Source of the DNA: Burkholderia lata
GTDB lineage: Bacteria > Pseudomonadota > Gammaproteobacteria > Burkholderiales > Burkholderiaceae
DNA length: 64,000 nucleotides
Reading direction: 5' to 3'
Assembly (NCBI RefSeq): GCF_000012945.1
Contig: NC_007511.1
Span: 682,001 to 746,000 of the forward strand
In this document: piece by piece, positions 1-64,000 of the stretch
How positions within the stretch are numbered: position 1 is the stretch's first letter
Layout of the letters: each line of letters begins with the position of its first letter
The notes under the pieces: model-generated
Databases searched by the model: none
Told to the model about the DNA's origin: nothing
Seen by the model: only the letters and a program-made list of their open reading frames with translations
Position numbers and translations under genes: made by a program

Positions 1-1
1 G

Positions 2-535
2 AGCGCGTGTCCGGGCGCGCGGATCGATCTCGACCGCGCGTCGTCCGAGGATCAGGTGCTGGAGATCGCGAACGGCAACGCCGATATCGGGATCGTTCGT
101 CTGCCGGTGCTGCGCCGCGATCCGCGCGTGCGCTTCGTCGAGCTCGCGGCCGAGCGATTGTGCGTGGCGGTGCCGGCCGGTCATCCGCTCGCGTGCCGCA
201 AGCGCACGACGATCTCGCGGCTGCGGCACGAGCCGTTCGTATCGGCCGTGTATCGGGAGCGGGGCGGATTGGCGCGCGTCGTGATCGACCTTTGCCTGAC
301 GCGTGGATTCGTGCCGGCGAGCGCCCGGATCGTGTCGCCGAAGACGTCGATGCTGAATCTCGTCGCAGCCGGGCTGGGCGTCGCGATCGTGCCGGAACGG
401 ATGGCGAGTCTCGGGATCGACGGAGTCGTCTTCGTGCCGATTTCGGATGAAGACGCGAAGTCGGTGTGCGCGCTGGTGTTGCCGGTCGAGCCGACGGCGC
501 TGGCCGAGGCGTTCGTGCGGATTGTCGCGGAATAA
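2..535 (+). CDS. LysR-type transcriptional regulator, C-terminal part (5' end outside window)
   Basis: The reading frame is open from the window edge, so only about 177 residues of a LysR effector-binding domain are visible; the DNA-binding helix-turn-helix lies upstream. Typical LysR substrate-domain features are present: a segment reading ANGNADIGIVRLPV, then the AGHPLA stretch, and near the end the AAGLGVAIVPERM strand-turn common to the family. Its target cannot be told from this fragment. It converges on aceA and shares a terminator with it, so it is not obviously the aceA regulator. Function beyond 'LysR regulator' is not supported. Confidence 0.85.
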   Translation, partial: SACPGARIDLDRASSEDQVLEIANGNADIGIVRLPVLRRDPRVRFVELAAERLCVAVPAGHPLACRKRTTISRLRHEPFVSAVYRERGGLARVVIDLCLTRGFVPASARIVSPKTSMLNLVAAGLGVAIVPERMASLGIDGVVFVPISDEDAKSVCALVLPVEPTALAEAFVRIVAE

Positions 536-540
536 AAAAA

Positions 541-571
541 AACGCCAACCCGCCATGAACGGGTTGGCGTT
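541..571. terminator. Bidirectional Rho-independent terminator
   Basis: A perfect 12-bp inverted repeat (541-552 with 560-571, loop of 7) sits between the convergent LysR gene and aceA. An A-run precedes it at 533-542 and a short T-run follows, so it can terminate transcripts from both sides. Confidence 0.85.
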
Positions 572-591
572 TCGCCTGGAGATGACCGGTA

Positions 592-2175
592 TCAGAACTG
601 GTTCATCGTGTTGTCCTTGCCTGCTGCCTTCAGCGCTGCGTCGCCGCTGAAGTATTCCTTGTGATCGTCACCGATGTCCGAACCGGACATGTTCTGGTGC
701 TTCACGCAGGCGATACCCTGGCGGATTTCCTTGCGCTGCACGCCGGCCACGTAGCCCAGCATGCCCTGGTCGCCGAAGTATTCCTTGGCCAGGTTGTCGG
801 TCGACAGCGCGGCGGTGTGGTACGTCGGCAGCGTGATCAGGTGATGGAAGATGCCTGCTTCACGCGCTGCGTCGGCCTGGAACGTACGGATCTTCTCGTC
901 GGCCAGCTTGGCCAGTTCCGTCTCGTCGTATTCCACGCTCATCAGCTGCGCACGGTCGTAGGCCGACACGTCCTTGCCCTCGGCCTTCAGCGCGTCGTAC
1001 GCCTGCTGACGGAAGTTCAGCGTCCAGTTGAACGACGGGCTGTTGTTGTACACCAGCTTCGCGTTCGGGATGACCTTGCGGATCTCGCTGACCATGCCGC
1101 CGATCTGTGCGATGTGCGGTTTTTCGGTTTCGATCCACAGCAGGTCGGCGCCGTTCTGCAGCGACGTGATGCAGTCGAGCACGCAGCGCGCTTCGCCCGT
1201 GCCGGCGCGGAACTGGAACAGGTTGCTCGGCAGGCGCTTCGGACGCAGCAGCTTGCCGTCGCGCTTGATGACGACGTCACCGTTGCCCAGTTGGTCGGCC
1301 GACAGTTCTTCGCAATCGAGGAACGCGTTGTACTGGTCGCCCAGGTCGCCCGGCGTGCTGGTCACGGCGATCTGCTTGGTCAGGCCGGCGCCGAGCGAGT
1401 CGGTACGGGCCACGATGATGCCGTCGTCCACGCCCAGTTCCAGGAACGCGTAGCGGATCGCGCGGATCTTCGCGAGGAAGTCCTCGTGCGGCACGGTGAC
1501 CTTGCCGTCCTGGTGGCCGCACTGCTTCTCGTCGGACACCTGGTTTTCGATCTGGATGCAGCATGCGCCTGCTTCGATGAATTGCTTGGCCAGCAGGTAC
1601 GTGGCTTCCGCGTTGCCGAAACCGGCGTCGATGTCGGCGATGATCGGCACGACGTGCGTGACGTGGTTGTCGATCTTGTCCTGGATTGCTGCCTTCGCCG
1701 TGGCGTCCTTGGCGGCGTCGAGCTCGCGGAACAGGCCGCCCAGTTCACGGGCGTCGGCCTGGCGCAGGAACGTGTACAGCTCGCGGATCAGCGCGCTGAC
1801 CGAGGTCTTTTCGTGCATCGACTGGTCCGGCAGCGGGCCGAACTCGGAACGCAGCGCAGCGACCATCCAGCCGGACAGGTACAGGTAGCGGCGTTCGGTG
1901 CTGTTGAAGTGCTTCTTGATGGAGATCATCTTCTGCTGGCCGATGAAGCCGTGCCAGCAACCCAGCGACTGCGTGTACTTGGCCGGGTCGGCGTCGTAGG
2001 CGGCCATGTCGGCGCGCATGATCTTCGCGGTGTACTTGGCGATGTCCAGGCCCGTCTTGAACTTGTTCTGGGCACGCATGCGGGCAGCGTACTCGGGGCT
2101 GATCGCATTCCACGCGCTGCCGTGGTTTTCTTTCAAACCGGCAACTGCCTTGATGTCGTCTTGATACTGGGCCAT
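592..2175 (-). CDS. aceA: Isocitrate lyase (glyoxylate shunt)
   Basis: 527 aa. Cleaves isocitrate to glyoxylate and succinate in the cytoplasm, the first step of the glyoxylate bypass needed for growth on acetate and fatty acids. The catalytic loop is seen as KQCGH near residue 218, the variant found in the longer Pseudomonas-type enzymes (about 530 aa) rather than the KKCGH of the shorter E. coli-type enzyme (about 430 aa). The upstream NxSPSFNW segment and the LWIETE strand are also present. An AGGAGA ribosome site lies just before the ATG. Upstream, at 2289-2313, is a strong palindrome that probably controls it. The 3' end runs into the shared terminator at 541-571. Confidence 0.96.
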   Translation of the reverse strand: MAQYQDDIKAVAGLKENHGSAWNAISPEYAARMRAQNKFKTGLDIAKYTAKIMRADMAAYDADPAKYTQSLGCWHGFIGQQKMISIKKHFNSTERRYLYLSGWMVAALRSEFGPLPDQSMHEKTSVSALIRELYTFLRQADARELGGLFRELDAAKDATAKAAIQDKIDNHVTHVVPIIADIDAGFGNAEATYLLAKQFIEAGACCIQIENQVSDEKQCGHQDGKVTVPHEDFLAKIRAIRYAFLELGVDDGIIVARTDSLGAGLTKQIAVTSTPGDLGDQYNAFLDCEELSADQLGNGDVVIKRDGKLLRPKRLPSNLFQFRAGTGEARCVLDCITSLQNGADLLWIETEKPHIAQIGGMVSEIRKVIPNAKLVYNNSPSFNWTLNFRQQAYDALKAEGKDVSAYDRAQLMSVEYDETELAKLADEKIRTFQADAAREAGIFHHLITLPTYHTAALSTDNLAKEYFGDQGMLGYVAGVQRKEIRQGIACVKHQNMSGSDIGDDHKEYFSGDAALKAAGKDNTMNQF

Positions 2176-2288
2176 GTCAATCTCCTGGGAGCAAAGCGCG
2201 TTTGAGTAACTGGTTGAGCGTGCCCGCTACGTCTGTCGAAGCGAACTGCATGGGATAAATAGTAACGCCGCCCGTCGAGCTTTTGGCG

Positions 2289-2313
2289 ATGTCTTATATA
2301 AGACATAAGACAT
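2289..2313 (-). promoter_or_regulatory. 18-bp perfect palindrome plus third half-site upstream of aceA
   Basis: ATGTCTTATATAAGACAT at 2289-2306 is a perfect palindrome, and its half-site ATAAGACAT is repeated at once, overlapping by two bases, at 2305-2313. It lies about 115-140 bp upstream of the aceA start. The symmetry and tandem half-site indicate a dimeric regulator site. The regulator cannot be named from this window. Confidence 0.6.
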
Positions 2314-2648
2314 TATTTTTGCTTGATTTTCAATGGGTTACGTAGTGATTTTTGCAATGCAAAACAAGTTTTCAAGCGACGAAAAGGCATCGGCGCGGGA
2401 ATTCGACGTGGATTCCACAATACGAAACGCCCTTTCGGCTGCTGGAGGCCGGGCCAGCTTCACATGTGCCCGTGACACCCGTTCGTCGGGGCGGCGCGAG
2501 TAGCGCGGGAACGAAGCCGCCCCGGCACGCCGTTTGGTCCAGGCGGAATCGAAAGCATCGCGCCGCGCGTGGACAATCTGAACCCATCGGAAATGTGCGT
2601 GAAATCCCCGCCCACCAAGCCTCTCAAGAAACCTAGTGGTTTCCACTC
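2314..2648. other. Intergenic region, no convincing gene
   Basis: This stretch separates aceA from the carnitine operon. Short open frames exist on both strands, but none has a ribosome site, a recognisable protein pattern or codon use like the neighbouring genes. Beyond the operator-like repeats on either side I see nothing to annotate. Confidence 0.5.
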
Positions 2649-2696
2649 ATAGTCGCAAATAGTCAAGAACAGGTCGCCGCCGGTCTTCTCGCGACC
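2649..2696 (+). promoter_or_regulatory. Candidate activator sites upstream of the carnitine operon
   Basis: The hexamer ATAGTC is repeated directly at 2649-2654 and 2659-2664, exactly 10 bp apart, as expected for sites on one helix face. It is followed by a perfect inverted repeat GGTCGC (2672-2677) / GCGACC (2691-2696). AraC/GlxA-type activators such as CdhR and GbdR control carnitine and betaine genes in Pseudomonas, so such a protein is a plausible user. That link is inference; no such regulator is encoded in the window. Confidence 0.35.
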
Positions 2697-2785
2697 AATA
2701 TGGCTCGTTACTTTTACTCCCACGATGCAGGCCGGGCACACCCCGCGCGCCGGCTGCCGCGAGTCCAACCGGGAGAAAACGAACC

Positions 2786-3739
2786 ATGAAGTCGACGAAG
2801 ATCGCCGCGCTTGCCGCGGCCGTGCTGGCGACCGGCGCGTTCACGCACACGGCGCTTGCCGAAACGGATGCCGCGACCTGCCGCACCGTGCGTTTCGCGG
2901 ATATCGGCTGGACCGACATCACGTCGACCACGGCGCTCGCGTCGACCGTGTTCGAAGCGCTCGGCTACAAGCCGACCACGACGATCGCGTCGGTGCCGAT
3001 CTCGTTCGCCGGCCTGAAGAGCAAGCAGCTCGACGTGTCGCTCGGCTACTGGTGGCCCGTGCAGCAGAAGCAGCTCCAGCCGTTCCTCGACAACAAGTCG
3101 ATCAACGTCGTCGAACCGCCGAACCTGTCGGGCGCGAAGGCGACGCTCGCGGTGCCGAGCTACGAATACCAGGCCGGCCTGAAGACCTTCGAGGACATCG
3201 CGAAGCACCGCGCGGAGCTCGACGGCAAGATCTACGGGATCGAGCCGGGCAGCAGCGCGAACGCGACGATCCAGAAGATGATCGACACGAACCAGTACGG
3301 GCTCGGCGGCTTCAAGCTCGTCGAATCGAGCGAGGCCGGGATGCTGGTGACGGTCGAACGTGCGATCCGCGAGAAGAAGTGGGTTGTCTTCCTGGGCTGG
3401 GAACCGCATCCGATGAACATCCAGCTGAGCATGAACTATCTCTCCGGCGGCGACGCGTCGTTCGGGCCGAACTACGGCGAAGCGCGCGTGTACACGCTCA
3501 CGGCGCCCGACTTCATTTCACGTTGCCCGAACGCGGGCAAGCTCGTCACGAACCTGCGCTTCTCGACGCAGCTCGAGAACCAGCTGATGCAGTCGGTGAT
3601 GAACAAGACGAAGCCGGCCGATGCCGCGAAGGCGTACCTGAAGAAGAACCCGCAGGTGCTCGATCCGTGGCTCGCGGGCGTCAAGACGTTCGACGGCAAG
3701 GACGGGCTGCCGGCCGTGAAGGCGTATCTCGGCCTGTGA
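2786..3739 (+). CDS. caiX: Periplasmic carnitine/quaternary-amine binding protein (CaiX-type)
   Basis: 317 aa. The N-terminus is a clear signal peptide (MKSTK, then an alanine-rich core ending ALA-ET), placing the protein in the periplasm. The body follows the OpuAC/ProX-type glycine-betaine binding fold, with aromatic residues such as the WWP segment near residue 90 and a WxGWEPHP-like strand that typically form the box around a trimethylammonium group. It heads the carnitine operon and precedes cdhC, as in the Pseudomonas caiX-cdhCAB locus. No permease or ATPase is adjacent, so it probably feeds a core ABC transporter encoded elsewhere. Carnitine as ligand is inferred from context; a betaine or choline relative is possible. 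Confidence 0.85.
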
Positions 3740-3818
3740 CGGCTTGCGCGCCGCACCCGGCGCGCCCCGACGAAACATCCGCATTGCGACACAACCCGAT
3801 TCAAGCGAGGCAACCAGC

Positions 3819-4748
3819 ATGAACCACGAAGTCATCATCACCTGCGCCGTCACCGGTGCGGGCGATACGGTCGGCAAGCATCCGGCGATTCCGGTCACGC
3901 CGAAGGAGATCGCGGCCGCCGCGATCGAGGCCGCGAAGGCCGGCGCGACGGTGGCGCACTGCCACGTGCGCGATCCGCAGACGGGGCGCGGCAGCCGCGA
4001 CCCGAACCTGTACCGCGAAGTGGTCGACCGCATCCGCTCGGCCGACGTCGACGTGATCATCAACCTGACGGCCGGCATGGGCGGCGATCTCGAGATCGGT
4101 CCGGGCGAGGACCCGATGCGTTTCGGCAAGGGCACCGACCTGGTTGGCGGCCTCACGCGGCTCGCGCACGTCGAGGAACTGCTGCCCGAGATCTGCACGC
4201 TCGACTGCGGCACGCTGAATTTCGGCGACGGCGACTACATCTACGTGTCGACGCCCGCGCAGCTGCGCGCCGGCGCGAAGCGCATCCAGGAACTCGGCGT
4301 GAAGCCGGAGCTGGAGATCTTCGACACGGGCCATCTGTGGTTCGCGAAGCAGTTGCTGAAGGAAGGGCTGCTCGACGATCCGCCGCTGTTCCAGCTGTGC
4401 CTCGGCATTCCGTGGGGCGCACCGGCCGACACGGGCACGATGAAGGCGATGGTCGACAACCTGCCGCCGGGCGCGCACTGGGCCGGCTTCGGGATCGGCC
4501 GCATGCAGATGCCGATGGTCGCGCAGGCGATGCTGCTCGGCGGCCACGTGCGGGTCGGCCTCGAAGACAACATCTGGCTCGATCGCGGCGTGCATGCGAC
4601 CAACGGCACGCTCGTCGAGCGCGCGAGAGAAGTCATCGAACGGCTTGGCGGTCGCGTGCTGACGCCGGCCGAAGGCCGCCGCAAGCTCGGCTTGCCCGCA
4701 CGCGGCGAGCGTCTGCTCGAACGCCGTGCTGTCGCCGAATTCGCGTGA
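3819..4748 (+). CDS. cdhC: Dehydrocarnitine cleavage enzyme (BKACE family)
   Basis: 309 aa. BKACE/DUF849-family enzymes condense a beta-keto acid with acetyl-CoA and release acetoacetate. In carnitine catabolism the substrate is 3-dehydrocarnitine and the product is betainyl-CoA. The zinc-binding HxH is visible as AHCHVR near residue 48, followed by the TAGMGG and LDCGTLNF loops and the GLEDN segment near the C-terminus. I chose the ATG at 3819 because homology ([13 protein letters not shown]) begins there; the open frame extends upstream without a ribosome site. It lies between caiX and cdhA in the gene order known from Pseudomonas. Confidence 0.9.
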
Positions 4749-4836
4749 GTGGTTCCCCTGACTGATTGATACGACGCGGCGGCGCGCACGGGCGCGGCCG
4801 CCCACCGATTTCCCCTGATTTGAAGGATGCGTTGAC

Positions 4837-5802
4837 ATGGCTGTGAAGACCGACATCAAGACGTTCGCCGCCATCGGCACCGGCGTGATCGGCAGCGGAT
4901 GGATTTCCCGCGCGCTCGCGCACGGTCTCGACGTGGTCGTCTGGGATCCCGCGCCGGGCGCGGAAGAGCGGCTGCGCGCGAACGTCGCGAACGCGTGGCC
5001 CGCGCTCGAGCGCGTCGGCCTCGCGCCGGGCGCCGATCCCGCGCGGCTGCGTTTTGTCTCGACGATCGAGGCATGCGTCGCCGACGCGGATTTCATCCAG
5101 GAAAGCGCGCCCGAGCGCGAGGCGCTGAAGCTCGAACTGCACGAGCAGATCAGCCGCGCGGCGAAGCCCGACGCGATCATCGCGTCGTCGACGTCGGGCC
5201 TGTTGCCGACGGATTTCTACGCACGGGCGACGCATCCGGAGCGCTGCGTGGTCGGCCATCCGTTCAATCCCGTCTACCTGCTGCCGCTCGTTGAAGTGCT
5301 CGGCGGCGCGCGCACGTCGCCGGAAGCGGTCGAAGGCGCGATGGAGATCTATCGCAAGCTCGGCATGCGGCCGCTGCACGTGCGCAAGGAAGTGCCGGGC
5401 TTCATCGCCGATCGGCTGCTCGAAGCGTTGTGGCGCGAGGCGCTGCACCTCGTCAACGAAGGCGTCGCGACGACCGGCGAGATCGACGATGCGATCCGCT
5501 TCGGCGCGGGCATCCGCTGGTCGTTCATGGGCACGTTCCTGACCTACACGCTCGCGGGCGGCGACGCAGGCATGCGACACTTCATGCAGCAGTTCGGCCC
5601 CGCGCTCGAATTGCCGTGGACGAAGCTGGTCGCGCCGACGTTGACCGATGCGCTGATCGACAGCGTCGTCGAAGGCACGACCGAACAGCAGGGCACGCGC
5701 AGCATCAAGGAACTCGAACGCTATCGCGACGAGTGCATCACCGAGGTGCTGAAGTCGATCGCCGCGGTGAAGGCGCGGCACGGGATGCGATTCGAAGACT
5801 GA
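4837..5802 (+). CDS. cdhA: L-carnitine dehydrogenase (NAD+)
   Basis: 321 aa. Oxidises L-carnitine to 3-dehydrocarnitine with NAD+ in the cytoplasm. It belongs to the 3-hydroxyacyl-CoA dehydrogenase superfamily. The N-terminal Rossmann fold begins [12 protein letters not shown] (about residues 10-20). A SSTSGL segment and the [15 protein letters not shown] strand carry the family's catalytic histidine region, and an all-helical C-terminal domain follows. Length matches known carnitine dehydrogenases. It sits directly before the cdhB-like thioesterase gene (12-bp gap), consistent with co-translation. Confidence 0.93.
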
Positions 5803-5814
5803 GGACGAGAGACG

Positions 5815-6303
5815 ATGACCGGCGATACCCCGCTGACGATTTACCGCGACGTCGTGCGGCCCGAATGGGTCGACTACAACGGCCACCTGCGCGATGCGTT
5901 CTATTTGCTGATCTTCAGCTTTGCGACCGATGCGCTGCTGGATCGTATCGGCCTCGACGACGCCGCGCGTCGCGAGCGGGGCCGCTCGGTCTACACGCTC
6001 GAAGCGCATGTGAATTACCTGCACGAGATCAAGGAGGGCACGCCGGTGCGTGTCGATGCGCGCGTGCTCGCGCACGACGCAAAGCGGGTGCACCTGTATC
6101 TCGAGATGTTCGCCGGCGGGCATGACGATGCGGTATCGGCGAGCGAGCAGATGCTGCTGCACGTCGATATGCGCGACGGTGCGAAATCGACACCCTTCGA
6201 CGACGACGTGGCCGCCCGCGTGGCCGAGCTGCATGCATTGCAGCGCGATTGCGTGGCACCCGCGTATGCGGGCCGCGTGATCGGGCTGCCGCCGCGCCGT
6301 TAG
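5815..6303 (+). CDS. cdhB: Betainyl-CoA thioesterase (hot-dog fold)
   Basis: 162 aa. A 4-hydroxybenzoyl-CoA-thioesterase-like hot-dog protein: the opening reads VVRPEWVDYNGHLRDAFY, where the D-x-N-G-H pattern is the usual active-site strand and helix of this family. By position between carnitine dehydrogenase and the lipase-like gene it should hydrolyse betainyl-CoA to glycine betaine and CoA, closing the carnitine-to-betaine route. The specific substrate is inferred from the conserved operon; the fold is read directly from the sequence. Confidence 0.87.
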   Translation: MTGDTPLTIYRDVVRPEWVDYNGHLRDAFYLLIFSFATDALLDRIGLDDAARRERGRSVYTLEAHVNYLHEIKEGTPVRVDARVLAHDAKRVHLYLEMFAGGHDDAVSASEQMLLHVDMRDGAKSTPFDDDVAARVAELHALQRDCVAPAYAGRVIGLPPRR

Positions 6304-6336
6304 CCGGCACGAACCTTCAACCACGGAGCGCACACG

Positions 6337-7293
6337 ATGCTTGAACCGGAAATCGCGGCGTTCGTTGCAGCCGTCGACGCGTGGTATCCGGCCGACGCGG
6401 CCGCGCGCTCGCCCGGCGAGCAGCGCCGCCTGTACGACCGCTTCGCGGCCGAATGGACCCCGGCCGCGCTGCCTGCCGGCATCGTGCAGCAGGACGCCGT
6501 GTGGCATGCGCCCGATGGCCACAAGATCGCGCTGCGGCGCTACACGTCCGCGCACGGCACGCCGCGCGGCACGGTGCTGTTCTTTCATGGCGGCGGCTTC
6601 GTCGTCGGCTCGCTCGACAGTCATGCGCTGATCACCGCGCAGCTGGCGGCCGATACGGGGCTCGACGTGATCGCGGTCGACTATCGGCTCGCGCCCGAGC
6701 ATCGTGCGCCTGCCGCGCTGGAAGATTGCCTGGATGTCACGCGTGCCGCGCGCGACGCACGCTGGCCGTTCGGGCCGTGCGTGCACCCACTGACGCTCGC
6801 GGGCGACAGCGCGGGCGGCATGCTCGCGGCAGCCGTAGTCACCGCGTTGCGCGATGCGGGCGAAGGCGGTATCGACGGCATCGCGCTCGTCTATCCAATG
6901 CTCGGATTCGAGCCTCAGTCGCCCGCGCGCGAAACGGAAGCGCACGCGCCGATGCTGACGCTCGACGATGTCCATCGCTATCGCGCGCTGTATTGGGAAG
7001 GCGGCCTGTCCGATGCGCTGGGAGACGGCAACCCGTTGCTGCACGCGTCGGTACCGCTCGCGGCGTCGCGTTTCGACGGCCTGCCGCCCGTGCTCGCGAT
7101 CGGCGCGGAACACGATCCGCTGCGCGACGATGCGCGCGTGTACGTCGAACGGATTCGCGCGGCCCGCGGTGTCGCGCACTACTGGATGGGAGAGGGGCTG
7201 GTGCACGGCTGCTGGCGCGCGCTCGGAACGAGCCCGCAGGCGGCGCTGATGCACCGGACGGTCGGCGGGTTTCTGCTCGCACCACACGCGTAG
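6337..7293 (+). CDS. Alpha/beta hydrolase, HSL-type esterase in carnitine operon
   Basis: 318 aa. It shows the oxyanion-hole HGGGF motif near residue 88 and the nucleophile GDSAGG near residue 155, both hallmarks of the hormone-sensitive-lipase branch, then an EHDPL aspartate loop and the final histidine in the GLVHG segment. A lipolytic gene occupies the same place next to cdhB in Pseudomonas. A reasonable role is release of carnitine from O-acylcarnitines, but acyl-chain preference cannot be read from sequence. No signal peptide, so cytoplasmic. Confidence 0.85.
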   Translation: MLEPEIAAFVAAVDAWYPADAAARSPGEQRRLYDRFAAEWTPAALPAGIVQQDAVWHAPDGHKIALRRYTSAHGTPRGTVLFFHGGGFVVGSLDSHALITAQLAADTGLDVIAVDYRLAPEHRAPAALEDCLDVTRAARDARWPFGPCVHPLTLAGDSAGGMLAAAVVTALRDAGEGGIDGIALVYPMLGFEPQSPARETEAHAPMLTLDDVHRYRALYWEGGLSDALGDGNPLLHASVPLAASRFDGLPPVLAIGAEHDPLRDDARVYVERIRAARGVAHYWMGEGLVHGCWRALGTSPQAALMHRTVGGFLLAPHA

Positions 7294-7315
7294 CGGGCGT
7301 TTCCGGGAGGCAACG

Positions 7316-8512
7316 ATGCAGGCAGCGCAACACCGTATCGAGGACTGGCGGACGTTTTCGGCCGACGCGGCCATTGCGGCGGCGACGATTGGCGATGGTG
7401 CGGTGGACGTCGAGTGGAGCGATACGCGACGATCGCCGTTTCATTTCGACTGGCTGCGCGACAACTGCGCGTGTGCCGCGTGCGTGCATGCCGTCACGCG
7501 TGAACAGGTGTTCGAGATCGCCGACGCGCGTGAGGATCTCTCCGCGCTCACCGTGCACGTCGAAGCCGACGGCGCGCTGCATGTCGAGTGGAACGACGGG
7601 CACCGCAGCGCGTGGTCGCCGGGGTGGTTGCGCGCGCATGCGTACGACGATGCGTCGCGCGCGGAGCGTCAGGGCGCGTACGGGCGGCACGTATGGGCCG
7701 GTGACGATGCGACGGCCATCGGCGTGTTCGCGTGGCGCGACGTGATGGAGGACGACCGCGCATTGCTCGCGTGGCTCGCCGCATTGCAACGCACGGGGCT
7801 GACGCTCGTCGAAGGCGTGCCGGCCGAGCGCGGCCGTGTCGACGAGATCGCGCGCCGCATCGGCCTGATCCGCGAGAGCAATTTCGGCGTGCTGTTCGAC
7901 GTCGAATCGAAGCCGCGCCCGGACAGCAACGCGTATACGTCGCTGAACCTGCCGCCGCATACCGACTTGCCGACCCGCGAGTTGCAGCCGGGCGTGCAGT
8001 TCCTGCATTGCCTCGCGAATGACGCGACCGGCGGCGACAGCGTGTTCCTCGACGGCTTCGCGCTGGCGGATGCGCTGCGGCGCGAGCATCCGGCCGACTT
8101 TGAACAACTCACGTCGACGCCGTTCGAGTTCTGGAACAAGAGTGCGAACAGCGACTACCGCTGCTCGGCGCCGGTGATCGGGCTCGATGCGCGCGGCAAC
8201 GTGACCGAGGTGCGCGTTGCGAACTTCCTGCGCGGGCCGCTCGATGCGCCGGCCGGCTCGGTCGCGGCCGTTTATCGTGCGTACCGGCGGTTCCTCGCGT
8301 TGGCGCGCGAGCCGCGCTTTCGCGTGCAGCGCCGGCTGCGGGCGGGCGACATGTGGGCGTTCGACAACCGGCGCGTGCTGCATGCGCGCACCGAGTTCGA
8401 TCCGTCTACCGGCCGCCGGCACCTGCAGGGCTGCTACATCGATCGCGACGAACTGCTGTCGCGGTGGCGCGTGTTGTCGCGATCGGCGCCTGCGGCGGCT
8501 GTATCGCGCTGA
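7316..8512 (+). CDS. Gamma-butyrobetaine dioxygenase
   Basis: 398 aa. Fe(II)/2-oxoglutarate-dependent hydroxylase expected to convert gamma-butyrobetaine to L-carnitine. The N-terminal domain is the small zinc-binding module of this family, with a DWLRDNCACAAC cysteine cluster around residues 45-56. The C-terminal TauD-like domain has the iron ligands His215 and Asp217 (HTD) and a distal His356 (LHART), followed by the RRHLQGCY strand. A GGGAGG ribosome site precedes the ATG. As the last gene of the operon it extends the substrate range upstream of carnitine. Taurine-type dioxygenase is the alternative, but the cysteine-rich N-terminus argues against it. Confidence 0.88.
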   Translation: MQAAQHRIEDWRTFSADAAIAAATIGDGAVDVEWSDTRRSPFHFDWLRDNCACAACVHAVTREQVFEIADAREDLSALTVHVEADGALHVEWNDGHRSAWSPGWLRAHAYDDASRAERQGAYGRHVWAGDDATAIGVFAWRDVMEDDRALLAWLAALQRTGLTLVEGVPAERGRVDEIARRIGLIRESNFGVLFDVESKPRPDSNAYTSLNLPPHTDLPTRELQPGVQFLHCLANDATGGDSVFLDGFALADALRREHPADFEQLTSTPFEFWNKSANSDYRCSAPVIGLDARGNVTEVRVANFLRGPLDAPAGSVAAVYRAYRRFLALAREPRFRVQRRLRAGDMWAFDNRRVLHARTEFDPSTGRRHLQGCYIDRDELLSRWRVLSRSAPAAAVSR

Positions 8513-8634
8513 CGGTAGCGCCCGGCTTCACCATGCCCGCACGCCTACCTCGCAGATGAAAAAGCGCCCGGACGCCAGGCGCCCGGGCGAAGCCACCCGT
8601 TGCCGGGCGGCGGAGGTATGCGTTTCATAAAAAA

Positions 8635-8661
8635 GGACGAGCCCCGCAAGGGGGCTCGTCC
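8635..8661 (-). terminator. Rho-independent terminator of the DUF4148 gene
   Basis: A perfect 11-bp stem (8635-8645 with 8651-8661, 5-nt loop), followed on the minus strand by a T-run (A-run 8629-8634 on the plus strand). A weaker 7-bp hairpin at 8565-8589 lies between it and the dioxygenase gene. Confidence 0.85.
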
Positions 8662-8714
8662 GGACTTTCGTGCTTCATCGCGCGACGCGCGGCGCCCGCC
8701 GAGGGCGCATCGGC

Positions 8715-9011
8715 TTACTGGCCGAAGAAGATCGAGTCGCGAGCGTTCGACGACGCAGCCGGGGCGCCCGAGTGGACGACCGGAGCCGGCTGTGCGCCGT
8801 AGCCGCTGGTGTCGGCACCATGAACACGCGCTTCGGCGCTCTGGATGTCGTTCGGGTAGTACGGGCTCGACAGGCCCGGCTTGTAGCCGGCTTGTTCGAG
8901 CTGAACCAGTTCGCTGCGCACTTGAGCGCGGGTCACGGTGCTTTGGGCGAATGCGCCAAACGAAGCGGACAGGGCGGCAGCGGCAACGACTGCGGAAATG
9001 AGCGATTTCAT
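8715..9011 (-). CDS. Small exported DUF4148 protein
   Basis: 98 aa. The first about 23 residues form a signal peptide (MKSLISAVVAAAALSASFGAFAQ). The mature part starts TVTRAQVRSELVQLEQAGYKP, the conserved head of DUF4148, a family of short periplasmic proteins abundant in Burkholderia and of unknown function. A second member lies at 60758-61030. It is monocistronic, with its own terminator at 8635-8661. Confidence 0.88.
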   Translation of the reverse strand: MKSLISAVVAAAALSASFGAFAQSTVTRAQVRSELVQLEQAGYKPGLSSPYYPNDIQSAEARVHGADTSGYGAQPAPVVHSGAPAASSNARDSIFFGQ

Positions 9012-9225
9012 GATGACCTCCGGTGTTTTATTGAGTTCGCTCTCGACACCATGTCTTAAGCGATTGACTAAATCTTAGTCACCGGAGTGTCGAGGGTAAA
9101 CGCTGATTTTGACGATAAATTGTTTCCTGGGTGGTAACAGTGGGGCGTCGAATCAGTCTTTCATCTGGCTTTCTTTTCGGAAGTTGCAATAAGTCTGAGG
9201 AATGTTGCGGGAGGTGCTGCGTGCT

Positions 9226-10212
9226 TCAGCGCACCTCGGCCGCCGTGTCGAACGGCCGGCCGGGCGAGCGTCCCGCTGGCGCGCCCGAGCTGAGGAAGCG
9301 CACGCCCGTCGCTGCTTCCGAGGCTTCCCACAGCAGTGCCGCCGAGGCCACGTCGCGCGCTGCACGCGGAACGCTCGCGGGCGCCGGCAACCCGCGCGAC
9401 TCGAACAACCCGGAGGGCCCGATGTAAGCGCCGCCAGCAAGATCGGGCGAGGTTGCCGCATGAATCGCGGGCAGCGCGCCCTGGTCGGCAGGCTGCGCGA
9501 GATAACGGTTCGCGGCGCGCATCAGCGCGGCACGGGCGGGCGAGCTGTCCATCGCCGGGCCCGCGAACTGCAGGTTGGTCGCCGCGTAGCCGGGGTGCGC
9601 GGCCACGCTGATTCCGGCAAACGCCGCGCGCTCGAAACGGCGCTGCAGTTCGATTGCGAACACGAGATTCGCGAGCTTGCTGTCGCAATAGGCGAGATAA
9701 CGGTTGTAGCGATGCTCGGCACGCAGGTCGTCGACGCGGATCCGGCCGCCGCGGTTGAGACCGCTCGACATCGTCACGACACGCGCGCGGCGCGCGGCGC
9801 GCAGCGCGGGCAGCAGATGGCCGGTCAGTGCGAAATGGCCGAGGTGGTTGGTGCCGAACTGCATCTCGAAGCCGTCGTGCGTATGGCGCAGCGGCAGGAA
9901 CATCACGCCGGCGTTGTTGCAGAGGATGTCGACGCGGCCATGGCGTTCGGCCACATCGGCCGCGAAGCGTGCGATCGACGCAAGATCGGCGAGGTCGAGC
10001 GGGTCGACTTCGACGCGGGCATCCGGATGGAGCCGGCGGATCGCGTCGGCCGCCTGTGCGGCGCGGGCTGCGTCGCGGCAGCCCATCACGACCGTCGCGC
10101 CTTTCGCGGCCAGCGTTTCCGCCAGTTGCCAGCCGAGCCCGCTGTTGGCGCCGGTCACGACCGCGACCTTGCCGCCTTGCGCCGGGACGTGGCGCGCGCT
10201 CCATGCATGCAT
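9226..10212 (-). CDS. Short-chain dehydrogenase/reductase, retinol-dehydrogenase-like
   Basis: 328 aa from the chosen ATG. Extended classical SDR: cofactor motif TGANSGLG near residue 20, NNAG near residue 100, catalytic serine in MSSG, and the tyrosine-lysine pair in the YCDSK segment. These match oxidoreductases of the protochlorophyllide/retinol-dehydrogenase branch; the substrate is unknown. I place the start at 10212 because a GGAGG ribosome site lies 5 bp upstream. Upstream TTG (10236) and ATG (10224) codons are in frame but lack one. The gene stands alone with an inverted repeat in its promoter. Confidence 0.8.
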   Translation of the reverse strand: MHAWSARHVPAQGGKVAVVTGANSGLGWQLAETLAAKGATVVMGCRDAARAAQAADAIRRLHPDARVEVDPLDLADLASIARFAADVAERHGRVDILCNNAGVMFLPLRHTHDGFEMQFGTNHLGHFALTGHLLPALRAARRARVVTMSSGLNRGGRIRVDDLRAEHRYNRYLAYCDSKLANLVFAIELQRRFERAAFAGISVAAHPGYAATNLQFAGPAMDSSPARAALMRAANRYLAQPADQGALPAIHAATSPDLAGGAYIGPSGLFESRGLPAPASVPRAARDVASAALLWEASEAATGVRFLSSGAPAGRSPGRPFDTAAEVR

Positions 10213-10254
10213 GTCTGCCTCCATCGGCGCGACCAATCGGCCGCGGCACTAATC

Positions 10255-10274
10255 ATTACATTGAGTGGTGTAAC
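10255..10274. promoter_or_regulatory. Inverted repeat in the SDR promoter
   Basis: TTACA (10256-10260) and TGTAA (10269-10273) form an inverted repeat with an 8-bp spacer about 45 bp upstream of the SDR start. This is the size and symmetry of a TetR- or MarR-type operator. No such regulator gene is adjacent. Confidence 0.35.
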
Positions 10275-10378
10275 GATAGTGCCCGCCGGCGTGGCAGACA
10301 AGCGGGGGAATTAGACCGGCGCTTCTAGGGCCGGCACATCGTGGGGTGCCGCGTGCCGTGGCGCGCGGCCGGCAGGAT

Positions 10379-10669
10379 TTACCTGCCGCCGGCCAGCGCG
10401 AGCACTTCGGCGGCGGAGATCATCGCGGCTGCGTTCGCGGGTGCCGGGCGTTCGGCCGGGCGGAAGACTTCGTCGCCGCGATGGATCACTTGGCGCGACA
10501 GCGCGCAGGTGCCGGTGCGTTGTGCGAAGCGGCGGCGCCAGCGCTGTTCACCGTAGTGACAGCGGCCGGGTTCGACCCAGCGGACGACGAGCAGCGTATC
10601 GGAACGTTCGAGGATTTCGACGTGAACGTCGGCGGGATCGAGCGCAGGCAGGGATTTGGGGGCCTTCAT
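10379..10669 (-). CDS. DUF3331 domain protein
   Basis: 96 aa from the ATG at 10669, which has a TAGGAAA ribosome site. A GTG at 10720 would add 17 residues but lacks one. The pattern W-x-E-P-G-R-C-x-Y-x-x-Q, then CALSRQVIHRGDEVFRP and a short alanine-rich tail, matches DUF3331, a family of small proteins largely confined to Burkholderia and relatives, with no known role. The two cysteines (GRCHYG and GTCALS) could bind metal. It is not clearly in an operon. Confidence 0.72.
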   Translation of the reverse strand: MKAPKSLPALDPADVHVEILERSDTLLVVRWVEPGRCHYGEQRWRRRFAQRTGTCALSRQVIHRGDEVFRPAERPAPANAAAMISAAEVLALAGGR

Positions 10670-10869
10670 TTTGCCGTTTCCTAAAGCTCGTGCGGTTTCG
10701 GCCTTGGCAGTGGATGTCACTACCCGATGGCGAATCCGTAGCGGTTTCCATGAGTGGTGCGCTAAATGTAAGCGTCTGTGACCGGAAAAAACATCCTGTC
10801 TGGCTCAAATTACCTTTTGCCGATTTAGAAACAATCCACGCTTATTTTCTTGGAAAGCACAGACAAAAA

Positions 10870-10894
10870 CGCCCCGGACGCAACGTCCGGGGCG
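10870..10894 (-). terminator. Rho-independent terminator downstream of a tRNA-like sequence
   Basis: A perfect 11-bp stem (10870-10880 with 10884-10894, 3-nt loop), followed on the minus strand by a T-run (10865-10869). No protein gene ends here on that strand; the only candidate transcript is the tRNA-like region 10953-11036. Confidence 0.75.
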
Positions 10895-10952
10895 GGAAAT
10901 CGGCCTGCGCGCCGTGTCTGCTCGCCCAGTCACGGAGCCCATCGCCGGGGGA

Positions 10953-11036
10953 CGGAGGTGCCCGCAGGGATCGAACGCGGGCGGGGTGGCGATGGACCGG
11001 AAGCGCAGTCCGGTACGCCATGATGGCGCGCGCATC
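10953..11036 (-). pseudogene. Possible decayed tRNA gene
   Basis: On the minus strand the segment contains a 5-bp anticodon-like hairpin CCGGA-CTGCGCT-TCCGG with a 7-base loop and, 3' of it, GTTCGATCC, the typical T-loop core. It ends in a CACC-rich acceptor-like run. The T-stem does not pair properly, no matching 5' acceptor strand is visible and the position-37 base is unusual, so it is unlikely to be functional. A terminator on the same strand follows. Chance resemblance is possible. Confidence 0.25.
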
Positions 11037-11266
11037 CCGTTGAGACCCTGACGTGAACATGACTTTTTCGTCAGTTTGGCGTGGCGCCGCGCCAGGCATC
11101 TGCGAAAAAATCGACCGGAAGGCGCGCAGCTATTGGCTTTGTCCTAATCCCGGGGCGTGCCCCGAGCGCGCTCGAACCTCGAATCTTTGCTCAACCGCCC
11201 GATTTTCTCACTCGGGTAAATACCGAATCCCGATTCCGTGACAAACGCGGCATCACTTCCTATGAT

Positions 11267-11277
11267 TGGTTGGACCT
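11267..11277 (+). promoter_or_regulatory. Candidate FadR-type GntR operator before the fucose genes
   Basis: TGGT-TGG-ACCT at 11267-11277 matches ten of eleven positions, spacer included, of the general FadR-subfamily GntR site TGGTnnnACCA, about 57 bp upstream of the first fucose gene. A FadR-type regulator is encoded at the end of the same cluster (19862-20617), making it the obvious candidate ligand-controlled repressor. Confidence 0.4.
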
Positions 11278-11333
11278 TTAGTCCTTTGTGCCAATCGGCC
11301 GACGGCTGGCCGGCTATTTCGGGAGACGTGCTC

Positions 11334-12098
11334 ATGAGATTGCAGGGCAAACGCGCGCTGGTGACGGCGGCCGGGCAGGGCATCGGCCGCGCGACCGCGC
11401 TGCGGTTCGCGCGCGAGGGCGCCGACGTGCTGGCGACCGATATCAACGAAGCCGCGCTCGTGCGGCTGGAGGCCGACGCCGAACGCGCGGGCGGCCGGCT
11501 GACCACGCGGCGGCTCGACGTGACCGATGCGCAGGACGTCGCGGCGCTCGCCGCGAGCGAGCGTGCGTTCGGCGTGCTGTTCAACTGCGCGGGCTTCGTG
11601 CACCACGGCTCGATCCTCGACTGCGACGACGACGCCTGGGCGTTCTCGCTGAACCTGAACGTCACGTCGATGTACCGGCTGATCCGCGCGCTGCTGCCTG
11701 CGATGCTCGAAGCCGGCGGCGCATCGATCATCAACATGGCGTCGGCCGCGTCGAGCGTGAAGGGCGTGCCGAACCGCTTCGTCTACGGCACGACCAAGGC
11801 GGCCGTGATCGGGCTGACCAAGGCGGTGGCCGCCGATTTCGTCGAGCGGGGCATCCGCTGCAACGCGATCTGCCCGGGCACGATCGAATCGCCGTCGCTG
11901 GAGCAACGGATCGCGGACCAGGCGCGTACGCGCCACGTGTCGACCGACGAGGTGCGCCAGGCTTTTGTCGCGCGCCAGCCGATCGGCCGCATCGGCAGCG
12001 CGGAAGAAGTGGCCGCGCTCGCGCTGTACCTCGCATCCGACGAAGCGTCGTTCACGACCGGCGCGATCCACCTGATCGATGGCGGCTGGTCGAACTGA
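11334..12098 (+). CDS. 2-keto-3-deoxy-L-fuconate dehydrogenase (SDR)
   Basis: 254 aa. Classical NAD-dependent SDR: TAAGQGIG cofactor motif (residues 11-18), NCAG, catalytic serine (MASAAS), YGTTK, and a C-terminal DGGWSN. This fits the enzyme that oxidises 2-keto-3-deoxy-L-fuconate at C4 in the non-phosphorylating L-fucose route; context with fuconate dehydratase and a diketo-acid hydrolase makes that role likely. I set the start at 11334, preceded by a GGGAGA ribosome site; the frame is open 32 codons further upstream without one. First gene of a long co-directional cluster. Confidence 0.86.
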   Translation: MRLQGKRALVTAAGQGIGRATALRFAREGADVLATDINEAALVRLEADAERAGGRLTTRRLDVTDAQDVAALAASERAFGVLFNCAGFVHHGSILDCDDDAWAFSLNLNVTSMYRLIRALLPAMLEAGGASIINMASAASSVKGVPNRFVYGTTKAAVIGLTKAVAADFVERGIRCNAICPGTIESPSLEQRIADQARTRHVSTDEVRQAFVARQPIGRIGSAEEVAALALYLASDEASFTTGAIHLIDGGWSN

Positions 12099-12139
12099 CC
12101 AAGCCTTCCCCTTTACTTTCCGTTTCCGCTCAAGACGAC

Positions 12140-12982
12140 ATGAAACTGCTGAGATTTGGCGACAAACACCATGAAAAGCCCGGCCTGCTCGATGCGAACG
12201 GCCACATTCGCGACCTGTCCGGCGTGATCGACGACATCGCCGGCGATGTGCTGACGCCGGCGTCGCTCGCACGGCTGCGCGACATTCCGCCGTCGTCGCT
12301 GCCGCTCGTCGAAGGCACGCCGCGGCTCGGCGCGTGCGTCGGCCGCGTCGGCAAGTTCATCTGCATCGGGCTCAACTATTCCGACCACGCGGCCGAATCG
12401 GGGATGGAAGTGCCGAAGGAGCCCGTCGTGTTCGGCAAGTGGACGAGCGCGATCTCGGGGCCGAACGACGACGTCGAAATTCCGCGCGGCTCGGAGAAGA
12501 CCGACTGGGAAGTCGAACTCGGCGTAGTGATCGGCCAGGGCGGCCGCTATATCGCGGAAGCCGACGCGCTGTCGCACGTCGCCGGCTACTGCGTCGTGAA
12601 CGACGTGTCGGAGCGCGAATTCCAGCTCGAACGCGGCGGCACGTGGGACAAGGGCAAGGGCAACGACACGTTCGGGCCGCTCGGCCCGTGGCTCGTGACG
12701 GCCGACGACGTGCCCGATCCGCATGCGCTGCGGCTGTGGCTCGACGTCGACGGTCATCGCTACCAGAACGGCACGACCGCGACGATGGTGTTCCGCGTGC
12801 CGCACCTGATCAGCTACCTGAGCCGCTTCATGAGCCTGCAGCCGGGCGACGTGATCTCGACCGGCACGCCGCCGGGTGTCGGTCTCGGGCAGAAACCGCC
12901 CGTCTATCTGCGCGCCGGGCAGGTGATCACGCTCGGCATCGACGGGCTCGGCGAGCAACGCCAGCGCACCGTGCAGGCCTGA
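12140..12982 (+). CDS. 2,4-diketo-3-deoxy-L-fuconate hydrolase (fumarylacetoacetate-hydrolase family)
   Basis: 280 aa. FAH-family fold: a non-catalytic N-terminal segment, then the core beginning FICIGLNYSDHAAE near residue 73. Metal-binding acidic residues sit in WEVELGVVIG, and the STGTPPGVG loop comes near the end. In the L-fucose pathway this family cleaves 2,4-diketo-3-deoxy-L-fuconate to pyruvate and L-lactate. Position between the keto-deoxy-fuconate dehydrogenase and fuconate dehydratase supports that assignment over generic 2-hydroxyhepta-diene-dioate isomerase, the usual automatic label. Confidence 0.87.
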   Translation: MKLLRFGDKHHEKPGLLDANGHIRDLSGVIDDIAGDVLTPASLARLRDIPPSSLPLVEGTPRLGACVGRVGKFICIGLNYSDHAAESGMEVPKEPVVFGKWTSAISGPNDDVEIPRGSEKTDWEVELGVVIGQGGRYIAEADALSHVAGYCVVNDVSEREFQLERGGTWDKGKGNDTFGPLGPWLVTADDVPDPHALRLWLDVDGHRYQNGTTATMVFRVPHLISYLSRFMSLQPGDVISTGTPPGVGLGQKPPVYLRAGQVITLGIDGLGEQRQRTVQA

Positions 12983-13005
12983 TTTCCTTTCGCGGACGAT
13001 TCGTC

Positions 13006-14283
13006 ATGCCTATCATTCGATCGATGCGCGTCCTCGACGTGCGCTTCCCGACCTCGCGCCAGCTCGACGGCTCCGATGCGATGAATCCGGACCCCGATTA
13101 TTCGGCGGCCTACGTCGTGCTCGAAACCGACCGCGACGGGCTCGAAGGTCACGGGCTCACGTTCACCATCGGGCGCGGCAACGAGATCTGCTGCGCGGCG
13201 ATCGACGCGATGCGTCACCTCGTCGTCGGCCTCGACCTCGACTGGATTCGCGCCGACATGGGCCGCTTCTGGCGGCACGTCACGTCGGACAGCCAGTTGC
13301 GCTGGATCGGCCCCGACAAGGGCGCGATCCATCTGGCGACGGGGGCCGTCGTCAACGCGGTATGGGATCTGTGGGCGAAAGCCGAGCGCAAGCCGCTGTG
13401 GCGGCTCGTGGCCGACATGAGCCCCGAGGAACTGGTGCGCGCGATCGACTTCCGCTACCTGACCGACTGCCTGACGCCGGACGAAGCGCTCGACCTGTTG
13501 CGCCGGCAAGTGCCCGGCAAGGCCGAGCGGATCGCACTGCTCGAGCGCGACGGCTACCCGTGCTACACGACGTCGGCCGGCTGGCTCGGCTACAGCGACG
13601 ACAAGCTGCGGCGGCTGTGCCGCGAAGCGGTCGAAGCGGGGTTCGAGTACGTGAAGCTGAAAGTCGGCGCTAACCTGGAAGACGACATCCGCCGCGTGAC
13701 GATCGCGCGCGAGGTGATCGGTCCGGACCGCAAGCTGATGATCGACGCGAACCAGGTGTGGGAAGTGGACGAAGCGATCGACTGGGTGCGCGAGCTGGCG
13801 TTCGCGCGGCCGTGGTTCATCGAGGAGCCGACGAGCCCCGACGACGTCGAAGGGCATCGCAAGATCCGCGAGGCGATCGCACCGGTGCAGGTCGCGACCG
13901 GCGAGATGTGCCAGAACCGCGTGCTGTTCAAGCAGTTCATCGCGCGCGGCGCGATCGACGTCGTGCAGATCGATGCGTGCCGGCTCGGCGGCGTGAACGA
14001 GATTCTCGCGGTGATGCTGATGGCCGCGAAGTACGGGCTGCCGGTGTGCCCGCATGCGGGCGGCGTCGGGTTGTGCGAGTACGTGCAGCATCTGTCGATG
14101 ATCGACTACATCTGCATTGCCGGCACGAAGGAAGGGCGCGTAACCGAGTACGTCGATCACCTGCACGAGCATTTCGTCGAACCGTGCGTCGTGCGCGGCG
14201 CGGCGTACATGCCGCCGACGGCGCCCGGTTTCTCGATCGAGATGAAGCCCGGATCGCTGGAGCAGTACCGGTTCCGCGGCTGA
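13006..14283 (+). CDS. fucD: L-fuconate dehydratase (enolase superfamily)
   Basis: 425 aa. Mandelate-racemase-like member of the enolase superfamily. It shows the KLKVG catalytic-lysine strand near residue 220, the metal ligands in DANQVW and IEEPTSPDD, a third acidic ligand region (ATGEMCQN), and the catalytic histidine in CPHAGGVGL near residue 350. The opening RSMRVLDVRFPTSRxLDGSDAMNPDPDYSAAYV is characteristic of L-fuconate dehydratases. It removes water from L-fuconate to give 2-keto-3-deoxy-L-fuconate. No strong ribosome site is visible; the ATG at 13006 is chosen on protein alignment by memory, and 13024 is possible. Confidence 0.93.
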   Translation: MPIIRSMRVLDVRFPTSRQLDGSDAMNPDPDYSAAYVVLETDRDGLEGHGLTFTIGRGNEICCAAIDAMRHLVVGLDLDWIRADMGRFWRHVTSDSQLRWIGPDKGAIHLATGAVVNAVWDLWAKAERKPLWRLVADMSPEELVRAIDFRYLTDCLTPDEALDLLRRQVPGKAERIALLERDGYPCYTTSAGWLGYSDDKLRRLCREAVEAGFEYVKLKVGANLEDDIRRVTIAREVIGPDRKLMIDANQVWEVDEAIDWVRELAFARPWFIEEPTSPDDVEGHRKIREAIAPVQVATGEMCQNRVLFKQFIARGAIDVVQIDACRLGGVNEILAVMLMAAKYGLPVCPHAGGVGLCEYVQHLSMIDYICIAGTKEGRVTEYVDHLHEHFVEPCVVRGAAYMPPTAPGFSIEMKPGSLEQYRFRG

Positions 14284-14293
14284 CACGCGTTGA

Positions 14294-15103
<810 letters not shown>

Positions 15104-15115
15104 GGGCGGCGATCC

Positions 15116-16654
15116 ATGCAACCCGACCTGACTCCGAACCCCGCGCCGCCGCTGATCGCATTGACCGGTATCGGCAAGCGCTTCCCCGGCGTACAGGCGC
15201 TCGACGATTGCCATTTCGACCTGCGTGCCGGCGAAGTGCATGCGCTGATGGGCGAGAACGGCGCCGGCAAGTCGACACTGATGAAGATCCTGGCGGGCGT
15301 CTACCAGCGCGACGACGGCGAGATCCGGATGGACGGCCGTGCAGTGGAAATCGCCGATCCGCGCGCCGCGCAGGCGCTCGGGATCGGCATCATCCATCAG
15401 GAACTGAACCTGATGAACCACCTGAGCGTCGCGCAGAACATCTTCATCGGCCGCGAGCCGCGCGGCCGCTTCGGCGTGTTCGTCGACGAAGCGGCACTCA
15501 ACCGCGACGCGGCCGCGATCTTCGCGCGGATGCGGCTCGATCTCGACCCGCGTACACCGGTCGGACAGCTCACGGTGGCGAAGCAGCAGATGGTCGAGAT
15601 CGCGAAGGCGCTGTCGTTCGACTCGCGCGTGCTGATCATGGACGAACCGACCGCCGCGCTCAACAACGCGGAGATAGCCGAGCTGTTCCGCATCATCGGC
15701 GACCTGCGCGCACACGGTGTCGGCATCGTCTACATCTCGCACAAGATGGACGAGCTGCGCCAGATCGCCGATCGCGTGACCGTGATGCGCGACGGCAAGT
15801 ATGTCGCGACCGTGCCGATGGCGGACACGTCGATGGACGCGATCATCGCGATGATGGTCGGCCGCCAGCTCGCCACCGAATTCCGCACGCCGCCCGATAC
15901 GTCCGCGAACGACGTCGCGCTCGAAGTGCGCGGGCTGTCGCGCGGCCGTGCGATTCGCGATGTCGGCTTCACGCTGCGGCGCGGCGAGATCCTCGGCTTC
16001 GCGGGGCTGATGGGCGCGGGCCGCACCGAGGTCGCGCGAGCGGTGTTCGGTGCGGACCCGGTCGACGCGGGCGAGATCCGCGTGCATGGCAAGACCGTGT
16101 CGATCCGCTCGCCGGCCGACGCGGTGAGGCACGGCATCGGCTACCTGTCCGAGGATCGCAAGCACTTCGGGCTCGCGGTCGGGATGGACGTGCAGAACAA
16201 CATCGCGTTGTCGAGCATGCGCCGCTTCGTGCGCCGCGGCTTGTTCCTCGACGCGCGTGCGCTGCGCGACACCGCGCAATCGTACGTGCGGCAGCTCGCG
16301 ATCCGCACGCCGTCGGTGACGCAGCCGGCGCGGCTGCTGTCGGGCGGCAACCAGCAGAAGATCGTGATCGCGAAGTGGCTGCTGCGCGACTGCGACATCC
16401 TGTTCTTCGACGAACCGACGCGCGGCATCGACGTCGGCGCGAAAAGCGAGATCTACAAGCTGCTCGACGCGCTCGCCGCCGACGGCAAGGCGATCGTGAT
16501 GATCTCGTCGGAGCTGCCCGAAGTGCTGCGCATGAGCCACCGGATTCTCGTGATGTGCGAAGGGCGCGTGACCGGCGAATTGCGCGCGGCCGACGCCACG
16601 CAGGAAAAGATCATGCAGCTCGCGACGCAGCGCGAGTCGACCGTATTGTCCTGA
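15116..16654 (+). CDS. Sugar ABC transporter, ATP-binding subunit (RbsA-type)
   Basis: 512 aa with two tandem ABC domains, as in ribose/xylose-type importers. The first has Walker [10 protein letters not shown] near residue 47 and Walker [11 protein letters not shown]. The second has a degenerate Walker A (GLMGAGRTE), the LSGGNQQK signature and Walker [12 protein letters not shown]. It energises uptake by the permease at 16671 and binding protein at 17797. Cargo is inferred to be L-fucose because all fucose-degrading enzymes flank the transporter. Confidence 0.93.
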
Positions 16655-16670
16655 TTCAACCCCTACGATC

Positions 16671-17708
16671 ATGTCCAACGATACGCATCCCGTTCCGCCT
16701 CTCGCGCCCGGCGACACGCCGGCCGCGGCAGCGAGCCTGAAAGCCCGCTTCTTCAACCCGGCCGCGCGCCAGAAGCTGCTCGCGTTCGCGAGCCTCGTGC
16801 TGCTGATCGTGTTCTTCAGCATCGCGTCGCCGAACTTCCTCGAAGTCGACAACCTCGTCGCGATCCTGCAGGCCACCGCGGTGAACGGCGTGCTGGCCGT
16901 CGCCTGTACCTACGTGATCATCACGTCGGGCATCGACCTGTCGGTCGGCACGCTGATGACGTTCTGCGCGGTGATGGCCGGCGTCGTGCTGACGAAATGG
17001 GGCATGCCGCTGCCGATCGGGATCCTGGCCGCGCTGTTCTTCGGTGCGCTGTCGGGCAGCGTATCGGGCTTCGTGATCGCAAAGATGAAGGTGCCGCCGT
17101 TCATCGCGACGCTCGGCATGATGATGCTGCTCAAGGGGCTGTCGCTCGTGATCTCGGGCACGCGGCCGATCTACTTCAACGACACGCCAGGCTTCACGTC
17201 GATCGCGCAGGATTCGCTGATCGGCAACCTGATTCCCGCGCTGCCGATTCCGAACGCGGTGCTGATCCTGTTCCTCGTCGCGATCGGCGCATCGATCGTG
17301 CTGAACCGCACGATCTTCGGCCGCTATACGTTCGCGCTCGGCAGCAACGAGGAAGCGCTGCGGCTGTCGGGCGTGAACGTCGATGCGTGGAAGATCGCGG
17401 TCTACACGTTCAGCGGCGCGGTGTGCGGGATTGCCGGGCTGCTGATCGCATCGCGGCTGAATTCCGCGCAGCCCGCGCTCGGGCAGGGCTACGAACTCGA
17501 CGCGATAGCGGCCGTCGTGATCGGCGGCACGTCGCTGTCGGGCGGCGCGGGCAGCATCGTCGGCACGATCATCGGCGCGTTCATCATGAGCGTGCTGACG
17601 AACGGCCTGCGCATCATGTCGGTCGCGCAGGAATGGCAGACGGTCGTGACGGGCGTGATCATCATCCTCGCCGTCTACGTCGATATCCTGCGCCGGCGGC
17701 GCCGCTGA
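16671..17708 (+). CDS. Sugar ABC transporter, permease subunit (RbsC-type)
   Basis: 345 aa inner-membrane protein with about ten hydrophobic segments after a charged 45-residue N-terminal tail. The motifs ITSGIDLSVG (near residue 85) and the GSNEEALRLSGVN coupling loop (near residue 225) are standard for RbsC/XylH permeases. It lies 16 bp after the ATPase gene. It works as the membrane pore of the presumed fucose importer. Confidence 0.93.
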   Translation: MSNDTHPVPPLAPGDTPAAAASLKARFFNPAARQKLLAFASLVLLIVFFSIASPNFLEVDNLVAILQATAVNGVLAVACTYVIITSGIDLSVGTLMTFCAVMAGVVLTKWGMPLPIGILAALFFGALSGSVSGFVIAKMKVPPFIATLGMMMLLKGLSLVISGTRPIYFNDTPGFTSIAQDSLIGNLIPALPIPNAVLILFLVAIGASIVLNRTIFGRYTFALGSNEEALRLSGVNVDAWKIAVYTFSGAVCGIAGLLIASRLNSAQPALGQGYELDAIAAVVIGGTSLSGGAGSIVGTIIGAFIMSVLTNGLRIMSVAQEWQTVVTGVIIILAVYVDILRRRRR

Positions 17709-17796
17709 CGCACGCATTCACGCAGGCTTGTGCTTCATCGCCGGTTCCGGCCGGCGTCCCAGTCGTTCCAGTCGATACGAAAAAAGGAGACGCGAA

Positions 17797-18738
17797 GTGA
17801 TCAGGAGCAAGGTGTTGAACGCGATCGTCGGGCTGACGTTCGCCGTCGGCGTCACGGCCGGCGCGCAGGCGCAGGAAACCTACATCCCGCTGATCTCGAA
17901 GGGCTTCCAGCATCAGTTCTGGCAGGCCGTGAAAGCGGGCGCGATGCAGGCCGCGAAGGACTACAAGGTGAAGGTGACGTTCGAAGGGCCCGAAACCGAG
18001 GCGATGGTCGACAAGCAGATCGACATGCTGTCGGCCGCGATCGCGAAGAAGCCGGCCGCGCTCGGCTTCGCGGCGCTCGACAGCAAGGCCGCGCTGCCGC
18101 TGCTGAAGAAGGCGCAGGCCGAGAAGATCCCGGTGATCGCGTTCGACTCGGGCGTGGACAGCGACATCCCGGTGACGACGGCCGCGACCAACAACAAGGC
18201 CGCCGCGTCGCTCGCCGCCGACAAGCTCGCGGCGCTGATCGGCGACGAAGGCGAGGTGGCCGTGGTCGCGCACGACCAGACGAGCCGCACCGGCATCGAT
18301 CGCCGCGACGGCTTCCTCGAACGAATGAAGTCGGCGCACCCGAAGGTGCAGGTCGTGACGGTTCAGTACGGCGAAGGCGACCAGTTGAAGTCGACCGAGG
18401 TGACGAAGTCGATCCTGCAGGCGTATCCGAAGCTGAAGGGGCTGTTCGGCACCAACGAAGGCTCGGCGATCGGCGTGGTCAACGGCGTGCGCGAGATGAA
18501 GCGCAAGGTCGTGATCGTCGGGTACGATTCCGGCAAGCAGCAGAAGGACGCGATCCGCAGCGGGCTGATGGCCGGCGCGATCACGCAGAACCCGATCGGG
18601 ATCGGCTACAAGACGGTCGAGGCAGCCGTGAAGGCGATCAAGGGCGAAAAGCTGCCGAAGGTTATCGATACCGGTTTCTATTGGTACGACAAGACCAATA
18701 TCGACGATCCGAAGATCGCGGCGGTGTTGTACGACTGA
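17797..18738 (+). CDS. Sugar ABC transporter, periplasmic binding protein (RbsB-type)
   Basis: 313 aa, GTG start chosen because AAGGAGA stands 7 bp upstream. A signal peptide of about 24 residues ends AQAQ-ETYIP. The mature protein is a periplasmic-binding-protein fold of the ribose/galactose type: two Rossmann-like lobes, DSGVDS near residue 130, and GYDSGKQQKDAI near residue 245 in the usual hinge and ligand region. Part of the presumed L-fucose importer; the ligand is inferred from the cluster. Confidence 0.9.
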   Translation: MIRSKVLNAIVGLTFAVGVTAGAQAQETYIPLISKGFQHQFWQAVKAGAMQAAKDYKVKVTFEGPETEAMVDKQIDMLSAAIAKKPAALGFAALDSKAALPLLKKAQAEKIPVIAFDSGVDSDIPVTTAATNNKAAASLAADKLAALIGDEGEVAVVAHDQTSRTGIDRRDGFLERMKSAHPKVQVVTVQYGEGDQLKSTEVTKSILQAYPKLKGLFGTNEGSAIGVVNGVREMKRKVVIVGYDSGKQQKDAIRSGLMAGAITQNPIGIGYKTVEAAVKAIKGEKLPKVIDTGFYWYDKTNIDDPKIAAVLYD

Positions 18739-18798
18739 ACGTTGCGTCGAGCGGCGGTGGCGCGTGCCGCCGTCGTGGCGACCGGACACGAGGGCATC

Positions 18799-19671
18799 AT
18801 GGGCGCAGTGCGTATCGATTCCCATCAGCACTTCTGGCGCTATCGCGCCGCCGACTATCCGTGGATCGGCGCCGGGATGGGGGTGCTGGCGCGCGACTAC
18901 CTGCCCGACGCGCTGTGGCCGCTGATGCACGCGCAGGCGATCGGCGCGTCGATCGCGGTGCAGGCGCGCGCCGGGCGCGACGAGACGGCGTTCCTGCTCG
19001 ATCTCGCGCGCGACGATGCGCGCATCGCGGCGGTGGTCGGCTGGGAGGATCTCGCCGCGCCGCAGCTCGCCGATCGCGTTGCCGAATGGCGCAGCCCGAA
19101 GCTGCGCGGCTTCCGTCACCAGGTGCAGGACGAAGCCGATGCAGGCGCGTTCGTCGCGGCGCCGGATTTCAATCGCGGCATCGCGTGGCTGCAGGCGAAC
19201 GGGTACGTGTACGACGTGCTCGCGTTCGAGCACCAGTTGCGGGACATGTGGACATTTTGTGCGCGGCACGACGCGCACTGGCTCGTGCTCGATCACGTCG
19301 GCAAGCCGGCACTCGCCGACTTCGAGCGCGACGACACGGCGCTGGCGCGCTGGCGCGCCGCGTTGCGCGAGCTGGGCGCGCTGCCCCATGTCGCGTGCAA
19401 GCTGTCGGGGCTCGTGACCGAGGCCGACTGGAAGCGCGGCTTGCGCGGGAAGGACGTCCGGCATATCGAGCAGTGTCTCGACGCGGCGCTCGACGCGTTC
19501 GGCCCGCAGCGGCTGATGTTCGGGTCGGACTGGCCCGTGTGCCTGCTGGCCGCGTCGTATGACGAAGTCGCGTCGATCATCGAGCGCTGGGCCGAATCGC
19601 GGCTGTCGGCGGCCGAGCGCAACGCGCTGTGGGGCGGTACCGCCGCGCGGTGTTACGGGGTGCCGACGTGA
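18799..19671 (+). CDS. L-fucono-1,5-lactonase (amidohydrolase COG3618)
   Basis: 290 aa. The N-terminus reads IDSHQHFWRYRAADYPWI, giving the HxH metal site of the amidohydrolase superfamily, with further metal or catalytic residues in GFRHQVQ, LDHVGKP and FGSDWPVC. COG3618 includes the L-fucono-1,5-lactonase characterised from Burkholderia multivorans, and its genomic context there is the same. It opens the lactone to L-fuconate, the substrate of the dehydratase at 13006. Start at 18799 chosen where homology begins; the frame is open 19 codons upstream. Confidence 0.88.
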   Translation: MGAVRIDSHQHFWRYRAADYPWIGAGMGVLARDYLPDALWPLMHAQAIGASIAVQARAGRDETAFLLDLARDDARIAAVVGWEDLAAPQLADRVAEWRSPKLRGFRHQVQDEADAGAFVAAPDFNRGIAWLQANGYVYDVLAFEHQLRDMWTFCARHDAHWLVLDHVGKPALADFERDDTALARWRAALRELGALPHVACKLSGLVTEADWKRGLRGKDVRHIEQCLDAALDAFGPQRLMFGSDWPVCLLAASYDEVASIIERWAESRLSAAERNALWGGTAARCYGVPT

Positions 19672-19861
19672 GCGTGCGGGCGTGTGCGGCGGGGCGCGGT
19701 TTCGTCGGACGAATGGTGGCGGATGCCGCTGCGTGTCGATGGTTGCGGTCGCATCGACTCTTCGCCCGATGTCCGGGGCCGAGCCTTTAGAATATGCGCA
19801 AACGGTTGCGTGCGATGCGCGCTCAACCGTCCGGAATGAAACCGATCACCAGCCCCGACGT

Positions 19862-20617
19862 ATGTCCATCCAGCCGATTCAGAACCGCCGCCTCTACCAG
19901 CAGATCGCCGACAAGCTCAGTGCGATGATCGAGTCCGGCGATTTTCCGCCGGGCAGCTATCTGCCGCCCGAGCGCGAACTGGCCGAACAGTTCGGCGTGT
20001 CCCGCACCTCGGTGCGCGAGGCGCTGATCGCCCTCGAAGTGAGCGGGCTCGTGAGCGTGCGCGTCGGCGACGGCGTGAAGGTGCGCCACCCTGAAGCCAC
20101 CACCGCGCCCGAACCCGATACGAAAGCCGCGCCGTTCACGATCATCGAGATCGATCCCGAACTCGGCATCGCGCTCGACCTCGATACCGAAATCCCGCCG
20201 TTCGCGCTGCTGCAGGCGCGCCGGCTGATCGAGCCGGAAGCCGCGTCGCTGGCTGCGAAGCACGGTTCGGACGAGCAGATCGAAGGGATCCACGAGGCGT
20301 TCCTGCGCAACCAGGAAGACAACCGCAGCGGCTCGCTCACGCATCCGGGCGACCGGCTGTTTCATATCCGCATCGCGGAAGCGAGCGACAACGCCGCGTA
20401 TGCGCTGATGATCAAGCAGCTGCTCGCGCACAAGTACGACCTGATGTTCCAGCGGCTGCAGTCGCTTTACATGCCGAACGACATGCCGCACCGGTCGGAA
20501 CTGGAGCACCGCGCGATCCTCGATGCGATCCGCGCACGCGACCCGGACGCCGCGCGCCGCGCGATGGCCGAGCATCTCGACGAAGTGATCCGCATCTTCG
20601 GCCGCGCGCTCGACTGA
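19862..20617 (+). CDS. GntR/FadR-family transcriptional regulator
   Basis: 251 aa. N-terminal winged helix (residues about 8-75) with the family signature PPERELAEQFGVSRTSVREALIALE, and a C-terminal FCD ligand domain with metal-type histidines (DRLFHIRIAE and the ELEHRAILDAI helix). It follows the fucose cluster in the same orientation, and a near-consensus FadR-type half-site pair lies before the first fucose gene. The likely role is substrate-responsive repression of the fucose genes; inference from position. Confidence 0.9.
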   Translation: MSIQPIQNRRLYQQIADKLSAMIESGDFPPGSYLPPERELAEQFGVSRTSVREALIALEVSGLVSVRVGDGVKVRHPEATTAPEPDTKAAPFTIIEIDPELGIALDLDTEIPPFALLQARRLIEPEAASLAAKHGSDEQIEGIHEAFLRNQEDNRSGSLTHPGDRLFHIRIAEASDNAAYALMIKQLLAHKYDLMFQRLQSLYMPNDMPHRSELEHRAILDAIRARDPDAARRAMAEHLDEVIRIFGRALD

Positions 20618-20647
20618 GCGCGCGTCGACGCGTGAACCGTTACCAGG

Positions 20648-21889
20648 TCAAAAGCGATCCGCGCGATACGGCGCCGGATCGGTGAACGGCGCTTCGCCCG
20701 TCATCATCTCGGCCAGCAGGCGGCCCGTGACGGGGCCGAGCGTCAGCCCGTGATGGTTGTGCCCGAACGAGAACCACAGCCCGCGATGCGCGGGTGCGGG
20801 GCCGATCACCGGGCGCATGTCGGGCGTGCACGGCCGGAAGCCGAGCCACGGTTGCGGGTCGAGCCGCTCGCCGAAACCGAACACGGGCCGCGCGACGCGT
20901 TCCGCGCGTTCGAGCTGCACGCCGGTCGGCGGCACCCCGCGCCGCGCGATCTCGACGCCGGTCGTCAGCCGCAGCCCGCGCCTCATCGGCGCGATCACGT
21001 AACCGTATTCGCGATCGACGATCGGCGCTGACGGCACGCCGCGCGCGGACGGTGCGTAGTGCATGTGATAGCCGCGCTTCTCGCGCAGCGGGATCTTGTA
21101 GCCGAACTTGCCGAACACCGTGTCGGACCACGGGCCGAGCGCGACGACTACCGCAGGCGCGGCGGCCATGCCGTCCTGCGTGCTGACCTGCCAGCCCGGC
21201 GACAGCGCGTCGAGGCTCGCGGCGTCGCCCGTCAGCAGCGTGCCGCCGCCTTGCACGAAGAGGTGTGCGTACGCTTTGACGAGCTCGGACGGGTCGACGA
21301 CACTTTTCGGGTCGAGCCAGTGCAGCGCGCCGCAGAAGCCGGGCGCGAGGCTCGGTTCGTGCGCGGCCAGCGCGGCCGCATCGAGCGGCGTGATGCCGAG
21401 CCCGTGGCGGCGCGCGGTGAGCCCGGCTTCGGCCACGCCGCGTTCGAATGCGGCCGGTGTGCGGAATGCCTCCAGCCAGCCGTTCGCGCGGATGAGTTCG
21501 CCGGCGCCGGCCCGCGCGATCAGCGCGTCGTGCTCGACGATGCAGCGCTCGATCAGCGGCAGCATGTCGCGCGATGCCGCCGCGTGACGCAGCGGCGCCG
21601 ATTCCCACCAGAAACGTGCAAGCCACGGCGCGAATGCGGGCAGCGACGTGCTGTGCCAGTAGAGATCGGTCGAGCGGTTCAGCGCATAACGCATCAGCGT
21701 GAACGGGCTGCGCGGGAACGGATACGGTTCGACCGACGAGCGCTCGATCAGCCCCGCGTTGCCGAAGCTCGTGCCTTCGCCGGGCGCGCCGCGATCGACG
21801 AGGGCGACCTTGCGGCCGCGATCCTGCAGGTGGAGTGCCGCGGAGACGCCGACGATGCCTGCGCCGAGAACGATGACGTCGAAATCCAT
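20648..21889 (-). CDS. FAD-dependent amino-acid dehydrogenase, DadA-like
   Basis: 413 aa. The N-terminal dinucleotide site VIVLGAGIVGVSAALHL (residues 5-21) is followed by an acidic end of strand 2, a central substrate domain, and a C-terminal FAD motif in GLWFSFGHNHHGLTLGP, a variant of the GH.GG..S strand common in D-amino-acid dehydrogenases. DadA-type enzymes deaminate D-amino acids and pass electrons to the respiratory chain. Substrate unknown. Start at 21889 marks the beginning of homology; the frame is open 35 codons upstream without support. It stands alone between the fucose cluster and an orphan gene. Confidence 0.82.
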   Translation of the reverse strand: MDFDVIVLGAGIVGVSAALHLQDRGRKVALVDRGAPGEGTSFGNAGLIERSSVEPYPFPRSPFTLMRYALNRSTDLYWHSTSLPAFAPWLARFWWESAPLRHAAASRDMLPLIERCIVEHDALIARAGAGELIRANGWLEAFRTPAAFERGVAEAGLTARRHGLGITPLDAAALAAHEPSLAPGFCGALHWLDPKSVVDPSELVKAYAHLFVQGGGTLLTGDAASLDALSPGWQVSTQDGMAAAPAVVVALGPWSDTVFGKFGYKIPLREKRGYHMHYAPSARGVPSAPIVDREYGYVIAPMRRGLRLTTGVEIARRGVPPTGVQLERAERVARPVFGFGERLDPQPWLGFRPCTPDMRPVIGPAPAHRGLWFSFGHNHHGLTLGPVTGRLLAEMMTGEAPFTDPAPYRADRF

Positions 21890-22106
21890 CGATGGTGAGT
21901 GACGGTTAGCGGCGCGCGCCCGCGATGAGGCTTGTGCGCCCGGGTTGGAGAGCCTTCGAACTGCAAGCATACTCGCGGCGGCGTGGGGCACCAAGCGGAC
22001 GCGTGTGGCCCGCGCATGGCAGGTGGCCCGGACGAGACGATTCGCGATCGTCGCGACGACGCGGGCAGTAGAATGCGCGGATTCCGGCCTTCGAAGGTGA
22101 CGCGCG

Positions 22107-22832
22107 ATGATCGAGTTGACCGCAGCGGTTTATGCGGCGGAGTTGAAACGCTACCGCGCGACCGGCAGCGTCTGGCTCGCGGCGGACGAGATTCCGGCCG
22201 ATGTCGACGTGCCGGCTGCATGGCGCGCATTGCTCGCCACGCCGGACGACATGCGAGCGGATACGCTCGTGCAGATGTGGGCCGGCGTCATCGATCGATT
22301 GCCGGCCGTTGCGCAGTTCTTTCACGAAAAGCTCGCGCGTCCGGCCGTGTTCCGCAACGACGGTGGCGACGTCGTGTTGCTCTATCCGTACACGGTCGAG
22401 CACGACGACCTGAATTTCTTCATCGGCCGCGCGCCATTGGGCGAGCGGGGGCTGGATGATGAATCACCCTGGACTGCACTGCCCGAAGATCTGCGGCGCT
22501 TTCATCGAACCGTGCATGACGGCTGGACGTTCTTTCCCGCGAATTCGATGGGGCCGGTGCCGCTCGCCGATCAGGCTGCGCTCGCGGACAAGCTCGACCT
22601 GACACCCGCCGAGACACGCAAGCTCGGCGTGAACCCGGATCTCGTGCGGGCCGTGTTTCATAACGGCAGCGGCGATTGGCTGTGCGTTGATTCGAATGAA
22701 GGGCCCGGCGGTGGCAACCCGGCAGGGTGGTTGTGGTGGCACGAAAACCCGACCGAACTCGAGCCCGTGGATTTCTGGGCCGTGATGAACGCGTGGTTCG
22801 AGATTTTCGTCGAGGAAGCCGACAAGCGATGA
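22107..22832 (+). CDS. Hypothetical protein with SUKH-like C-terminal segment
   Basis: 241 aa, no signal peptide or membrane span, acidic and tryptophan-rich. The last third reads GSGDWLCVDSNEGPGG, then WLWWHENPTELEPVDFW, resembling the core of SMI1/KNR4 (SUKH) proteins, many of which are toxin immunity proteins in bacteria. The N-terminal two thirds I do not recognise. No toxin gene is adjacent, so an immunity role is only a suggestion; a stand-alone housekeeping role is equally possible. Confidence 0.6.
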   Translation: MIELTAAVYAAELKRYRATGSVWLAADEIPADVDVPAAWRALLATPDDMRADTLVQMWAGVIDRLPAVAQFFHEKLARPAVFRNDGGDVVLLYPYTVEHDDLNFFIGRAPLGERGLDDESPWTALPEDLRRFHRTVHDGWTFFPANSMGPVPLADQAALADKLDLTPAETRKLGVNPDLVRAVFHNGSGDWLCVDSNEGPGGGNPAGWLWWHENPTELEPVDFWAVMNAWFEIFVEEADKR

Positions 22833-22880
22833 TCGGACACGCCCGGCGCCTGCCGGGCGCGCGGGCGGTCCACCGCATCG

Positions 22881-23606
22881 TCAACTCATCGCGAACAGCT
22901 TCCCCCATCGCGCCAGCACGCGCGTATCGACCCCCGCCATCCGCAGCGTTTTCCACACCACGGTCGACACCGTGTCGTAAGCGGCGATCCCGGTCGCCTG
23001 TTCGAACGGCCCGGCCAGATGCGCGGCATGCAGGTTCGTGCAGAACGTCGCCACCGCGTCCGGCCGTGCCCGCGCAGCCTGGCGCATCAACGCGGCAATC
23101 TGCGTATCGGGCACTTCCGCGAAGCTGGCGTTGTCGCGTAACCCGAGATGCTGTTCGCCCACGCAATCGATGCCGAGTTGCGCATACTGGCGCACGATTC
23201 GCTGCTGCACGTCGTCGAGATACGGCGTGACGAGGCCGAGCCGCCGCACGCCGGTGCGTTCGAGCAGTTCGTTCAACGCGAGCACGGACGTGGTCGCCGG
23301 AATGCCGGTGGCCTTCTCGATGCCGCGGCACAGGGCCGCGTCGCGTTCGAAGCCCAGCCAGCCGGCCGACGTGCCGCTCCAGCCGATCACGTCGACCCGC
23401 GCGTCGGCGAGCTGCCGCGCCGCGACCAGCATGTGCGCCGCATCGAACTGGTCGAGCGCGGTCTCGGTGAGCGCAATCTCGGTCACGGTGAAGCGAGCGA
23501 AATGCACGCTGACGTCCGGCAAGCCGGCGACGATCGCGGTCGTCAGCGGTTCGAGCGCGGTGTTCGACGACGGCGTCAGGATGCCGATGCGGATGCGCGG
23601 ATTCAT
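22881..23606 (-). CDS. Asp/Glu racemase superfamily protein with a single catalytic cysteine
   Basis: 241 aa. Opening IRIGILTPSSNTALEP matches the maleate-isomerase/arylmalonate-decarboxylase branch. Most relatives use two cysteines. Here the second is present (TFCTNLHAA, near residue 187), but the position of the first is occupied by the GWSGTSAGW loop without cysteine. That arrangement is known in arylmalonate decarboxylase, so decarboxylation or a non-racemase isomerisation is plausible. It is the last gene of the eight-gene minus-strand operon, 14 bp after the deaminase. Exact reaction unknown. Confidence 0.75.
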   Translation of the reverse strand: MNPRIRIGILTPSSNTALEPLTTAIVAGLPDVSVHFARFTVTEIALTETALDQFDAAHMLVAARQLADARVDVIGWSGTSAGWLGFERDAALCRGIEKATGIPATTSVLALNELLERTGVRRLGLVTPYLDDVQQRIVRQYAQLGIDCVGEQHLGLRDNASFAEVPDTQIAALMRQAARARPDAVATFCTNLHAAHLAGPFEQATGIAAYDTVSTVVWKTLRMAGVDTRVLARWGKLFAMS

Positions 23607-23620
23607 CGCAGGGCTTCCGT

Positions 23621-25003
23621 TCAATCGAGCAACTGACGCACCGCATCGACGGCAGCACGGCGCAGCGCAGCCAGGTCGAGGCCCGGAATCTCGCCGTTGT
23701 CCACCACGACGCGGCCATTCACGATGTTGTATTTCACTGGCGCGGGCTCGCCGGCCGCGACCGGTGCGATTGCGTAGTCGTGGAAGCCGTTGAAGCGCGG
23801 CCCGCTCACGTCGTACAGCACGAGATCGGCGGCCTGGCCTGCTTCGAGCGTGCCGACCGCGTTCAGCCCGAGCACGCGCGCGCCGCCTTGCGTGCCCCAG
23901 TGCAGCACGTCCTCGGCGGTGGTGGCCGCCGCACCGTGCGCCGCGCGATGCACGAGCCACGCAAAATTCGCTTCGTGCGTCATGCTGCCGGATTCGTTCG
24001 ACGCGACGCCATCGACACCGAGCGACACCGGCACGCCGGCCGCCGCCATGCGCGGCGCGGGCGCGATGCCGCTGCCGAGCCGCGCATTGCTGACAGGGCA
24101 GTGCGAGCAGCCGGTGCCAGTCTCGGCGAGCATCGCGATTTCGTTCGCTTCGAGATGGACGAGGTGCGCGAACCACACGTCGGGCCCGAGCCATTCGTGC
24201 TCCGCGACGAATTCGACGGGCAGCTTGCCGTAGCGCTCGCGGCAGAAATCGACGTAGCGCGTCGTCTCCGACAGGTGCGAATGCAGCCGCAGGCCCATTC
24301 CGCGCGCCGCACGCGCGACCTCGGGCAGCAGGTCGGGCGGCAGCGAGAAGGTCGGCGTGGTCGGGGCGACGACCACGCGGCGCATCGATGCCGTGCCCGC
24401 GTCGTGATAGCGCGCCTTCAGCCGCTCGATGTCGGCCAGCATCTGGTCGAGCGTCTCGGGTTGCAGCGCGGTGCCGGCGAAGCCCGGATGATCGCCGGCC
24501 GCCTGCAACGCGCCGCCGCGGCACAGCACGAAGCGCATCCCGAAGCTGGCCGCTTCGTCGAACAGCAAGTCGCCGGTCTCGGTCGTGCCGCCCGCGTGAT
24601 ACAGGTAGTGATGATCGGCGCAGGTTGTCACGCCGGACAGCAGCAGCTCCGCGAAGCCGAGCCGAGCGGCGATGCGCGCGAGTGCCGGCGTAAAGCGGGC
24701 GACGCGCGGATACGGCACGGCCGCGAGCCATTCCTGCAGGCCCGCGTTGATCCCCGACGGCACGGCTTTCAGCAGGTTCTGGAACAGGTGGTGATGCGTG
24801 TTGACCCAGCCCGGGTAGACGACGCAGTCGGTCGCGTCGATCACGCGTTCGCCGGGCAGCGGCGTGAGGCCGGGCGCGATCGTGTCGATCCGGCCGTCGC
24901 GGACGCGCAGGTCGGCGGAGCCGAGCCGCGCGGCGTCGCCGGTGCGGCCGCTCATGACCGCGATCGGGTTGCGGATCAGCAGCGAAGAAGAAGGAACACT
25001 CAT
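23621..25003 (-). CDS. COG0402 amidohydrolase, 8-oxoguanine/isoxanthopterin-deaminase-like
   Basis: 460 aa. Metal-dependent deaminase of the TRZ/ATZ group. Metal ligands are in NTHHHLFQ (near residue 71), HLSE, AHLVHL and GVDGVASNE. The THHHLFQNL loop resembles that of 8-oxoguanine deaminases. A GGAGGAGA ribosome site precedes the ATG. The next gene upstream in the operon is a nucleobase permease, so the substrate is probably an amino-substituted N-heterocycle brought in by it. Guanine, isoxanthopterin, isocytosine or s-triazine derivatives cannot be separated by sequence alone. Confidence 0.8.
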   Translation of the reverse strand: MSVPSSSLLIRNPIAVMSGRTGDAARLGSADLRVRDGRIDTIAPGLTPLPGERVIDATDCVVYPGWVNTHHHLFQNLLKAVPSGINAGLQEWLAAVPYPRVARFTPALARIAARLGFAELLLSGVTTCADHHYLYHAGGTTETGDLLFDEAASFGMRFVLCRGGALQAAGDHPGFAGTALQPETLDQMLADIERLKARYHDAGTASMRRVVVAPTTPTFSLPPDLLPEVARAARGMGLRLHSHLSETTRYVDFCRERYGKLPVEFVAEHEWLGPDVWFAHLVHLEANEIAMLAETGTGCSHCPVSNARLGSGIAPAPRMAAAGVPVSLGVDGVASNESGSMTHEANFAWLVHRAAHGAAATTAEDVLHWGTQGGARVLGLNAVGTLEAGQAADLVLYDVSGPRFNGFHDYAIAPVAAGEPAPVKYNIVNGRVVVDNGEIPGLDLAALRRAAVDAVRQLLD

Positions 25004-25090
25004 GGTCGGGTCTCCTCGGATTCGGATAGTCGGATCGTGATTCGTCGGGCGCCGCGCGCAGGCTCGACGCCGCTCGCGGCATACAGCCCG

Positions 25091-26464
25091 TCAGTCGCAC
25101 TCGCGCGCCATCGGGCTGGCGTGCGCGGCGTCGGCATGCACGTGCGATTCAACGGGTTCGGCCGCCGGCACGCCGTTGAGCAGCGCGTTGAGCAGCACCG
25201 ACACGAGGCACGCGAGCACGACGCCGCTGTGCAGGAAAGGCTGCGTCCAGTCGGGCATGTGCGCGAACACCTTCGGCGCCATCACCGGAATCAGCGCGGT
25301 CGCGATCGTGAAGCCGACGATCAGCACGTTGTAGCGGTTGTTCTCGAAGTCGACTTTCGCGAGCGTCTGCACGCCGGCGGCGACGACCACGCCGAACATC
25401 GCGATACCCGCACCGCCGAGCGCGGCCGACGGCGTCGACGCGACGATCGCGCCGATCTTCGGCACCAGCGCGACGACGCACATCAGCACGCCGCTGACCG
25501 CGACGATCCAGCGGCTGCGCACGCCGGTCAGGATCACGAGCCCGACGTTCTCCATGAACGCAATGAACGGAAACGCGGCGAACGTGCCCGCGATCGCGCT
25601 TGCGACGCCGTTCGCGCGCAGCCCGCGCACGACGTCCTCCTCGCTCACCTGCTTCTCGACGATGTCGCCGATCGCGACGAACAGGCCCATCGACTCGACC
25701 ATCTGCACGATCATCACGATGACCATCGTCAGCACCGGCACGATCGCGAACACCGGCGTGCCGAAGTGGAACGGGTAGGGCACGGTGAACCACGGCGCGG
25801 CCGCGACGTTCGTGAAGTTGCCCATCCCGAGCGCGATCGCGAGCAGGCTGCCGGCGACGAGCCCGATCAGCACCGACAGGTTGCGCAGGAACGCGTTCGC
25901 GAAGCGGTTGACCGCGAGGATCACGACCGCGACGACGAGCGCGACCGCGAGAAACGACAGCTCGCCGAACTGGAGCTTCGCCGCGTCGCCGCCGCCGGCC
26001 CACTGGTACGCGACCGGAAACAGCTGCAACCCGATCACGGTGACGATGCAGCCCGTCACGACCGGCGGGAACAGGCGGCGCAGCCGGCCGACCAGCGGCG
26101 CGGCGAAGGTCGTGATGATGCCCGCGCCGATCACCGCGCCGCATACGCCGGCGAACCCCACGCCCGGCGTCAGGCCGATCGCGATCACCGGGCCGACGCT
26201 GCTGAACGCGACGCCCTGCAGGATCGGCAGGCGCACGCCGAGCTTCCAGACGCCGACCGTTTGCAGGATCGTCGAGATGCCGGAACAGAACAGCGCGGTG
26301 CTGATCAGCACGGTCGTGTCGGCGGGCGACATCTTCAACGCCGACGCGACGATCAGCGGCACCGCGATCGCGCCGATATAGGCGACGAGCATGTGTTGCA
26401 GGCCGAGCGTCAGCATCTGGCGGCGCGGCAGGACCCGATCGACGGGATGTGAAGCAGCGTTCAT
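25091..26464 (-). CDS. NCS2 nucleobase:cation symporter
   Basis: 457 aa with about 12-14 hydrophobic segments. Family landmarks: the GLQHMLVAYIGAIAVPLIV start, LQGVAFSSVGPV, MVESMGLFVAIGD and the FMENVGLVILTGVRSR helix, which resembles the NCS2 signature. Members import xanthine, urate, uracil or related rings with H+ or Na+. Start at 26464 has an AGGAGA ribosome site; the frame continues upstream without one. Lying between the CobW and deaminase genes, it defines the type of substrate used by the operon. Confidence 0.9.
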   Translation of the reverse strand: MNAASHPVDRVLPRRQMLTLGLQHMLVAYIGAIAVPLIVASALKMSPADTTVLISTALFCSGISTILQTVGVWKLGVRLPILQGVAFSSVGPVIAIGLTPGVGFAGVCGAVIGAGIITTFAAPLVGRLRRLFPPVVTGCIVTVIGLQLFPVAYQWAGGGDAAKLQFGELSFLAVALVVAVVILAVNRFANAFLRNLSVLIGLVAGSLLAIALGMGNFTNVAAAPWFTVPYPFHFGTPVFAIVPVLTMVIVMIVQMVESMGLFVAIGDIVEKQVSEEDVVRGLRANGVASAIAGTFAAFPFIAFMENVGLVILTGVRSRWIVAVSGVLMCVVALVPKIGAIVASTPSAALGGAGIAMFGVVVAAGVQTLAKVDFENNRYNVLIVGFTIATALIPVMAPKVFAHMPDWTQPFLHSGVVLACLVSVLLNALLNGVPAAEPVESHVHADAAHASPMARECD

Positions 26465-26525
26465 GGGCGAGTCTCCTGAGGTTCGTTTTCGGGCGAGCGC
26501 GCGACGCGCCCGCCTGGCGTGCCCG

Positions 26526-27635
26526 TCAGGCCGCGACCGCCGCGGCGAGACAGGCATGGAAACGGTCGGTCAGCGCGGCGCGATCGAGATCGCGGCCGAT
26601 GAAAACGATGCGCGACGAGCGCGGCTCGCACCCCCACGCCTGCGCGGCGCGCAGTTCGATCACGCCGTGCACGCCCTGCAGCACGTAGCGCTGCGCGCGG
26701 CCCTGCACGGCGAGGATGCCTTTCATCCGGAACAGGTTCGCGGTATCGGAGTGGCGTAGCTCGCCGAGCCACGCTTCGAGCGCGTCGAGATCGACGTCGG
26801 CATCGACTTCGATGCCGACCGACGACACGCTTTCGTCGTGCTCGTGATGATCGTGATCGTCGTCGTGTGCGTGGGCTTCGTAAGCGTGGTCGTCGTGCTC
26901 ATGATCGTGCTCGTGCGCCTGTTCGTCCGCATGCGGTGCATCGGCCTGCAGCCCGTCGCTCTCGACGAGGATCTGCGCGAATTCATTCGCGCCGATCCCG
27001 AGGATGCGGTCGAGATCGACCTGCGCGTAGCTCGACGTGACGATCTCGGCCGTCGTGTTCAGCTCGCGCAGCCGCGCGGTCAGCGCATCGACGTCGGGCG
27101 TGTCGACGAGATCGACCTTGTTGATCACGATCCGGTCCGCGCAGACGATCTGGTCGACGGCCTGGTTGTCGCGGCCGTCGAGCACCAGATCGTCGAGATG
27201 CGCGCGGATATGCTTCGCATCGACCATCGTGACGACCGCGTCGAGCGCGACTTCCTTCGCGATCGGATCGTCGAGGAAGAAGGTCTGCGCGACCGGATAC
27301 GGATCGGCGAGGCCGCTCGTCTCGACGATGATGTGATCGAGCCGGTCGGGGCGCGCGACGAGCATCCGCACGATCCGCACGAGATCCTCGCGCACCGCGC
27401 CGACGCAGCACACGCAGCCGTTCGTCATCTCGTAGATTTCCTCGGTCGATTCGAGCACGAGCCCGCCGTCGATGCCGATTTCGCCGAACTCGTTCTCTAT
27501 CACCGCGATCTTGCGGCCGTGCTTCTCGCGCAGGATGTAGTTCAGCAGCGTGGTCTTGCCCGCCCCGAGAAAGCCCGTGAGCACGGTGACCGGAATCTTT
27601 TCGACGTCGCTGTGGGTGGTGTGGATGTGGGTCAT
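26526..27635 (-). CDS. CobW/COG0523 GTPase with histidine-rich loop
   Basis: 369 aa. P-loop GFLGAGKTT near residue 20, switch region GCVCC (the CxCC metal site) near residue 68, NKVD for guanine binding. Between the two domains (about residues 240-275) is a loop very rich in histidine and aspartate, typical of zinc-handling members of the family. The CobW C-terminal domain follows. COG0523 proteins deliver or allocate metals. Here the operon encodes three metal-dependent amidohydrolases, which are probable clients. Its start overlaps the ubiX stop by 4 bp. Confidence 0.88.
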
Positions 27636-28246
27636 GATGCGTCTCCGTTGAGTCGGTTGGGCTGCGGATGGTGCCGGGATTCGCTGTCCTTCCAGCGATG
27701 GACGGTGCGGGAATCGAGGTCGAACAGGTCGAGCACGCGGCCGAGCGTGTGGTCGATCATCTGGTCGAGCGAAGCGGGGCGCGCATAGAACGCCGGCACG
27801 GGCGGCGCGACGATCGCGCCCATTTCCGTGACGGCGGCCATGTTGCGCAGATGCGTGAGCGTGTACGGCGTTTCGCGTGCGAGCAGCACGAGCCGGCGGC
27901 GCTCCTTCAGTACGACGTCGGCCGCGCGCGAGATCAGGCCGGATGAAAGGCCGCTCGCGATCTCGGCGAGCGTCTTCATCGAGCATGGCGCGACGATCAT
28001 TCCGAGCGTGCGGAACGACCCGCTCGAGATCGGTGCCGCGATGTCGTCGCTGCGGTACAGCACGCTCGCGAGCGCGGTGATGTCGGACAGCCGGAAGTCG
28101 GTCTCGTGCGCCATCGTCAACGCGGCGGCGCGCGACACGACCACGTGCGTCTCGATGTCGAGTTCGCGCAGCAGCGCGAGCAGCCGCATCCCGTACACGA
28201 AGCCGGACGCGCCGCTGATGCCGACCACGAGCCGCCGCGCGCTCAT
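27632..28246 (-). CDS. ubiX: UbiX-family flavin prenyltransferase
   Basis: 204 aa. The nucleotide/flavin segment [15 protein letters not shown] starts at residue 9. The [25 protein letters not shown] stretch and the [13 protein letters not shown] loop are those of UbiX/Pad1 proteins, which make prenylated FMN for UbiD decarboxylases. It overlaps ubiD by 4 bp, the classical partnership. Because this copy lies in a catabolic operon it likely serves the neighbouring UbiD protein rather than ubiquinone synthesis. Confidence 0.9.
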
Positions 28247-29637
28247 CGCGACGCTCCGCCGAGTTGCGCGATCACTTGCGCGGCGCGCTGCATCGCGGCG
28301 TCGCCGACACGTGCGCGCACGCCGTCGAAGCGCGAGCCGCGCGTCGCGTCGATCCCCATCCGCGACGTCGTGCCGTCGGACGACGACGACGGATCGAGCG
28401 GGCTGCCGGGCAGGCCGTCGACGACGAACAGGTCGCGGTGCGGCTGGAAGTGCGTCGCGATGGCCCACAGAACCTGCGCGTCGTCGGTGATGTCGACGTC
28501 GCTGTCGACCGCGATGACGTTCTTCAGGTACGGGTCCCAGCCGAGCAGCGCAAGCATGATCTGGCGCGCTTCGCCGTCGCGCGACTGCTTCAGCGCGACG
28601 TAGCAGTGGAAGTGCGTGCCGGAATTCGGGTAGTGAATGGCGGTGACGGACGGAAAGCGCGCCTTCAGCTTTTCGCTCATCTCGGCTTCGCGCGGCAGCC
28701 GCGCAAGCGTCAGGTGCTCCGCGTACGGGCCGCCGACCACATCGACGAGCCACGCGTCCTTGCGCCGCATCATCGCGTCGATGCGCAGTACGTTGTTGGT
28801 CGAGCGGTCCGACGAGTAGCCGGTGAATTCGCCGAACGGGCCTTCTTCCGCATGCGCATCGGGATCGATCGTGCCTTCGAGCACGAACTCAGCGGCGGCC
28901 GGTACGCCGATGCCGTGACGCGGCGTGCGCACGAGTTGCAGCGGTGCGCCGAACAGTCCGCCGGCGATCGCGCGCTCGTCCGCGCCGAACGGCACGCGCG
29001 CGGCGGCCGCGAGCATGAACAGCGGATGCGCGCCGATCACCATCGCGACTTTCAGCGTGTCGCCGCGCGCCTTGGCGGTCTGCAACATCCGCCACAGATG
29101 TCCGCGCGAATGCAGGCTCGTCGCCAGCGCGTTGCGTGCATGCGGCATCGAGCGGTGGTAGCTCAGGTTCGCGACGCCCGTCACCGGATCTTCGGCAACG
29201 ATCACCGCGTTGGTCACGTAGGGCCCGCGATCCGTTTCGAAGTGGCGGATCATCGGCAGTTGTGCGAGATCGACCGCATCGCCTTCGGTCACCTGATCGA
29301 GCACGGAGCCGTGCGGCACGACGACCGGCGCGACGGGCGCGTTCGCACGCTGTTGCCACGCGTCGAACAGGCCGTTCGCCTCGACGCCGAACAGCCGGCC
29401 GATGCGCGTGCGGGACGCAAATACGTTGGTGACGAGCGGCGTCGAAAGGCCGTCGACGCGCTCGCAGACGAGCATCTCGTGCCGCCCGCGCGCGGCGAGC
29501 GACGCGACGACGGCCGTGACGTCCTGGTCGGCGGACAGCGGCTGCGCGAGCGTCAGCACGTCGTCCGGAAAGCGTTCGCGATACGCGTTCGCGAAGTGAT
29601 GGAAATCCTGCTGCTCGGCGAAAAGGCTGGACGCCAT
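28243..29637 (-). CDS. UbiD-family prenylated-FMN decarboxylase
   Basis: 464 aa. UbiD fold with the conserved arginine in NLSYHR near residue 174, the glutamates of the E-R-E catalytic set in [11 protein letters not shown] near residue 275, and the DSDVDITD metal loop near residue 385. These enzymes reversibly (de)carboxylate aromatic, heteroaromatic or unsaturated acids. Together with UbiX, the NCS2 permease and the deaminase, a heterocyclic carboxylate is the likely substrate. Length (464) is slightly short of the ubiquinone UbiD (about 500). Confidence 0.88.
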
Positions 29638-29718
29638 GATGCACTCCGTCGGATACGGAAGGGGAAAGGCCGGATCGCACGCGTGTTCAAGGCGGTACGC
29701 GATCCGGCTGCCGGCGCG

Positions 29719-30624
29719 TTACAGGTAGGTCGATGTGAGGCGCTTCTGCGCTTCGTCGAGATCCTTCGGCGGCTTGGTCGGCTCGATGCCGACGAGGCGG
29801 GCGATGTTGTTGCCCATGTAGTCCTCGAGGCCGTCCTCGTCGAGATCCATCCCCTGCGGCGCGGGCCCGCACAGCATCTCCAGCTCGCGCAGCCACATGC
29901 CGGGTTCGTTCGGCGGCGAATCGGTGCCGAACACGATCTTGTTGCGCGGCAGCTCGCGGGCGAACTCGACGATCCGCGACTGGTAGCACCAGCCCGATTC
30001 GCAGTACACGTTCGGCGTATCCATCGCCATCCAGAACGCTTCGAACGAGTAGTTGCCACCCGTCTGGATGCCGAAGTGACCGATGATGAAGTTCACCATC
30101 GGAAACTCGCGGATGATCGGGTAGAACTGCGTCGGGATCGTGTACGGCCCGTCGCCGGTGTGGATCAGCACGACGATGTTGTACTTCGCGCAGACCTTCA
30201 TCGCCGGGCGGAGCCAGTCGAGCGCGCGATCGGGCCGGTAGCCGTGCATGTTCGCGTGCAGCTTCACCATCTTGAAGCCGTACTCCTTGATGTGGAATTC
30301 GAGCTCCGCCGCGCCGTTTTCCGGGCCCCAGCGCGGGTTGTACGTGAAGTTGCCGATGAAGCGGTCGGGGTACTTCTGCGTGAGTTCGGCGATGTACGCC
30401 ATGTAGTCGCGAATGCCGTCGCGGCCGCGACGGTTGCCGTCACGGTAGCCGGTGTTGCCGGGCGGCGGCTGGATGAAGCCCATGTCGATGCGACGCGGCT
30501 TGCCGTTGATGATGTACGGGCCGTCCATCATCTTCAGCAGGCGTTCGCCGGTGAACGGTTCGCCGGTGTGGCGCCAGGCTTCGTCGACGAGGTTGGTCGG
30601 GTGCAGGTGCGTATCGATGATCAT
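29719..30624 (-). CDS. ACMSD-like amidohydrolase (COG2159), catalytic-type copy
   Basis: 301 aa. The N-terminal HxH is intact (IDTHLHP, His6 and His8). Further ligands appear in LIHTGDG, IIGHFG and FGTDSPP, the usual set of the ACMSD/gamma-resorcylate-decarboxylase group, whose members decarboxylate or hydrate aromatic and pyrone acids. About half its residues match the neighbouring protein encoded at 30661-31563, so the pair arose by tandem duplication. Likely cytoplasmic. Substrate unknown; context points to a step after ring opening or a second decarboxylation. Confidence 0.82.
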   Translation of the reverse strand: MIIDTHLHPTNLVDEAWRHTGEPFTGERLLKMMDGPYIINGKPRRIDMGFIQPPPGNTGYRDGNRRGRDGIRDYMAYIAELTQKYPDRFIGNFTYNPRWGPENGAAELEFHIKEYGFKMVKLHANMHGYRPDRALDWLRPAMKVCAKYNIVVLIHTGDGPYTIPTQFYPIIREFPMVNFIIGHFGIQTGGNYSFEAFWMAMDTPNVYCESGWCYQSRIVEFARELPRNKIVFGTDSPPNEPGMWLRELEMLCGPAPQGMDLDEDGLEDYMGNNIARLVGIEPTKPPKDLDEAQKRLTSTYL

Positions 30625-30660
30625 GCAATGCTCCGGAATCGGGAGAGAGGGGCGCGAGCG

Positions 30661-31563
30661 TCAGGCGGCGAGCAGCGCTTTCGCTTCGTCGACGGTGCGC
30701 GGCGCGGGCGTCGGTTCGAGACCGATCATCCGGGCCGTGTTGTTGCCGAGGTAATCCTCGAGCGTGTCCTCGTCGAGATTCATCCCTTGTGGCGGATCGA
30801 AGCAGAGCACTTCGAGCAACCGCAGCCACATTCCCGGTTCGTTCGGCGGCGTGTCGGAGCCGAACAGGATCTTGTGCTTCGGCAGCACCTTCGCGAATTC
30901 GACGATCCGCGACTGCAGGCACCAGCCCGATTCGCAATACACGTTCGGCAGGTCCATCGCGAGCTGGAACGGCTCGAAACAGTAGACGCCGCCGGTCTGC
31001 ACGCCGAAGTGCGCCATGATGAAATTGACCGTCGGGAATTCCTTGATCATCGGCACCCACTCGGTCGGGATGCTGTACGGGCCGTCGCCGGTGTGCAGCT
31101 TCACGAGCACGCCGAGTTCCGCGCACTTCTTCAGCGCGGGGCGCAGCCAGTCGAGTGCGCGATCGGGCCGGTACGCATGCATGTTGGCCTGGAACTGCAC
31201 CATCTTGAAGCCGAGCTTGCGCACGTAGTGATCGATCGCGTTCACGCCGTTCTCCACGCCGCAGCGCGGGTTGTAGACGAAGCAGCCGATGAAGCGGTCG
31301 GGGTGCTTGCGGACCATCTCGACCGTGTACGCCATGTACGCGTCGATCGATTCGGTGCCCGACTTCTCGCCGTCGGTATACGTATAGATGGTGTTGCCTT
31401 GCGGCGGCTGGATGAACGCCTTGTCGACGCGGCGCGGCTTGCCGTTGATGAGGAACGGGCCGTTCATCGTCTCGATCAGGCGCTCGCCGGTGAACGGCGG
31501 GCCGTCGTGACGCCATGCGAGGTCGACGAGATTCGTCGGGTAACAGCTGGTGTCGATGATCAT
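30661..31563 (-). CDS. ACMSD-like amidohydrolase paralogue lacking the HxH metal motif
   Basis: 300 aa, first gene of the eight-gene operon. It is colinear with the next protein and keeps the later metal-site regions (KLHTGDG, MAHFGVQ, FGSDTPP), but residues 6-8 read S-C-Y (IDTSCYP) instead of H-L-H. Loss of two metal ligands suggests a non-catalytic or differently metallated subunit, perhaps forming a heteromer with its neighbour. The rest of the fold is well preserved, with no frameshift or stop, so it is under selection rather than decaying. Confidence 0.82.
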   Translation of the reverse strand: MIIDTSCYPTNLVDLAWRHDGPPFTGERLIETMNGPFLINGKPRRVDKAFIQPPQGNTIYTYTDGEKSGTESIDAYMAYTVEMVRKHPDRFIGCFVYNPRCGVENGVNAIDHYVRKLGFKMVQFQANMHAYRPDRALDWLRPALKKCAELGVLVKLHTGDGPYSIPTEWVPMIKEFPTVNFIMAHFGVQTGGVYCFEPFQLAMDLPNVYCESGWCLQSRIVEFAKVLPKHKILFGSDTPPNEPGMWLRLLEVLCFDPPQGMNLDEDTLEDYLGNNTARMIGLEPTPAPRTVDEAKALLAA

Positions 31564-31805
31564 CTACTCGATCTCCTTGAGAGGAACCGGAAAAGCCGGT
31601 TGCCGTATCGCGGGCAGGCACGTCGATGAAGCGACCTGTCGGTCGGATTCATGCGGCCCTTTGCAAGGCGCATTTTTTTTCGCGCCTTCCCCTCGCCGGC
31701 ATCGAGTGACACACTGCGACGTGCACTGCTGCTTGGGACCGAGTGTCACCAGCCGAATGTGCTCTGTACAATATTTTTTACTGACGCTCTTGATACGTTT
31801 GCGAT
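31564..31805. promoter_or_regulatory. Divergent promoter region of the UbiD operon and its LysR gene
   Basis: 242 bp with AT-rich stretches (T-run 31672-31680; TACAATATTTTTTA near 31766-31779). The arrangement of a LysR gene divergent from the operon is the usual one for LysR autoregulation and activation. I could not single out a convincing T-N11-A site. Confidence 0.45.
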
Positions 31806-32696
31806 ATGGACATGCGTGTGTTGCGGTACTTCGCGGTGCTGGCCGACGAACTGCATTTCGGGCGCGCAGCCGCGCGGCTCCATATCTCGCAGCCGCCGTT
31901 GAGCCAGCAGATCCGGCTGCTCGAAGAGCAGCTCGGCACCGCGCTGTTCGTGCGCTCGCAACATCGCGTCGAATTGACCGAGGCAGGGAAAACACTGAAG
32001 GAGCAGGTGCCGCTGATCGTCGCGCAGTTCGATCGCGCGATCGATCTCACGCGCTGCGCGGGGCGTGGCGAAGTGGGGCGGCTCGCGGTCGGCATCATCA
32101 GCTCGGCGATGGTCGTGCCGATACCGCGTGCGTTGCGCGTGTTCGCCGAGCGCCATCCGCACGTGCACTGGTCGCTGCACGAGATGACACCGGCCGCGCA
32201 GATCGACGCACTGAAGGAGAAGCGGCTCGACGTGTGCTTCTTCCGGCTGTTCCAGGACGATCCGTCGATCCGTAGCGAGATCGTTGTGCGCGAAACGGCC
32301 GTGGCCGTGTTGCCGTCCGGCCATCCGCTCGCGTCGCGCGATGCGATCGCGCTCGGCGAGCTGGCCGGCGAGCAGTTCGTGTCATTCGGCTTGCGGCATT
32401 CGCAACTGGCGCGCTTCCTGCAGCAGAGCTGTGTCGATGCGCGCTTCACGCCGCAGATTGCGCACGAGGTTGTCGAGGTGCACACGCTGCTGTCGCTGGT
32501 GCGCGAAGGGCTGGGTGTCGCGTTGCTGCCCGCGTCGTCGCGGCAGATCTCGACGGGCGGCGTCGTGTTCGTGCCGCTGCTGCCGCCCGAGCTGGAGGTG
32601 TCGCTGCAGGCGCGTTACCGCGCGGACGATACGTCCGCGGTGCTCGGCGCGTTCCTCGACACCGTGCGCGAGGTCGCGGCGGCGTTCAACGCGTAA
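31806..32696 (+). CDS. LysR-type regulator, probable activator of the UbiD operon
   Basis: 296 aa. N-terminal winged helix-turn-helix (residues 1-60) with AARLHISQPPLSQQIRLLEE, and a substrate-binding domain resembling the BenM/CatM/CbnR group that senses aromatic catabolites (for example EMTPAAQIDALKEKRLDV and the SLVREGLGVALLPAS strand). It is transcribed away from the eight-gene operon starting at 31563. The aromatic-sensing subgroup fits a ring-degrading pathway. Inducer unknown. Confidence 0.88.
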   Translation: MDMRVLRYFAVLADELHFGRAAARLHISQPPLSQQIRLLEEQLGTALFVRSQHRVELTEAGKTLKEQVPLIVAQFDRAIDLTRCAGRGEVGRLAVGIISSAMVVPIPRALRVFAERHPHVHWSLHEMTPAAQIDALKEKRLDVCFFRLFQDDPSIRSEIVVRETAVAVLPSGHPLASRDAIALGELAGEQFVSFGLRHSQLARFLQQSCVDARFTPQIAHEVVEVHTLLSLVREGLGVALLPASSRQISTGGVVFVPLLPPELEVSLQARYRADDTSAVLGAFLDTVREVAAAFNA

Positions 32697-32705
32697 CGAG
32701 GCGTA

Positions 32706-33599
32706 TCAGTGCCCGAGCGACTGCGCGACGAGCGTGCCGATCGCGTCGATCAGCGGCTTCACGCGCGCATGGCGCTCGCGCGGCCAGATCGCATGCAGGT
32801 TGTAGTGCGTCGGAATCGCGATCGTGCAGAGTTCGACGAGCCGGCCGTCGCGGCGCGCATCGGCGGCGAGCAGCCCGCGCACCAGCCCGGCACCGAGCCC
32901 CGATGCGAGCGTCGCGACGAGCCCCGCCGCGTTGTCGAACACGGCGATCGTCTCCGGTTCGACGGGCTCGAGCCCGGCCGCTTCGAGCCACGGAATCCAC
33001 GATCGCTTCGTATAGCCGAGCAGCGGCAGTTCGAGCACCTGTTCGGGCGTGAGCGGCGCGGTCAGCCCGTAACGTTCGAGCAGCGCGGGTGCGGCCATCG
33101 CGGTCAGCCGGTCGGGGCAGACCAGCGCGCTGTCCACGCCTTCCCATTCCCCGTAGCCGTAGCGCAGCGCAACATCGACGCGATCGAATGCATCGCGGTC
33201 GTGGCGCGGTGCCGACAGTACCGTCAGCGTCGTGCCGTCGAGCGTGTGCATCAGTGCCGGCAGCCGCGCAGGCAGCCAGCCCTGCATCAGCTCCGGATCG
33301 ACGTCGAGCCGCAGTGACGGCCCGGTCGTGCGCCCCTTCACCGACGACAGCGCGCGATCGATCTGTTCGAGCCCGTCCGACAGCTGGTTCGCGAACAACG
33401 TGCCGGCATCGGTCAGCATCACGCGGCCGCCGGCGCGGGCGAACAGCGGCTGGCCGATGAATTCCTCGAGCGAGCGAATCTGCTGGCTGATCGCGCTGTG
33501 CGTGAGCGCCAGCTGGCGTGCCGCGCTGGAAAAACTGCCGACCCGCGCGGCCTGCAGAAACGCTTGCATCGACTGGATCGAAGGGTATCGCTTGAGCAT
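32706..33599 (-). CDS. LysR-type regulator (GcvA-like), divergent from iorAB
   Basis: 297 aa. Winged helix at residues 8-65 (AARQLALTHSAISQQIRSLEE, the GcvA-like variant), and a substrate domain with the RYGYGEWEGVDSALVCPDRL strand. Its start is 130 bp from the start of the iorA-like gene on the other strand, so it most likely regulates that gene pair. It is convergent with the LysR gene at 31806. Confidence 0.87.
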   Translation of the reverse strand: MLKRYPSIQSMQAFLQAARVGSFSSAARQLALTHSAISQQIRSLEEFIGQPLFARAGGRVMLTDAGTLFANQLSDGLEQIDRALSSVKGRTTGPSLRLDVDPELMQGWLPARLPALMHTLDGTTLTVLSAPRHDRDAFDRVDVALRYGYGEWEGVDSALVCPDRLTAMAAPALLERYGLTAPLTPEQVLELPLLGYTKRSWIPWLEAAGLEPVEPETIAVFDNAAGLVATLASGLGAGLVRGLLAADARRDGRLVELCTIAIPTHYNLHAIWPRERHARVKPLIDAIGTLVAQSLGH

Positions 33600-33728
33600 C
33601 TGTTAGTCCGACTGACAGGGAATCGACGAAATGATCGCTGGCGTACCCGTGCATCGCGTTTCGATAATGCTCCGCAACCGCGCCATGGACGCGGGCCGAC
33701 ATCATGAATGCGAATCAGGAGACAGCGC

Positions 33729-34223
33729 ATGATCGACATCGTCGTGAACGATACACGCCATTCGCTCGAGAATGTACCGGAGGATATGCCGTTGCTGTGG
33801 GTGCTGCGCGACCGGCTCAAGCTCACCGGCACGAAGTTCGGCTGCGGCAAGGGCCTGTGCGGCGCGTGCACCGTGCATCTCGAAGGGCAGGCCGTACGCG
33901 CGTGCCTGATTCCGGCCGTCGCCGCGCACGGGCGGCACGTGACGACGATCGAGGGGCTGTCGCCGGACGGGCGCCATCCGCTGCAACTCGCGTGGGTGGC
34001 CGAGGACGTGCCGCAATGCGGCTATTGCCAGCCGGGGCAACTGATGCAGGCTGCCGCGCTGCTGAAGGGCGGGCAGCCGGTGGACGATGACGCGATCGTA
34101 CAGGCGATGTCGGGCAACATCTGCCGCTGCGGTACGTATGCGCGCATTCACCGCGCGATCAAGCGTGCGGCGTCCGGCGATCCGGCGCTGAAGGCCGCGG
34201 CCGAACCCGCGAAGGAGGCGTGA
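33729..34223 (+). CDS. iorA: Molybdenum hydroxylase small subunit, [2Fe-2S] (IorA-type)
   Basis: 164 aa. Two [2Fe-2S] clusters: plant-ferredoxin-type cysteines in [13 protein letters not shown] (residues 38-50) with a fourth in RACLIP, and the second-domain set CGYCQPGQ and CRCGTY. This is the electron-transfer subunit of xanthine-oxidase-family hydroxylases of the isoquinoline 1-oxidoreductase type. AGGAGA precedes the ATG at 33729. It pairs with the large subunit starting 1 bp after its stop codon. Confidence 0.9.
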
Positions 34224-34224
34224 C

Positions 34225-36507
34225 ATGCGCGACGATCACGCACCGGACGCACCGGACGCACCGGACGCACCGCACGCACCGCACGCACCGCACGACCACG
34301 GCACGCCGCGCCGGCGCTTCCTCAAGCAGAGTTCGGCATTGCTTGCCGCAGGCATCGCGATCGGTTTCCGGATGCCCGACGCGGTGGCCGCGGGCAAGAG
34401 CACAAGCGGCGATCCCCATCCGTCCACCGGCGAATTCGAACCGAACGCGTGGGTGCGTGTGCTGCCCGACGACACGATCAAGCTCGTTGTGCACAAGCAC
34501 GATTCGGGTACGGGCACGCGCACCGCACTCGCGGCGATGGTGGCCGAGGAACTCGACGTCGATCCGTTCCGGGTCGACGTGATCACGCCGGAAGATCCGT
34601 TCTTCGCCGACTACATCCACCCGCTGTGGAAGGTGTTTTCGACCGGCGGCAGCACGAGCGTCGCGATGGAGTACGACCGGCTGCGTCGTGCGGGCGCGAC
34701 CGCGCGTGCGATGCTCGTCGAGGCGGCGGCGCATCAATGGGGCGTGCCCGCCGCTGCGTGTACGACGGCAGACGGCGCCGTGCTGCATGCGGCGAGCGGC
34801 CGCCGGGCGACGTATGGCTCGCTCGCATCGGCGGCCGCGCAGTTGCCGGCGCCGAAACAGGTCGTGCTGAAAGATCCCTCGCAGTTCCGCTACATCGGCA
34901 AGCTGCGCAAGAAGCGCGGCGCTGCGCAGAAGGCCGACGGTTCGTTTCCGTACAGCATCGACGTGTCGCTGCCGGGGATGCTGGTCGCGGTCGTCACGCG
35001 CGCGCCGGTGATCGACGGCCGCGTGCGCAGCGTCGATGCGAAGGCAGCGCTCGCGATTCCCGGCGTGCGCGACGTGCTGCAGATTCCGCCGCGCCCCGAC
35101 GTGCTCGGCGGCAACCAGGCCGGCGTCGCAGTGCTCGCGGACGACTACTGGTCAGCCCACAAGGGGCAGGCCGCGTTGACGATCGAATGGGAGGACAGCC
35201 TGTTCGAGACGTTCGACAGCAGCGCGCTCGCCGCGCGCCAGGCCGCGTGGGTCGACGATCCGGCCGCGCGCGTCGTACCGACGATTGCCGACGGCGATCC
35301 GGCGAAGGCGCACACGGCCGGCGCGCGCACGATCGAGGCGTCGTACGCGATGCCGCACAAGGCCGCGAATCCACTGGAGCCGATCAACCTCACCGTGTGG
35401 GCGCGCAACGGCGGCATCGAATTCTGGGGCGGGTTGCAGGTGCCGTCCACCGCGATGGAAGCGGCTGAAGTGATCGGCGGCATTCCTTCGCATCGCGTGA
35501 CGTTGCACGAGCTGGTGTCGGGCGGCAGCTTCGGCGCGCGCGAATCGAAGTACTGGCTGTTCGAGGCGACGTGGCTCGCGGTGAAGACCGGCAAGCCGGT
35601 GAAGCTGATGAACAGCCGCGAGGACGAGATGCGTGCGCTGTTCTATCACGCGGCAAGTTACCACCGCGCGCGCGCCGTGCTCGATGCGCAGGGCAATCTG
35701 GCCTCGCTGTGGCTGCGCGGTGTGATGCCCGCATCGCCGCAACAGTGGGAGCCCGGCTATCTGGAGCGCACCGACCGGATGGATTTCAGCACGACCGAGG
35801 CGCTCACGAAATGGGAGTTTGCGTATGCGGCGCCGCATCGCGACATCGGCTGGATCCGGATGGAGACGGGCGTGCCGACCGGCTGGTTTCGCGCGGTGAG
35901 CTACATCCCGAACGTGTTCGCCGTCGAATCGGTGATGGACGAGGCCGCGCATGCGGCGCGGCGCGATCCGGTCGAGTTTCGGCTCGCGCACATGCGCGAC
36001 CGGCCGCGCCATGCGGCCGTGCTGCGTGAAGCGGCGCAACGGGCGGGGTGGGGGCAGCCGCTGCCGGACGGTGTTGCACTCGGCATCGCGACGAACCAGG
36101 CGTACGACAGCTATGTCGCGGTGGTCGCGCGTGTCGTGCGCAAGGACGGCGCGGTGCGCGTGGAGAAGCTGACGTGCGTCGCCGATTGCGGGATCGCGGT
36201 GTCGCCCGCCGGCGTCGACGAGCAACTGTACGGCGGCCTGATGTGGGGGCTCGGCCATGCGACGTCCGATCGCATCGATTTCCGGCACGGCCGCGTGCAG
36301 CAGTCGAACTTCGATACGTATCGCGTGATGCGGATGAGCGACATGCCCGATACCGACATTCATATCGTGCAGGGCGATCCGGCGAAGCCGGGCGGTGTCG
36401 GCGAGCTGTCGAGCCCGGCGGTGACGCCCGCGATTGCGAACGCGGTGTTCCGGCTGACGGGGAAGCGGTTGCGGGAGACGCCTTTCGATTTGTCGGCGGT
36501 GGCGTAG
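34225..36507 (+). CDS. iorB: Molybdenum hydroxylase large subunit with Tat signal (IorB-type)
   Basis: 760 aa. Twin-arginine export motif RRRFLKQSS at residues 29-37 followed by a hydrophobic stretch, preceded by a repeat-encoded Asp/His/Ala/Pro tail. The mature part follows IorB-type molybdopterin-cytosine-dinucleotide subunits: HDSGTGTRTALAAMVAEEL, SGGSFGARES and GGVGELSSPAVTPAIANAVF, where the last glutamate is the presumed catalytic base. It hydroxylates N-heteroaromatic rings or aldehydes at the carbon next to nitrogen, at or beyond the inner membrane. No cytochrome subunit gene is adjacent. Substrate unknown. Confidence 0.88.
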   Translation: MRDDHAPDAPDAPDAPHAPHAPHDHGTPRRRFLKQSSALLAAGIAIGFRMPDAVAAGKSTSGDPHPSTGEFEPNAWVRVLPDDTIKLVVHKHDSGTGTRTALAAMVAEELDVDPFRVDVITPEDPFFADYIHPLWKVFSTGGSTSVAMEYDRLRRAGATARAMLVEAAAHQWGVPAAACTTADGAVLHAASGRRATYGSLASAAAQLPAPKQVVLKDPSQFRYIGKLRKKRGAAQKADGSFPYSIDVSLPGMLVAVVTRAPVIDGRVRSVDAKAALAIPGVRDVLQIPPRPDVLGGNQAGVAVLADDYWSAHKGQAALTIEWEDSLFETFDSSALAARQAAWVDDPAARVVPTIADGDPAKAHTAGARTIEASYAMPHKAANPLEPINLTVWARNGGIEFWGGLQVPSTAMEAAEVIGGIPSHRVTLHELVSGGSFGARESKYWLFEATWLAVKTGKPVKLMNSREDEMRALFYHAASYHRARAVLDAQGNLASLWLRGVMPASPQQWEPGYLERTDRMDFSTTEALTKWEFAYAAPHRDIGWIRMETGVPTGWFRAVSYIPNVFAVESVMDEAAHAARRDPVEFRLAHMRDRPRHAAVLREAAQRAGWGQPLPDGVALGIATNQAYDSYVAVVARVVRKDGAVRVEKLTCVADCGIAVSPAGVDEQLYGGLMWGLGHATSDRIDFRHGRVQQSNFDTYRVMRMSDMPDTDIHIVQGDPAKPGGVGELSSPAVTPAIANAVFRLTGKRLRETPFDLSAVA
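34240..34293 (+). repeat. Six tandem 9-bp repeats inside iorB
   Basis: Three copies of GCACCGGAC followed by three of GCACCGCAC, perfectly in tandem, encode (Ala-Pro-Asp)3(Ala-Pro-His)3 just before the Tat motif. In-frame copy-number change would only alter the tail length. Confidence 0.9.
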
Positions 36508-36788
36508 CGTGACGGAACGTATGAAGTTTGACCTGCATCGGCCGCCAATCCGCTGATCAATTTGCCGACGTCGCAACCGGATCGACGTCGGCGAACGCAT
36601 TCGCCGGCATCGTCGTGCGCAAGTGCCGATTCCGCAGACTTTCTCCCGCTGCTCGCGGGTGTTTCCCACTGGTTGGTGATGCGAATTTTTACCTAAGATG
36701 AAGCCATCATGCGCGTAATTCGGTGCCTGCACGCGCATGGAGGGAGGCGGGAGGCAGCGCCGGAGCGACGCCAGCGGATGTTGCCATC

Positions 36789-37496
36789 ATGGATGCGAAA
36801 GTGTGCGCGTCGGCTACCAGTCTCGCGACTGCAGCGACGCCAGCGGACGCGGCGGCAATCGCCGCGCGAACGGTGCCCGGCCGTCCTGGTCGAACCGCTC
36901 CGCTGCGGCACGCGCTGGCCGCAATCGTTTGCGTTCTGGGGGCCGCGCAGGCCGTGCTTGCCGGGGTGTCCGCCGAGGTTGTCGATCCGGGCGACGCGGT
37001 GCGCATCGTTGCTGCCGCAAATCCCGCGGACTCTGCCGATTCCTCTGCTGCATCACACGACACGGCCGTGCGTCAGGTCGTGCTGGGCATCATCAGCTTC
37101 ACCCACTGGCCGACGACACCCGTTCGCCTGCATCTGTGCATCACGGGCCGCCCCGACTACGCGCGCGGCCTGACCGACACGCTGCAGGCCGGTTCGACAC
37201 TGCTCGACGTGCAGCGTGTGCGCTTCGACGATCCCGCGCTCGGCATCGCCTGCGACATCGTCTATCTCGGCAACCTGGGCGCAGATGAGCGAGCGCGCGT
37301 GAGAGCTGCGGTGGCCGGCCATCCGGTGCTGACGATTTCGGAACACGATCCATCGTGCACCGCGGGCGGCATGTTCTGTCTCAACGTCGACGGCGAACGC
37401 GTGTCGTTCGACATCAATCTCGACGCGGTCGCACGCAGCGGCGTGCGCGTGCATCCGAACGTGCTCAATCTCGCGCGGCGGCCGGGGGCACCATGA
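36789..37496 (+). CDS. yfiR: YfiR-family periplasmic repressor of YfiN
   Basis: 235 aa from the ATG chosen; the true start is uncertain (a GTG at 36723 is in frame, and neither has a good ribosome site). A long N-terminal region ends in the hydrophobic export segment RHALAAIVCVLGAAQAVLAG. The mature domain contains QVVLGIISFTHWP and the GGMFCLNVDGERVSFDINLDAVARSGVRVHPNVLNLAR tail that defines YfiR (DUF4154). YfiR binds and inhibits the diguanylate cyclase YfiN in the periplasm. The stop codon overlaps the yfiN start. Confidence 0.85.
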   Translation: MDAKVCASATSLATAATPADAAAIAARTVPGRPGRTAPLRHALAAIVCVLGAAQAVLAGVSAEVVDPGDAVRIVAAANPADSADSSAASHDTAVRQVVLGIISFTHWPTTPVRLHLCITGRPDYARGLTDTLQAGSTLLDVQRVRFDDPALGIACDIVYLGNLGADERARVRAAVAGHPVLTISEHDPSCTAGGMFCLNVDGERVSFDINLDAVARSGVRVHPNVLNLARRPGAP

Positions 37497-38761
37497 CACG
37501 GCCCGCCCCACCCGTTTCGCTGCGGCGCGTGCCGCGCCCGACGCTGCAAAGCGTGCTGCGTCGCGCGCACCTGCGCCTCGCGTTCGTCGCCGTCGCGATG
37601 GCCGCCGTGTCGTTGATCGTGGTGGCCGTGATCGCATTGCGCGCGTATGCCGGCAACAACCTGAACCTGCTGGCCCGCTCGCTCGGTTATACGGTCGAGG
37701 CGGCGCTCGTGTTCGGCGACCGCGTCGCGGCGGCCGAGGCGATCGGGCTGATCGCCGGCGACGAGGACGTCGCACAGGTGGTGGTGACGGATAGCAAGGA
37801 CCAGCCGTTCGCGACGTGGCAGCTGCCTGCCGGCAGCGGGATCGCGCGGCTCGAGCGCGTCGTCGCCGATCTCGCGCTGCCGGGGCCCGTGACCGCGCCG
37901 GTGGTGCATGACGGCATCGTCGTCGGCCACGTCGTCGTGCGCGGCCGTGGCCATCAGTTCTTCGGATTCCTGCTTGGCGGCGTGGGCGGCATTCTCGGTT
38001 GCCTGGCCGTCAGCGTGATCGGCGCGTATATCAGCTCGAAGCGCCTGTTGCGCAATATCGTTTCGCCGTTGCGCGCGCTGGCCAGCGTCGCCCACGCGGT
38101 GCGGCGCGAACGTGCGTTCGCGCAGCGCGTCGAGCCGGCGTCGATTGCCGAACTCAACCAGCTCGGCGACGACTTCAATGCGCTGCTCGACGAATTCGAA
38201 GACTGGCAGAACACGCTGCGCGACGAGAACGCGTCGCTCGAACACAAGGCGACGCACGATGCGCTCACGGGGCTGCCCAACCGCGTGCAGTTCGAATCGC
38301 GTCTCGCACTCGCCCTCGGCGAAGCCGGGGTCACGGGGCAGCGGGTCGCGATCCTGTATCTCGATTGCGACCGCTTCAAGGAAATCAACGACTGTCTCGG
38401 CCACGACGCCGGCGACGCGGTGCTGATCGGCATCGCGTCACGGCTGCGTATGCAGGTGCGCGAGGCCGACCTGGTCGCGCGCCTGGGCGGCGACGAATTC
38501 GCGGTCATGCTGCCGGCCGTGCGAGAAGCGGGTAGCGTATGTCGTATTGCTGACGAGATCTTGTCCGGCATGGCGCCGTCGATCGAGCTGTCCGACGGCC
38601 GCGTGGTGGCCACCATGATGAGTGCCGGCGTTGCGCTGTATCCCGATCACGCGTCGGATGCGAGCGGTTTGCTGCGGGCGGCGGATGCCGCGATGTACCG
38701 CGCCAAGCGCGCCCGCCCAGGCTCGTGGCAACTGGCGGAAGGGGTCGCGGGGGCGGCTTGA
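37493..38761 (+). CDS. yfiN: YfiN-type membrane diguanylate cyclase
   Basis: 422 aa. A transmembrane helix near residues 32-55, a periplasmic CHASE8-like domain with ARSLGYTVEAALVFGDRVAAAEA, a second helix near residues 155-180, a HAMP segment, then a GGDEF domain with an intact RLGGDEF site near residue 330. It makes cyclic di-GMP, promoting attachment and biofilm. Translationally coupled to yfiR (ATGA overlap). No EAL domain. The RxxD inhibitory site is not evident. Confidence 0.92.
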   Translation: MTRPAPPVSLRRVPRPTLQSVLRRAHLRLAFVAVAMAAVSLIVVAVIALRAYAGNNLNLLARSLGYTVEAALVFGDRVAAAEAIGLIAGDEDVAQVVVTDSKDQPFATWQLPAGSGIARLERVVADLALPGPVTAPVVHDGIVVGHVVVRGRGHQFFGFLLGGVGGILGCLAVSVIGAYISSKRLLRNIVSPLRALASVAHAVRRERAFAQRVEPASIAELNQLGDDFNALLDEFEDWQNTLRDENASLEHKATHDALTGLPNRVQFESRLALALGEAGVTGQRVAILYLDCDRFKEINDCLGHDAGDAVLIGIASRLRMQVREADLVARLGGDEFAVMLPAVREAGSVCRIADEILSGMAPSIELSDGRVVATMMSAGVALYPDHASDASGLLRAADAAMYRAKRARPGSWQLAEGVAGAA

Positions 38762-38843
38762 GGTTCATCGTTTCACGCTGCGGGCGAGGCCGCGGCAGTG
38801 GGTTGAAAGAGCGCTCGCGATGCGGGTGCAATCGAAGGGGTCA

Positions 38844-39356
38844 ATGATGAACAACATGTTTCCGGTGGGCATTGGGCGCTTGTGCGTCGGCAGCGCGCTG
38901 CTTTTGTGCATGCTGCTGGGCGGCTGCAAGGCGCCGCCGCTTCATCGTGGATTGACGCAGACGCAGGTCACGGCGCTCAAGTCGGCCGGCTTCCAGGAAA
39001 CCCAGCAGGGTTTCGAGTTCGGCTCGACCGGGCCGATCCTGTTCGATTTCGATCGCTACAACCTCAAGCCCGACGTGCGGCGGATCGTCGAACGGATCGG
39101 TCGCACGCTCCGGTCGGCGGGGATTAACGGGGTACGGGTCTATGGATACTCGGACCAGGAAGGCGTGGACAAGTATGACCTCGAGTTGTCCAGGCGGCGG
39201 GCGGAGGTCGTTGCGCTTGAGCTAGTCGACGTCGGGCTCGATACGAAGCGCATCGCGATCGTCGGGAAGGGGAAGAGCGATCCGGTCGGGGATAACAAGA
39301 CGCCTGGCGGGCGGGCGCAGAATCGGCGGGCGGCGATCGTGGTGTCACCGCGGTGA
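38844..39356 (+). CDS. yfiB: YfiB-type outer-membrane OmpA-like lipoprotein
   Basis: 170 aa. Lipoprotein signal with lipobox LLGGC near residue 30, then an OmpA_C peptidoglycan-binding domain (LFDFDRYNLKP, GYSDQEGVDKYDLELSRRRAEVV, GGRAQNRRAAIVV). YfiB sequesters YfiR at the outer membrane and so releases YfiN. The gene order yfiR-yfiN-yfiB equals that of the Pseudomonas module. The start has GAAGGGG upstream; an adjacent ATG at 38847 is equally possible. Confidence 0.9.
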   Translation: MMNNMFPVGIGRLCVGSALLLCMLLGGCKAPPLHRGLTQTQVTALKSAGFQETQQGFEFGSTGPILFDFDRYNLKPDVRRIVERIGRTLRSAGINGVRVYGYSDQEGVDKYDLELSRRRAEVVALELVDVGLDTKRIAIVGKGKSDPVGDNKTPGGRAQNRRAAIVVSPR

Positions 39357-39751
39357 CCGGGCGCGGTTTCTCCGGGCGGGGTGAAAGGCGCGTGCAAGCG
39401 CCAGAATTCATGCTATCGAACGCGATGATCGATAGCGCGTAGTGGTGCTGTAGCGCCAGCCGGCGCGCGTTTCCTTCCAGAGTGTTCGCACTATTCCATC
39501 GTGACAGGGGCGATGCCTCGCCCCGTACGGATCTGTCACACGTTTCATGCAGATTGTGTCGTGTTCCGCGCGTGCCGGCGCGGTGCGTCGGTATGAGCAG
39601 CCGCGCCTGGGCGGCCCGTTTTTGTATTATCGAGGGCCTGAACGGAAACGTTTGCGGGTGTCTTTCACGCGTCCGGGTTTTGTCCTACATTATCGGGGCT
39701 TCGGGCCGGTCAGCCGGCACCTGGAACCTGAGACCACAAGAAGGAACAAGA
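39357..39751 (+). other. Intergenic leader region before vgrG
   Basis: 395 bp without a convincing gene; a frame continuous with vgrG extends upstream to 39482 but lacks coding character. AT-rich patches at 39620-39632 and 39677-39698 could be promoter elements. An AAGGAAC ribosome site lies just before vgrG. Confidence 0.5.
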
Positions 39752-41890
39752 ATGAGTTTCGCTCCGAACGGGGGTATTCCCACAGGAATGGGCGGTAGTG
39801 CGCTCGGCTCGCTGAGCGCGCTCGGCGGACTCGCCGGCCCGGTTGCGTCGAGTGTCGCCGGCAGTCTCGGGCCGCTCGCGGGCCTGGCCGGGCACGTCGA
39901 CACCGTCCAGCGCGCGATGCAGCTCGCGCAGACCGGTTTTTCGCTGATGGACAAGACGCCCGGTGCGATCGCCGAGGCGATCAACGGCGCCGCGAACCCC
40001 GCGCGCCTGACCCAGCTCAACCGCTACGTGACGCTCGATACGCCGCTCGGCCCGGACGTGCTGCTGGTCAGCGCCGCCGTCGTCGACGAGCACGTGAACC
40101 GGTTGCCGGAAATCCATCTCGACCTGCTGTCGCATCGCCACGACCTGCGCCCCGAGGATCTGATCGGTCAGCAAGTGAAGATCCGGTTCGACCAGCAGGC
40201 TCGCCTGTCGACGCTGGAGCGCGTCGTCGCATCGGGCGCCGCCGACAACGACCGATACTTCGACGGCTACGTCGCGTCGTTCGACCGGGCCGGCAACCCC
40301 GGCAACGTCACGCAGTATCACCTGACGGCGGTGCCGTGGTTCTGGTTCCTGACGCGCTCGACCGACTGCCGGATCTTCCAGAACAAGACCGCGCAGGACA
40401 TCCTCACCGAGATCTTCCAGGAGCACGGCTTCTCCGATTTCGTGTTCGATATCCGGACGGCCCAGAAGCCGCTCGAATACGTCGTGATGTACCAGGAGAG
40501 CTACTTCAACTTCTGCGCGCGGCTGATGGAGCAGGAGGGGCTGGTGTGGACGCACCGCTACGAGAAGGACAAGCACATCCTGGTGATCGGCGATTCGAAC
40601 CTGCTGTTCCGCCCGATCGACGGGCTCGCGACGGTGCCGTTCGCGGCCACCGAGGCGAGCGAGGACAGCGGCATCGACCAATTGCACGAAGGCCGGCGTT
40701 TCGGCGTCGGCAAGGTCACGTTCCGCGACTTCAACCACCAGAACCCGTCGTCGCCGCTGATGCTGGTGGAGGCCGGGCCGCAGAACCTCAAGCACGCGCG
40801 GCTCGACGCGACCGAGCGGTTCGAGCACCAGTCGCTGTACGACCACGGCGACGACGGCAACCGCTACGCCCGTTTCGCGATGGAAGCCGAGGAGGCGCAG
40901 GCCCATCGTTTTACCGGCGGCGGCTACGCGTGGCGCATGACCACGGCGGGCGCCGTCACCGTGGCGAATCACCCGGTGCTCGAGAACAACCAGGAATACG
41001 TGATTCTGCAGGTGCGTCACGAAGCGGTGAACGACTACACGCAGCACAGCGCGAAGCTGCCGTACCGCAACAGCTTCGCGCTGCTGCCGAAGAAGGTGCC
41101 GTATCGCGCGCCGCGCGGCACGCCGAAGCCAGTGATTCACGGCACGCAGTCGGCGATGGTCGTCGGGCCGAAGGGCGAGGAAATCTACACGAACGGCAGC
41201 GCCGTGAAGGTGCATTTCCCGTGGGACCGGCGCGGCAAGAAGGACGGCTCCGATTCGATGTGGGTGCGCGTGTCGCAACCGTGGGCGGGCGACGGCTGGG
41301 GCGCGGCCGCGATTCCGCGCATCAAGCAGGAAGTGCTCGTGGCGTTCAACCAGGGCGATCCGGATAACCCGGTGATCGTCGGTCGCGTGTTCAATGGCGA
41401 ACAGGGCAATCCGTATCACGGCGCGGCCGGCCAGACGATGGGGATCAAGAGCCAGACGCACAAGGGGCAGGGGTCGAACGAAATCCGCATGACCGACACG
41501 AACGGCATGCAGGAATTCTTCATGCATGCGCAGAAGGACATGAATACCGTCGTCGAGAACAACGAGACGCACAAGGTGCTGGGGCCGATGCGTACCGTGC
41601 TGGTGGCGACGGGCAGCGAAGAGAAGCAGATTCCGCAGGGCAACCTGACAGAGACGATCGCCGAGAAGCGCAGCACGACCGCGACCACCGTCGAGGTGAT
41701 GACGCCGGCCAAGGATGGCGGCGGCGGCACGCAGGTCCACATGGCCGAGCGCGGCATCCTGCTGAAGGTGATGGACAGCTCGATCTCGCTCGCGCCGGAA
41801 GGCATCCGCCTCGAGCACAAGGGCTCCGTGATCCTGATGACCGACGACGGCGTGATGGTCAACGGCACGCGTATCGACCTCAACAAATAA
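39752..41890 (+). CDS. vgrG: Type VI secretion VgrG spike protein
   Basis: 712 aa. After a Gly/Ala/Ser/Leu-rich N-terminal extension of about 90 residues, the usual VgrG body begins near LTQLNRYVTLDTPLGPDVLLV. The gp27-like region follows (MYQESYFNFCARLMEQEGLVW), then the gp5/OB segment (VHFPWDRRG, WVRVSQPWAGDGWG, PRIKQEVLVAFNQGDPDNPVIVGRVFN), and a C-terminal beta-helix with DUF2345-like repeats ending GTRIDLNK. It caps the T6SS tube and carries the Rhs effector encoded downstream. No structural T6SS genes are in the window, so this is an orphan vgrG islet. Confidence 0.95.
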   Translation: MSFAPNGGIPTGMGGSALGSLSALGGLAGPVASSVAGSLGPLAGLAGHVDTVQRAMQLAQTGFSLMDKTPGAIAEAINGAANPARLTQLNRYVTLDTPLGPDVLLVSAAVVDEHVNRLPEIHLDLLSHRHDLRPEDLIGQQVKIRFDQQARLSTLERVVASGAADNDRYFDGYVASFDRAGNPGNVTQYHLTAVPWFWFLTRSTDCRIFQNKTAQDILTEIFQEHGFSDFVFDIRTAQKPLEYVVMYQESYFNFCARLMEQEGLVWTHRYEKDKHILVIGDSNLLFRPIDGLATVPFAATEASEDSGIDQLHEGRRFGVGKVTFRDFNHQNPSSPLMLVEAGPQNLKHARLDATERFEHQSLYDHGDDGNRYARFAMEAEEAQAHRFTGGGYAWRMTTAGAVTVANHPVLENNQEYVILQVRHEAVNDYTQHSAKLPYRNSFALLPKKVPYRAPRGTPKPVIHGTQSAMVVGPKGEEIYTNGSAVKVHFPWDRRGKKDGSDSMWVRVSQPWAGDGWGAAAIPRIKQEVLVAFNQGDPDNPVIVGRVFNGEQGNPYHGAAGQTMGIKSQTHKGQGSNEIRMTDTNGMQEFFMHAQKDMNTVVENNETHKVLGPMRTVLVATGSEEKQIPQGNLTETIAEKRSTTATTVEVMTPAKDGGGGTQVHMAERGILLKVMDSSISLAPEGIRLEHKGSVILMTDDGVMVNGTRIDLNK

Positions 41891-41907
41891 TACGAACGAA
41901 ACCAGCC

Positions 41908-42366
41908 ATGCACTACGCAATCCACGAAGGCACCTTCGAACTGCCGGACGCAGCGCTCGACCGCACCGTCAACATCCTGATGATGAATGCAGGCCCGGGC
42001 GGCCTCAACCTCGTGATCGCTCGCGGTCGGTTGCGCGACGGGGAGAATCTCGACGCGTTCGTCGCGCGCGAATGGGACGTGGCGTCGCGCGATGCCAGGA
42101 TGCTGACCGAGAAAGCGCGTCGGCCGGTGACGGTGGGGTCCCGTGCGGGCGTTCAGATCGATTCCACGCTTGAGCGCGATGGCAGGCTCTGGCACCAGGT
42201 GCAGACGATGTTTCCGTCGGACGACGCCGGCCGCGTGCTGGTGATGACGTTGACCAGCGCGGCACCGCTGAACGAAGAACAGCAGGCGATTGCCGAACGC
42301 ATGCTCGCCAGTTTCCAGCCGCGCGCGGCGCGGCCGTCCCTGCTCGGGCCGGGTGACGCGTCGTGA
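41908..42366 (+). CDS. Eag-type T6SS effector chaperone (DUF1795/DcrB)
   Basis: 152 aa. The pattern HEGTFELPDAALDRTVNIL, then ARGRLRDGENLDAFVAREWD, belongs to the DUF1795 (DcrB/EagR) family, chaperones that shield the N-terminal transmembrane helices of PAAR/Rhs effectors before loading on VgrG. It lies between vgrG and rhs, and its stop overlaps the rhs GTG start, matching the known partnership. No signal peptide; cytoplasmic. Confidence 0.9.
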   Translation: MHYAIHEGTFELPDAALDRTVNILMMNAGPGGLNLVIARGRLRDGENLDAFVAREWDVASRDARMLTEKARRPVTVGSRAGVQIDSTLERDGRLWHQVQTMFPSDDAGRVLVMTLTSAAPLNEEQQAIAERMLASFQPRAARPSLLGPGDAS

Positions 42367-45300
42367 GCGCGGAAAACTTCGCGGCCGCTCGCTTCGAAGA
42401 TCCGATCCAGCACACGACGTTGATGGGGGAGCTTGTCGGCACGGTCGGGTCCGTGGTCGGCGGCGCCATCGTCGGTGCGTTGGTGGCAGAGGCGATGGAG
42501 GGGCTGATCTTCGCCGGCCTCGCTGCGCTCGAGATCGGCACCGCGGGGTTGGCGACGCCGCTCGTGATTGCGATCGGTGTAGGCGTGGCGGTCGGCTCGG
42601 GCGCGCTGATGGAAGCGAGCGGCATGAACGAGGCCATCGACGACGGTGCGAAGTCGGTGGCCAATTCGCTCGTGCCACCCGTGATCAAAGGCAAGATCGC
42701 AAGCGGGTCGGGGAACGTCTACGTCAACAACAAGCCGGCTTCACGGGCGGCGAAGCCGGGCGATCTCGATACCGTTGCGTGTACCGATCATCCCGGGCCG
42801 CAGATGATTGCGGACGGATCGGGCAGCGTTTATATCAACGATCAACCTGCGGCGCGGGTCGGCGACAAGACGACGTGCGACGGGACGATTGCCGAAGGCT
42901 CGGACAACGTTTTCATCGGCGGCGGGACGCAGCGGGTGCGGGACGTGAAGTCGGCCACGCGGCTCGGGTGGCTGGGGGCTGCGCTCGGTATCGCGCTCGC
43001 GGTGTGTGGCCGCGGGAAGATGAGCTGGGGCAACTTTCTGAAGAGCAAGGTGCCGTGTATCGCGATGAATTTCGCGGCGGGTGCGTTCGGTACCTGGCTG
43101 GGTAGTCTGGCGCGGCCGTCGGCGGGGCATCCGGTTAACGTCATTACCGGCAGCAAGGTGCTCGATGGCACGGACGATACCGACTTCGTATTGCCCGGAC
43201 CGCTGCCGATCGTCTGGCAGCGTTTCTATAGCAGCCTCGATGATCGTGCAGACAGCCTGTTCGGGACGGGATGGAGCGTGCCGATCAGCGTCGAGTTGCG
43301 ACTCGCGCGTGAACATGGCGAGGTTGCGTCGATTACGTACTGGGACGAGCAGGGGCGCGAGATCGTGTTCCCGGCTGTGTCGCCGGGTGAGAGCCATTTC
43401 AGCGTGCCGGAAGGCATTTACCTGATCTGTACCGAGGGCGGCCACTATGTGGTCGAAACGGTCGACGGGGTGTATCGCGATTTCGGTCGTGCTCGTACCG
43501 ATGCGGATGGCGAGACGCTCAAGCTGTGGCGCCTCGAAGATCGCAACGGTAACTGGATCGAGGTTGAGCGAGAGGCCCGCGATGAGGTTGCGCGGCCCGT
43601 ACGGTTGCACGATAGCGCCGGTCGCTTGCTGACACTGTCCTACGACAAGTTGCATCCGCAACGTATTGCCGCGATCGAATTGACCCGTGGCGTTGACGGC
43701 GAACAACCCGACACGTTGGTGCGTTACGCGTACAGCAATGCCGGCGAGCTGGTGGCGGTTACCGATCGTAGCGGCCATATCGGGCGACGCTTTGCATACG
43801 AGCATGGACTGATGGTCCAGCACACGCTGCGTGGCGGCCTGCAGTGTTTTTACGCGTGGCAGGGTGTCGGCCGCGATGCGCGCGTCGTGCGCCACTGGAC
43901 CAACGACGGCGAAGCGTACACGTTCAACGCGGATCTCGCGCAGCGTTCGGTGACGATCACCGACCAGATCGGTCGTGTGACGCGCTGGACGTGGAACGAG
44001 GATCAACAGCCGACGAGCCATACGGATGCCGAAGGCCACGTGTGGCAGTTGGAGTGGAACGCAAAGCGGCAGTTGGTCAGCACGACCGATCCGGCGGGGA
44101 ACACGACGCGCTTCGAATATGACGAGCGTGGGCGGCAGACGCAGCGTATCGATGCGCTTGGCCAGGTTGAGCGGACCGAGTGGAACGGGTACTACGACCT
44201 GCCCGTAGCGGAAACCGATCCGGCGAATTCGCGCTGGATTTACCGTTACGACGATCTCGGCAACCTGACGATGACGCGTGATCCGGCGGGTTTTGCGACC
44301 GAGTATCACCGGGACGAGCGCGGGCTCGTGCATACGATTCGTGATGCGCGGGGTGGGTACAAATTCCTCGAGTGGAATGGCCGTGCGCAGTTGACGTCGT
44401 ATACCGATTGTTCCGGCAAGGTCACGCGGTTTGCGTATGACGCACGTGGGGCGCTCGCACGTGTGACCGATGCGGCCGGACAGTCGACCGTGTACGAAAC
44501 GGATGCGATGGGGCGGGTCACGGGGATCGGGACGGCCGATGGTGCGCGTCAGGCGTTCTTTTATGACGTGGCTGGGCGTCTTATTGAGGTTGTTGATGCG
44601 AATCAGCGCAGCACGCGGTATGAACTCAATCCGCGTGGGCTGCTGCTTTCGCGTACCGACGCGGCTAATCGCGTCGTGCGATTCGGGTACGACGATGCGT
44701 TTCGGCTTGCGAGCTTGACCAACGAAAATCGTGAGTCGTATCGCTTTCAGTATGACCGTCGCGATCTGGTGGCTGAGCAGATCGGACTTGATGGCCACAA
44801 GCGCGCATACGAATACGACGTGTGTGGCCAAGGCACGATCGTGCGGGATGGAAAGATCGAGACGCGATACGAGCGCGATGCGATCGGACGACTGACGGCG
44901 AAGCAAGCCACGCATGAGCGATGTGAATACCTGTACGACAAGGCAAGCCGAATCGCGTCGGCCGAGTTGTACACGCTGGCCGCTCGTGGTTCGTCGCTGA
45001 AGAATCGGGTCAGTCTGAAGTATGGGGCGCGCGGTGAGGTGCTCGAGGAGTACACGCCGACGGGCTGGCTTGCGCATACCTACGATGAGCTAGGTAACCG
45101 CGTCAGCACCACGATCTCGGGCGAGCGTACGATCGATTGGCTGCATTACGGTTCGGGGCACGTGCACCAGATCCGCGTTGACGGTGCTGCAGTGGCCGAC
45201 ATCGAGCGCGATGATCTGCATCGGGAAGTTCTGCGGACGCAAGGCAAGCTGACCAGTCATTTCGGGTACGACGCGGTGGGCCGTCGTGCCCGGCAACTTG

Positions 45301-46703
45301 CACAGCGAGGTCGGGCGGCGGACGAGTTGTTGGCGAAGCAATGGCAATACGATGCCGCAGGCGACGTGATCCAGAAGCGGGATCTGCGCTATGGCACGAC
45401 GAGTTATCGCTATGACGCGACGGGGCGCATTGAACAGGCGGCCGGGCCGGGATTGCCGTCCGAAGTGTTTCGCTGGGACGCGGCGGCGAACCTGGTGTCG
45501 AGCGATCACCCGGGAGGCTTCGTTGAGCACAACCGGCTCAAGATGTTCGAGGACAAGCGCTTCGAGTACGACGTATATGGAAGGCTTGTTCGCAAGTTGA
45601 GTGGGCACGGGCCGGCCAAAGAGTTGGTGCTTGAGTACGACGACTGGAACCAGTTGAAGACCGTCGTGACGAAGGACCGGCTTGGCGTCGGGACGACGCA
45701 TTTCGAATACGACGCGTTCGGCCGGCGGATTCGGAAGCTCAATGGGGGTTACGCGAGTACGGATTTCCTGTGGGACGGCATGCGGCTCGTGCAGGAGACG
45801 TACCACGACCGTCAGGGCGAGGAAGCGCTGACGTACTTGTATGAGTCCAACAGCTATGTGCCGCTGGCGCGGATCGACCAGGGTAAGGTGGCGGCTAACG
45901 ACGCCAATGCGCGGGATGCGGTCTACTATTTCCACAACGACGTGTCGGGGTTGCCGGAGGAACTGACTAACGCTGAAGGCGAGTTGATTTGGCAGGCTCG
46001 ATACAAGGTATGGGGCAACGCGGTGCAGGAGGAGTGGATTGCGCGGACTTCGCAGCAATCGGTGCCGGAATGGGGCGAGGTGCAATTGGCTTCTGCAACA
46101 CCTGCCCACGTGCCACGGCCGCAGAACCTGCGTTTCCAAGGGCAATACCTGGATCGGGAAACCGGGCTGCACTACAACACGTTCCGGTTCTATGATCCGG
46201 ACATCGGACGCTTCATTAATCCGGATCCGATTGGCCTGAGTGGCGGGCATAATCTTTATGCGTATGCTGAGAGTCCACTGATATGGATTGATCCGTGGGG
46301 ATGGTGCCGACGGGGTAACCAAGCGACTAAGAACCACATGGATGGAGTCAGAGATCAGTATCTTGCGGATAATCCAACTGATCGACACGTTGCAGGCGGA
46401 CGTAACGCTCTCACAGGAGGGGAGCGCCCAGAGACCTATTTGCCACCATTAAGTGGAAATGGGCGAAAGGGTAGTTCCTATACAGACATGACGTTCACAG
46501 ATTCTCAAGGCAATCCTGTCTATATCCAGACAGTAGATAAGGGTTCAGTGAACGGGATGTCTCAACGGGAGTGGACGAACGCTAATCGCATCACTCAACA
46601 GGATCCGAGTGCGATTGTCATCACGGTTGTTAAGGGATCAACCTTGCAACCGGGAGACTTGAATACGGCGACGATGACGCCTGGAACTGTCACTACCCGA
46701 TAA
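42363..46703 (+). CDS. Rhs T6SS effector with prePAAR, PAAR and C-terminal toxin
   Basis: 1446 aa, GTG start overlapping the chaperone stop. In order: prePAAR motif AARFEDPIQH (residues 8-17), two hydrophobic helices (about 20-85), a PAAR domain (about 97-195), a long Rhs/YD-repeat shell (about 250-1310), the core-ending motif RFINPDPIGLSGGHNLYAYAE with DPWGW, then a toxin of about 125 residues. The tip has GRKGSSYTDMTF, VYIQTVDKGS and MSQREWTNANRI, a pattern seen in Rhs and pyocin tips and suggestive of a PD-(D/E)xK-like nuclease. GC content falls clearly in the last 400 bp, indicating tip replacement. Confidence 0.93.
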   Translation: MSAENFAAARFEDPIQHTTLMGELVGTVGSVVGGAIVGALVAEAMEGLIFAGLAALEIGTAGLATPLVIAIGVGVAVGSGALMEASGMNEAIDDGAKSVANSLVPPVIKGKIASGSGNVYVNNKPASRAAKPGDLDTVACTDHPGPQMIADGSGSVYINDQPAARVGDKTTCDGTIAEGSDNVFIGGGTQRVRDVKSATRLGWLGAALGIALAVCGRGKMSWGNFLKSKVPCIAMNFAAGAFGTWLGSLARPSAGHPVNVITGSKVLDGTDDTDFVLPGPLPIVWQRFYSSLDDRADSLFGTGWSVPISVELRLAREHGEVASITYWDEQGREIVFPAVSPGESHFSVPEGIYLICTEGGHYVVETVDGVYRDFGRARTDADGETLKLWRLEDRNGNWIEVEREARDEVARPVRLHDSAGRLLTLSYDKLHPQRIAAIELTRGVDGEQPDTLVRYAYSNAGELVAVTDRSGHIGRRFAYEHGLMVQHTLRGGLQCFYAWQGVGRDARVVRHWTNDGEAYTFNADLAQRSVTITDQIGRVTRWTWNEDQQPTSHTDAEGHVWQLEWNAKRQLVSTTDPAGNTTRFEYDERGRQTQRIDALGQVERTEWNGYYDLPVAETDPANSRWIYRYDDLGNLTMTRDPAGFATEYHRDERGLVHTIRDARGGYKFLEWNGRAQLTSYTDCSGKVTRFAYDARGALARVTDAAGQSTVYETDAMGRVTGIGTADGARQAFFYDVAGRLIEVVDANQRSTRYELNPRGLLLSRTDAANRVVRFGYDDAFRLASLTNENRESYRFQYDRRDLVAEQIGLDGHKRAYEYDVCGQGTIVRDGKIETRYERDAIGRLTAKQATHERCEYLYDKASRIASAELYTLAARGSSLKNRVSLKYGARGEVLEEYTPTGWLAHTYDELGNRVSTTISGERTIDWLHYGSGHVHQIRVDGAAVADIERDDLHREVLRTQGKLTSHFGYDAVGRRARQLAQRGRAADELLAKQWQYDAAGDVIQKRDLRYGTTSYRYDATGRIEQAAGPGLPSEVFRWDAAANLVSSDHPGGFVEHNRLKMFEDKRFEYDVYGRLVRKLSGHGPAKELVLEYDDWNQLKTVVTKDRLGVGTTHFEYDAFGRRIRKLNGGYASTDFLWDGMRLVQETYHDRQGEEALTYLYESNSYVPLARIDQGKVAANDANARDAVYYFHNDVSGLPEELTNAEGELIWQARYKVWGNAVQEEWIARTSQQSVPEWGEVQLASATPAHVPRPQNLRFQGQYLDRETGLHYNTFRFYDPDIGRFINPDPIGLSGGHNLYAYAESPLIWIDPWGWCRRGNQATKNHMDGVRDQYLADNPTDRHVAGGRNALTGGERPETYLPPLSGNGRKGSSYTDMTFTDSQGNPVYIQTVDKGSVNGMSQREWTNANRITQQDPSAIVITVVKGSTLQPGDLNTATMTPGTVTTR

Positions 46704-46719
46704 AAGAAAGGAGTAAGTT

Positions 46720-47316
46720 TTGGCCACTAAGATGCCGACGTTGCAGACCTTTATGACCAGTGTTGATGAAGCAGTGTTTTCAGATTTACTGAAAGCGCAT
46801 ATTCCTCATGTCAAATTTATTGATTCGTATATTTGGAATTCACCCATTCCTCCTGTGCATGACAGCATGGCCGAGTGTCATGGACAGTCATTCTCCGATG
46901 TCGTGATTCTCGATGAGGCGATTTGCACTGTGGAGCGCTATACGCGTGAATTTGTTGCTCCTCATCCGGGCGGGTCGGGCTATATCGGGTCTATGGAGGG
47001 GCCTGGGGCAATTCAGTTCCTACGGTCGCATGAGGCCAAATATGCACCAGGTAGCCTACGGGATGGCCGCTTAGCGGCGTCCTATGACCCCGAAACAGAT
47101 GAGGCAACGGACGAGTTTGTTAAGGTGGTCTGGAAAGTATTCAAGAAGTTTGCAGTAAAGACATACTTGATCGATCGCGAGACTGGCGCTGTCAGAGAGA
47201 AGCCGGAAACCCGATTCTTCGCGGGGCCGGATGCTGCGGCGAAGTTCGATGGTTCCAATGGGAATTATCTAACTAATAACACGCTAGCCTATTTCGTGGC
47301 AAAATCGTCAAAGTGA
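46720..47316 (+). CDS. Probable immunity protein for the Rhs toxin
   Basis: 198 aa, TTG start chosen because AAAGGAG ends 6-7 bp upstream; an ATG four codons later is too far from it. No signal peptide, hence cytoplasmic, as expected for neutralising a nuclease. I do not recognise the family. The gene begins 16 bp after the rhs stop and shares its low GC content and unusual codon use, the standard position of the cognate immunity gene. The role is inferred from this position alone. Confidence 0.75.
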   Translation: MATKMPTLQTFMTSVDEAVFSDLLKAHIPHVKFIDSYIWNSPIPPVHDSMAECHGQSFSDVVILDEAICTVERYTREFVAPHPGGSGYIGSMEGPGAIQFLRSHEAKYAPGSLRDGRLAASYDPETDEATDEFVKVVWKVFKKFAVKTYLIDRETGAVREKPETRFFAGPDAAAKFDGSNGNYLTNNTLAYFVAKSSK

Positions 47317-47359
47317 ATTGCGTGTTCGAAGCGCTTGAAAAATAAAGCGCGGGCGATCA

Positions 47360-47557
47360 ATGAAATTTCAGGCCACGTACGAGCGCGATGCAGTCGTATG
47401 GCTTCCGTTGCGAACGCCATTCTTTCTCGCTGCGCTCGATTCGTGGGCGTTTAATATTTCCCCGGAAGATGAAATTAAAGTAGAGGAATTCGAGAGAAGT
47501 CTGGGAGGTTGCCGTGCTGCATCAAAATTAAACCTATATTTCGCATGTGGTAAATAA
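47360..47557 (+). CDS. Small hypothetical protein in the immunity region
   Basis: 65 aa, weak ribosome site. Sequence not recognised; the middle (PEDEIKVEEFERSLGG) looks like a real helical segment. It could be the remnant of an older immunity gene displaced by the current tip. The surrounding 47317-47721 is low-GC and otherwise empty; other short frames there on both strands have no support. Confidence 0.35.
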   Translation: MKFQATYERDAVVWLPLRTPFFLAALDSWAFNISPEDEIKVEEFERSLGGCRAASKLNLYFACGK

Positions 47558-47721
47558 TCGCGGCAACCGGGGCGAGGCTCTGTCGTATCCCTTGAGGAAA
47601 AATACACCATCGCTCGGAATGGCTATCTCGATCTGTTTCGAGAGGGGTAGTGCCTCCCATTCGGGATGGTTAAATTCCGCAGGATGCGAGTGCATTGCGC
47701 GAAGTCGCGCACTGTGCGGCC

Positions 47722-48348
47722 TCACCAACCAATATTGCAAGACGACCGCGACGTCCCCGCACCGCCGGTAGCCGTGCACTTCGTCCCCGCGCCGTTGTCA
47801 TAGAACGTCCGCGTCTCCGGTTGCGGCACCGAAGGATCGAATGGATTCGGCGCGCCATGCGGGCCGCGCGGAGCATCGTAAGGCCGCTGCGGCGCATACG
47901 AGCCGCCACTACCAGCCGGCCTTGAGCCGTTAGCGCGCAGATACTCATTCCAGTTCTCCGCGCGCTGTTCATATCCAGGCACCGCGCGACCAAAGCTGTC
48001 GCTCCCACCCGCACCAAGCGCGACGCGATTCGCGGGCAATACAAAATCAGCCTCGTGCTCAACCGAAGGCGTCGGCACCACAAGCGCATCACCCGTCACC
48101 CTCAACGGCCGCGTATCCGGCGTATCGAACGGGCTGCGCTCCACCGGCGCCGCGTACTCCAGGCGACCATGGCCCATACGTGCCGCATGCCCGTCATCCC
48201 GAGCAGCAGCCCTACGCTCCGACCGAAACACATTGGCGCCCGCCGACCGATCGGCCAACGAATCGCGCCCGGAAGCATCGACAGCAGAAACAGAAAGCGC
48301 ACACGCGATCGCGGCGGCGGTGGAAGAAAAGCGGGGGAGGTGATTCAT
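47722..48348 (-). CDS. Exported hypothetical protein, Pro/Gly/Ala-rich
   Basis: 208 aa from the ATG at 48348, which has a GGAAC ribosome site. An N-terminal signal segment (RFSSTAAAIACALSVSAVDA) predicts export. The remainder is low complexity, rich in Arg, Gly, Ala and Pro, with a C-terminal pair of cysteines (TKCTATGG and SSCNIGW) that may form a disulfide. I do not recognise a domain. It borders the T6SS islet but has normal high GC, so it probably marks the return to the backbone. Confidence 0.65.
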   Translation of the reverse strand: MNHLPRFSSTAAAIACALSVSAVDASGRDSLADRSAGANVFRSERRAAARDDGHAARMGHGRLEYAAPVERSPFDTPDTRPLRVTGDALVVPTPSVEHEADFVLPANRVALGAGGSDSFGRAVPGYEQRAENWNEYLRANGSRPAGSGGSYAPQRPYDAPRGPHGAPNPFDPSVPQPETRTFYDNGAGTKCTATGGAGTSRSSCNIGW

Positions 48349-48844
48349 CAGCGTTCCGAAGCAGGTGATATGCGATGAGAAAAAACGGCAGATCACTGGC
48401 TGGCAGCTGGGCGACGGACGGGCGTCGAAGCGGCCCTGAAGCGACTGCGAGGCGCGGCGTACGCGACTCACAGGAAGGCTGGCTGGATTGCAGAAGCGAA
48501 TTCGTATTATTTCATGAAAATAACAACCAGCTTCCAAATGTTTAGTTTTGTTTGTAAACAGAAGGATTTACCGCCTCAAGCGAACGCCCCGAGTTGGTGT
48601 CCACCCAACTAATCATCAGTTGATTAATTTTCAGCGATCAGACCCTTAGCAGCCCGAAAGCACGCCGCACGAAATCAACAATCCCCGAACACCAAGCACT
48701 GCAAGGCAACCAGCCAACTCAGCCCACTCCATAGCAACCCAATTGCACCCCAGGCAAACGTTCTCGCCCGGCCCAAGGTTGCGCCCCGATCGCCACCATC
48801 ACCCCACAAAACCCTCCGTGTTTTCCCTCGGTCGACCGGCATTT
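48349..48844. other. Intergenic, no gene seen
   Basis: About 500 bp separating the hypothetical gene from the livK promoter. AT-rich around 48480-48630, which includes the direct repeat TCATCAGTTGATTAATTTTC area near 48610. Short frames on the minus strand (48675-48962) lack coding features. Confidence 0.4.
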
Positions 48845-48875
48845 TTGACAGACGATTTAAAAACGCCCATATAAT
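48845..48875 (+). promoter_or_regulatory. Sigma-70-type promoter for livK
   Basis: Consensus hexamers TTGACA (48845-48850) and TATAAT (48870-48875), separated by 19 bp, slightly longer than the optimal 17. Transcription would start near 48882. Confidence 0.65.
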
Positions 48876-48881
48876 TTCGAC

Positions 48882-49158
48882 TGCCTTGCCAACGGCTGTC
48901 GGACCATCCCTCCGAACAAGCGATTTGGCAAGCGGGGCAGGCGAAACGCTTGCGCAATGCAAGACGCATCACGATGTCTTTCCGAACCAGACGTCCCCTT
49001 CGGGGACTGCAAGAGCCGGGCCCCGCTACGCAACATTCCGCCGGAGTTCCGTCTTCTATGTGTCTCGGGCGTGTCCCATGTCCTCGCCCCGGGTGCTGTT
49101 CGATTGCGCAAGTCATGCCGCCTTTGCCCGTATGACTAACAACATCGAGGAGCTCCTG
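48882..49158 (+). other. Long 5' leader of livK
   Basis: About 277 nt between the predicted transcription start and the livK ATG. It contains a small perfect hairpin GTCCCC-TTC-GGGGAC near 49002-49016 and several GC-rich inverted segments. No terminator with T-run is visible inside it. It may hold post-transcriptional control, for example an sRNA target. Confidence 0.4.
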
Positions 49159-50277
49159 ATGACGCTGTCCCGTCTTACGTCCATTTCCGTCGCCGCCGTG
49201 CTGTTCGCCGCCGGCGCCGCCGCCGCGCAAGCGGAAACCGTGAAGATCGCCATCGCTGGTCCGATGAGCGGTTCGGTCGCCCAATACGGCGACATGGTGA
49301 AGGCCGGCGCGCTGACCGCGATCGAGCAGATCAACGCAGCCGGCGGTGCGGGCGGCAACAAGTTTGAAGTCGTGATGATGGACGACGCTTGCGAACCGAA
49401 GCAGGCCGTCGCTGTTGCCAACAAGATCGTCAGCCAGAAGATCAAGTACGTGATCGGTCACGTGTGCTCGGGTTCGACGATCCCGGCCTCGGACATCTAC
49501 GAGAACGAAGGCATCGTGATGGTCACGCCGTCGGCCACCGCGCCGCAGCTGACCGAAGGCAAGAAGCGCCACTTCATCTTCCGCACGATCGGCCGTGACG
49601 ACCAGCAAGGCCCGGCCGCCGCGCACTACATCATCAACAACGTGAAGCCGAAGAAGGTCGCGGTCTTGCACGACAAGCAGTCGTACGGCCAGGGCATCGC
49701 ATCGTCGGTCAAGAAGGACCTCGAAGCCGCGAAGATCCCCGTCGTCCTGTTCGAAGGCATCAACGCCGGCGATTCGGACTACTCGGCGATCATCACGAAG
49801 CTGAAGTCGCAAGGCGTCGATTTCGTCTACTTCGGCGGCTACCACCCGGAAATGGGCCTGCTGATGCGCCAGGCGCGCGAGCAGGGCGTGAAGGCAACGT
49901 TCATGGGGCCTGAAGGCGTGGGCAACAAGGACGTGACGGCGATCGCCGGCCCGGCCTCGGAAGGCATGCTCGTCACGCTGCCGGCCGACTTCTCGGCCGA
50001 TCCGGCCAACGCTGCGCTCGTGAAGGCGTTCGCGGACAAGAAGCGCGACCCGAACGGCCCGTTCCAGATGCCGGCATACGCAGCGGTGAAGATCATCGCC
50101 GACTCGATCGCCGGAGCGAAGACGACCGACCCGACCAAGGTCGCCGCGTACATGCACAAGACGACGTTCGACACGCCGATCGGCAAGGTCGCGTATGACG
50201 CACAGGGCGACCTGAAGGCGTTCAAGTTCGTCGTGTACACGTGGCACAAGGACGCGACGAAGACCGCCGCCAAGTAA
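49159..50277 (+). CDS. livK: Branched-chain amino acid ABC transporter, periplasmic binding protein
   Basis: 372 aa. The start at 49159 has GAGGAG 9-14 bp upstream; an earlier in-frame ATG lacks one. Signal peptide ends AAAAQAE-TVKIA. The mature protein is a Leu/Ile/Val-type binding protein: IAGPMSGSVAQYGDM, the conserved disulfide pair (DDACEPKQ and GHVCSGS), PSATAPQLT, and FGGYHPEMG. It delivers leucine, isoleucine or valine to LivHMGF, encoded immediately downstream. First gene of the operon. Confidence 0.95.
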   Translation: MTLSRLTSISVAAVLFAAGAAAAQAETVKIAIAGPMSGSVAQYGDMVKAGALTAIEQINAAGGAGGNKFEVVMMDDACEPKQAVAVANKIVSQKIKYVIGHVCSGSTIPASDIYENEGIVMVTPSATAPQLTEGKKRHFIFRTIGRDDQQGPAAAHYIINNVKPKKVAVLHDKQSYGQGIASSVKKDLEAAKIPVVLFEGINAGDSDYSAIITKLKSQGVDFVYFGGYHPEMGLLMRQAREQGVKATFMGPEGVGNKDVTAIAGPASEGMLVTLPADFSADPANAALVKAFADKKRDPNGPFQMPAYAAVKIIADSIAGAKTTDPTKVAAYMHKTTFDTPIGKVAYDAQGDLKAFKFVVYTWHKDATKTAAK

Positions 50278-50294
50278 CACGGAGTACCCGCCCG

Positions 50295-50333
50295 CGCACC
50301 CGCCCTGTCCGAGACCCGGACGGGGCGGGTGCG
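50295..50333 (+). terminator. Strong hairpin between livK and livH
   Basis: Two 17-nt arms (50295-50311 and 50317-50333) pair completely apart from a single G-U, with a 5-nt loop. No T-run follows, so it is more likely an mRNA-stabilising or partial-termination structure that raises livK expression over the membrane genes, as known for other binding-protein operons. Confidence 0.7.
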
Positions 50334-50460
50334 TATTGGCTGCGCATCGGCCCAGTGCGCAGCCAACGGGCGGTCCGAGACGACACCGTGCGTTGCGCGC
50401 GGCCGAACGCCGTGATCCGGCGGCGGCATGCGACACAACGCCAACGGGAGCTTCCCGCAC

Positions 50461-51387
<927 letters not shown>

Positions 51388-51398
51388 GGGAGACGCAG

Positions 51399-52666
51399 AT
51401 GAGTCAAGTCATTTCCGTTCGCCGCCCGGCCGCCGACGCTTCGATCGGCCAGGCGCTGAAAAATGCCGTGGCCGCCGCGTTCCTGACGGCGATCCTCACG
51501 ATTCCGGTGCTCGGTCTGCAGTTGAAGCTCGACGGCTATCAGGTCGTGCTGACGCCGCACTGGCGCCCGGTGTGGATCGCGGTCGCGGCCGTGTTCCTGT
51601 TCCAGCTGTTCAAGCCGTGGCTCGTGCGCGCGAAAGCGGCGGTCAAGCTGCCGGCGGTGCCCGCGATGGGCGCGCAGCAGCAGCGCGTGATCATCTGGGT
51701 GATGCTCGCGATCGGGTTCGTGTGGCCGTTCTTCGGCTCGCGCGGTGCGGTGGACGTCGCGACGCTCGCGCTGATCTACGTGATTCTTGGCCTCGGGCTG
51801 AACATCGTGGTCGGTTTCGCGGGGCTGCTGGATCTCGGCTATGTCGGGTTCTACGCGGTCGGCGGCTATACGTACGCGATGCTGAACCAGTACTTCGGGC
51901 TGTCGTTCTGGGAGTGCCTGCCGATCGCGGCCATCGCGGCGGCGACGTTCGGCTTTCTGCTCGGCTTCCCGGTGCTGCGCCTGCGCGGCGACTATCTCGC
52001 GATCGTCACGCTCGGCTTCGGCGAAATCATCCGCCTGCTCGCGAACAACCTGACGAGCCTCACGGGCGGCCCGGACGGCATCTCGAGCATTCCGAAACCG
52101 ACGGTGTTCGGCTTCGAGATGGCGCGCAGCGCGAGCGTCGAAGGTGCGAAGACTTTCCATGAACTGATCGGGCTGGAATACAGCGGTGAGCACATGGTGA
52201 TCTTCCTGTACCTGATCGCGCTGGTGCTGGTCTGCTTCACGCTGTTCGTGACGAGCCGCCTGATCCGCATGCCGATGGGCCGTGCGTGGGAAGCGCTGCG
52301 CGACGACGAGATCGCGTGCCGTTCGCTCGGCCTGAACCCGACGCGCATCAAGCTGTCGGCGTTCACGCTCGGCGCGGCGTTCGCCGGTATCGGCGGCGCG
52401 TTCTTCGCGGCGCGCCAGGGCCTCGTGAATCCTGAATCGTTCACCTTCATCGAATCGGCGCTGATCCTCGCAATCGTCGTGCTCGGCGGGATGGGCTCGC
52501 AGCTCGGCGTGATTCTCGCGGCGATCCTGCTGACCGTGCTGCCGGAAGTCGCGCGCGGCTTCGCCGAGTACCGGATGCTGATCTTCGGTCTCGTGATGGT
52601 GTTGATGATGATGTGGCGTCCGCAGGGCCTGCTGCCCGCGAGCCGTCCCCACGTGGAGCTGCCGCA

Positions 52667-52670
<4 letters not shown>
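51399..52670 (+). CDS. livM: Branched-chain amino acid ABC transporter, permease LivM
   Basis: 423 aa, about ten hydrophobic helices, with the longer N-terminal part usual in LivM (about 100 residues before the conserved [25 protein letters not shown]). The coupling loop reads [28 protein letters not shown] precedes the start, and the stop overlaps the livG start. Confidence 0.95.
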
Positions 52671-54141
<1,471 letters not shown>

Positions 54142-54149
54142 CGCCGAAA

Positions 54150-54188
54150 GCCGCCGGCCTGCAACGGGCCGGCGGCGCTTCTTTTTTT
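54150..54188 (+). terminator. Rho-independent terminator of the liv operon
   Basis: A perfect 10-bp GC-rich stem (54150-54159 with 54167-54176) followed by a T-run at 54182-54188. A second inverted repeat (54200-54208 with 54212-54220) lies just after the stop of the convergent LysR gene. Confidence 0.9.
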
Positions 54189-54223
54189 GCTTTCTCTTGC
54201 AAGGCCGGTTCCCGGCCTTGTCT

Positions 54224-55078
54224 TCACAGTCCGATCCTGAACGTGCTTTTCAGTACGTCGCGCAGATGCAGCGCGGCGCGATTGCTGTCGTCCGTCAGGA
54301 TGGTGATCAGGTGCGGCGGGAGGTCGGGCAGCACGATCCCGGCGACGTGGCTCGTCAGGTTGCCGGACACGCGATCGTGTTCGATGAGGCCGACCGCGAG
54401 GCCGTTGGCGATACACGCTTCGACCGCCGGCGAGCTGGCGCTTTCGAGCAGCATCCGGTGCGAGATCTTCGCCTTCTTCAGCGCGTTCAGCGCGGTGTCG
54501 CGGTACGGGCAGCCCTGCAATTGCACGGCGATCGGCAGCGGCGCGTCGGGATTGAACTTGAAGGTCCGCGCGGCGACCCACACCGGATGGGTCTTGCTGA
54601 GCAGCTCGCCGTGCGGCGGCACTTTCTGGACCACGGCGATCGTGATGTCCAGCTGGCCGCGCGAGAACAGAGACTGCAACTCTTCGCTGGAGCGCGCTTC
54701 GACGGTCAGCTCGAGCAGCGGCCGGTCGGCGGCGAAGCGAGGCAGGAATTCCGCCATGAAGTGCGCGGCGTACGAATCGGGGATGCCGAGCCGCAACTTG
54801 CCGGTCAGTATCTGCGGCGACAGCGATTCGACGAGCCGGTCGTGGCTCAGCAGGAACTCGGTGGTGTCGCTGAGCAGCTTGTGGCCGTACTGCGTGAGTT
54901 CGACGGCCTGGTTGTTCCGCGTAAACAAGCGCTGCGCAACCATTTCCTCGAGCTTCTGAATCTGCGCCGTGACCGACGACGGGCTGCGATTCACATGAGC
55001 GGCTGCATCCTTGAAGCGGCCGAGCTTCGCGACGGCGTGGAAGGTTCGCAGCAGGTCGACGTCCAGGGTGCGCGGCAT
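54224..55078 (-). CDS. LysR-type regulator of the methyltransferase cassette
   Basis: 284 aa. N-terminal HTH in DVDLLRTFHAVAKLGRFKDAAAHVNRSPSSVTAQIQKLEE and a LysR effector domain (LRLGIPDSYAAHFMAEFLPRF). This DLLRTF opening is typical of the HexA/LrhA-like group. It is divergent from the EgtD-like gene at 55211, with an inverted repeat in between, so control of that cassette is likely. Inducer unknown. Confidence 0.88.
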   Translation of the reverse strand: MPRTLDVDLLRTFHAVAKLGRFKDAAAHVNRSPSSVTAQIQKLEEMVAQRLFTRNNQAVELTQYGHKLLSDTTEFLLSHDRLVESLSPQILTGKLRLGIPDSYAAHFMAEFLPRFAADRPLLELTVEARSSEELQSLFSRGQLDITIAVVQKVPPHGELLSKTHPVWVAARTFKFNPDAPLPIAVQLQGCPYRDTALNALKKAKISHRMLLESASSPAVEACIANGLAVGLIEHDRVSGNLTSHVAGIVLPDLPPHLITILTDDSNRAALHLRDVLKSTFRIGL

Positions 55079-55092
55079 GATTTGGTTTTTCC

Positions 55093-55147
55093 GAATCAGT
55101 GATTCAGGTAATGTCGATTGACGGAATTATTGGGCATCCCATATTCT
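55093..55147 (+). promoter_or_regulatory. Palindrome and sigma-70-type promoter upstream of the methyltransferase gene
   Basis: GAATCA-G-TGATTC at 55093-55105 is a perfect interrupted palindrome, suitable as a LysR site. TTGACG (55118-55123) and TATTCT (55142-55147), 18 bp apart, form a plausible promoter directed at the gene at 55211. Confidence 0.5.
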
Positions 55148-55210
55148 CGGTCAACAGGCAGACAACGGCAGGCAGCCGGCCGGGCGTTGCACGTATCCGG
55201 GGAACGATTC

Positions 55211-56191
55211 ATGTCGATCAACGATTTCGTTGTAGATGCATTGGTGCGGGACAGGAAGCTGAAGGCCGAGTCGGTATGGACGGTCGAGAATCACGAAAAA
55301 TATTCGACGCTCAAGCACAGCGACGATGATGCGAGGAGAAAGGAAGCAGGGCGCGAGGTGTTTTCGCTGATGCGGAACCTGAACGAGCTGGGCGTGCGGA
55401 GCCCCGCGCTGTGCGCGGACCGCGACGGCAACGGTTCGTTGCGCGAAGCGATCGGCAAGTTGAGCGAGCGGCTCGCGACGTTGTCGCGCGGCCGCGATGT
55501 GCATTACATCGAGCTCGGGCCGGAGCCGGTCAAGACGACCGAACTCGTGAAGGCCGTCAGCGGTGGCGGCCCGGACCATCTGCGCTACACGGCCGTCGAC
55601 ATCAACGAGTCGTCGGAAGACGCGATGCGGCACGCGATCATGCCGTTCCTGAAAACGCCCGGCTGTTTCAACTACATCGCCGACGATTACCGGAACGTGC
55701 AATGGAACCACATCGACGTGGGCCAGGACGTGACGTTCATCACGATGCTCGGGTTCCAGGAGGGCAACGAATTGCCGGTGACGATCGGCCGGCTCATCCG
55801 CAATCTCGGCGGCAAGTCGACCTATGTCGTGTCGGAGATGCAGTTGCTGGTCGAGGGGCGTGAAGAGCCCATCTACAACTTCTACCAGAACGAGAACATG
55901 GTGCGGTTTTCCGAAGTCGTCAGCCGGCAGCAGGGCTTCGAGCCGCTCGGCAAGCACCATGTGTCGATCGTCCGGCTCAATCTGCTCGGCGACCAGTTCC
56001 ATGTGGCGGTCACGCTGCAGCCCGTTTCGAAAGCCGGGGCAGACGGGCATCTGATCACCAACGTCTGCCTGAAATACACGCCGGAGCAATTCCGCCATGT
56101 CCGCCATAGCCACGCCAATTGCCGCGTGATCGACGAGCTGCACAGCGGCGACGGCAGCGTCGTGTACCAGATCGCCCAGTTCAAGGGCTGA
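55211..56191 (+). CDS. EgtD-like SAM-dependent methyltransferase
   Basis: 326 aa. The central nucleotide-binding region reads YIELGPEPVKTTELV near residues 98-112, followed by YTAVDINESSEDAM. This layout resembles histidine N-alpha-methyltransferases (EgtD, Methyltransf_33), although the usual G-x-G of motif I is replaced by G-P-E-P. EgtD trimethylates histidine in ergothioneine synthesis, but no egtB is nearby, and the partner genes are an oxygenase and an exporter. The true substrate (an amino acid or small peptide) is unknown. The start at 55211 is where a ribosome site and coding character begin; the frame is open further upstream. Confidence 0.75.
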   Translation: MSINDFVVDALVRDRKLKAESVWTVENHEKYSTLKHSDDDARRKEAGREVFSLMRNLNELGVRSPALCADRDGNGSLREAIGKLSERLATLSRGRDVHYIELGPEPVKTTELVKAVSGGGPDHLRYTAVDINESSEDAMRHAIMPFLKTPGCFNYIADDYRNVQWNHIDVGQDVTFITMLGFQEGNELPVTIGRLIRNLGGKSTYVVSEMQLLVEGREEPIYNFYQNENMVRFSEVVSRQQGFEPLGKHHVSIVRLNLLGDQFHVAVTLQPVSKAGADGHLITNVCLKYTPEQFRHVRHSHANCRVIDELHSGDGSVVYQIAQFKG

Positions 56192-56220
56192 ATGCCGCAA
56201 CCACGACAGCGAGGCACGCG

Positions 56221-57207
56221 ATGAACAAGGGAAATGCATTGCCGGTGTTTGCGCGAGGGTTCGATCGGGTGAGGCTTGCGCTGCAGACGTCGCTGTCCGG
56301 CGGCGCGAACGTCGACGGCGCGCTGGATGCCGTGACGGAACCGATGCGCTGGAGCAGCGCCTGCCTGCGCGACAGCTACGAAGTGCGATACCGGCGCAAC
56401 CTCGACGATCTCGGCTATCGCGATGTACCGATGCGCGGCACGCGCTCGGATGCGCTCAACGCGGTGTGCCATCTTCGCGGATTGTTTTCGGATGAAGCGG
56501 TTCATGCGTTGCGCGAGATCGGCCGCGCGCTGGAGCGCAGCGCGTCGAGCAGCAACTGGATCATCTCGAAGCGCGTGCGTGCGGTGACGGAGCGCTCGCG
56601 GTTCATCGACGACATGATGCACGACCGCGCGTTCCTGCTGAGGGTGTCGCGTCTGGCCGGTGTGCCGCTGATTCCGTATCCGATGGTCAATGCGCGGTCG
56701 CAGTTCAACTATTACTACCCGTTGGACCAGCGCGACGGCAAGGAGCAGCTGGGCATGTGGCACACCGACGGCACCAGCTTCGTGCTGAATATCGTGCTGT
56801 CGGATCGATCCGACTACGAGGGCGGAAACTTTCTGTTCTACGAATCGACCGCGGAGACGTTCGACCGCCACGATCGCGAACGCCGGCATGTGAGGACCGC
56901 GAATCTGGACACGGCGGGCGACGCGCTGCTCATCTATGGCAGCAAGCTGTTCCATGGCGTCGAGCCGGTCGAGTCGGGGCGCCGCATGTCGCTGGTGCTG
57001 TCGTTTCATTGCCCGTATACGCGGGAGGACGACAACGGGTTCTGGCATCTCGCGTCGGACGACGGCATCCCGCGCACGATCGTCAACTGGCTGGCGCTGC
57101 AGCGCGCGCTCCGGGACGACGCCGAACTGCAGTACCTCCGCCTCGGGCTCGAACCGATTCGCCCCGAGGATCTGGAAGACCAGCGCCTGTCCCCGGCACC
57201 TTTCTGA
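56221..57207 (+). CDS. Fe(II)/2-oxoglutarate-dependent oxygenase
   Basis: 328 aa. The iron triad is visible: His181 and Asp183 in MWHTDGTSF, and His245 in LFHGVEP, with the 2-oxoglutarate-binding arginine about ten residues later (SGRRMSLVLSF). This places it in the P4H/PhyH-like double-stranded beta-helix group. It lies 29 bp after the methyltransferase gene and 13 bp before the exporter, so the three are probably one transcript. Hydroxylation or desaturation of the methylated product is a natural inference. No signal peptide. Confidence 0.82.
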   Translation: MNKGNALPVFARGFDRVRLALQTSLSGGANVDGALDAVTEPMRWSSACLRDSYEVRYRRNLDDLGYRDVPMRGTRSDALNAVCHLRGLFSDEAVHALREIGRALERSASSSNWIISKRVRAVTERSRFIDDMMHDRAFLLRVSRLAGVPLIPYPMVNARSQFNYYYPLDQRDGKEQLGMWHTDGTSFVLNIVLSDRSDYEGGNFLFYESTAETFDRHDRERRHVRTANLDTAGDALLIYGSKLFHGVEPVESGRRMSLVLSFHCPYTREDDNGFWHLASDDGIPRTIVNWLALQRALRDDAELQYLRLGLEPIRPEDLEDQRLSPAPF

Positions 57208-57220
57208 GAGCCGTCGCCCC

Positions 57221-58144
57221 ATGCAGCTATTCCTGCTCCAGCTCGTTTTCGTGTTGTCGTGGAGTTCCGGCTTCATCGGCGCCAAGCTCGGCGCGGAGAC
57301 GGCCGGTGCGTTCAACCTGCTGTTCTGGCGGTTCCTGCTCGTCACGCTGTGTCTTGCGATCGTCCTCAACCGGCAGCTCGGGCGCCTGACGTGGGAGAAG
57401 CTTCGCTATCACGCGGTGATCGGCTTCCTGTCGCAGTTTCTCTACCTGACGTGCGTGTATATCGCGATCCAGCATGGCCTGCCGCCGGGCATTGCCGCGA
57501 TCGTCGCGGCGTTGCAGCCGCTCATCACCGCGGCGATGACGTCGCTCGAAGGCAGCGAGCGCAGCGGGGCGCGACAGTGGGCCGGGCTCGTCGTCGGGTT
57601 CGTCGGCGTGGGCATCGTGATCGGCGGGCAATATGCGCTGCCGGCCGGGTCGGTCGGGCTCGTCATGTACCTGCTGCCGCTAGTGTCGGCGCTGGGGCTG
57701 TCGATCGCGACGATCTATCAGCGGCGCCGCGCGCTGACGGCCGCGCGCAGTAACGAGGACGGATTGTTCCTGCCGCTGTTCGTGCAGGGCTGCGTGAGCC
57801 TGGTGCTGTTCGCGGCGTGCGGGATCGGCACGGGCAACCTGCATGTGCCGACCCAGCCGAACGTGTGGATCTCCGTCGTGTGGCTGACGGTGTTCTCGAC
57901 CTTCGTCGCCTACCTGTCGTTGTGGGCGCTGCTCAAGCGCATGCCCGCGACGCGCGTGGCGACCCTCGTCTATCTCGAGCCACCCGTGACGCTGATGTGG
58001 GCCGCGTGGATGTTCGGCGACCGGATCGAAGTGACGACCTATCTCGGTATCGTGGTCGTCGCGGTTGGCGTGTGGCTGGCCGGCAAGCACGTCGAGCGGC
58101 CCGCGCGGGCGCGGCGGGCGAACATGGAGGCGGCTGGCCGCTGA
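57221..58144 (+). CDS. EamA/DMT-family exporter
   Basis: 307 aa with ten predicted hydrophobic helices in two EamA repeats. It starts LFLLQLVFVLSWSSGFIGAKLG, a common opening of this family, and the second repeat contains RMPATRVATLVYLEPPVTLMWAA. DMT transporters of this kind usually export amino acids or small metabolites. Coupled to the methyltransferase and oxygenase genes, it may export their product. Confidence 0.85.
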   Translation: MQLFLLQLVFVLSWSSGFIGAKLGAETAGAFNLLFWRFLLVTLCLAIVLNRQLGRLTWEKLRYHAVIGFLSQFLYLTCVYIAIQHGLPPGIAAIVAALQPLITAAMTSLEGSERSGARQWAGLVVGFVGVGIVIGGQYALPAGSVGLVMYLLPLVSALGLSIATIYQRRRALTAARSNEDGLFLPLFVQGCVSLVLFAACGIGTGNLHVPTQPNVWISVVWLTVFSTFVAYLSLWALLKRMPATRVATLVYLEPPVTLMWAAWMFGDRIEVTTYLGIVVVAVGVWLAGKHVERPARARRANMEAAGR

Positions 58145-58210
58145 GGCACTGGTTGCGCGCCCGGTTCCGGTGTAGCGTCGCGGTACTGTCATGCCCCGCG
58201 AAGGAACCCG

Positions 58211-58561
58211 ATGAAAGTCAAACGGATCGTCGCCAATGTCGACACCCGATCAGTCGACGACGCAAAGCGCTTTTACCAACGGATCTTCGGCCTCGACCTG
58301 CTGATGGATCACGGCTGGATCGCGACCTACGGCAACGCCGAGCAGATGGACGTGCAGATCAGCTTCGCATCGCAGGGTGGGTCGGGCACGCCGACGCCCG
58401 ATCTGTCGATCGAGGTCGACGACGTCGATGAAGCGCTCGCGCGCGTGCAGGCGGCGGGGATTCCGGTCGAATATGGCCCGGCTGACGAGCCGTGGGGCGT
58501 GCGTAGGTTCTATGTGCGCGATCCGTTTGGCAAGCTGGTCAACGTGCTGGCGCATCGCTGA
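58211..58561 (+). CDS. VOC-superfamily (glyoxalase/bleomycin-resistance-like) protein
   Basis: 116 aa. Two beta-alpha-beta-beta-beta modules: VKRIVANVDTRSVDDAKRFYQRIFGLDLLMDHGWIATY, and the second repeat ending VRRFYVRDPFGKLVNVLAH. VOC proteins bind metal and include glyoxalases, dioxygenases and drug-binding proteins. Family certain, role unknown. It follows the exporter by 66 bp and may or may not belong to the same transcript. Confidence 0.85.
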   Translation: MKVKRIVANVDTRSVDDAKRFYQRIFGLDLLMDHGWIATYGNAEQMDVQISFASQGGSGTPTPDLSIEVDDVDEALARVQAAGIPVEYGPADEPWGVRRFYVRDPFGKLVNVLAHR

Positions 58562-58691
58562 ATCGGCACGCCGGGGCTGCTTGGGCGGCGTTTGCGCATG
58601 CAACGCCAGCCCCTTCATGGCCTTTTCCTTCGCCTTCTTCGGCCCGCGTTTTCCGGTACGAGCGGGCCGCGCAGTTCACCACCGAGCTGCA

Positions 58692-59609
58692 TCATGTTTC
58701 GTTCGCCGTCGCTTGCTCCTCCCGCGCATATTGCGCAGGCGGCCGGCCGACGTGCCGCGTGAACGCGACGCTGAAAGTGCTCGCCGAACTGTAGCCCACG
58801 CGCCCCGCGATCTCGGCGATGCGGCCCTCGTTGCGGCGGAGCAGATCCTTCGCGAGCGCCATGCGCCACGTGAGCAGGTATTCCATCGGCGCGAGGCCGA
58901 CCGCGCGGCTGAAGCGTTCGAAAAAGGTCGAGCGCGACAGCGCGGCTTCTTTCGCCAGCTCGACGATCGTCCACGGATGCGCGGGGCGTTCGTGCATGCG
59001 GCGGATCGCGGCGGCCAGCCGGCTGTCGGCCAGCCCACGCACGAGGCCGGGCGACGCGTTCGTGCCGGACGTGAAGCGCAGCGCCTCGATCAGCAGCACT
59101 TCCAGCAGGCGCGCCAGCACGATGTCGCGCGCAGGGCGCTGCGCACGCGATTCGTCGCGCACGAGTTGCACGAGCGTGGTCAGCCGCGGTTCGCCACGTA
59201 CGTGCACGAATCGGGGCAAGAGCGAAACCAGCAGCGAGGCGTCCGACGAACCGAAGCTGCAGTTGCCGGCCATCATCCGCGTGTCGACCGGGTTGGCGGG
59301 ATCGCCGATCCGGAATTCGCCGGGGTCGAGCTCGACCGGCGGGGCGGTTTCGACCCCTGGCGCTGGCGGTTCGAGGCTGGACATCGCGACGCCGTACACC
59401 GCCGGAATCAGCATGAAATCGCCGGGCAGCAGCTCGATCGGTGCGTGCCCGTCGATCGCGATCCGGCACCCGCCGTCGAGGATCGCGCAATAGAACGGCT
59501 CGCCCGCGACCGTGCGGCTGATCGACCACGGGCTCGCGCCGCGGATGTATTTGGAGTGCCGCGCGCCCGGTTGCAGCAAGGTTACGACTTCGGTCAACGG
59601 GTCGATCAT
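58692..59609 (-). CDS. AraC-family regulator with cupin N-terminal domain
   Basis: 305 aa from the ATG at 59609, which has a GAGAG ribosome site; the frame extends 20 codons upstream (59669) without one. N-terminal AraC_N/cupin-6 domain (YCAILDGGCRIAIDGHAPIELLPGDFMLIPAVYG), C-terminal double HTH with AALSRSTFFERFSRAVGLAPMEYLLTWRM and IAGRVGYSSASTFSVAFTRHVGRPP. It is divergent from the SDR at 59715, the usual arrangement for AraC regulators that activate a neighbouring oxidoreductase. Confidence 0.9.
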   Translation of the reverse strand: MIDPLTEVVTLLQPGARHSKYIRGASPWSISRTVAGEPFYCAILDGGCRIAIDGHAPIELLPGDFMLIPAVYGVAMSSLEPPAPGVETAPPVELDPGEFRIGDPANPVDTRMMAGNCSFGSSDASLLVSLLPRFVHVRGEPRLTTLVQLVRDESRAQRPARDIVLARLLEVLLIEALRFTSGTNASPGLVRGLADSRLAAAIRRMHERPAHPWTIVELAKEAALSRSTFFERFSRAVGLAPMEYLLTWRMALAKDLLRRNEGRIAEIAGRVGYSSASTFSVAFTRHVGRPPAQYAREEQATANET

Positions 59610-59714
59610 CGCCGGACTCTCGCCAATGAAAATCGGATTTTCGATTGTAGCGAATACGGATTCGGCCATCTATCGTACGAACACATGCTCAACACGTCAC
59701 AGGAGTGAGTTCGC

Positions 59715-60464
59715 ATGAAGACCGTATTGATCACCGGCTGTTCCTCCGGCTTCGGCCTCGAGATTGCCCGCTATTTCCTGGCCCGCGACTGGCAGGTCGT
59801 CGCGACGATGCGTACGCCGCGCGAGGACGTGTTGCCGCCGTCGGCGCACCTGCGCGTGCTGGCGCTCGATGTCACGAACCCCGACAGCATCCGCGCCGCG
59901 ATCGATGCCGCCGGCCCGATCGACGTACTCGTCAACAATGCGGGTTTCGGCGCGGCCGCACCGGCCGAACTGATGCCGATCGACACCGTGCGCGCGCTGT
60001 TCGAGACCAACACGATCGGCACGATCGCGGTGACGGAAGCCGTGCTGCCGCAGTTGCGCCGGCGCGGGGCCGGTGTCGTCGTGAACGTCACGTCGAGCGT
60101 CACGCTGAAGGTGCTGCCGCTGCTCGCCGCCTACCGCGCCAGCAAGGCGGCGGTCAATGCGTACACCGAATCGGTGGCGCTCGAACTCGAACCGTTCGGC
60201 GTGCGTGCGCGTCTCGTGCTGCCGGGCCGTGCGCCCGACACGCGTTTCGCCGACAACGCACGTGCGCACATGCACGGCTTCGAACACGAGGCTTATGCGG
60301 AATTTGTCGCGGCGACCTTTGCGCGCCTGGTCGACGAATCCGCGCCGATCACCCATGCGCAGGACGTCGCCGAAGCCGTGTGGCGTGCGGCGACCGATCC
60401 GTCGTGCCCGATGCGCATTCCGGCGGGCGCCGATGCCGTAGCGTGGGCGGCCGAAGCGGGCTGA
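59715..60464 (+). CDS. Short-chain dehydrogenase/reductase
   Basis: 249 aa. TGCSSGFG cofactor site (residues 7-14), NNAG near residue 75, catalytic serine in NVTSS, and tyrosine-lysine in YRASK near residue 142. Probably regulated by the divergent AraC-type gene; substrate unknown. Its stop codon is directly followed by the livF-derived relic at 60466. Confidence 0.88.
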   Translation: MKTVLITGCSSGFGLEIARYFLARDWQVVATMRTPREDVLPPSAHLRVLALDVTNPDSIRAAIDAAGPIDVLVNNAGFGAAAPAELMPIDTVRALFETNTIGTIAVTEAVLPQLRRRGAGVVVNVTSSVTLKVLPLLAAYRASKAAVNAYTESVALELEPFGVRARLVLPGRAPDTRFADNARAHMHGFEHEAYAEFVAATFARLVDESAPITHAQDVAEAVWRAATDPSCPMRIPAGADAVAWAAEAG

Positions 60465-60465
60465 G

Positions 60466-60569
60466 GCTCGCCGGCATGGGCGCGAACCTGCTGGCCGACG
60501 ACCGGATCAAGCAGGGTTGTTTGCGTGAATGAGGCGGGATGCCACCGCCTTGAAGCGGGCCGGCGGCGC
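60466..60569 (+). pseudogene. Decayed copy of the livF 3' end and terminator
   Basis: 104 bp aligning without gaps to 54075-54178. It includes a 38-bp stretch with 35 matches, the same distance to an in-frame stop (peptide GANLLADDRIKQGCLRE against GANLLANDRIKQAYLGG), and a further 37 bp into the terminator region with 28 matches. One arm of the terminator stem is eroded. No start or upstream livF sequence is present. It is the right-hand member of a direct repeat enclosing 54179-60465. Confidence 0.8.
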
Positions 60570-60757
60570 GGTGGTATGCACGTACGTGCATGCATCACGG
60601 ACGGATGCGGTCCGTGCGTTTCAGCGCTGTTGCGCTCGGCATGAAAGCACGCCGGGCGCGCTTCCACCCGCTGCCTGTCTATCCGTCGGCCATGCATGGT
60701 CGCGCCAGCTACCCCCACCCGATACACGAGCGACCATGCCGAGCCGGACATCGGTTG

Positions 60758-61030
60758 CTACTGACCGCCCTCATACAGCTGGTTGAGACGCTGAAGATCC
60801 CCCGACTTCTGCATGCGCAGGTATTCCTCCTTGACTTGCGCGCGTGTGAGCCCGGTCGGCCCACCGGCCTGCGTACCGGCGCTGGGCATGCTGCCCATCG
60901 ACGTCGCGCTGATCGCCGAGTCGGACGGCTTGCTCGACGCTGCCGCGGCGCCGTCGTCCTGTGCCCGGGCGAGCCCCGATGCACCCAACACACAAATGAC
61001 GGCCAGTGCCGCCTTATACATGCTCTTCAT
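60758..61030 (-). CDS. Small exported DUF4148-like protein
   Basis: 90 aa. A signal peptide (MKSMYKAALAVICVLGASGLARAQ) precedes a Ser/Ala-rich linker and the motif LTRAQVKEEYLRMQKSGDLQRLNQLYEGGQ, the DUF4148 pattern in a shifted, C-terminal position. Related to the protein at 8715-9011 but not close. Function unknown. Confidence 0.75.
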   Translation of the reverse strand: MKSMYKAALAVICVLGASGLARAQDDGAAAASSKPSDSAISATSMGSMPSAGTQAGGPTGLTRAQVKEEYLRMQKSGDLQRLNQLYEGGQ

Positions 61031-61593
61031 CGTGACACCTCACATGAAAAAGCCATGCAACCACCACGACGCGGATTCCGTATCGTCCGCGTACGTCGAC
61101 GTTCCGCATGCGTGCGGCTGCTTGCGGCGCGCTCACCTGCATCGTGATGCGCGACGTGTCGGCATCCGCGGTCGACTGGCCTGCGCCTGTCTGCGCCCGC
61201 ACGCGTCACGTCGGTCCTCCCCCGGCAATTCCCCAAGGCTTTACGGCGACTGACGCACCGGCCTGCGCAGATTCGCGCGATGGTTCTGTCGCGCGTGTCG
61301 AGTCGTCTTGTGCGCGTTTGACTCGCGCATCGTGAATCGGGTCGTTCCGCCATCATGGCATCGCGCCGGACAAATGCCCCATGCCGAACGCAGGAGTGGG
61401 TTCGTCACGCGAATGCAGCCGGAATGGCGAAATGATAGAACCCGCATGCCGGTTTAACGCCCTCTTGAAAGGGGGCAATTGCCGTAGTTGTCATGTGGAA
61501 TGCCTACACTGCACAGACATCGCGGAGCGTGTGAAGTCGAGCGTCTCGTCGCGGCCCGCGAGCGAATCCGGTGCCTGTTCGAGGAGCGCAGTC
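61031..61593. other. Intergenic region upstream of the LuxR gene
   Basis: About 560 bp. A frame continuous with the LuxR gene is open from 61381 but has no ribosome site, and its composition is unlike coding sequence. No terminator, RNA gene or repeat is convincing. Confidence 0.45.
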
Positions 61594-62676
61594 ATGTCTG
61601 ACAAACACGTCGCGCTTGCGAGTCATATTCGTCGGCTCTGTTCGCTTGCCGTCGAGCCGCATCTCGTCATTCCTCATGTGATTGAGGCGACCCGGCACAT
61701 CGTCGGTGCCGATTGGGGCATGTTCTTCTATGCCGACGAACACTACGCGGTGTCGGACGTGTGCAGCGAAAACGAGGTGGTCTACACGCTGTTGCCGACG
61801 TATTTCGCGAACATCCACAACACGTCCCGGCAGGAGGTGCTGGGCATCACGTTTTCCGATGCGATGCGCCGCGGGCGCGGCTTCGACAACAGTGCGCACT
61901 ACGACCATGCATTGCTGGCGAGCGACATGTATGCGGACCTGTGGCGACCGGTGTCGATGCGCCACTGTCTCGAGCTGACCGCGACGGACGGCACGCGCGG
62001 CTGGGGCAGCTTGCTTCTGTCGCGCGCTCCAGGCTGTCGTCCGTTCTCGGAAAAGAATCATCGTGACATCGAGCCCGTGGCGCGGCATCTGGCCCATGCG
62101 CTGTCGCGGCCCGTGCAGCCCACGCTGCAGGAATCGGAATGCAGCGAGTCCGCGATCATGGTGATCGACGACGATGGCCGGCTCCTGCTGCACAACGCGG
62201 ACAGCATCCGGATGATGGCGCTCGCGACCGGCGAGCCGCTCGCGTTCTACCATCACGAACGCTTGCCGGACTGGCTCGCGCCGCTGAGGTCGAACCTCAA
62301 CCGGATCTGGCTCGGCTACCCGGCGCCACCCGCGACGCTCGAGCGTCGCAACCACGCAGGGCGTTTCCGCTTCAAGGCCTATCGATGTACCGACGCGGCC
62401 GCGCTGCAACGCGATGCCGCGATCGTGATCTACATCGAACACTTTCCGCCGCTCAGGCTGATGGTCGAACGGCTCGGTTTCGCGTTCGGCCTGACCGAGC
62501 GGCAACGCGAACTCTGTGTGCAACTCGTGCTCGGCCGCTCGCACAGCGAGATTGCGCGCGACTTCGCGCTGCGCGACAGCACGGTCGTCGATCATGTTCG
62601 CAAGATCTATCGCCGGCTCAACGTCCACAATCACGACGAATTGCGCAGCGTGTTTCGGTCCGGGCGGCTCGACTAG
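61594..62676 (+). CDS. LuxR-family transcriptional regulator
   Basis: 360 aa. The start at 61594 has GAGGAG upstream. The C-terminal HTH reads LTERQRELCVQLVLGRSHSEIARDFALRDSTVVDHVRKIYRRLNVHNHDEL, a standard LuxR/GerE domain. The N-terminal about 290 residues are not an autoinducer-binding domain that I recognise; they may contain GAF- or PAS-like folds (around residues 20-170 and 180-285). Not a response regulator: no receiver domain. It converges with dgdA; target unknown. Confidence 0.85.
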   Translation: MSDKHVALASHIRRLCSLAVEPHLVIPHVIEATRHIVGADWGMFFYADEHYAVSDVCSENEVVYTLLPTYFANIHNTSRQEVLGITFSDAMRRGRGFDNSAHYDHALLASDMYADLWRPVSMRHCLELTATDGTRGWGSLLLSRAPGCRPFSEKNHRDIEPVARHLAHALSRPVQPTLQESECSESAIMVIDDDGRLLLHNADSIRMMALATGEPLAFYHHERLPDWLAPLRSNLNRIWLGYPAPPATLERRNHAGRFRFKAYRCTDAAALQRDAAIVIYIEHFPPLRLMVERLGFAFGLTERQRELCVQLVLGRSHSEIARDFALRDSTVVDHVRKIYRRLNVHNHDELRSVFRSGRLD

Positions 62677-62711
62677 GTTTCGACACGTGCGGCGCCGCCC
62701 GTGGCGCGCCG

Positions 62712-64000
<1,289 letters not shown>

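Follow-up and report, generated by a model that had tools for sequence, protein, structure and literature searches.

A conserved operon with UbiD and twin amidohydrolases in Burkholderia lata, predicted to convert pteridines to xanthine

The window, a stretch of 64,000 nucleotides from contig NC_007511.1 of Burkholderia lata, carries eight closely packed genes on its minus strand. The original prediction described these as an operon with gaps below 90 bp or overlaps of 4 bp; all eight genes were recovered when the window was re-read with the best starts, and both their coordinates and the intergenic gaps of 14, 87, 61, -4, -4, 81 and 36 bp (in the order RAC to AHp below) agree with that description. 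AHp is separated by 242 bp from a divergent LysR gene, and an iorAB-type molybdenum hydroxylase pair lies beyond that gene (from 33708, or 33729 as first called, to 36507); both of these flanking elements had been predicted and are present. Profile matches also agree with the families initially assigned, namely the NCS2 permease, the COG0402 deaminase, UbiD and UbiX, the two amidohydrolases and CobW. The features are as follows:

22881..23606, minus strand: RAC, arylmalonate-decarboxylase-like protein (AMDase/EutA/maleate isomerase superfamily; PF17645), accessory
23621..25003, minus strand: DEAM, COG0402-type deaminase (NF009059, PDB 2paj), predicted isoxanthopterin deaminase
25091..26464, minus strand: NCS2 permease of the xanthine-permease subfamily (PF00860/TIGR03173), predicted pteridine/xanthine uptake
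26526..27635, minus strand: CobW-family GTPase metallochaperone (PF02492 and PF07683, CobW_C) with a His/Asp-rich stretch
27632..28246, minus strand: UbiX, flavin prenyltransferase supplying prFMN (NF004685, TIGR00421)
28243..29637, minus strand: UbiD, prFMN-dependent decarboxylase (TIGR00148), predicted xanthine-8-carboxylate decarboxylase
29719..30624, minus strand: AHc, metal-binding PF04909 amidohydrolase
30661..31563, minus strand: AHp, degenerate paralogue of AHc (PF04909), proposed partner subunit
31806..32696, plus strand: LysR-type regulator (PF00126 and PF03466), divergent from the operon
33708..34223, plus strand: IorA-type [2Fe-2S] subunit of a molybdenum hydroxylase, read from the sequence
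34225..36507, plus strand: IorB-type molybdenum subunit (PDB 8gy3_C match), predicted pteridine hydroxylase acting at C6/C7

The permease scores 467 bits against TIGR03173 (cut-off 414), and UbiX, which overlaps its neighbors by 4 bp at both ends, exceeds the cut-offs of NF004685 and TIGR00421. The best PDB match of the IorB-type subunit is the large subunit of an aldehyde dehydrogenase (8gy3_C, 204 bits), and the protein carries a twin-arginine-like signal, RRRFLKQ. The divergent LysR gene is the probable regulator of the operon. One of the earlier assignments has to be revised: RAC, previously viewed as an Asp/Glu-racemase-like enzyme, is nearer to arylmalonate decarboxylase, with 81 bits against PF17645 (cut-off 26) and only 26 bits against Asp_Glu_race (cut-off 31), while falling below the cut-offs of both the NCBIfam AMDase (NF052327, 76 bits, cut-off 225) and EutA families. 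Asp/Glu racemases employ two catalytic cysteines. In RAC, what we take to be the two corresponding active-site positions of AMDase are occupied by Gly78 and Cys189; a racemase was rejected on account of this single cysteine.

A scan for relatives of the twin amidohydrolases found 315, of which the best 80 were kept, with 62 of these being full-length loci (at least 20.8 kb). AHp, AHc and UbiD are contiguous on one strand in all 62, UbiX and CobW lie at most 10 kb from the twins in every one of them, and an NCS2 permease is present in 61; these are the genes of the neighborhood that had been proposed for comparison. Co-occurrence with iorAB, likewise proposed, is seen as an IORA homologue in 44 loci, and a molybdenum hydroxylase of either the iorAB or the XDH-like CoxMSL type (IORB or CoxL) lies within 10 kb in 56, being absent from six. 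A LysR match accompanies 58 loci, in some cases at only about 30% identity. The expectation that all eight genes would be conserved together holds for the core set, but the deaminase is found within 10 kb in 47 loci and absent from 15, and RAC occurs in just 26; since it is missing from 36 of the 62, RAC is not part of the core. The entire order AHp-AHc-UbiD-UbiX-CobW-NCS2-deaminase is retained in 45 loci. Chance clustering was rejected, as Burkholderia and Pseudomonas share the gene order and the core extends as far as Sinorhizobium. Homologues named Streptomyces, Nocardia, Humibacter and Caldilineales also occur among the best 120 of 304 matches.

The two amidohydrolases are 64% identical to each other and score 162 bits (AHc) and 118 bits (AHp) against PF04909. 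AHc has a median identity of 93% over the 62 loci, and its H6, H8, H155, H183 and D235, which we take to be the HxH, His, His and Asp metal-binding and catalytic residues of ACMSD-type amidohydrolases, are kept in 89 of 89 loci. In AHp the two HxH histidines are replaced by Ser and Tyr in all 89, with H157, H185 and D237 being retained. Judged by its sequence, AHp is a member of the same family that is not a standard metalloenzyme, and this invariant loss of the HxH suggests that AHc and AHp probably form an obligate heteromer. When the AlphaFold2 model of AHc (pLDDT 88.4) was used in a fold search, it fell among ACMSD, LigW, LigJ, dihydroxybenzoate decarboxylases and uncharacterised amidohydrolases with similar scores. 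Most of these fold relatives decarboxylate or hydrate their substrates or are uncharacterised amidohydrolases, rather than being isomerases; as relatives of both kinds score alike, the fold cannot separate a hydrolase from a decarboxylase. We propose that AHc is the catalytic half of a ring-contracting cycloisomerase and that CobW would metallate the amidohydrolases.

DEAM scores 804 bits against NF009059/PRK12393 (cut-off 543), and its best PDB match is 2paj, with 467 bits over nearly the full length, as against only 304 bits for 3hpa. We take 2PAJ to be the isoxanthopterin deaminase of Hall et al. 2010, a protein presumably derived from environmental DNA, in which Gln, Tyr, Thr and Thr are assumed to recognise C4, N5 and C7 of the substrate. 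Residues Q75, Y133, Y135, T215 and T216 of DEAM are kept in all 57 orthologues of at least 45% identity, as well as in five of five further orthologues from whole genomes. The motif harboring the two threonines is APTT in DEAM and APCS (Cys-Ser) in 3HPA. A Thr-Thr DEAM (56-73% identical) is encoded by each of the five other twin-bearing whole genomes searched, and in genome G314 it lies about 13 kb from the twins. These features point to DEAM being a predicted isoxanthopterin deaminase. The second-best family for DEAM is that of the 8-oxoguanine deaminases (NF006055, 430 bits), which might suggest a salvage of 8-oxoguanine or guanine, in which the deaminase turns 8-oxoguanine into urate and the remaining genes have loosely related purine functions. 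However, this score is below the cut-off of 532, Thr-Thr stands in place of Cys-Ser, and the B. lata genome has a separate paralogue beside HIUase and urate oxidase (PuuD) that shows the APCS motif like 3HPA; on these grounds DEAM was rejected as the 8-oxoguanine deaminase of the genome. Moreover, a second match of 40-44% identity is encoded in each of the five other genomes with twins, the one checked being Cys-Ser, and such a salvage leaves the invariant core of UbiD, UbiX and twins without a role, making it a very improbable explanation of the operon.

UbiD scores 284 bits against TIGR00148 and displays all three of its domains (PF20695, PF01977 and PF20696). Its closest solved relatives are HmfF (6h6v, 223 bits) and AnInD (166 bits), enzymes that decarboxylate acids carried on five-membered heteroaromatic rings; its R162, E265 and E270 align with the residues of both that we take to be the Arg-Glu-Glu catalytic triad. 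UbiD enzymes as a whole act on varied heteroaromatic acids, and this breadth also fits a folate route that does not pass through xanthine, wherein pterin-6-carboxylate is deaminated, UbiD decarboxylates lumazine-6-carboxylate and the amidohydrolases hydrolyse the ring. The isoxanthopterin deaminases of Hall 2010 reportedly accept pterin-6-carboxylate too. A study on a Variovorax strain proposes lumazine-6-carboxylic acid as a candidate intermediate in folate breakdown (PMC9513972). Nevertheless, we regard this route as unlikely, for it leaves the xanthine OFF riboswitch and the adjacency to urate genes described below unexplained, unless ring contraction follows anyway.

In one relative (G002), the genes for urate oxidase, allantoinase, OHCU decarboxylase, allantoate amidohydrolase and HIUase are found in a single stretch with AHp, AHc, UbiD and CoxMSL, and tblastn searches detected the same urate gene set on the twin-bearing contig of a second (G175). 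Among five genomes of the family of G002, these two alone possess the twins. No deaminase or UbiX was found in either of the two stretches, nor a CobW in that of G175; homologues of DEAM and UbiX sit on other contigs in both. In a sample of the order, OHCU decarboxylase is present in five of five twin-bearing genomes but in only 87 of the 394 remaining ones (p = 6e-4, a value that ignores phylogeny). The B. lata genome itself has XDH along with homologues of PuuD, HIUase, PuuE and OHCU decarboxylase.

Upstream of the twins in S. meliloti there is a match to the RF03054 riboswitch (43.4 bits, gathering threshold 36), and matches of 29.5-34.4 bits, all under the gathering threshold, occur in G002, G175 and Janthinobacterium. 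In these four species the riboswitch ends 111-128 nt before AHp, the first amidohydrolase gene. A pattern search of 121 sequences found leader sites only in the same four; pattern matches outside operon leaders in L019, L020, L025, L084 and L105 were treated as chance. At the gathering threshold RF03054 is absent from loci L057, L063, L101, L102, L103, L105 and L106, and positions 18000-38000 of the window yield no match to it at E-values up to 5, while Rfam at gathering thresholds over the whole window finds only an sRNA elsewhere. The operon in the window has the divergent LysR gene in place of the riboswitch. Members of the RF03054 class are OFF switches sensing xanthine or urate that control genes generating oxidised purines, and they are associated with deaminases of PRK12393, the family of DEAM (PMC7373994). 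Its occurrence ahead of the twins in these relatives therefore suggests that the product of the pathway should be xanthine.

The sign of this regulation also bears on a clostridial-type use of xanthine as the substrate. In the clostridial pathway, hydrolases open xanthine to 4-ureido-5-imidazolecarboxylate and then 4-amino-5-imidazolecarboxylate, which is decarboxylated and deaminated to an imidazolone. The amidohydrolases, UbiD and the deaminase could be fitted to these steps, and the module lies in the purine islands of two relatives; yet an operon that consumes xanthine would not be expected to carry a xanthine OFF switch, the deaminase looks like one that acts on pteridines, the conserved molybdenum hydroxylase gets no clear job, and the adjoining urate genes already offer xanthine another fate. 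We consider it quite unlikely. A different azaheterocycle, such as an aminopyrimidine or a pyrazine carboxylate, with xanthine being sensed only as a general signal that purines are sufficient, might be suggested by the alphaproteobacterial clusters, which use another deaminase that is nearest to cytosine deaminase and below the listed cut-offs. This protein has no match in the five other twin-bearing genomes, and the best 120 of 839 hits in a search with it are labelled, for example, 'cytosine deaminase' or 'amidohydrolase family protein', with no link to the pterin deaminase Arad3529. The 2PAJ-type deaminase, the urate adjacency and the xanthine riboswitch, on the other hand, all agree on a purine or pteridine, and we hold another heterocycle to be very improbable.

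The original prediction of a catabolic route for an amino-substituted N-heterocycle of the purine, pterin or pyrimidine type, involving hydroxylation, deamination and decarboxylation, gains support from the conserved set and its frequent hydroxylase, and it can be narrowed, as far as protein families and gene context allow, to pteridines. Pteridines are the ring system of folate and of insect pigments, and the route that fits best for their oxidised forms would run from isoxanthopterin via 7-hydroxylumazine, tetrahydroxypteridine and xanthine-8-carboxylate to xanthine. Because of the 2PAJ-type deaminase, the urate-gene adjacency in two relatives and the xanthine riboswitch in four species, we infer that the operon probably serves to import oxidised pteridines and convert them to xanthine, which would then enter the ordinary urate pathway. 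Pteridines would be taken up by the NCS2 permease, and DEAM would remove the 2-amino group, converting isoxanthopterin to 7-hydroxylumazine. Next, the molybdenum hydroxylase, which is IorAB in the window and CoxMSL in other loci, would hydroxylate the pyrazine ring to give 2,4,6,7-tetrahydroxypteridine; xanthine oxidase converts lumazine to violapterin. The AHc/AHp heteromer, metallated with the help of CobW, would open the cyclic amide and reclose it as an imidazole, a net ring contraction that isomerises tetrahydroxypteridine to xanthine-8-carboxylate, as in EC 5.5.1.3. Finally, UbiD, with prFMN supplied by UbiX, would remove the 8-carboxylate to yield xanthine. The ring step that had been anticipated is retained, albeit probably as a contraction instead of a cleavage.

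Tetrahydroxypteridine cycloisomerase (EC 5.5.1.3), which catalyses the net conversion of tetrahydroxypteridine to xanthine-8-carboxylate, was reportedly described by McNutt from Alcaligenes faecalis in the 1960s. It is among 228 orphan activities listed in 2007 (PMC1940265), and its substrate and product are isomers that are given for one mass feature in PMC5941619. We put at somewhat better than even the chance that AHc/AHp is this enzyme, in the form of an obligately heteromeric metallo-amidohydrolase whose twin subunit carries no metal, contracting the pteridine ring to a purine by amide hydrolysis and recyclisation, alongside a prFMN-dependent xanthine-8-carboxylate decarboxylase in a widespread proteobacterial pteridine-to-purine pathway with riboswitch feedback in some species. 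Among the papers listed in searches of the open-licence PMC literature, none describes genes for a pathway from pteridines to xanthine. If correct, the proposal would furnish genes for both the orphan ring-contraction enzyme and a xanthine-8-carboxylate decarboxylase, and show a route by which pterins derived from folate, biopterin and insect pigments could be mineralised in soil bacteria. It would also extend UbiD chemistry to purine carboxylates, bring a further type of reaction into the amidohydrolase superfamily, and provide a function for a deaminase family already tied to xanthine riboswitches.

In terms of known systems, the net reaction of EC 5.5.1.3, an orphan activity in the 2007 listing, equals that of the proposed AHc/AHp step. 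Variovorax sp. F1 likewise deaminates the pterin ring by means of a pterin deaminase, but the consulted part of the account follows the route to deaminopteroate and mentions neither UbiD nor twin amidohydrolases (PMC9513972). The xanthine (NMT1) riboswitch regulon has in common with the relatives of the twin operons the PRK12393 deaminases and the aptamer family; however, UbiD, pterin, pteridine and lumazine are absent as word starts from the text describing it, and isoxanthopterine figures there only as a purchased compound (PMC7373994). AHc shares its fold and the expected metal ligands with ACMSD, LigW and LigJ of PF04909, but resembles them only slightly in sequence (28 bits to LigW-type enzymes), AHp has lost the HxH and the predicted reaction of the pair is a ring contraction. 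The UbiD of the operon has the same Arg-Glu-Glu as the furandicarboxylate decarboxylase HmfF and the indole-3-carboxylate decarboxylase AnInD, whereas its predicted substrate is a purine-8-carboxylate. Lastly, DEAM shares with the isoxanthopterin deaminase 2PAJ a near full-length match and the Thr-Thr motif, but sits in an operon with the proposed ring-contracting and decarboxylating module.

The operon comprises eight minus-strand genes separated by gaps of 14, 87, 61, -4, -4, 81 and 36 bp. From the promoter side the order is AHp and AHc (twin PF04909 amidohydrolases), UbiD (prFMN decarboxylase), UbiX (flavin prenyltransferase), CobW (metallochaperone), an NCS2 permease, DEAM (COG0402-type deaminase) and RAC (arylmalonate decarboxylase (AMDase)-like), with a LysR gene diverging 242 bp from the first gene. 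Pfam and NCBIfam confirm the gene families of the operon and back those named in the original prediction, except that the Asp/Glu-racemase-like enzyme is nearer AMDase; its tight operon (gaps of at most 87 bp) with a divergent LysR gene and its iorAB molybdenum hydroxylase pair are likewise present. The window (GC 65.7%; host genome 8.68 Mb in three contigs) contains:

10864-11014, minus strand: Burkholderia sRNA ncS037 (RF02868, 154.6 bits)
22881-31563, minus strand: the eight-gene operon
29719-30624, minus strand: AHc, within the operon
32706-33599, minus strand: second LysR-looking ORF, between the operon's LysR gene and iorAB, with a counterpart in B. arboris (L013)
33708-36507: IorAB, a molybdenum hydroxylase whose large subunit has a twin-arginine-like signal and finds its best solved-structure match in the large subunit of an aldehyde dehydrogenase

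RAC, to which the proposed pathway gives no step, displays an AMDase-like site with a single cysteine. McNutt and co-workers are said to have found in Alcaligenes faecalis, in the 1960s, a route from isoxanthopterin via 7-hydroxylumazine, tetrahydroxypteridine and xanthine-8-carboxylate to xanthine, and its isomerase reportedly became EC 5.5.1.3. This is our most likely reading of the operon. Each step of the route has a gene class in the operon or its locus: DEAM would perform the deamination and the molybdenum hydroxylase the hydroxylation; the amidohydrolase pair, a candidate for EC 5.5.1.3, would contract the ring by breaking the cyclic amide and forming a new ring with the adjacent amine; and UbiD would decarboxylate xanthine-8-carboxylate to xanthine. 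We infer the step order and the contraction mechanism, and all functions of the operon proteins are predicted from sequence, neighbourhood and regulation. EC 5.5.1.3 is ranked difficult among 228 orphan activities reviewed (PMC1940265), and a single mass feature has been assigned to both tetrahydroxypteridine and xanthine-8-carboxylate (PMC5941619), as expected for isomers. Xanthine oxidase is described as converting lumazine to violapterin.

DEAM is found in all five twin-bearing whole genomes besides that of the window (56-73% identical); in one of them, G314, its distance to the twins is about 13 kb. Among solved structures DEAM is closest to 2PAJ (467 bits), which we take to be the Hall et al. 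2010 isoxanthopterin deaminase; 3HPA is far behind at 304 bits. DEAM can also lie away from the twins (>10 kb): C. pauculus and C. respiraculi list it at 70% identity, one of these two Cupriavidus proteins being named isoxanthopterin deaminase by its source. The Gln, Tyr and two Thr that presumably recognise the substrate are kept in 57/57 orthologues and in five further whole-genome DEAMs. According to a review statement, isoxanthopterin deaminase yields violapterin from isoxanthopterin. In contrast, a second deaminase of the host genome, 40% identical to DEAM, has the Cys-Ser motif of 3HPA and adjoins HIUase and urate oxidase (PuuD) at the host urate locus (L121 (G000:C2) 5082-8603); hence, this paralogue appears to cover the 8-oxoguanine role already. 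A second deaminase match (40-44%) is also present in each of the other five genomes with twins, and the one examined (L132) has the Cys-Ser motif.

Of the 315 relatives found by a genome_contigs scan, the 80 best were retained; after removal of 18 shorter loci, the counts rest on the 62 that span at least 20.8 kb. In these, which are not a random sample because close relatives were picked by AHc similarity, AHp, AHc, UbiD, UbiX and CobW each occur in 62/62, NCS2 in 61, LysR in 58, DEAM in 47 and RAC in 26. The predicted conserved neighbourhood is thus borne out: AHp-AHc-UbiD are adjacent and collinear in every locus, and the whole order is kept through DEAM in 45/62 and through RAC in 22/62. 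The suspected association with iorAB also holds, a molybdenum hydroxylase being found in 56/62 loci (iorAB type 44, CoxMSL type 12); two distant types in one slot argue that hydroxylation belongs to the pathway. Of 91 plasmid records, seven were examined (two each from Sinorhizobium and Ensifer, one each from Shinella, Paracoccus and Ponticoccus). Every one has the twins together with UbiD, UbiX, CobW and an XDH-like CoxMSL, and an NCS2 permease is present in the same stretch in all but Ponticoccus. Their deaminase is a different, cytosine-deaminase-like amidohydrolase; in the alphaproteobacterial clusters it scores below the listed family cut-offs, and no tie to the known pterin deaminase described in PMC9513972 was found among the best 120 of 839 matches. 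A second module type, without its own DEAM, occurs in five loci of Paraburkholderia, Caballeronia and Burkholderia (L047, L049, L050, L053, L064), with its own NCS2, an iorB 45-46% identical and, in all but one of them, RAC. In L049 and L064 it adjoins genes like the window's type, which suggests two related substrates.

The twins are 64% identical and travel as a pair: two copies are present in each of the 5 positive genomes among 399 sampled from the order, and 91 positive plasmid records hold 182 twin places. The amidohydrolase residues H6, H8, H155, H183 and D235 are kept in AHc in 89/89 loci, while AHp has Ser and Tyr for the HxH pair in 89/89 and retains equivalents of the other three (91 records entered; L114 and L115 lack a full twin pair; S. 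meliloti is counted twice). AHc is the most conserved protein (median identity 93%, vs 80% for UbiD and 74% for LysR in the 62 loci); it shows no difference from the Burkholderia arboris LMG 24066 protein and is 85-88% identical in the alphaproteobacterial records examined. Such conservation, with >=90% identity in 62/62 full-length loci, is unusual in a catabolic enzyme. A relevant structure is 4ifk, which we take to be ACMSD. Since the title of this PDB entry reports that an arginine from the adjacent subunit is essential for catalysis, it is plausible that AHc and AHp form a heteromer in which AHp would complete the active site of AHc. Fold comparison of AHc did not separate hydrolase from decarboxylase; hence, the amidohydrolases could themselves be the decarboxylase, with UbiD acting elsewhere. 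Among solved structures UbiD is closest to HmfF and AnInD, which decarboxylate heteroaromatic acids whose carboxylate sits on a five-membered ring, and xanthine-8-carboxylate, the substrate in our preferred assignment of decarboxylation to UbiD, is such an acid.

The AHp leader of S. meliloti has a xanthine riboswitch that scores 43.4 bits against a gathering threshold of 36. In the loci of G002, G175 and Janthinobacterium, Rfam run permissively returned the same family at 32.6, 34.4, 32.8 and 29.5 bits (E 4e-4 to 9e-3), all under that threshold. All but one of these four, like the S. meliloti site, lie upstream of AHp with their ends 111-128 nt from its start; the exception is an additional Janthinobacterium element (L077 840-912, 32.8 bits) between UbiX and CobW homologues. 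The deaminase in the same stretch is DEAM in Janthinobacterium and the cytosine-deaminase-like type in S. meliloti. No xanthine riboswitch reached gathering in L057, L063, L101, L102, L103, L105, L106 or the window, and window 18000-38000 gave none even with E relaxed to 5; the remaining fetched loci were covered by pattern search only. The class is reported (PMC7373994) to bind xanthine and urate, to act as an OFF switch on genes otherwise generating oxidised purines and to be associated with amidohydrolases of the PRK12393 family, to which DEAM belongs. Where the twin/UbiD operon is under such an OFF switch, its expected product would therefore be xanthine or urate.

In one stretch of G002, a set of urate-catabolism genes precedes the twins, UbiD, CoxMSL and CobW: PuuD urate oxidase (PF06181, 417 bits), PuuE allantoinase (501 bits, cut-off 425), OHCU decarboxylase (184 bits, cut-off 96), allantoate amidohydrolase (531 bits, cut-off 479) and HIUase (PF00576 83 bits; TIGR02962 79.5, under the cut-off of 87.45), with an NCS2 xanthine permease in the same stretch as the twins. 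By tblastn, these urate genes are also on the twin contig of G175. A deaminase and UbiX are absent from both stretches, which counts against a simple reading of the urate linkage, and the G175 stretch also lacks CobW; DEAM and a UbiX homologue are found on other contigs of both. OHCU decarboxylase is present in 5/5 twin-bearing genomes vs 87/394 others of the order sample (Fisher p = 6e-4, kinship ignored), consistent with xanthine or urate as the product. The host has XDH (1329 bits, cut-off 849.5) and homologues of PuuD, HIUase, PuuE and OHCU decarboxylase.

The open-licence literature searched on pteridine/pterin degradation, isoxanthopterin, pterins with UbiD and amidohydrolases, and tetrahydroxypteridine/xanthine-8-carboxylate yielded no account of these genes. 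The enzyme families are already known, as are the reactions of the pathway themselves; within that literature, the assignment of genes to reactions, the proposed heteromer of the twins and the link to the riboswitch appear to be new.
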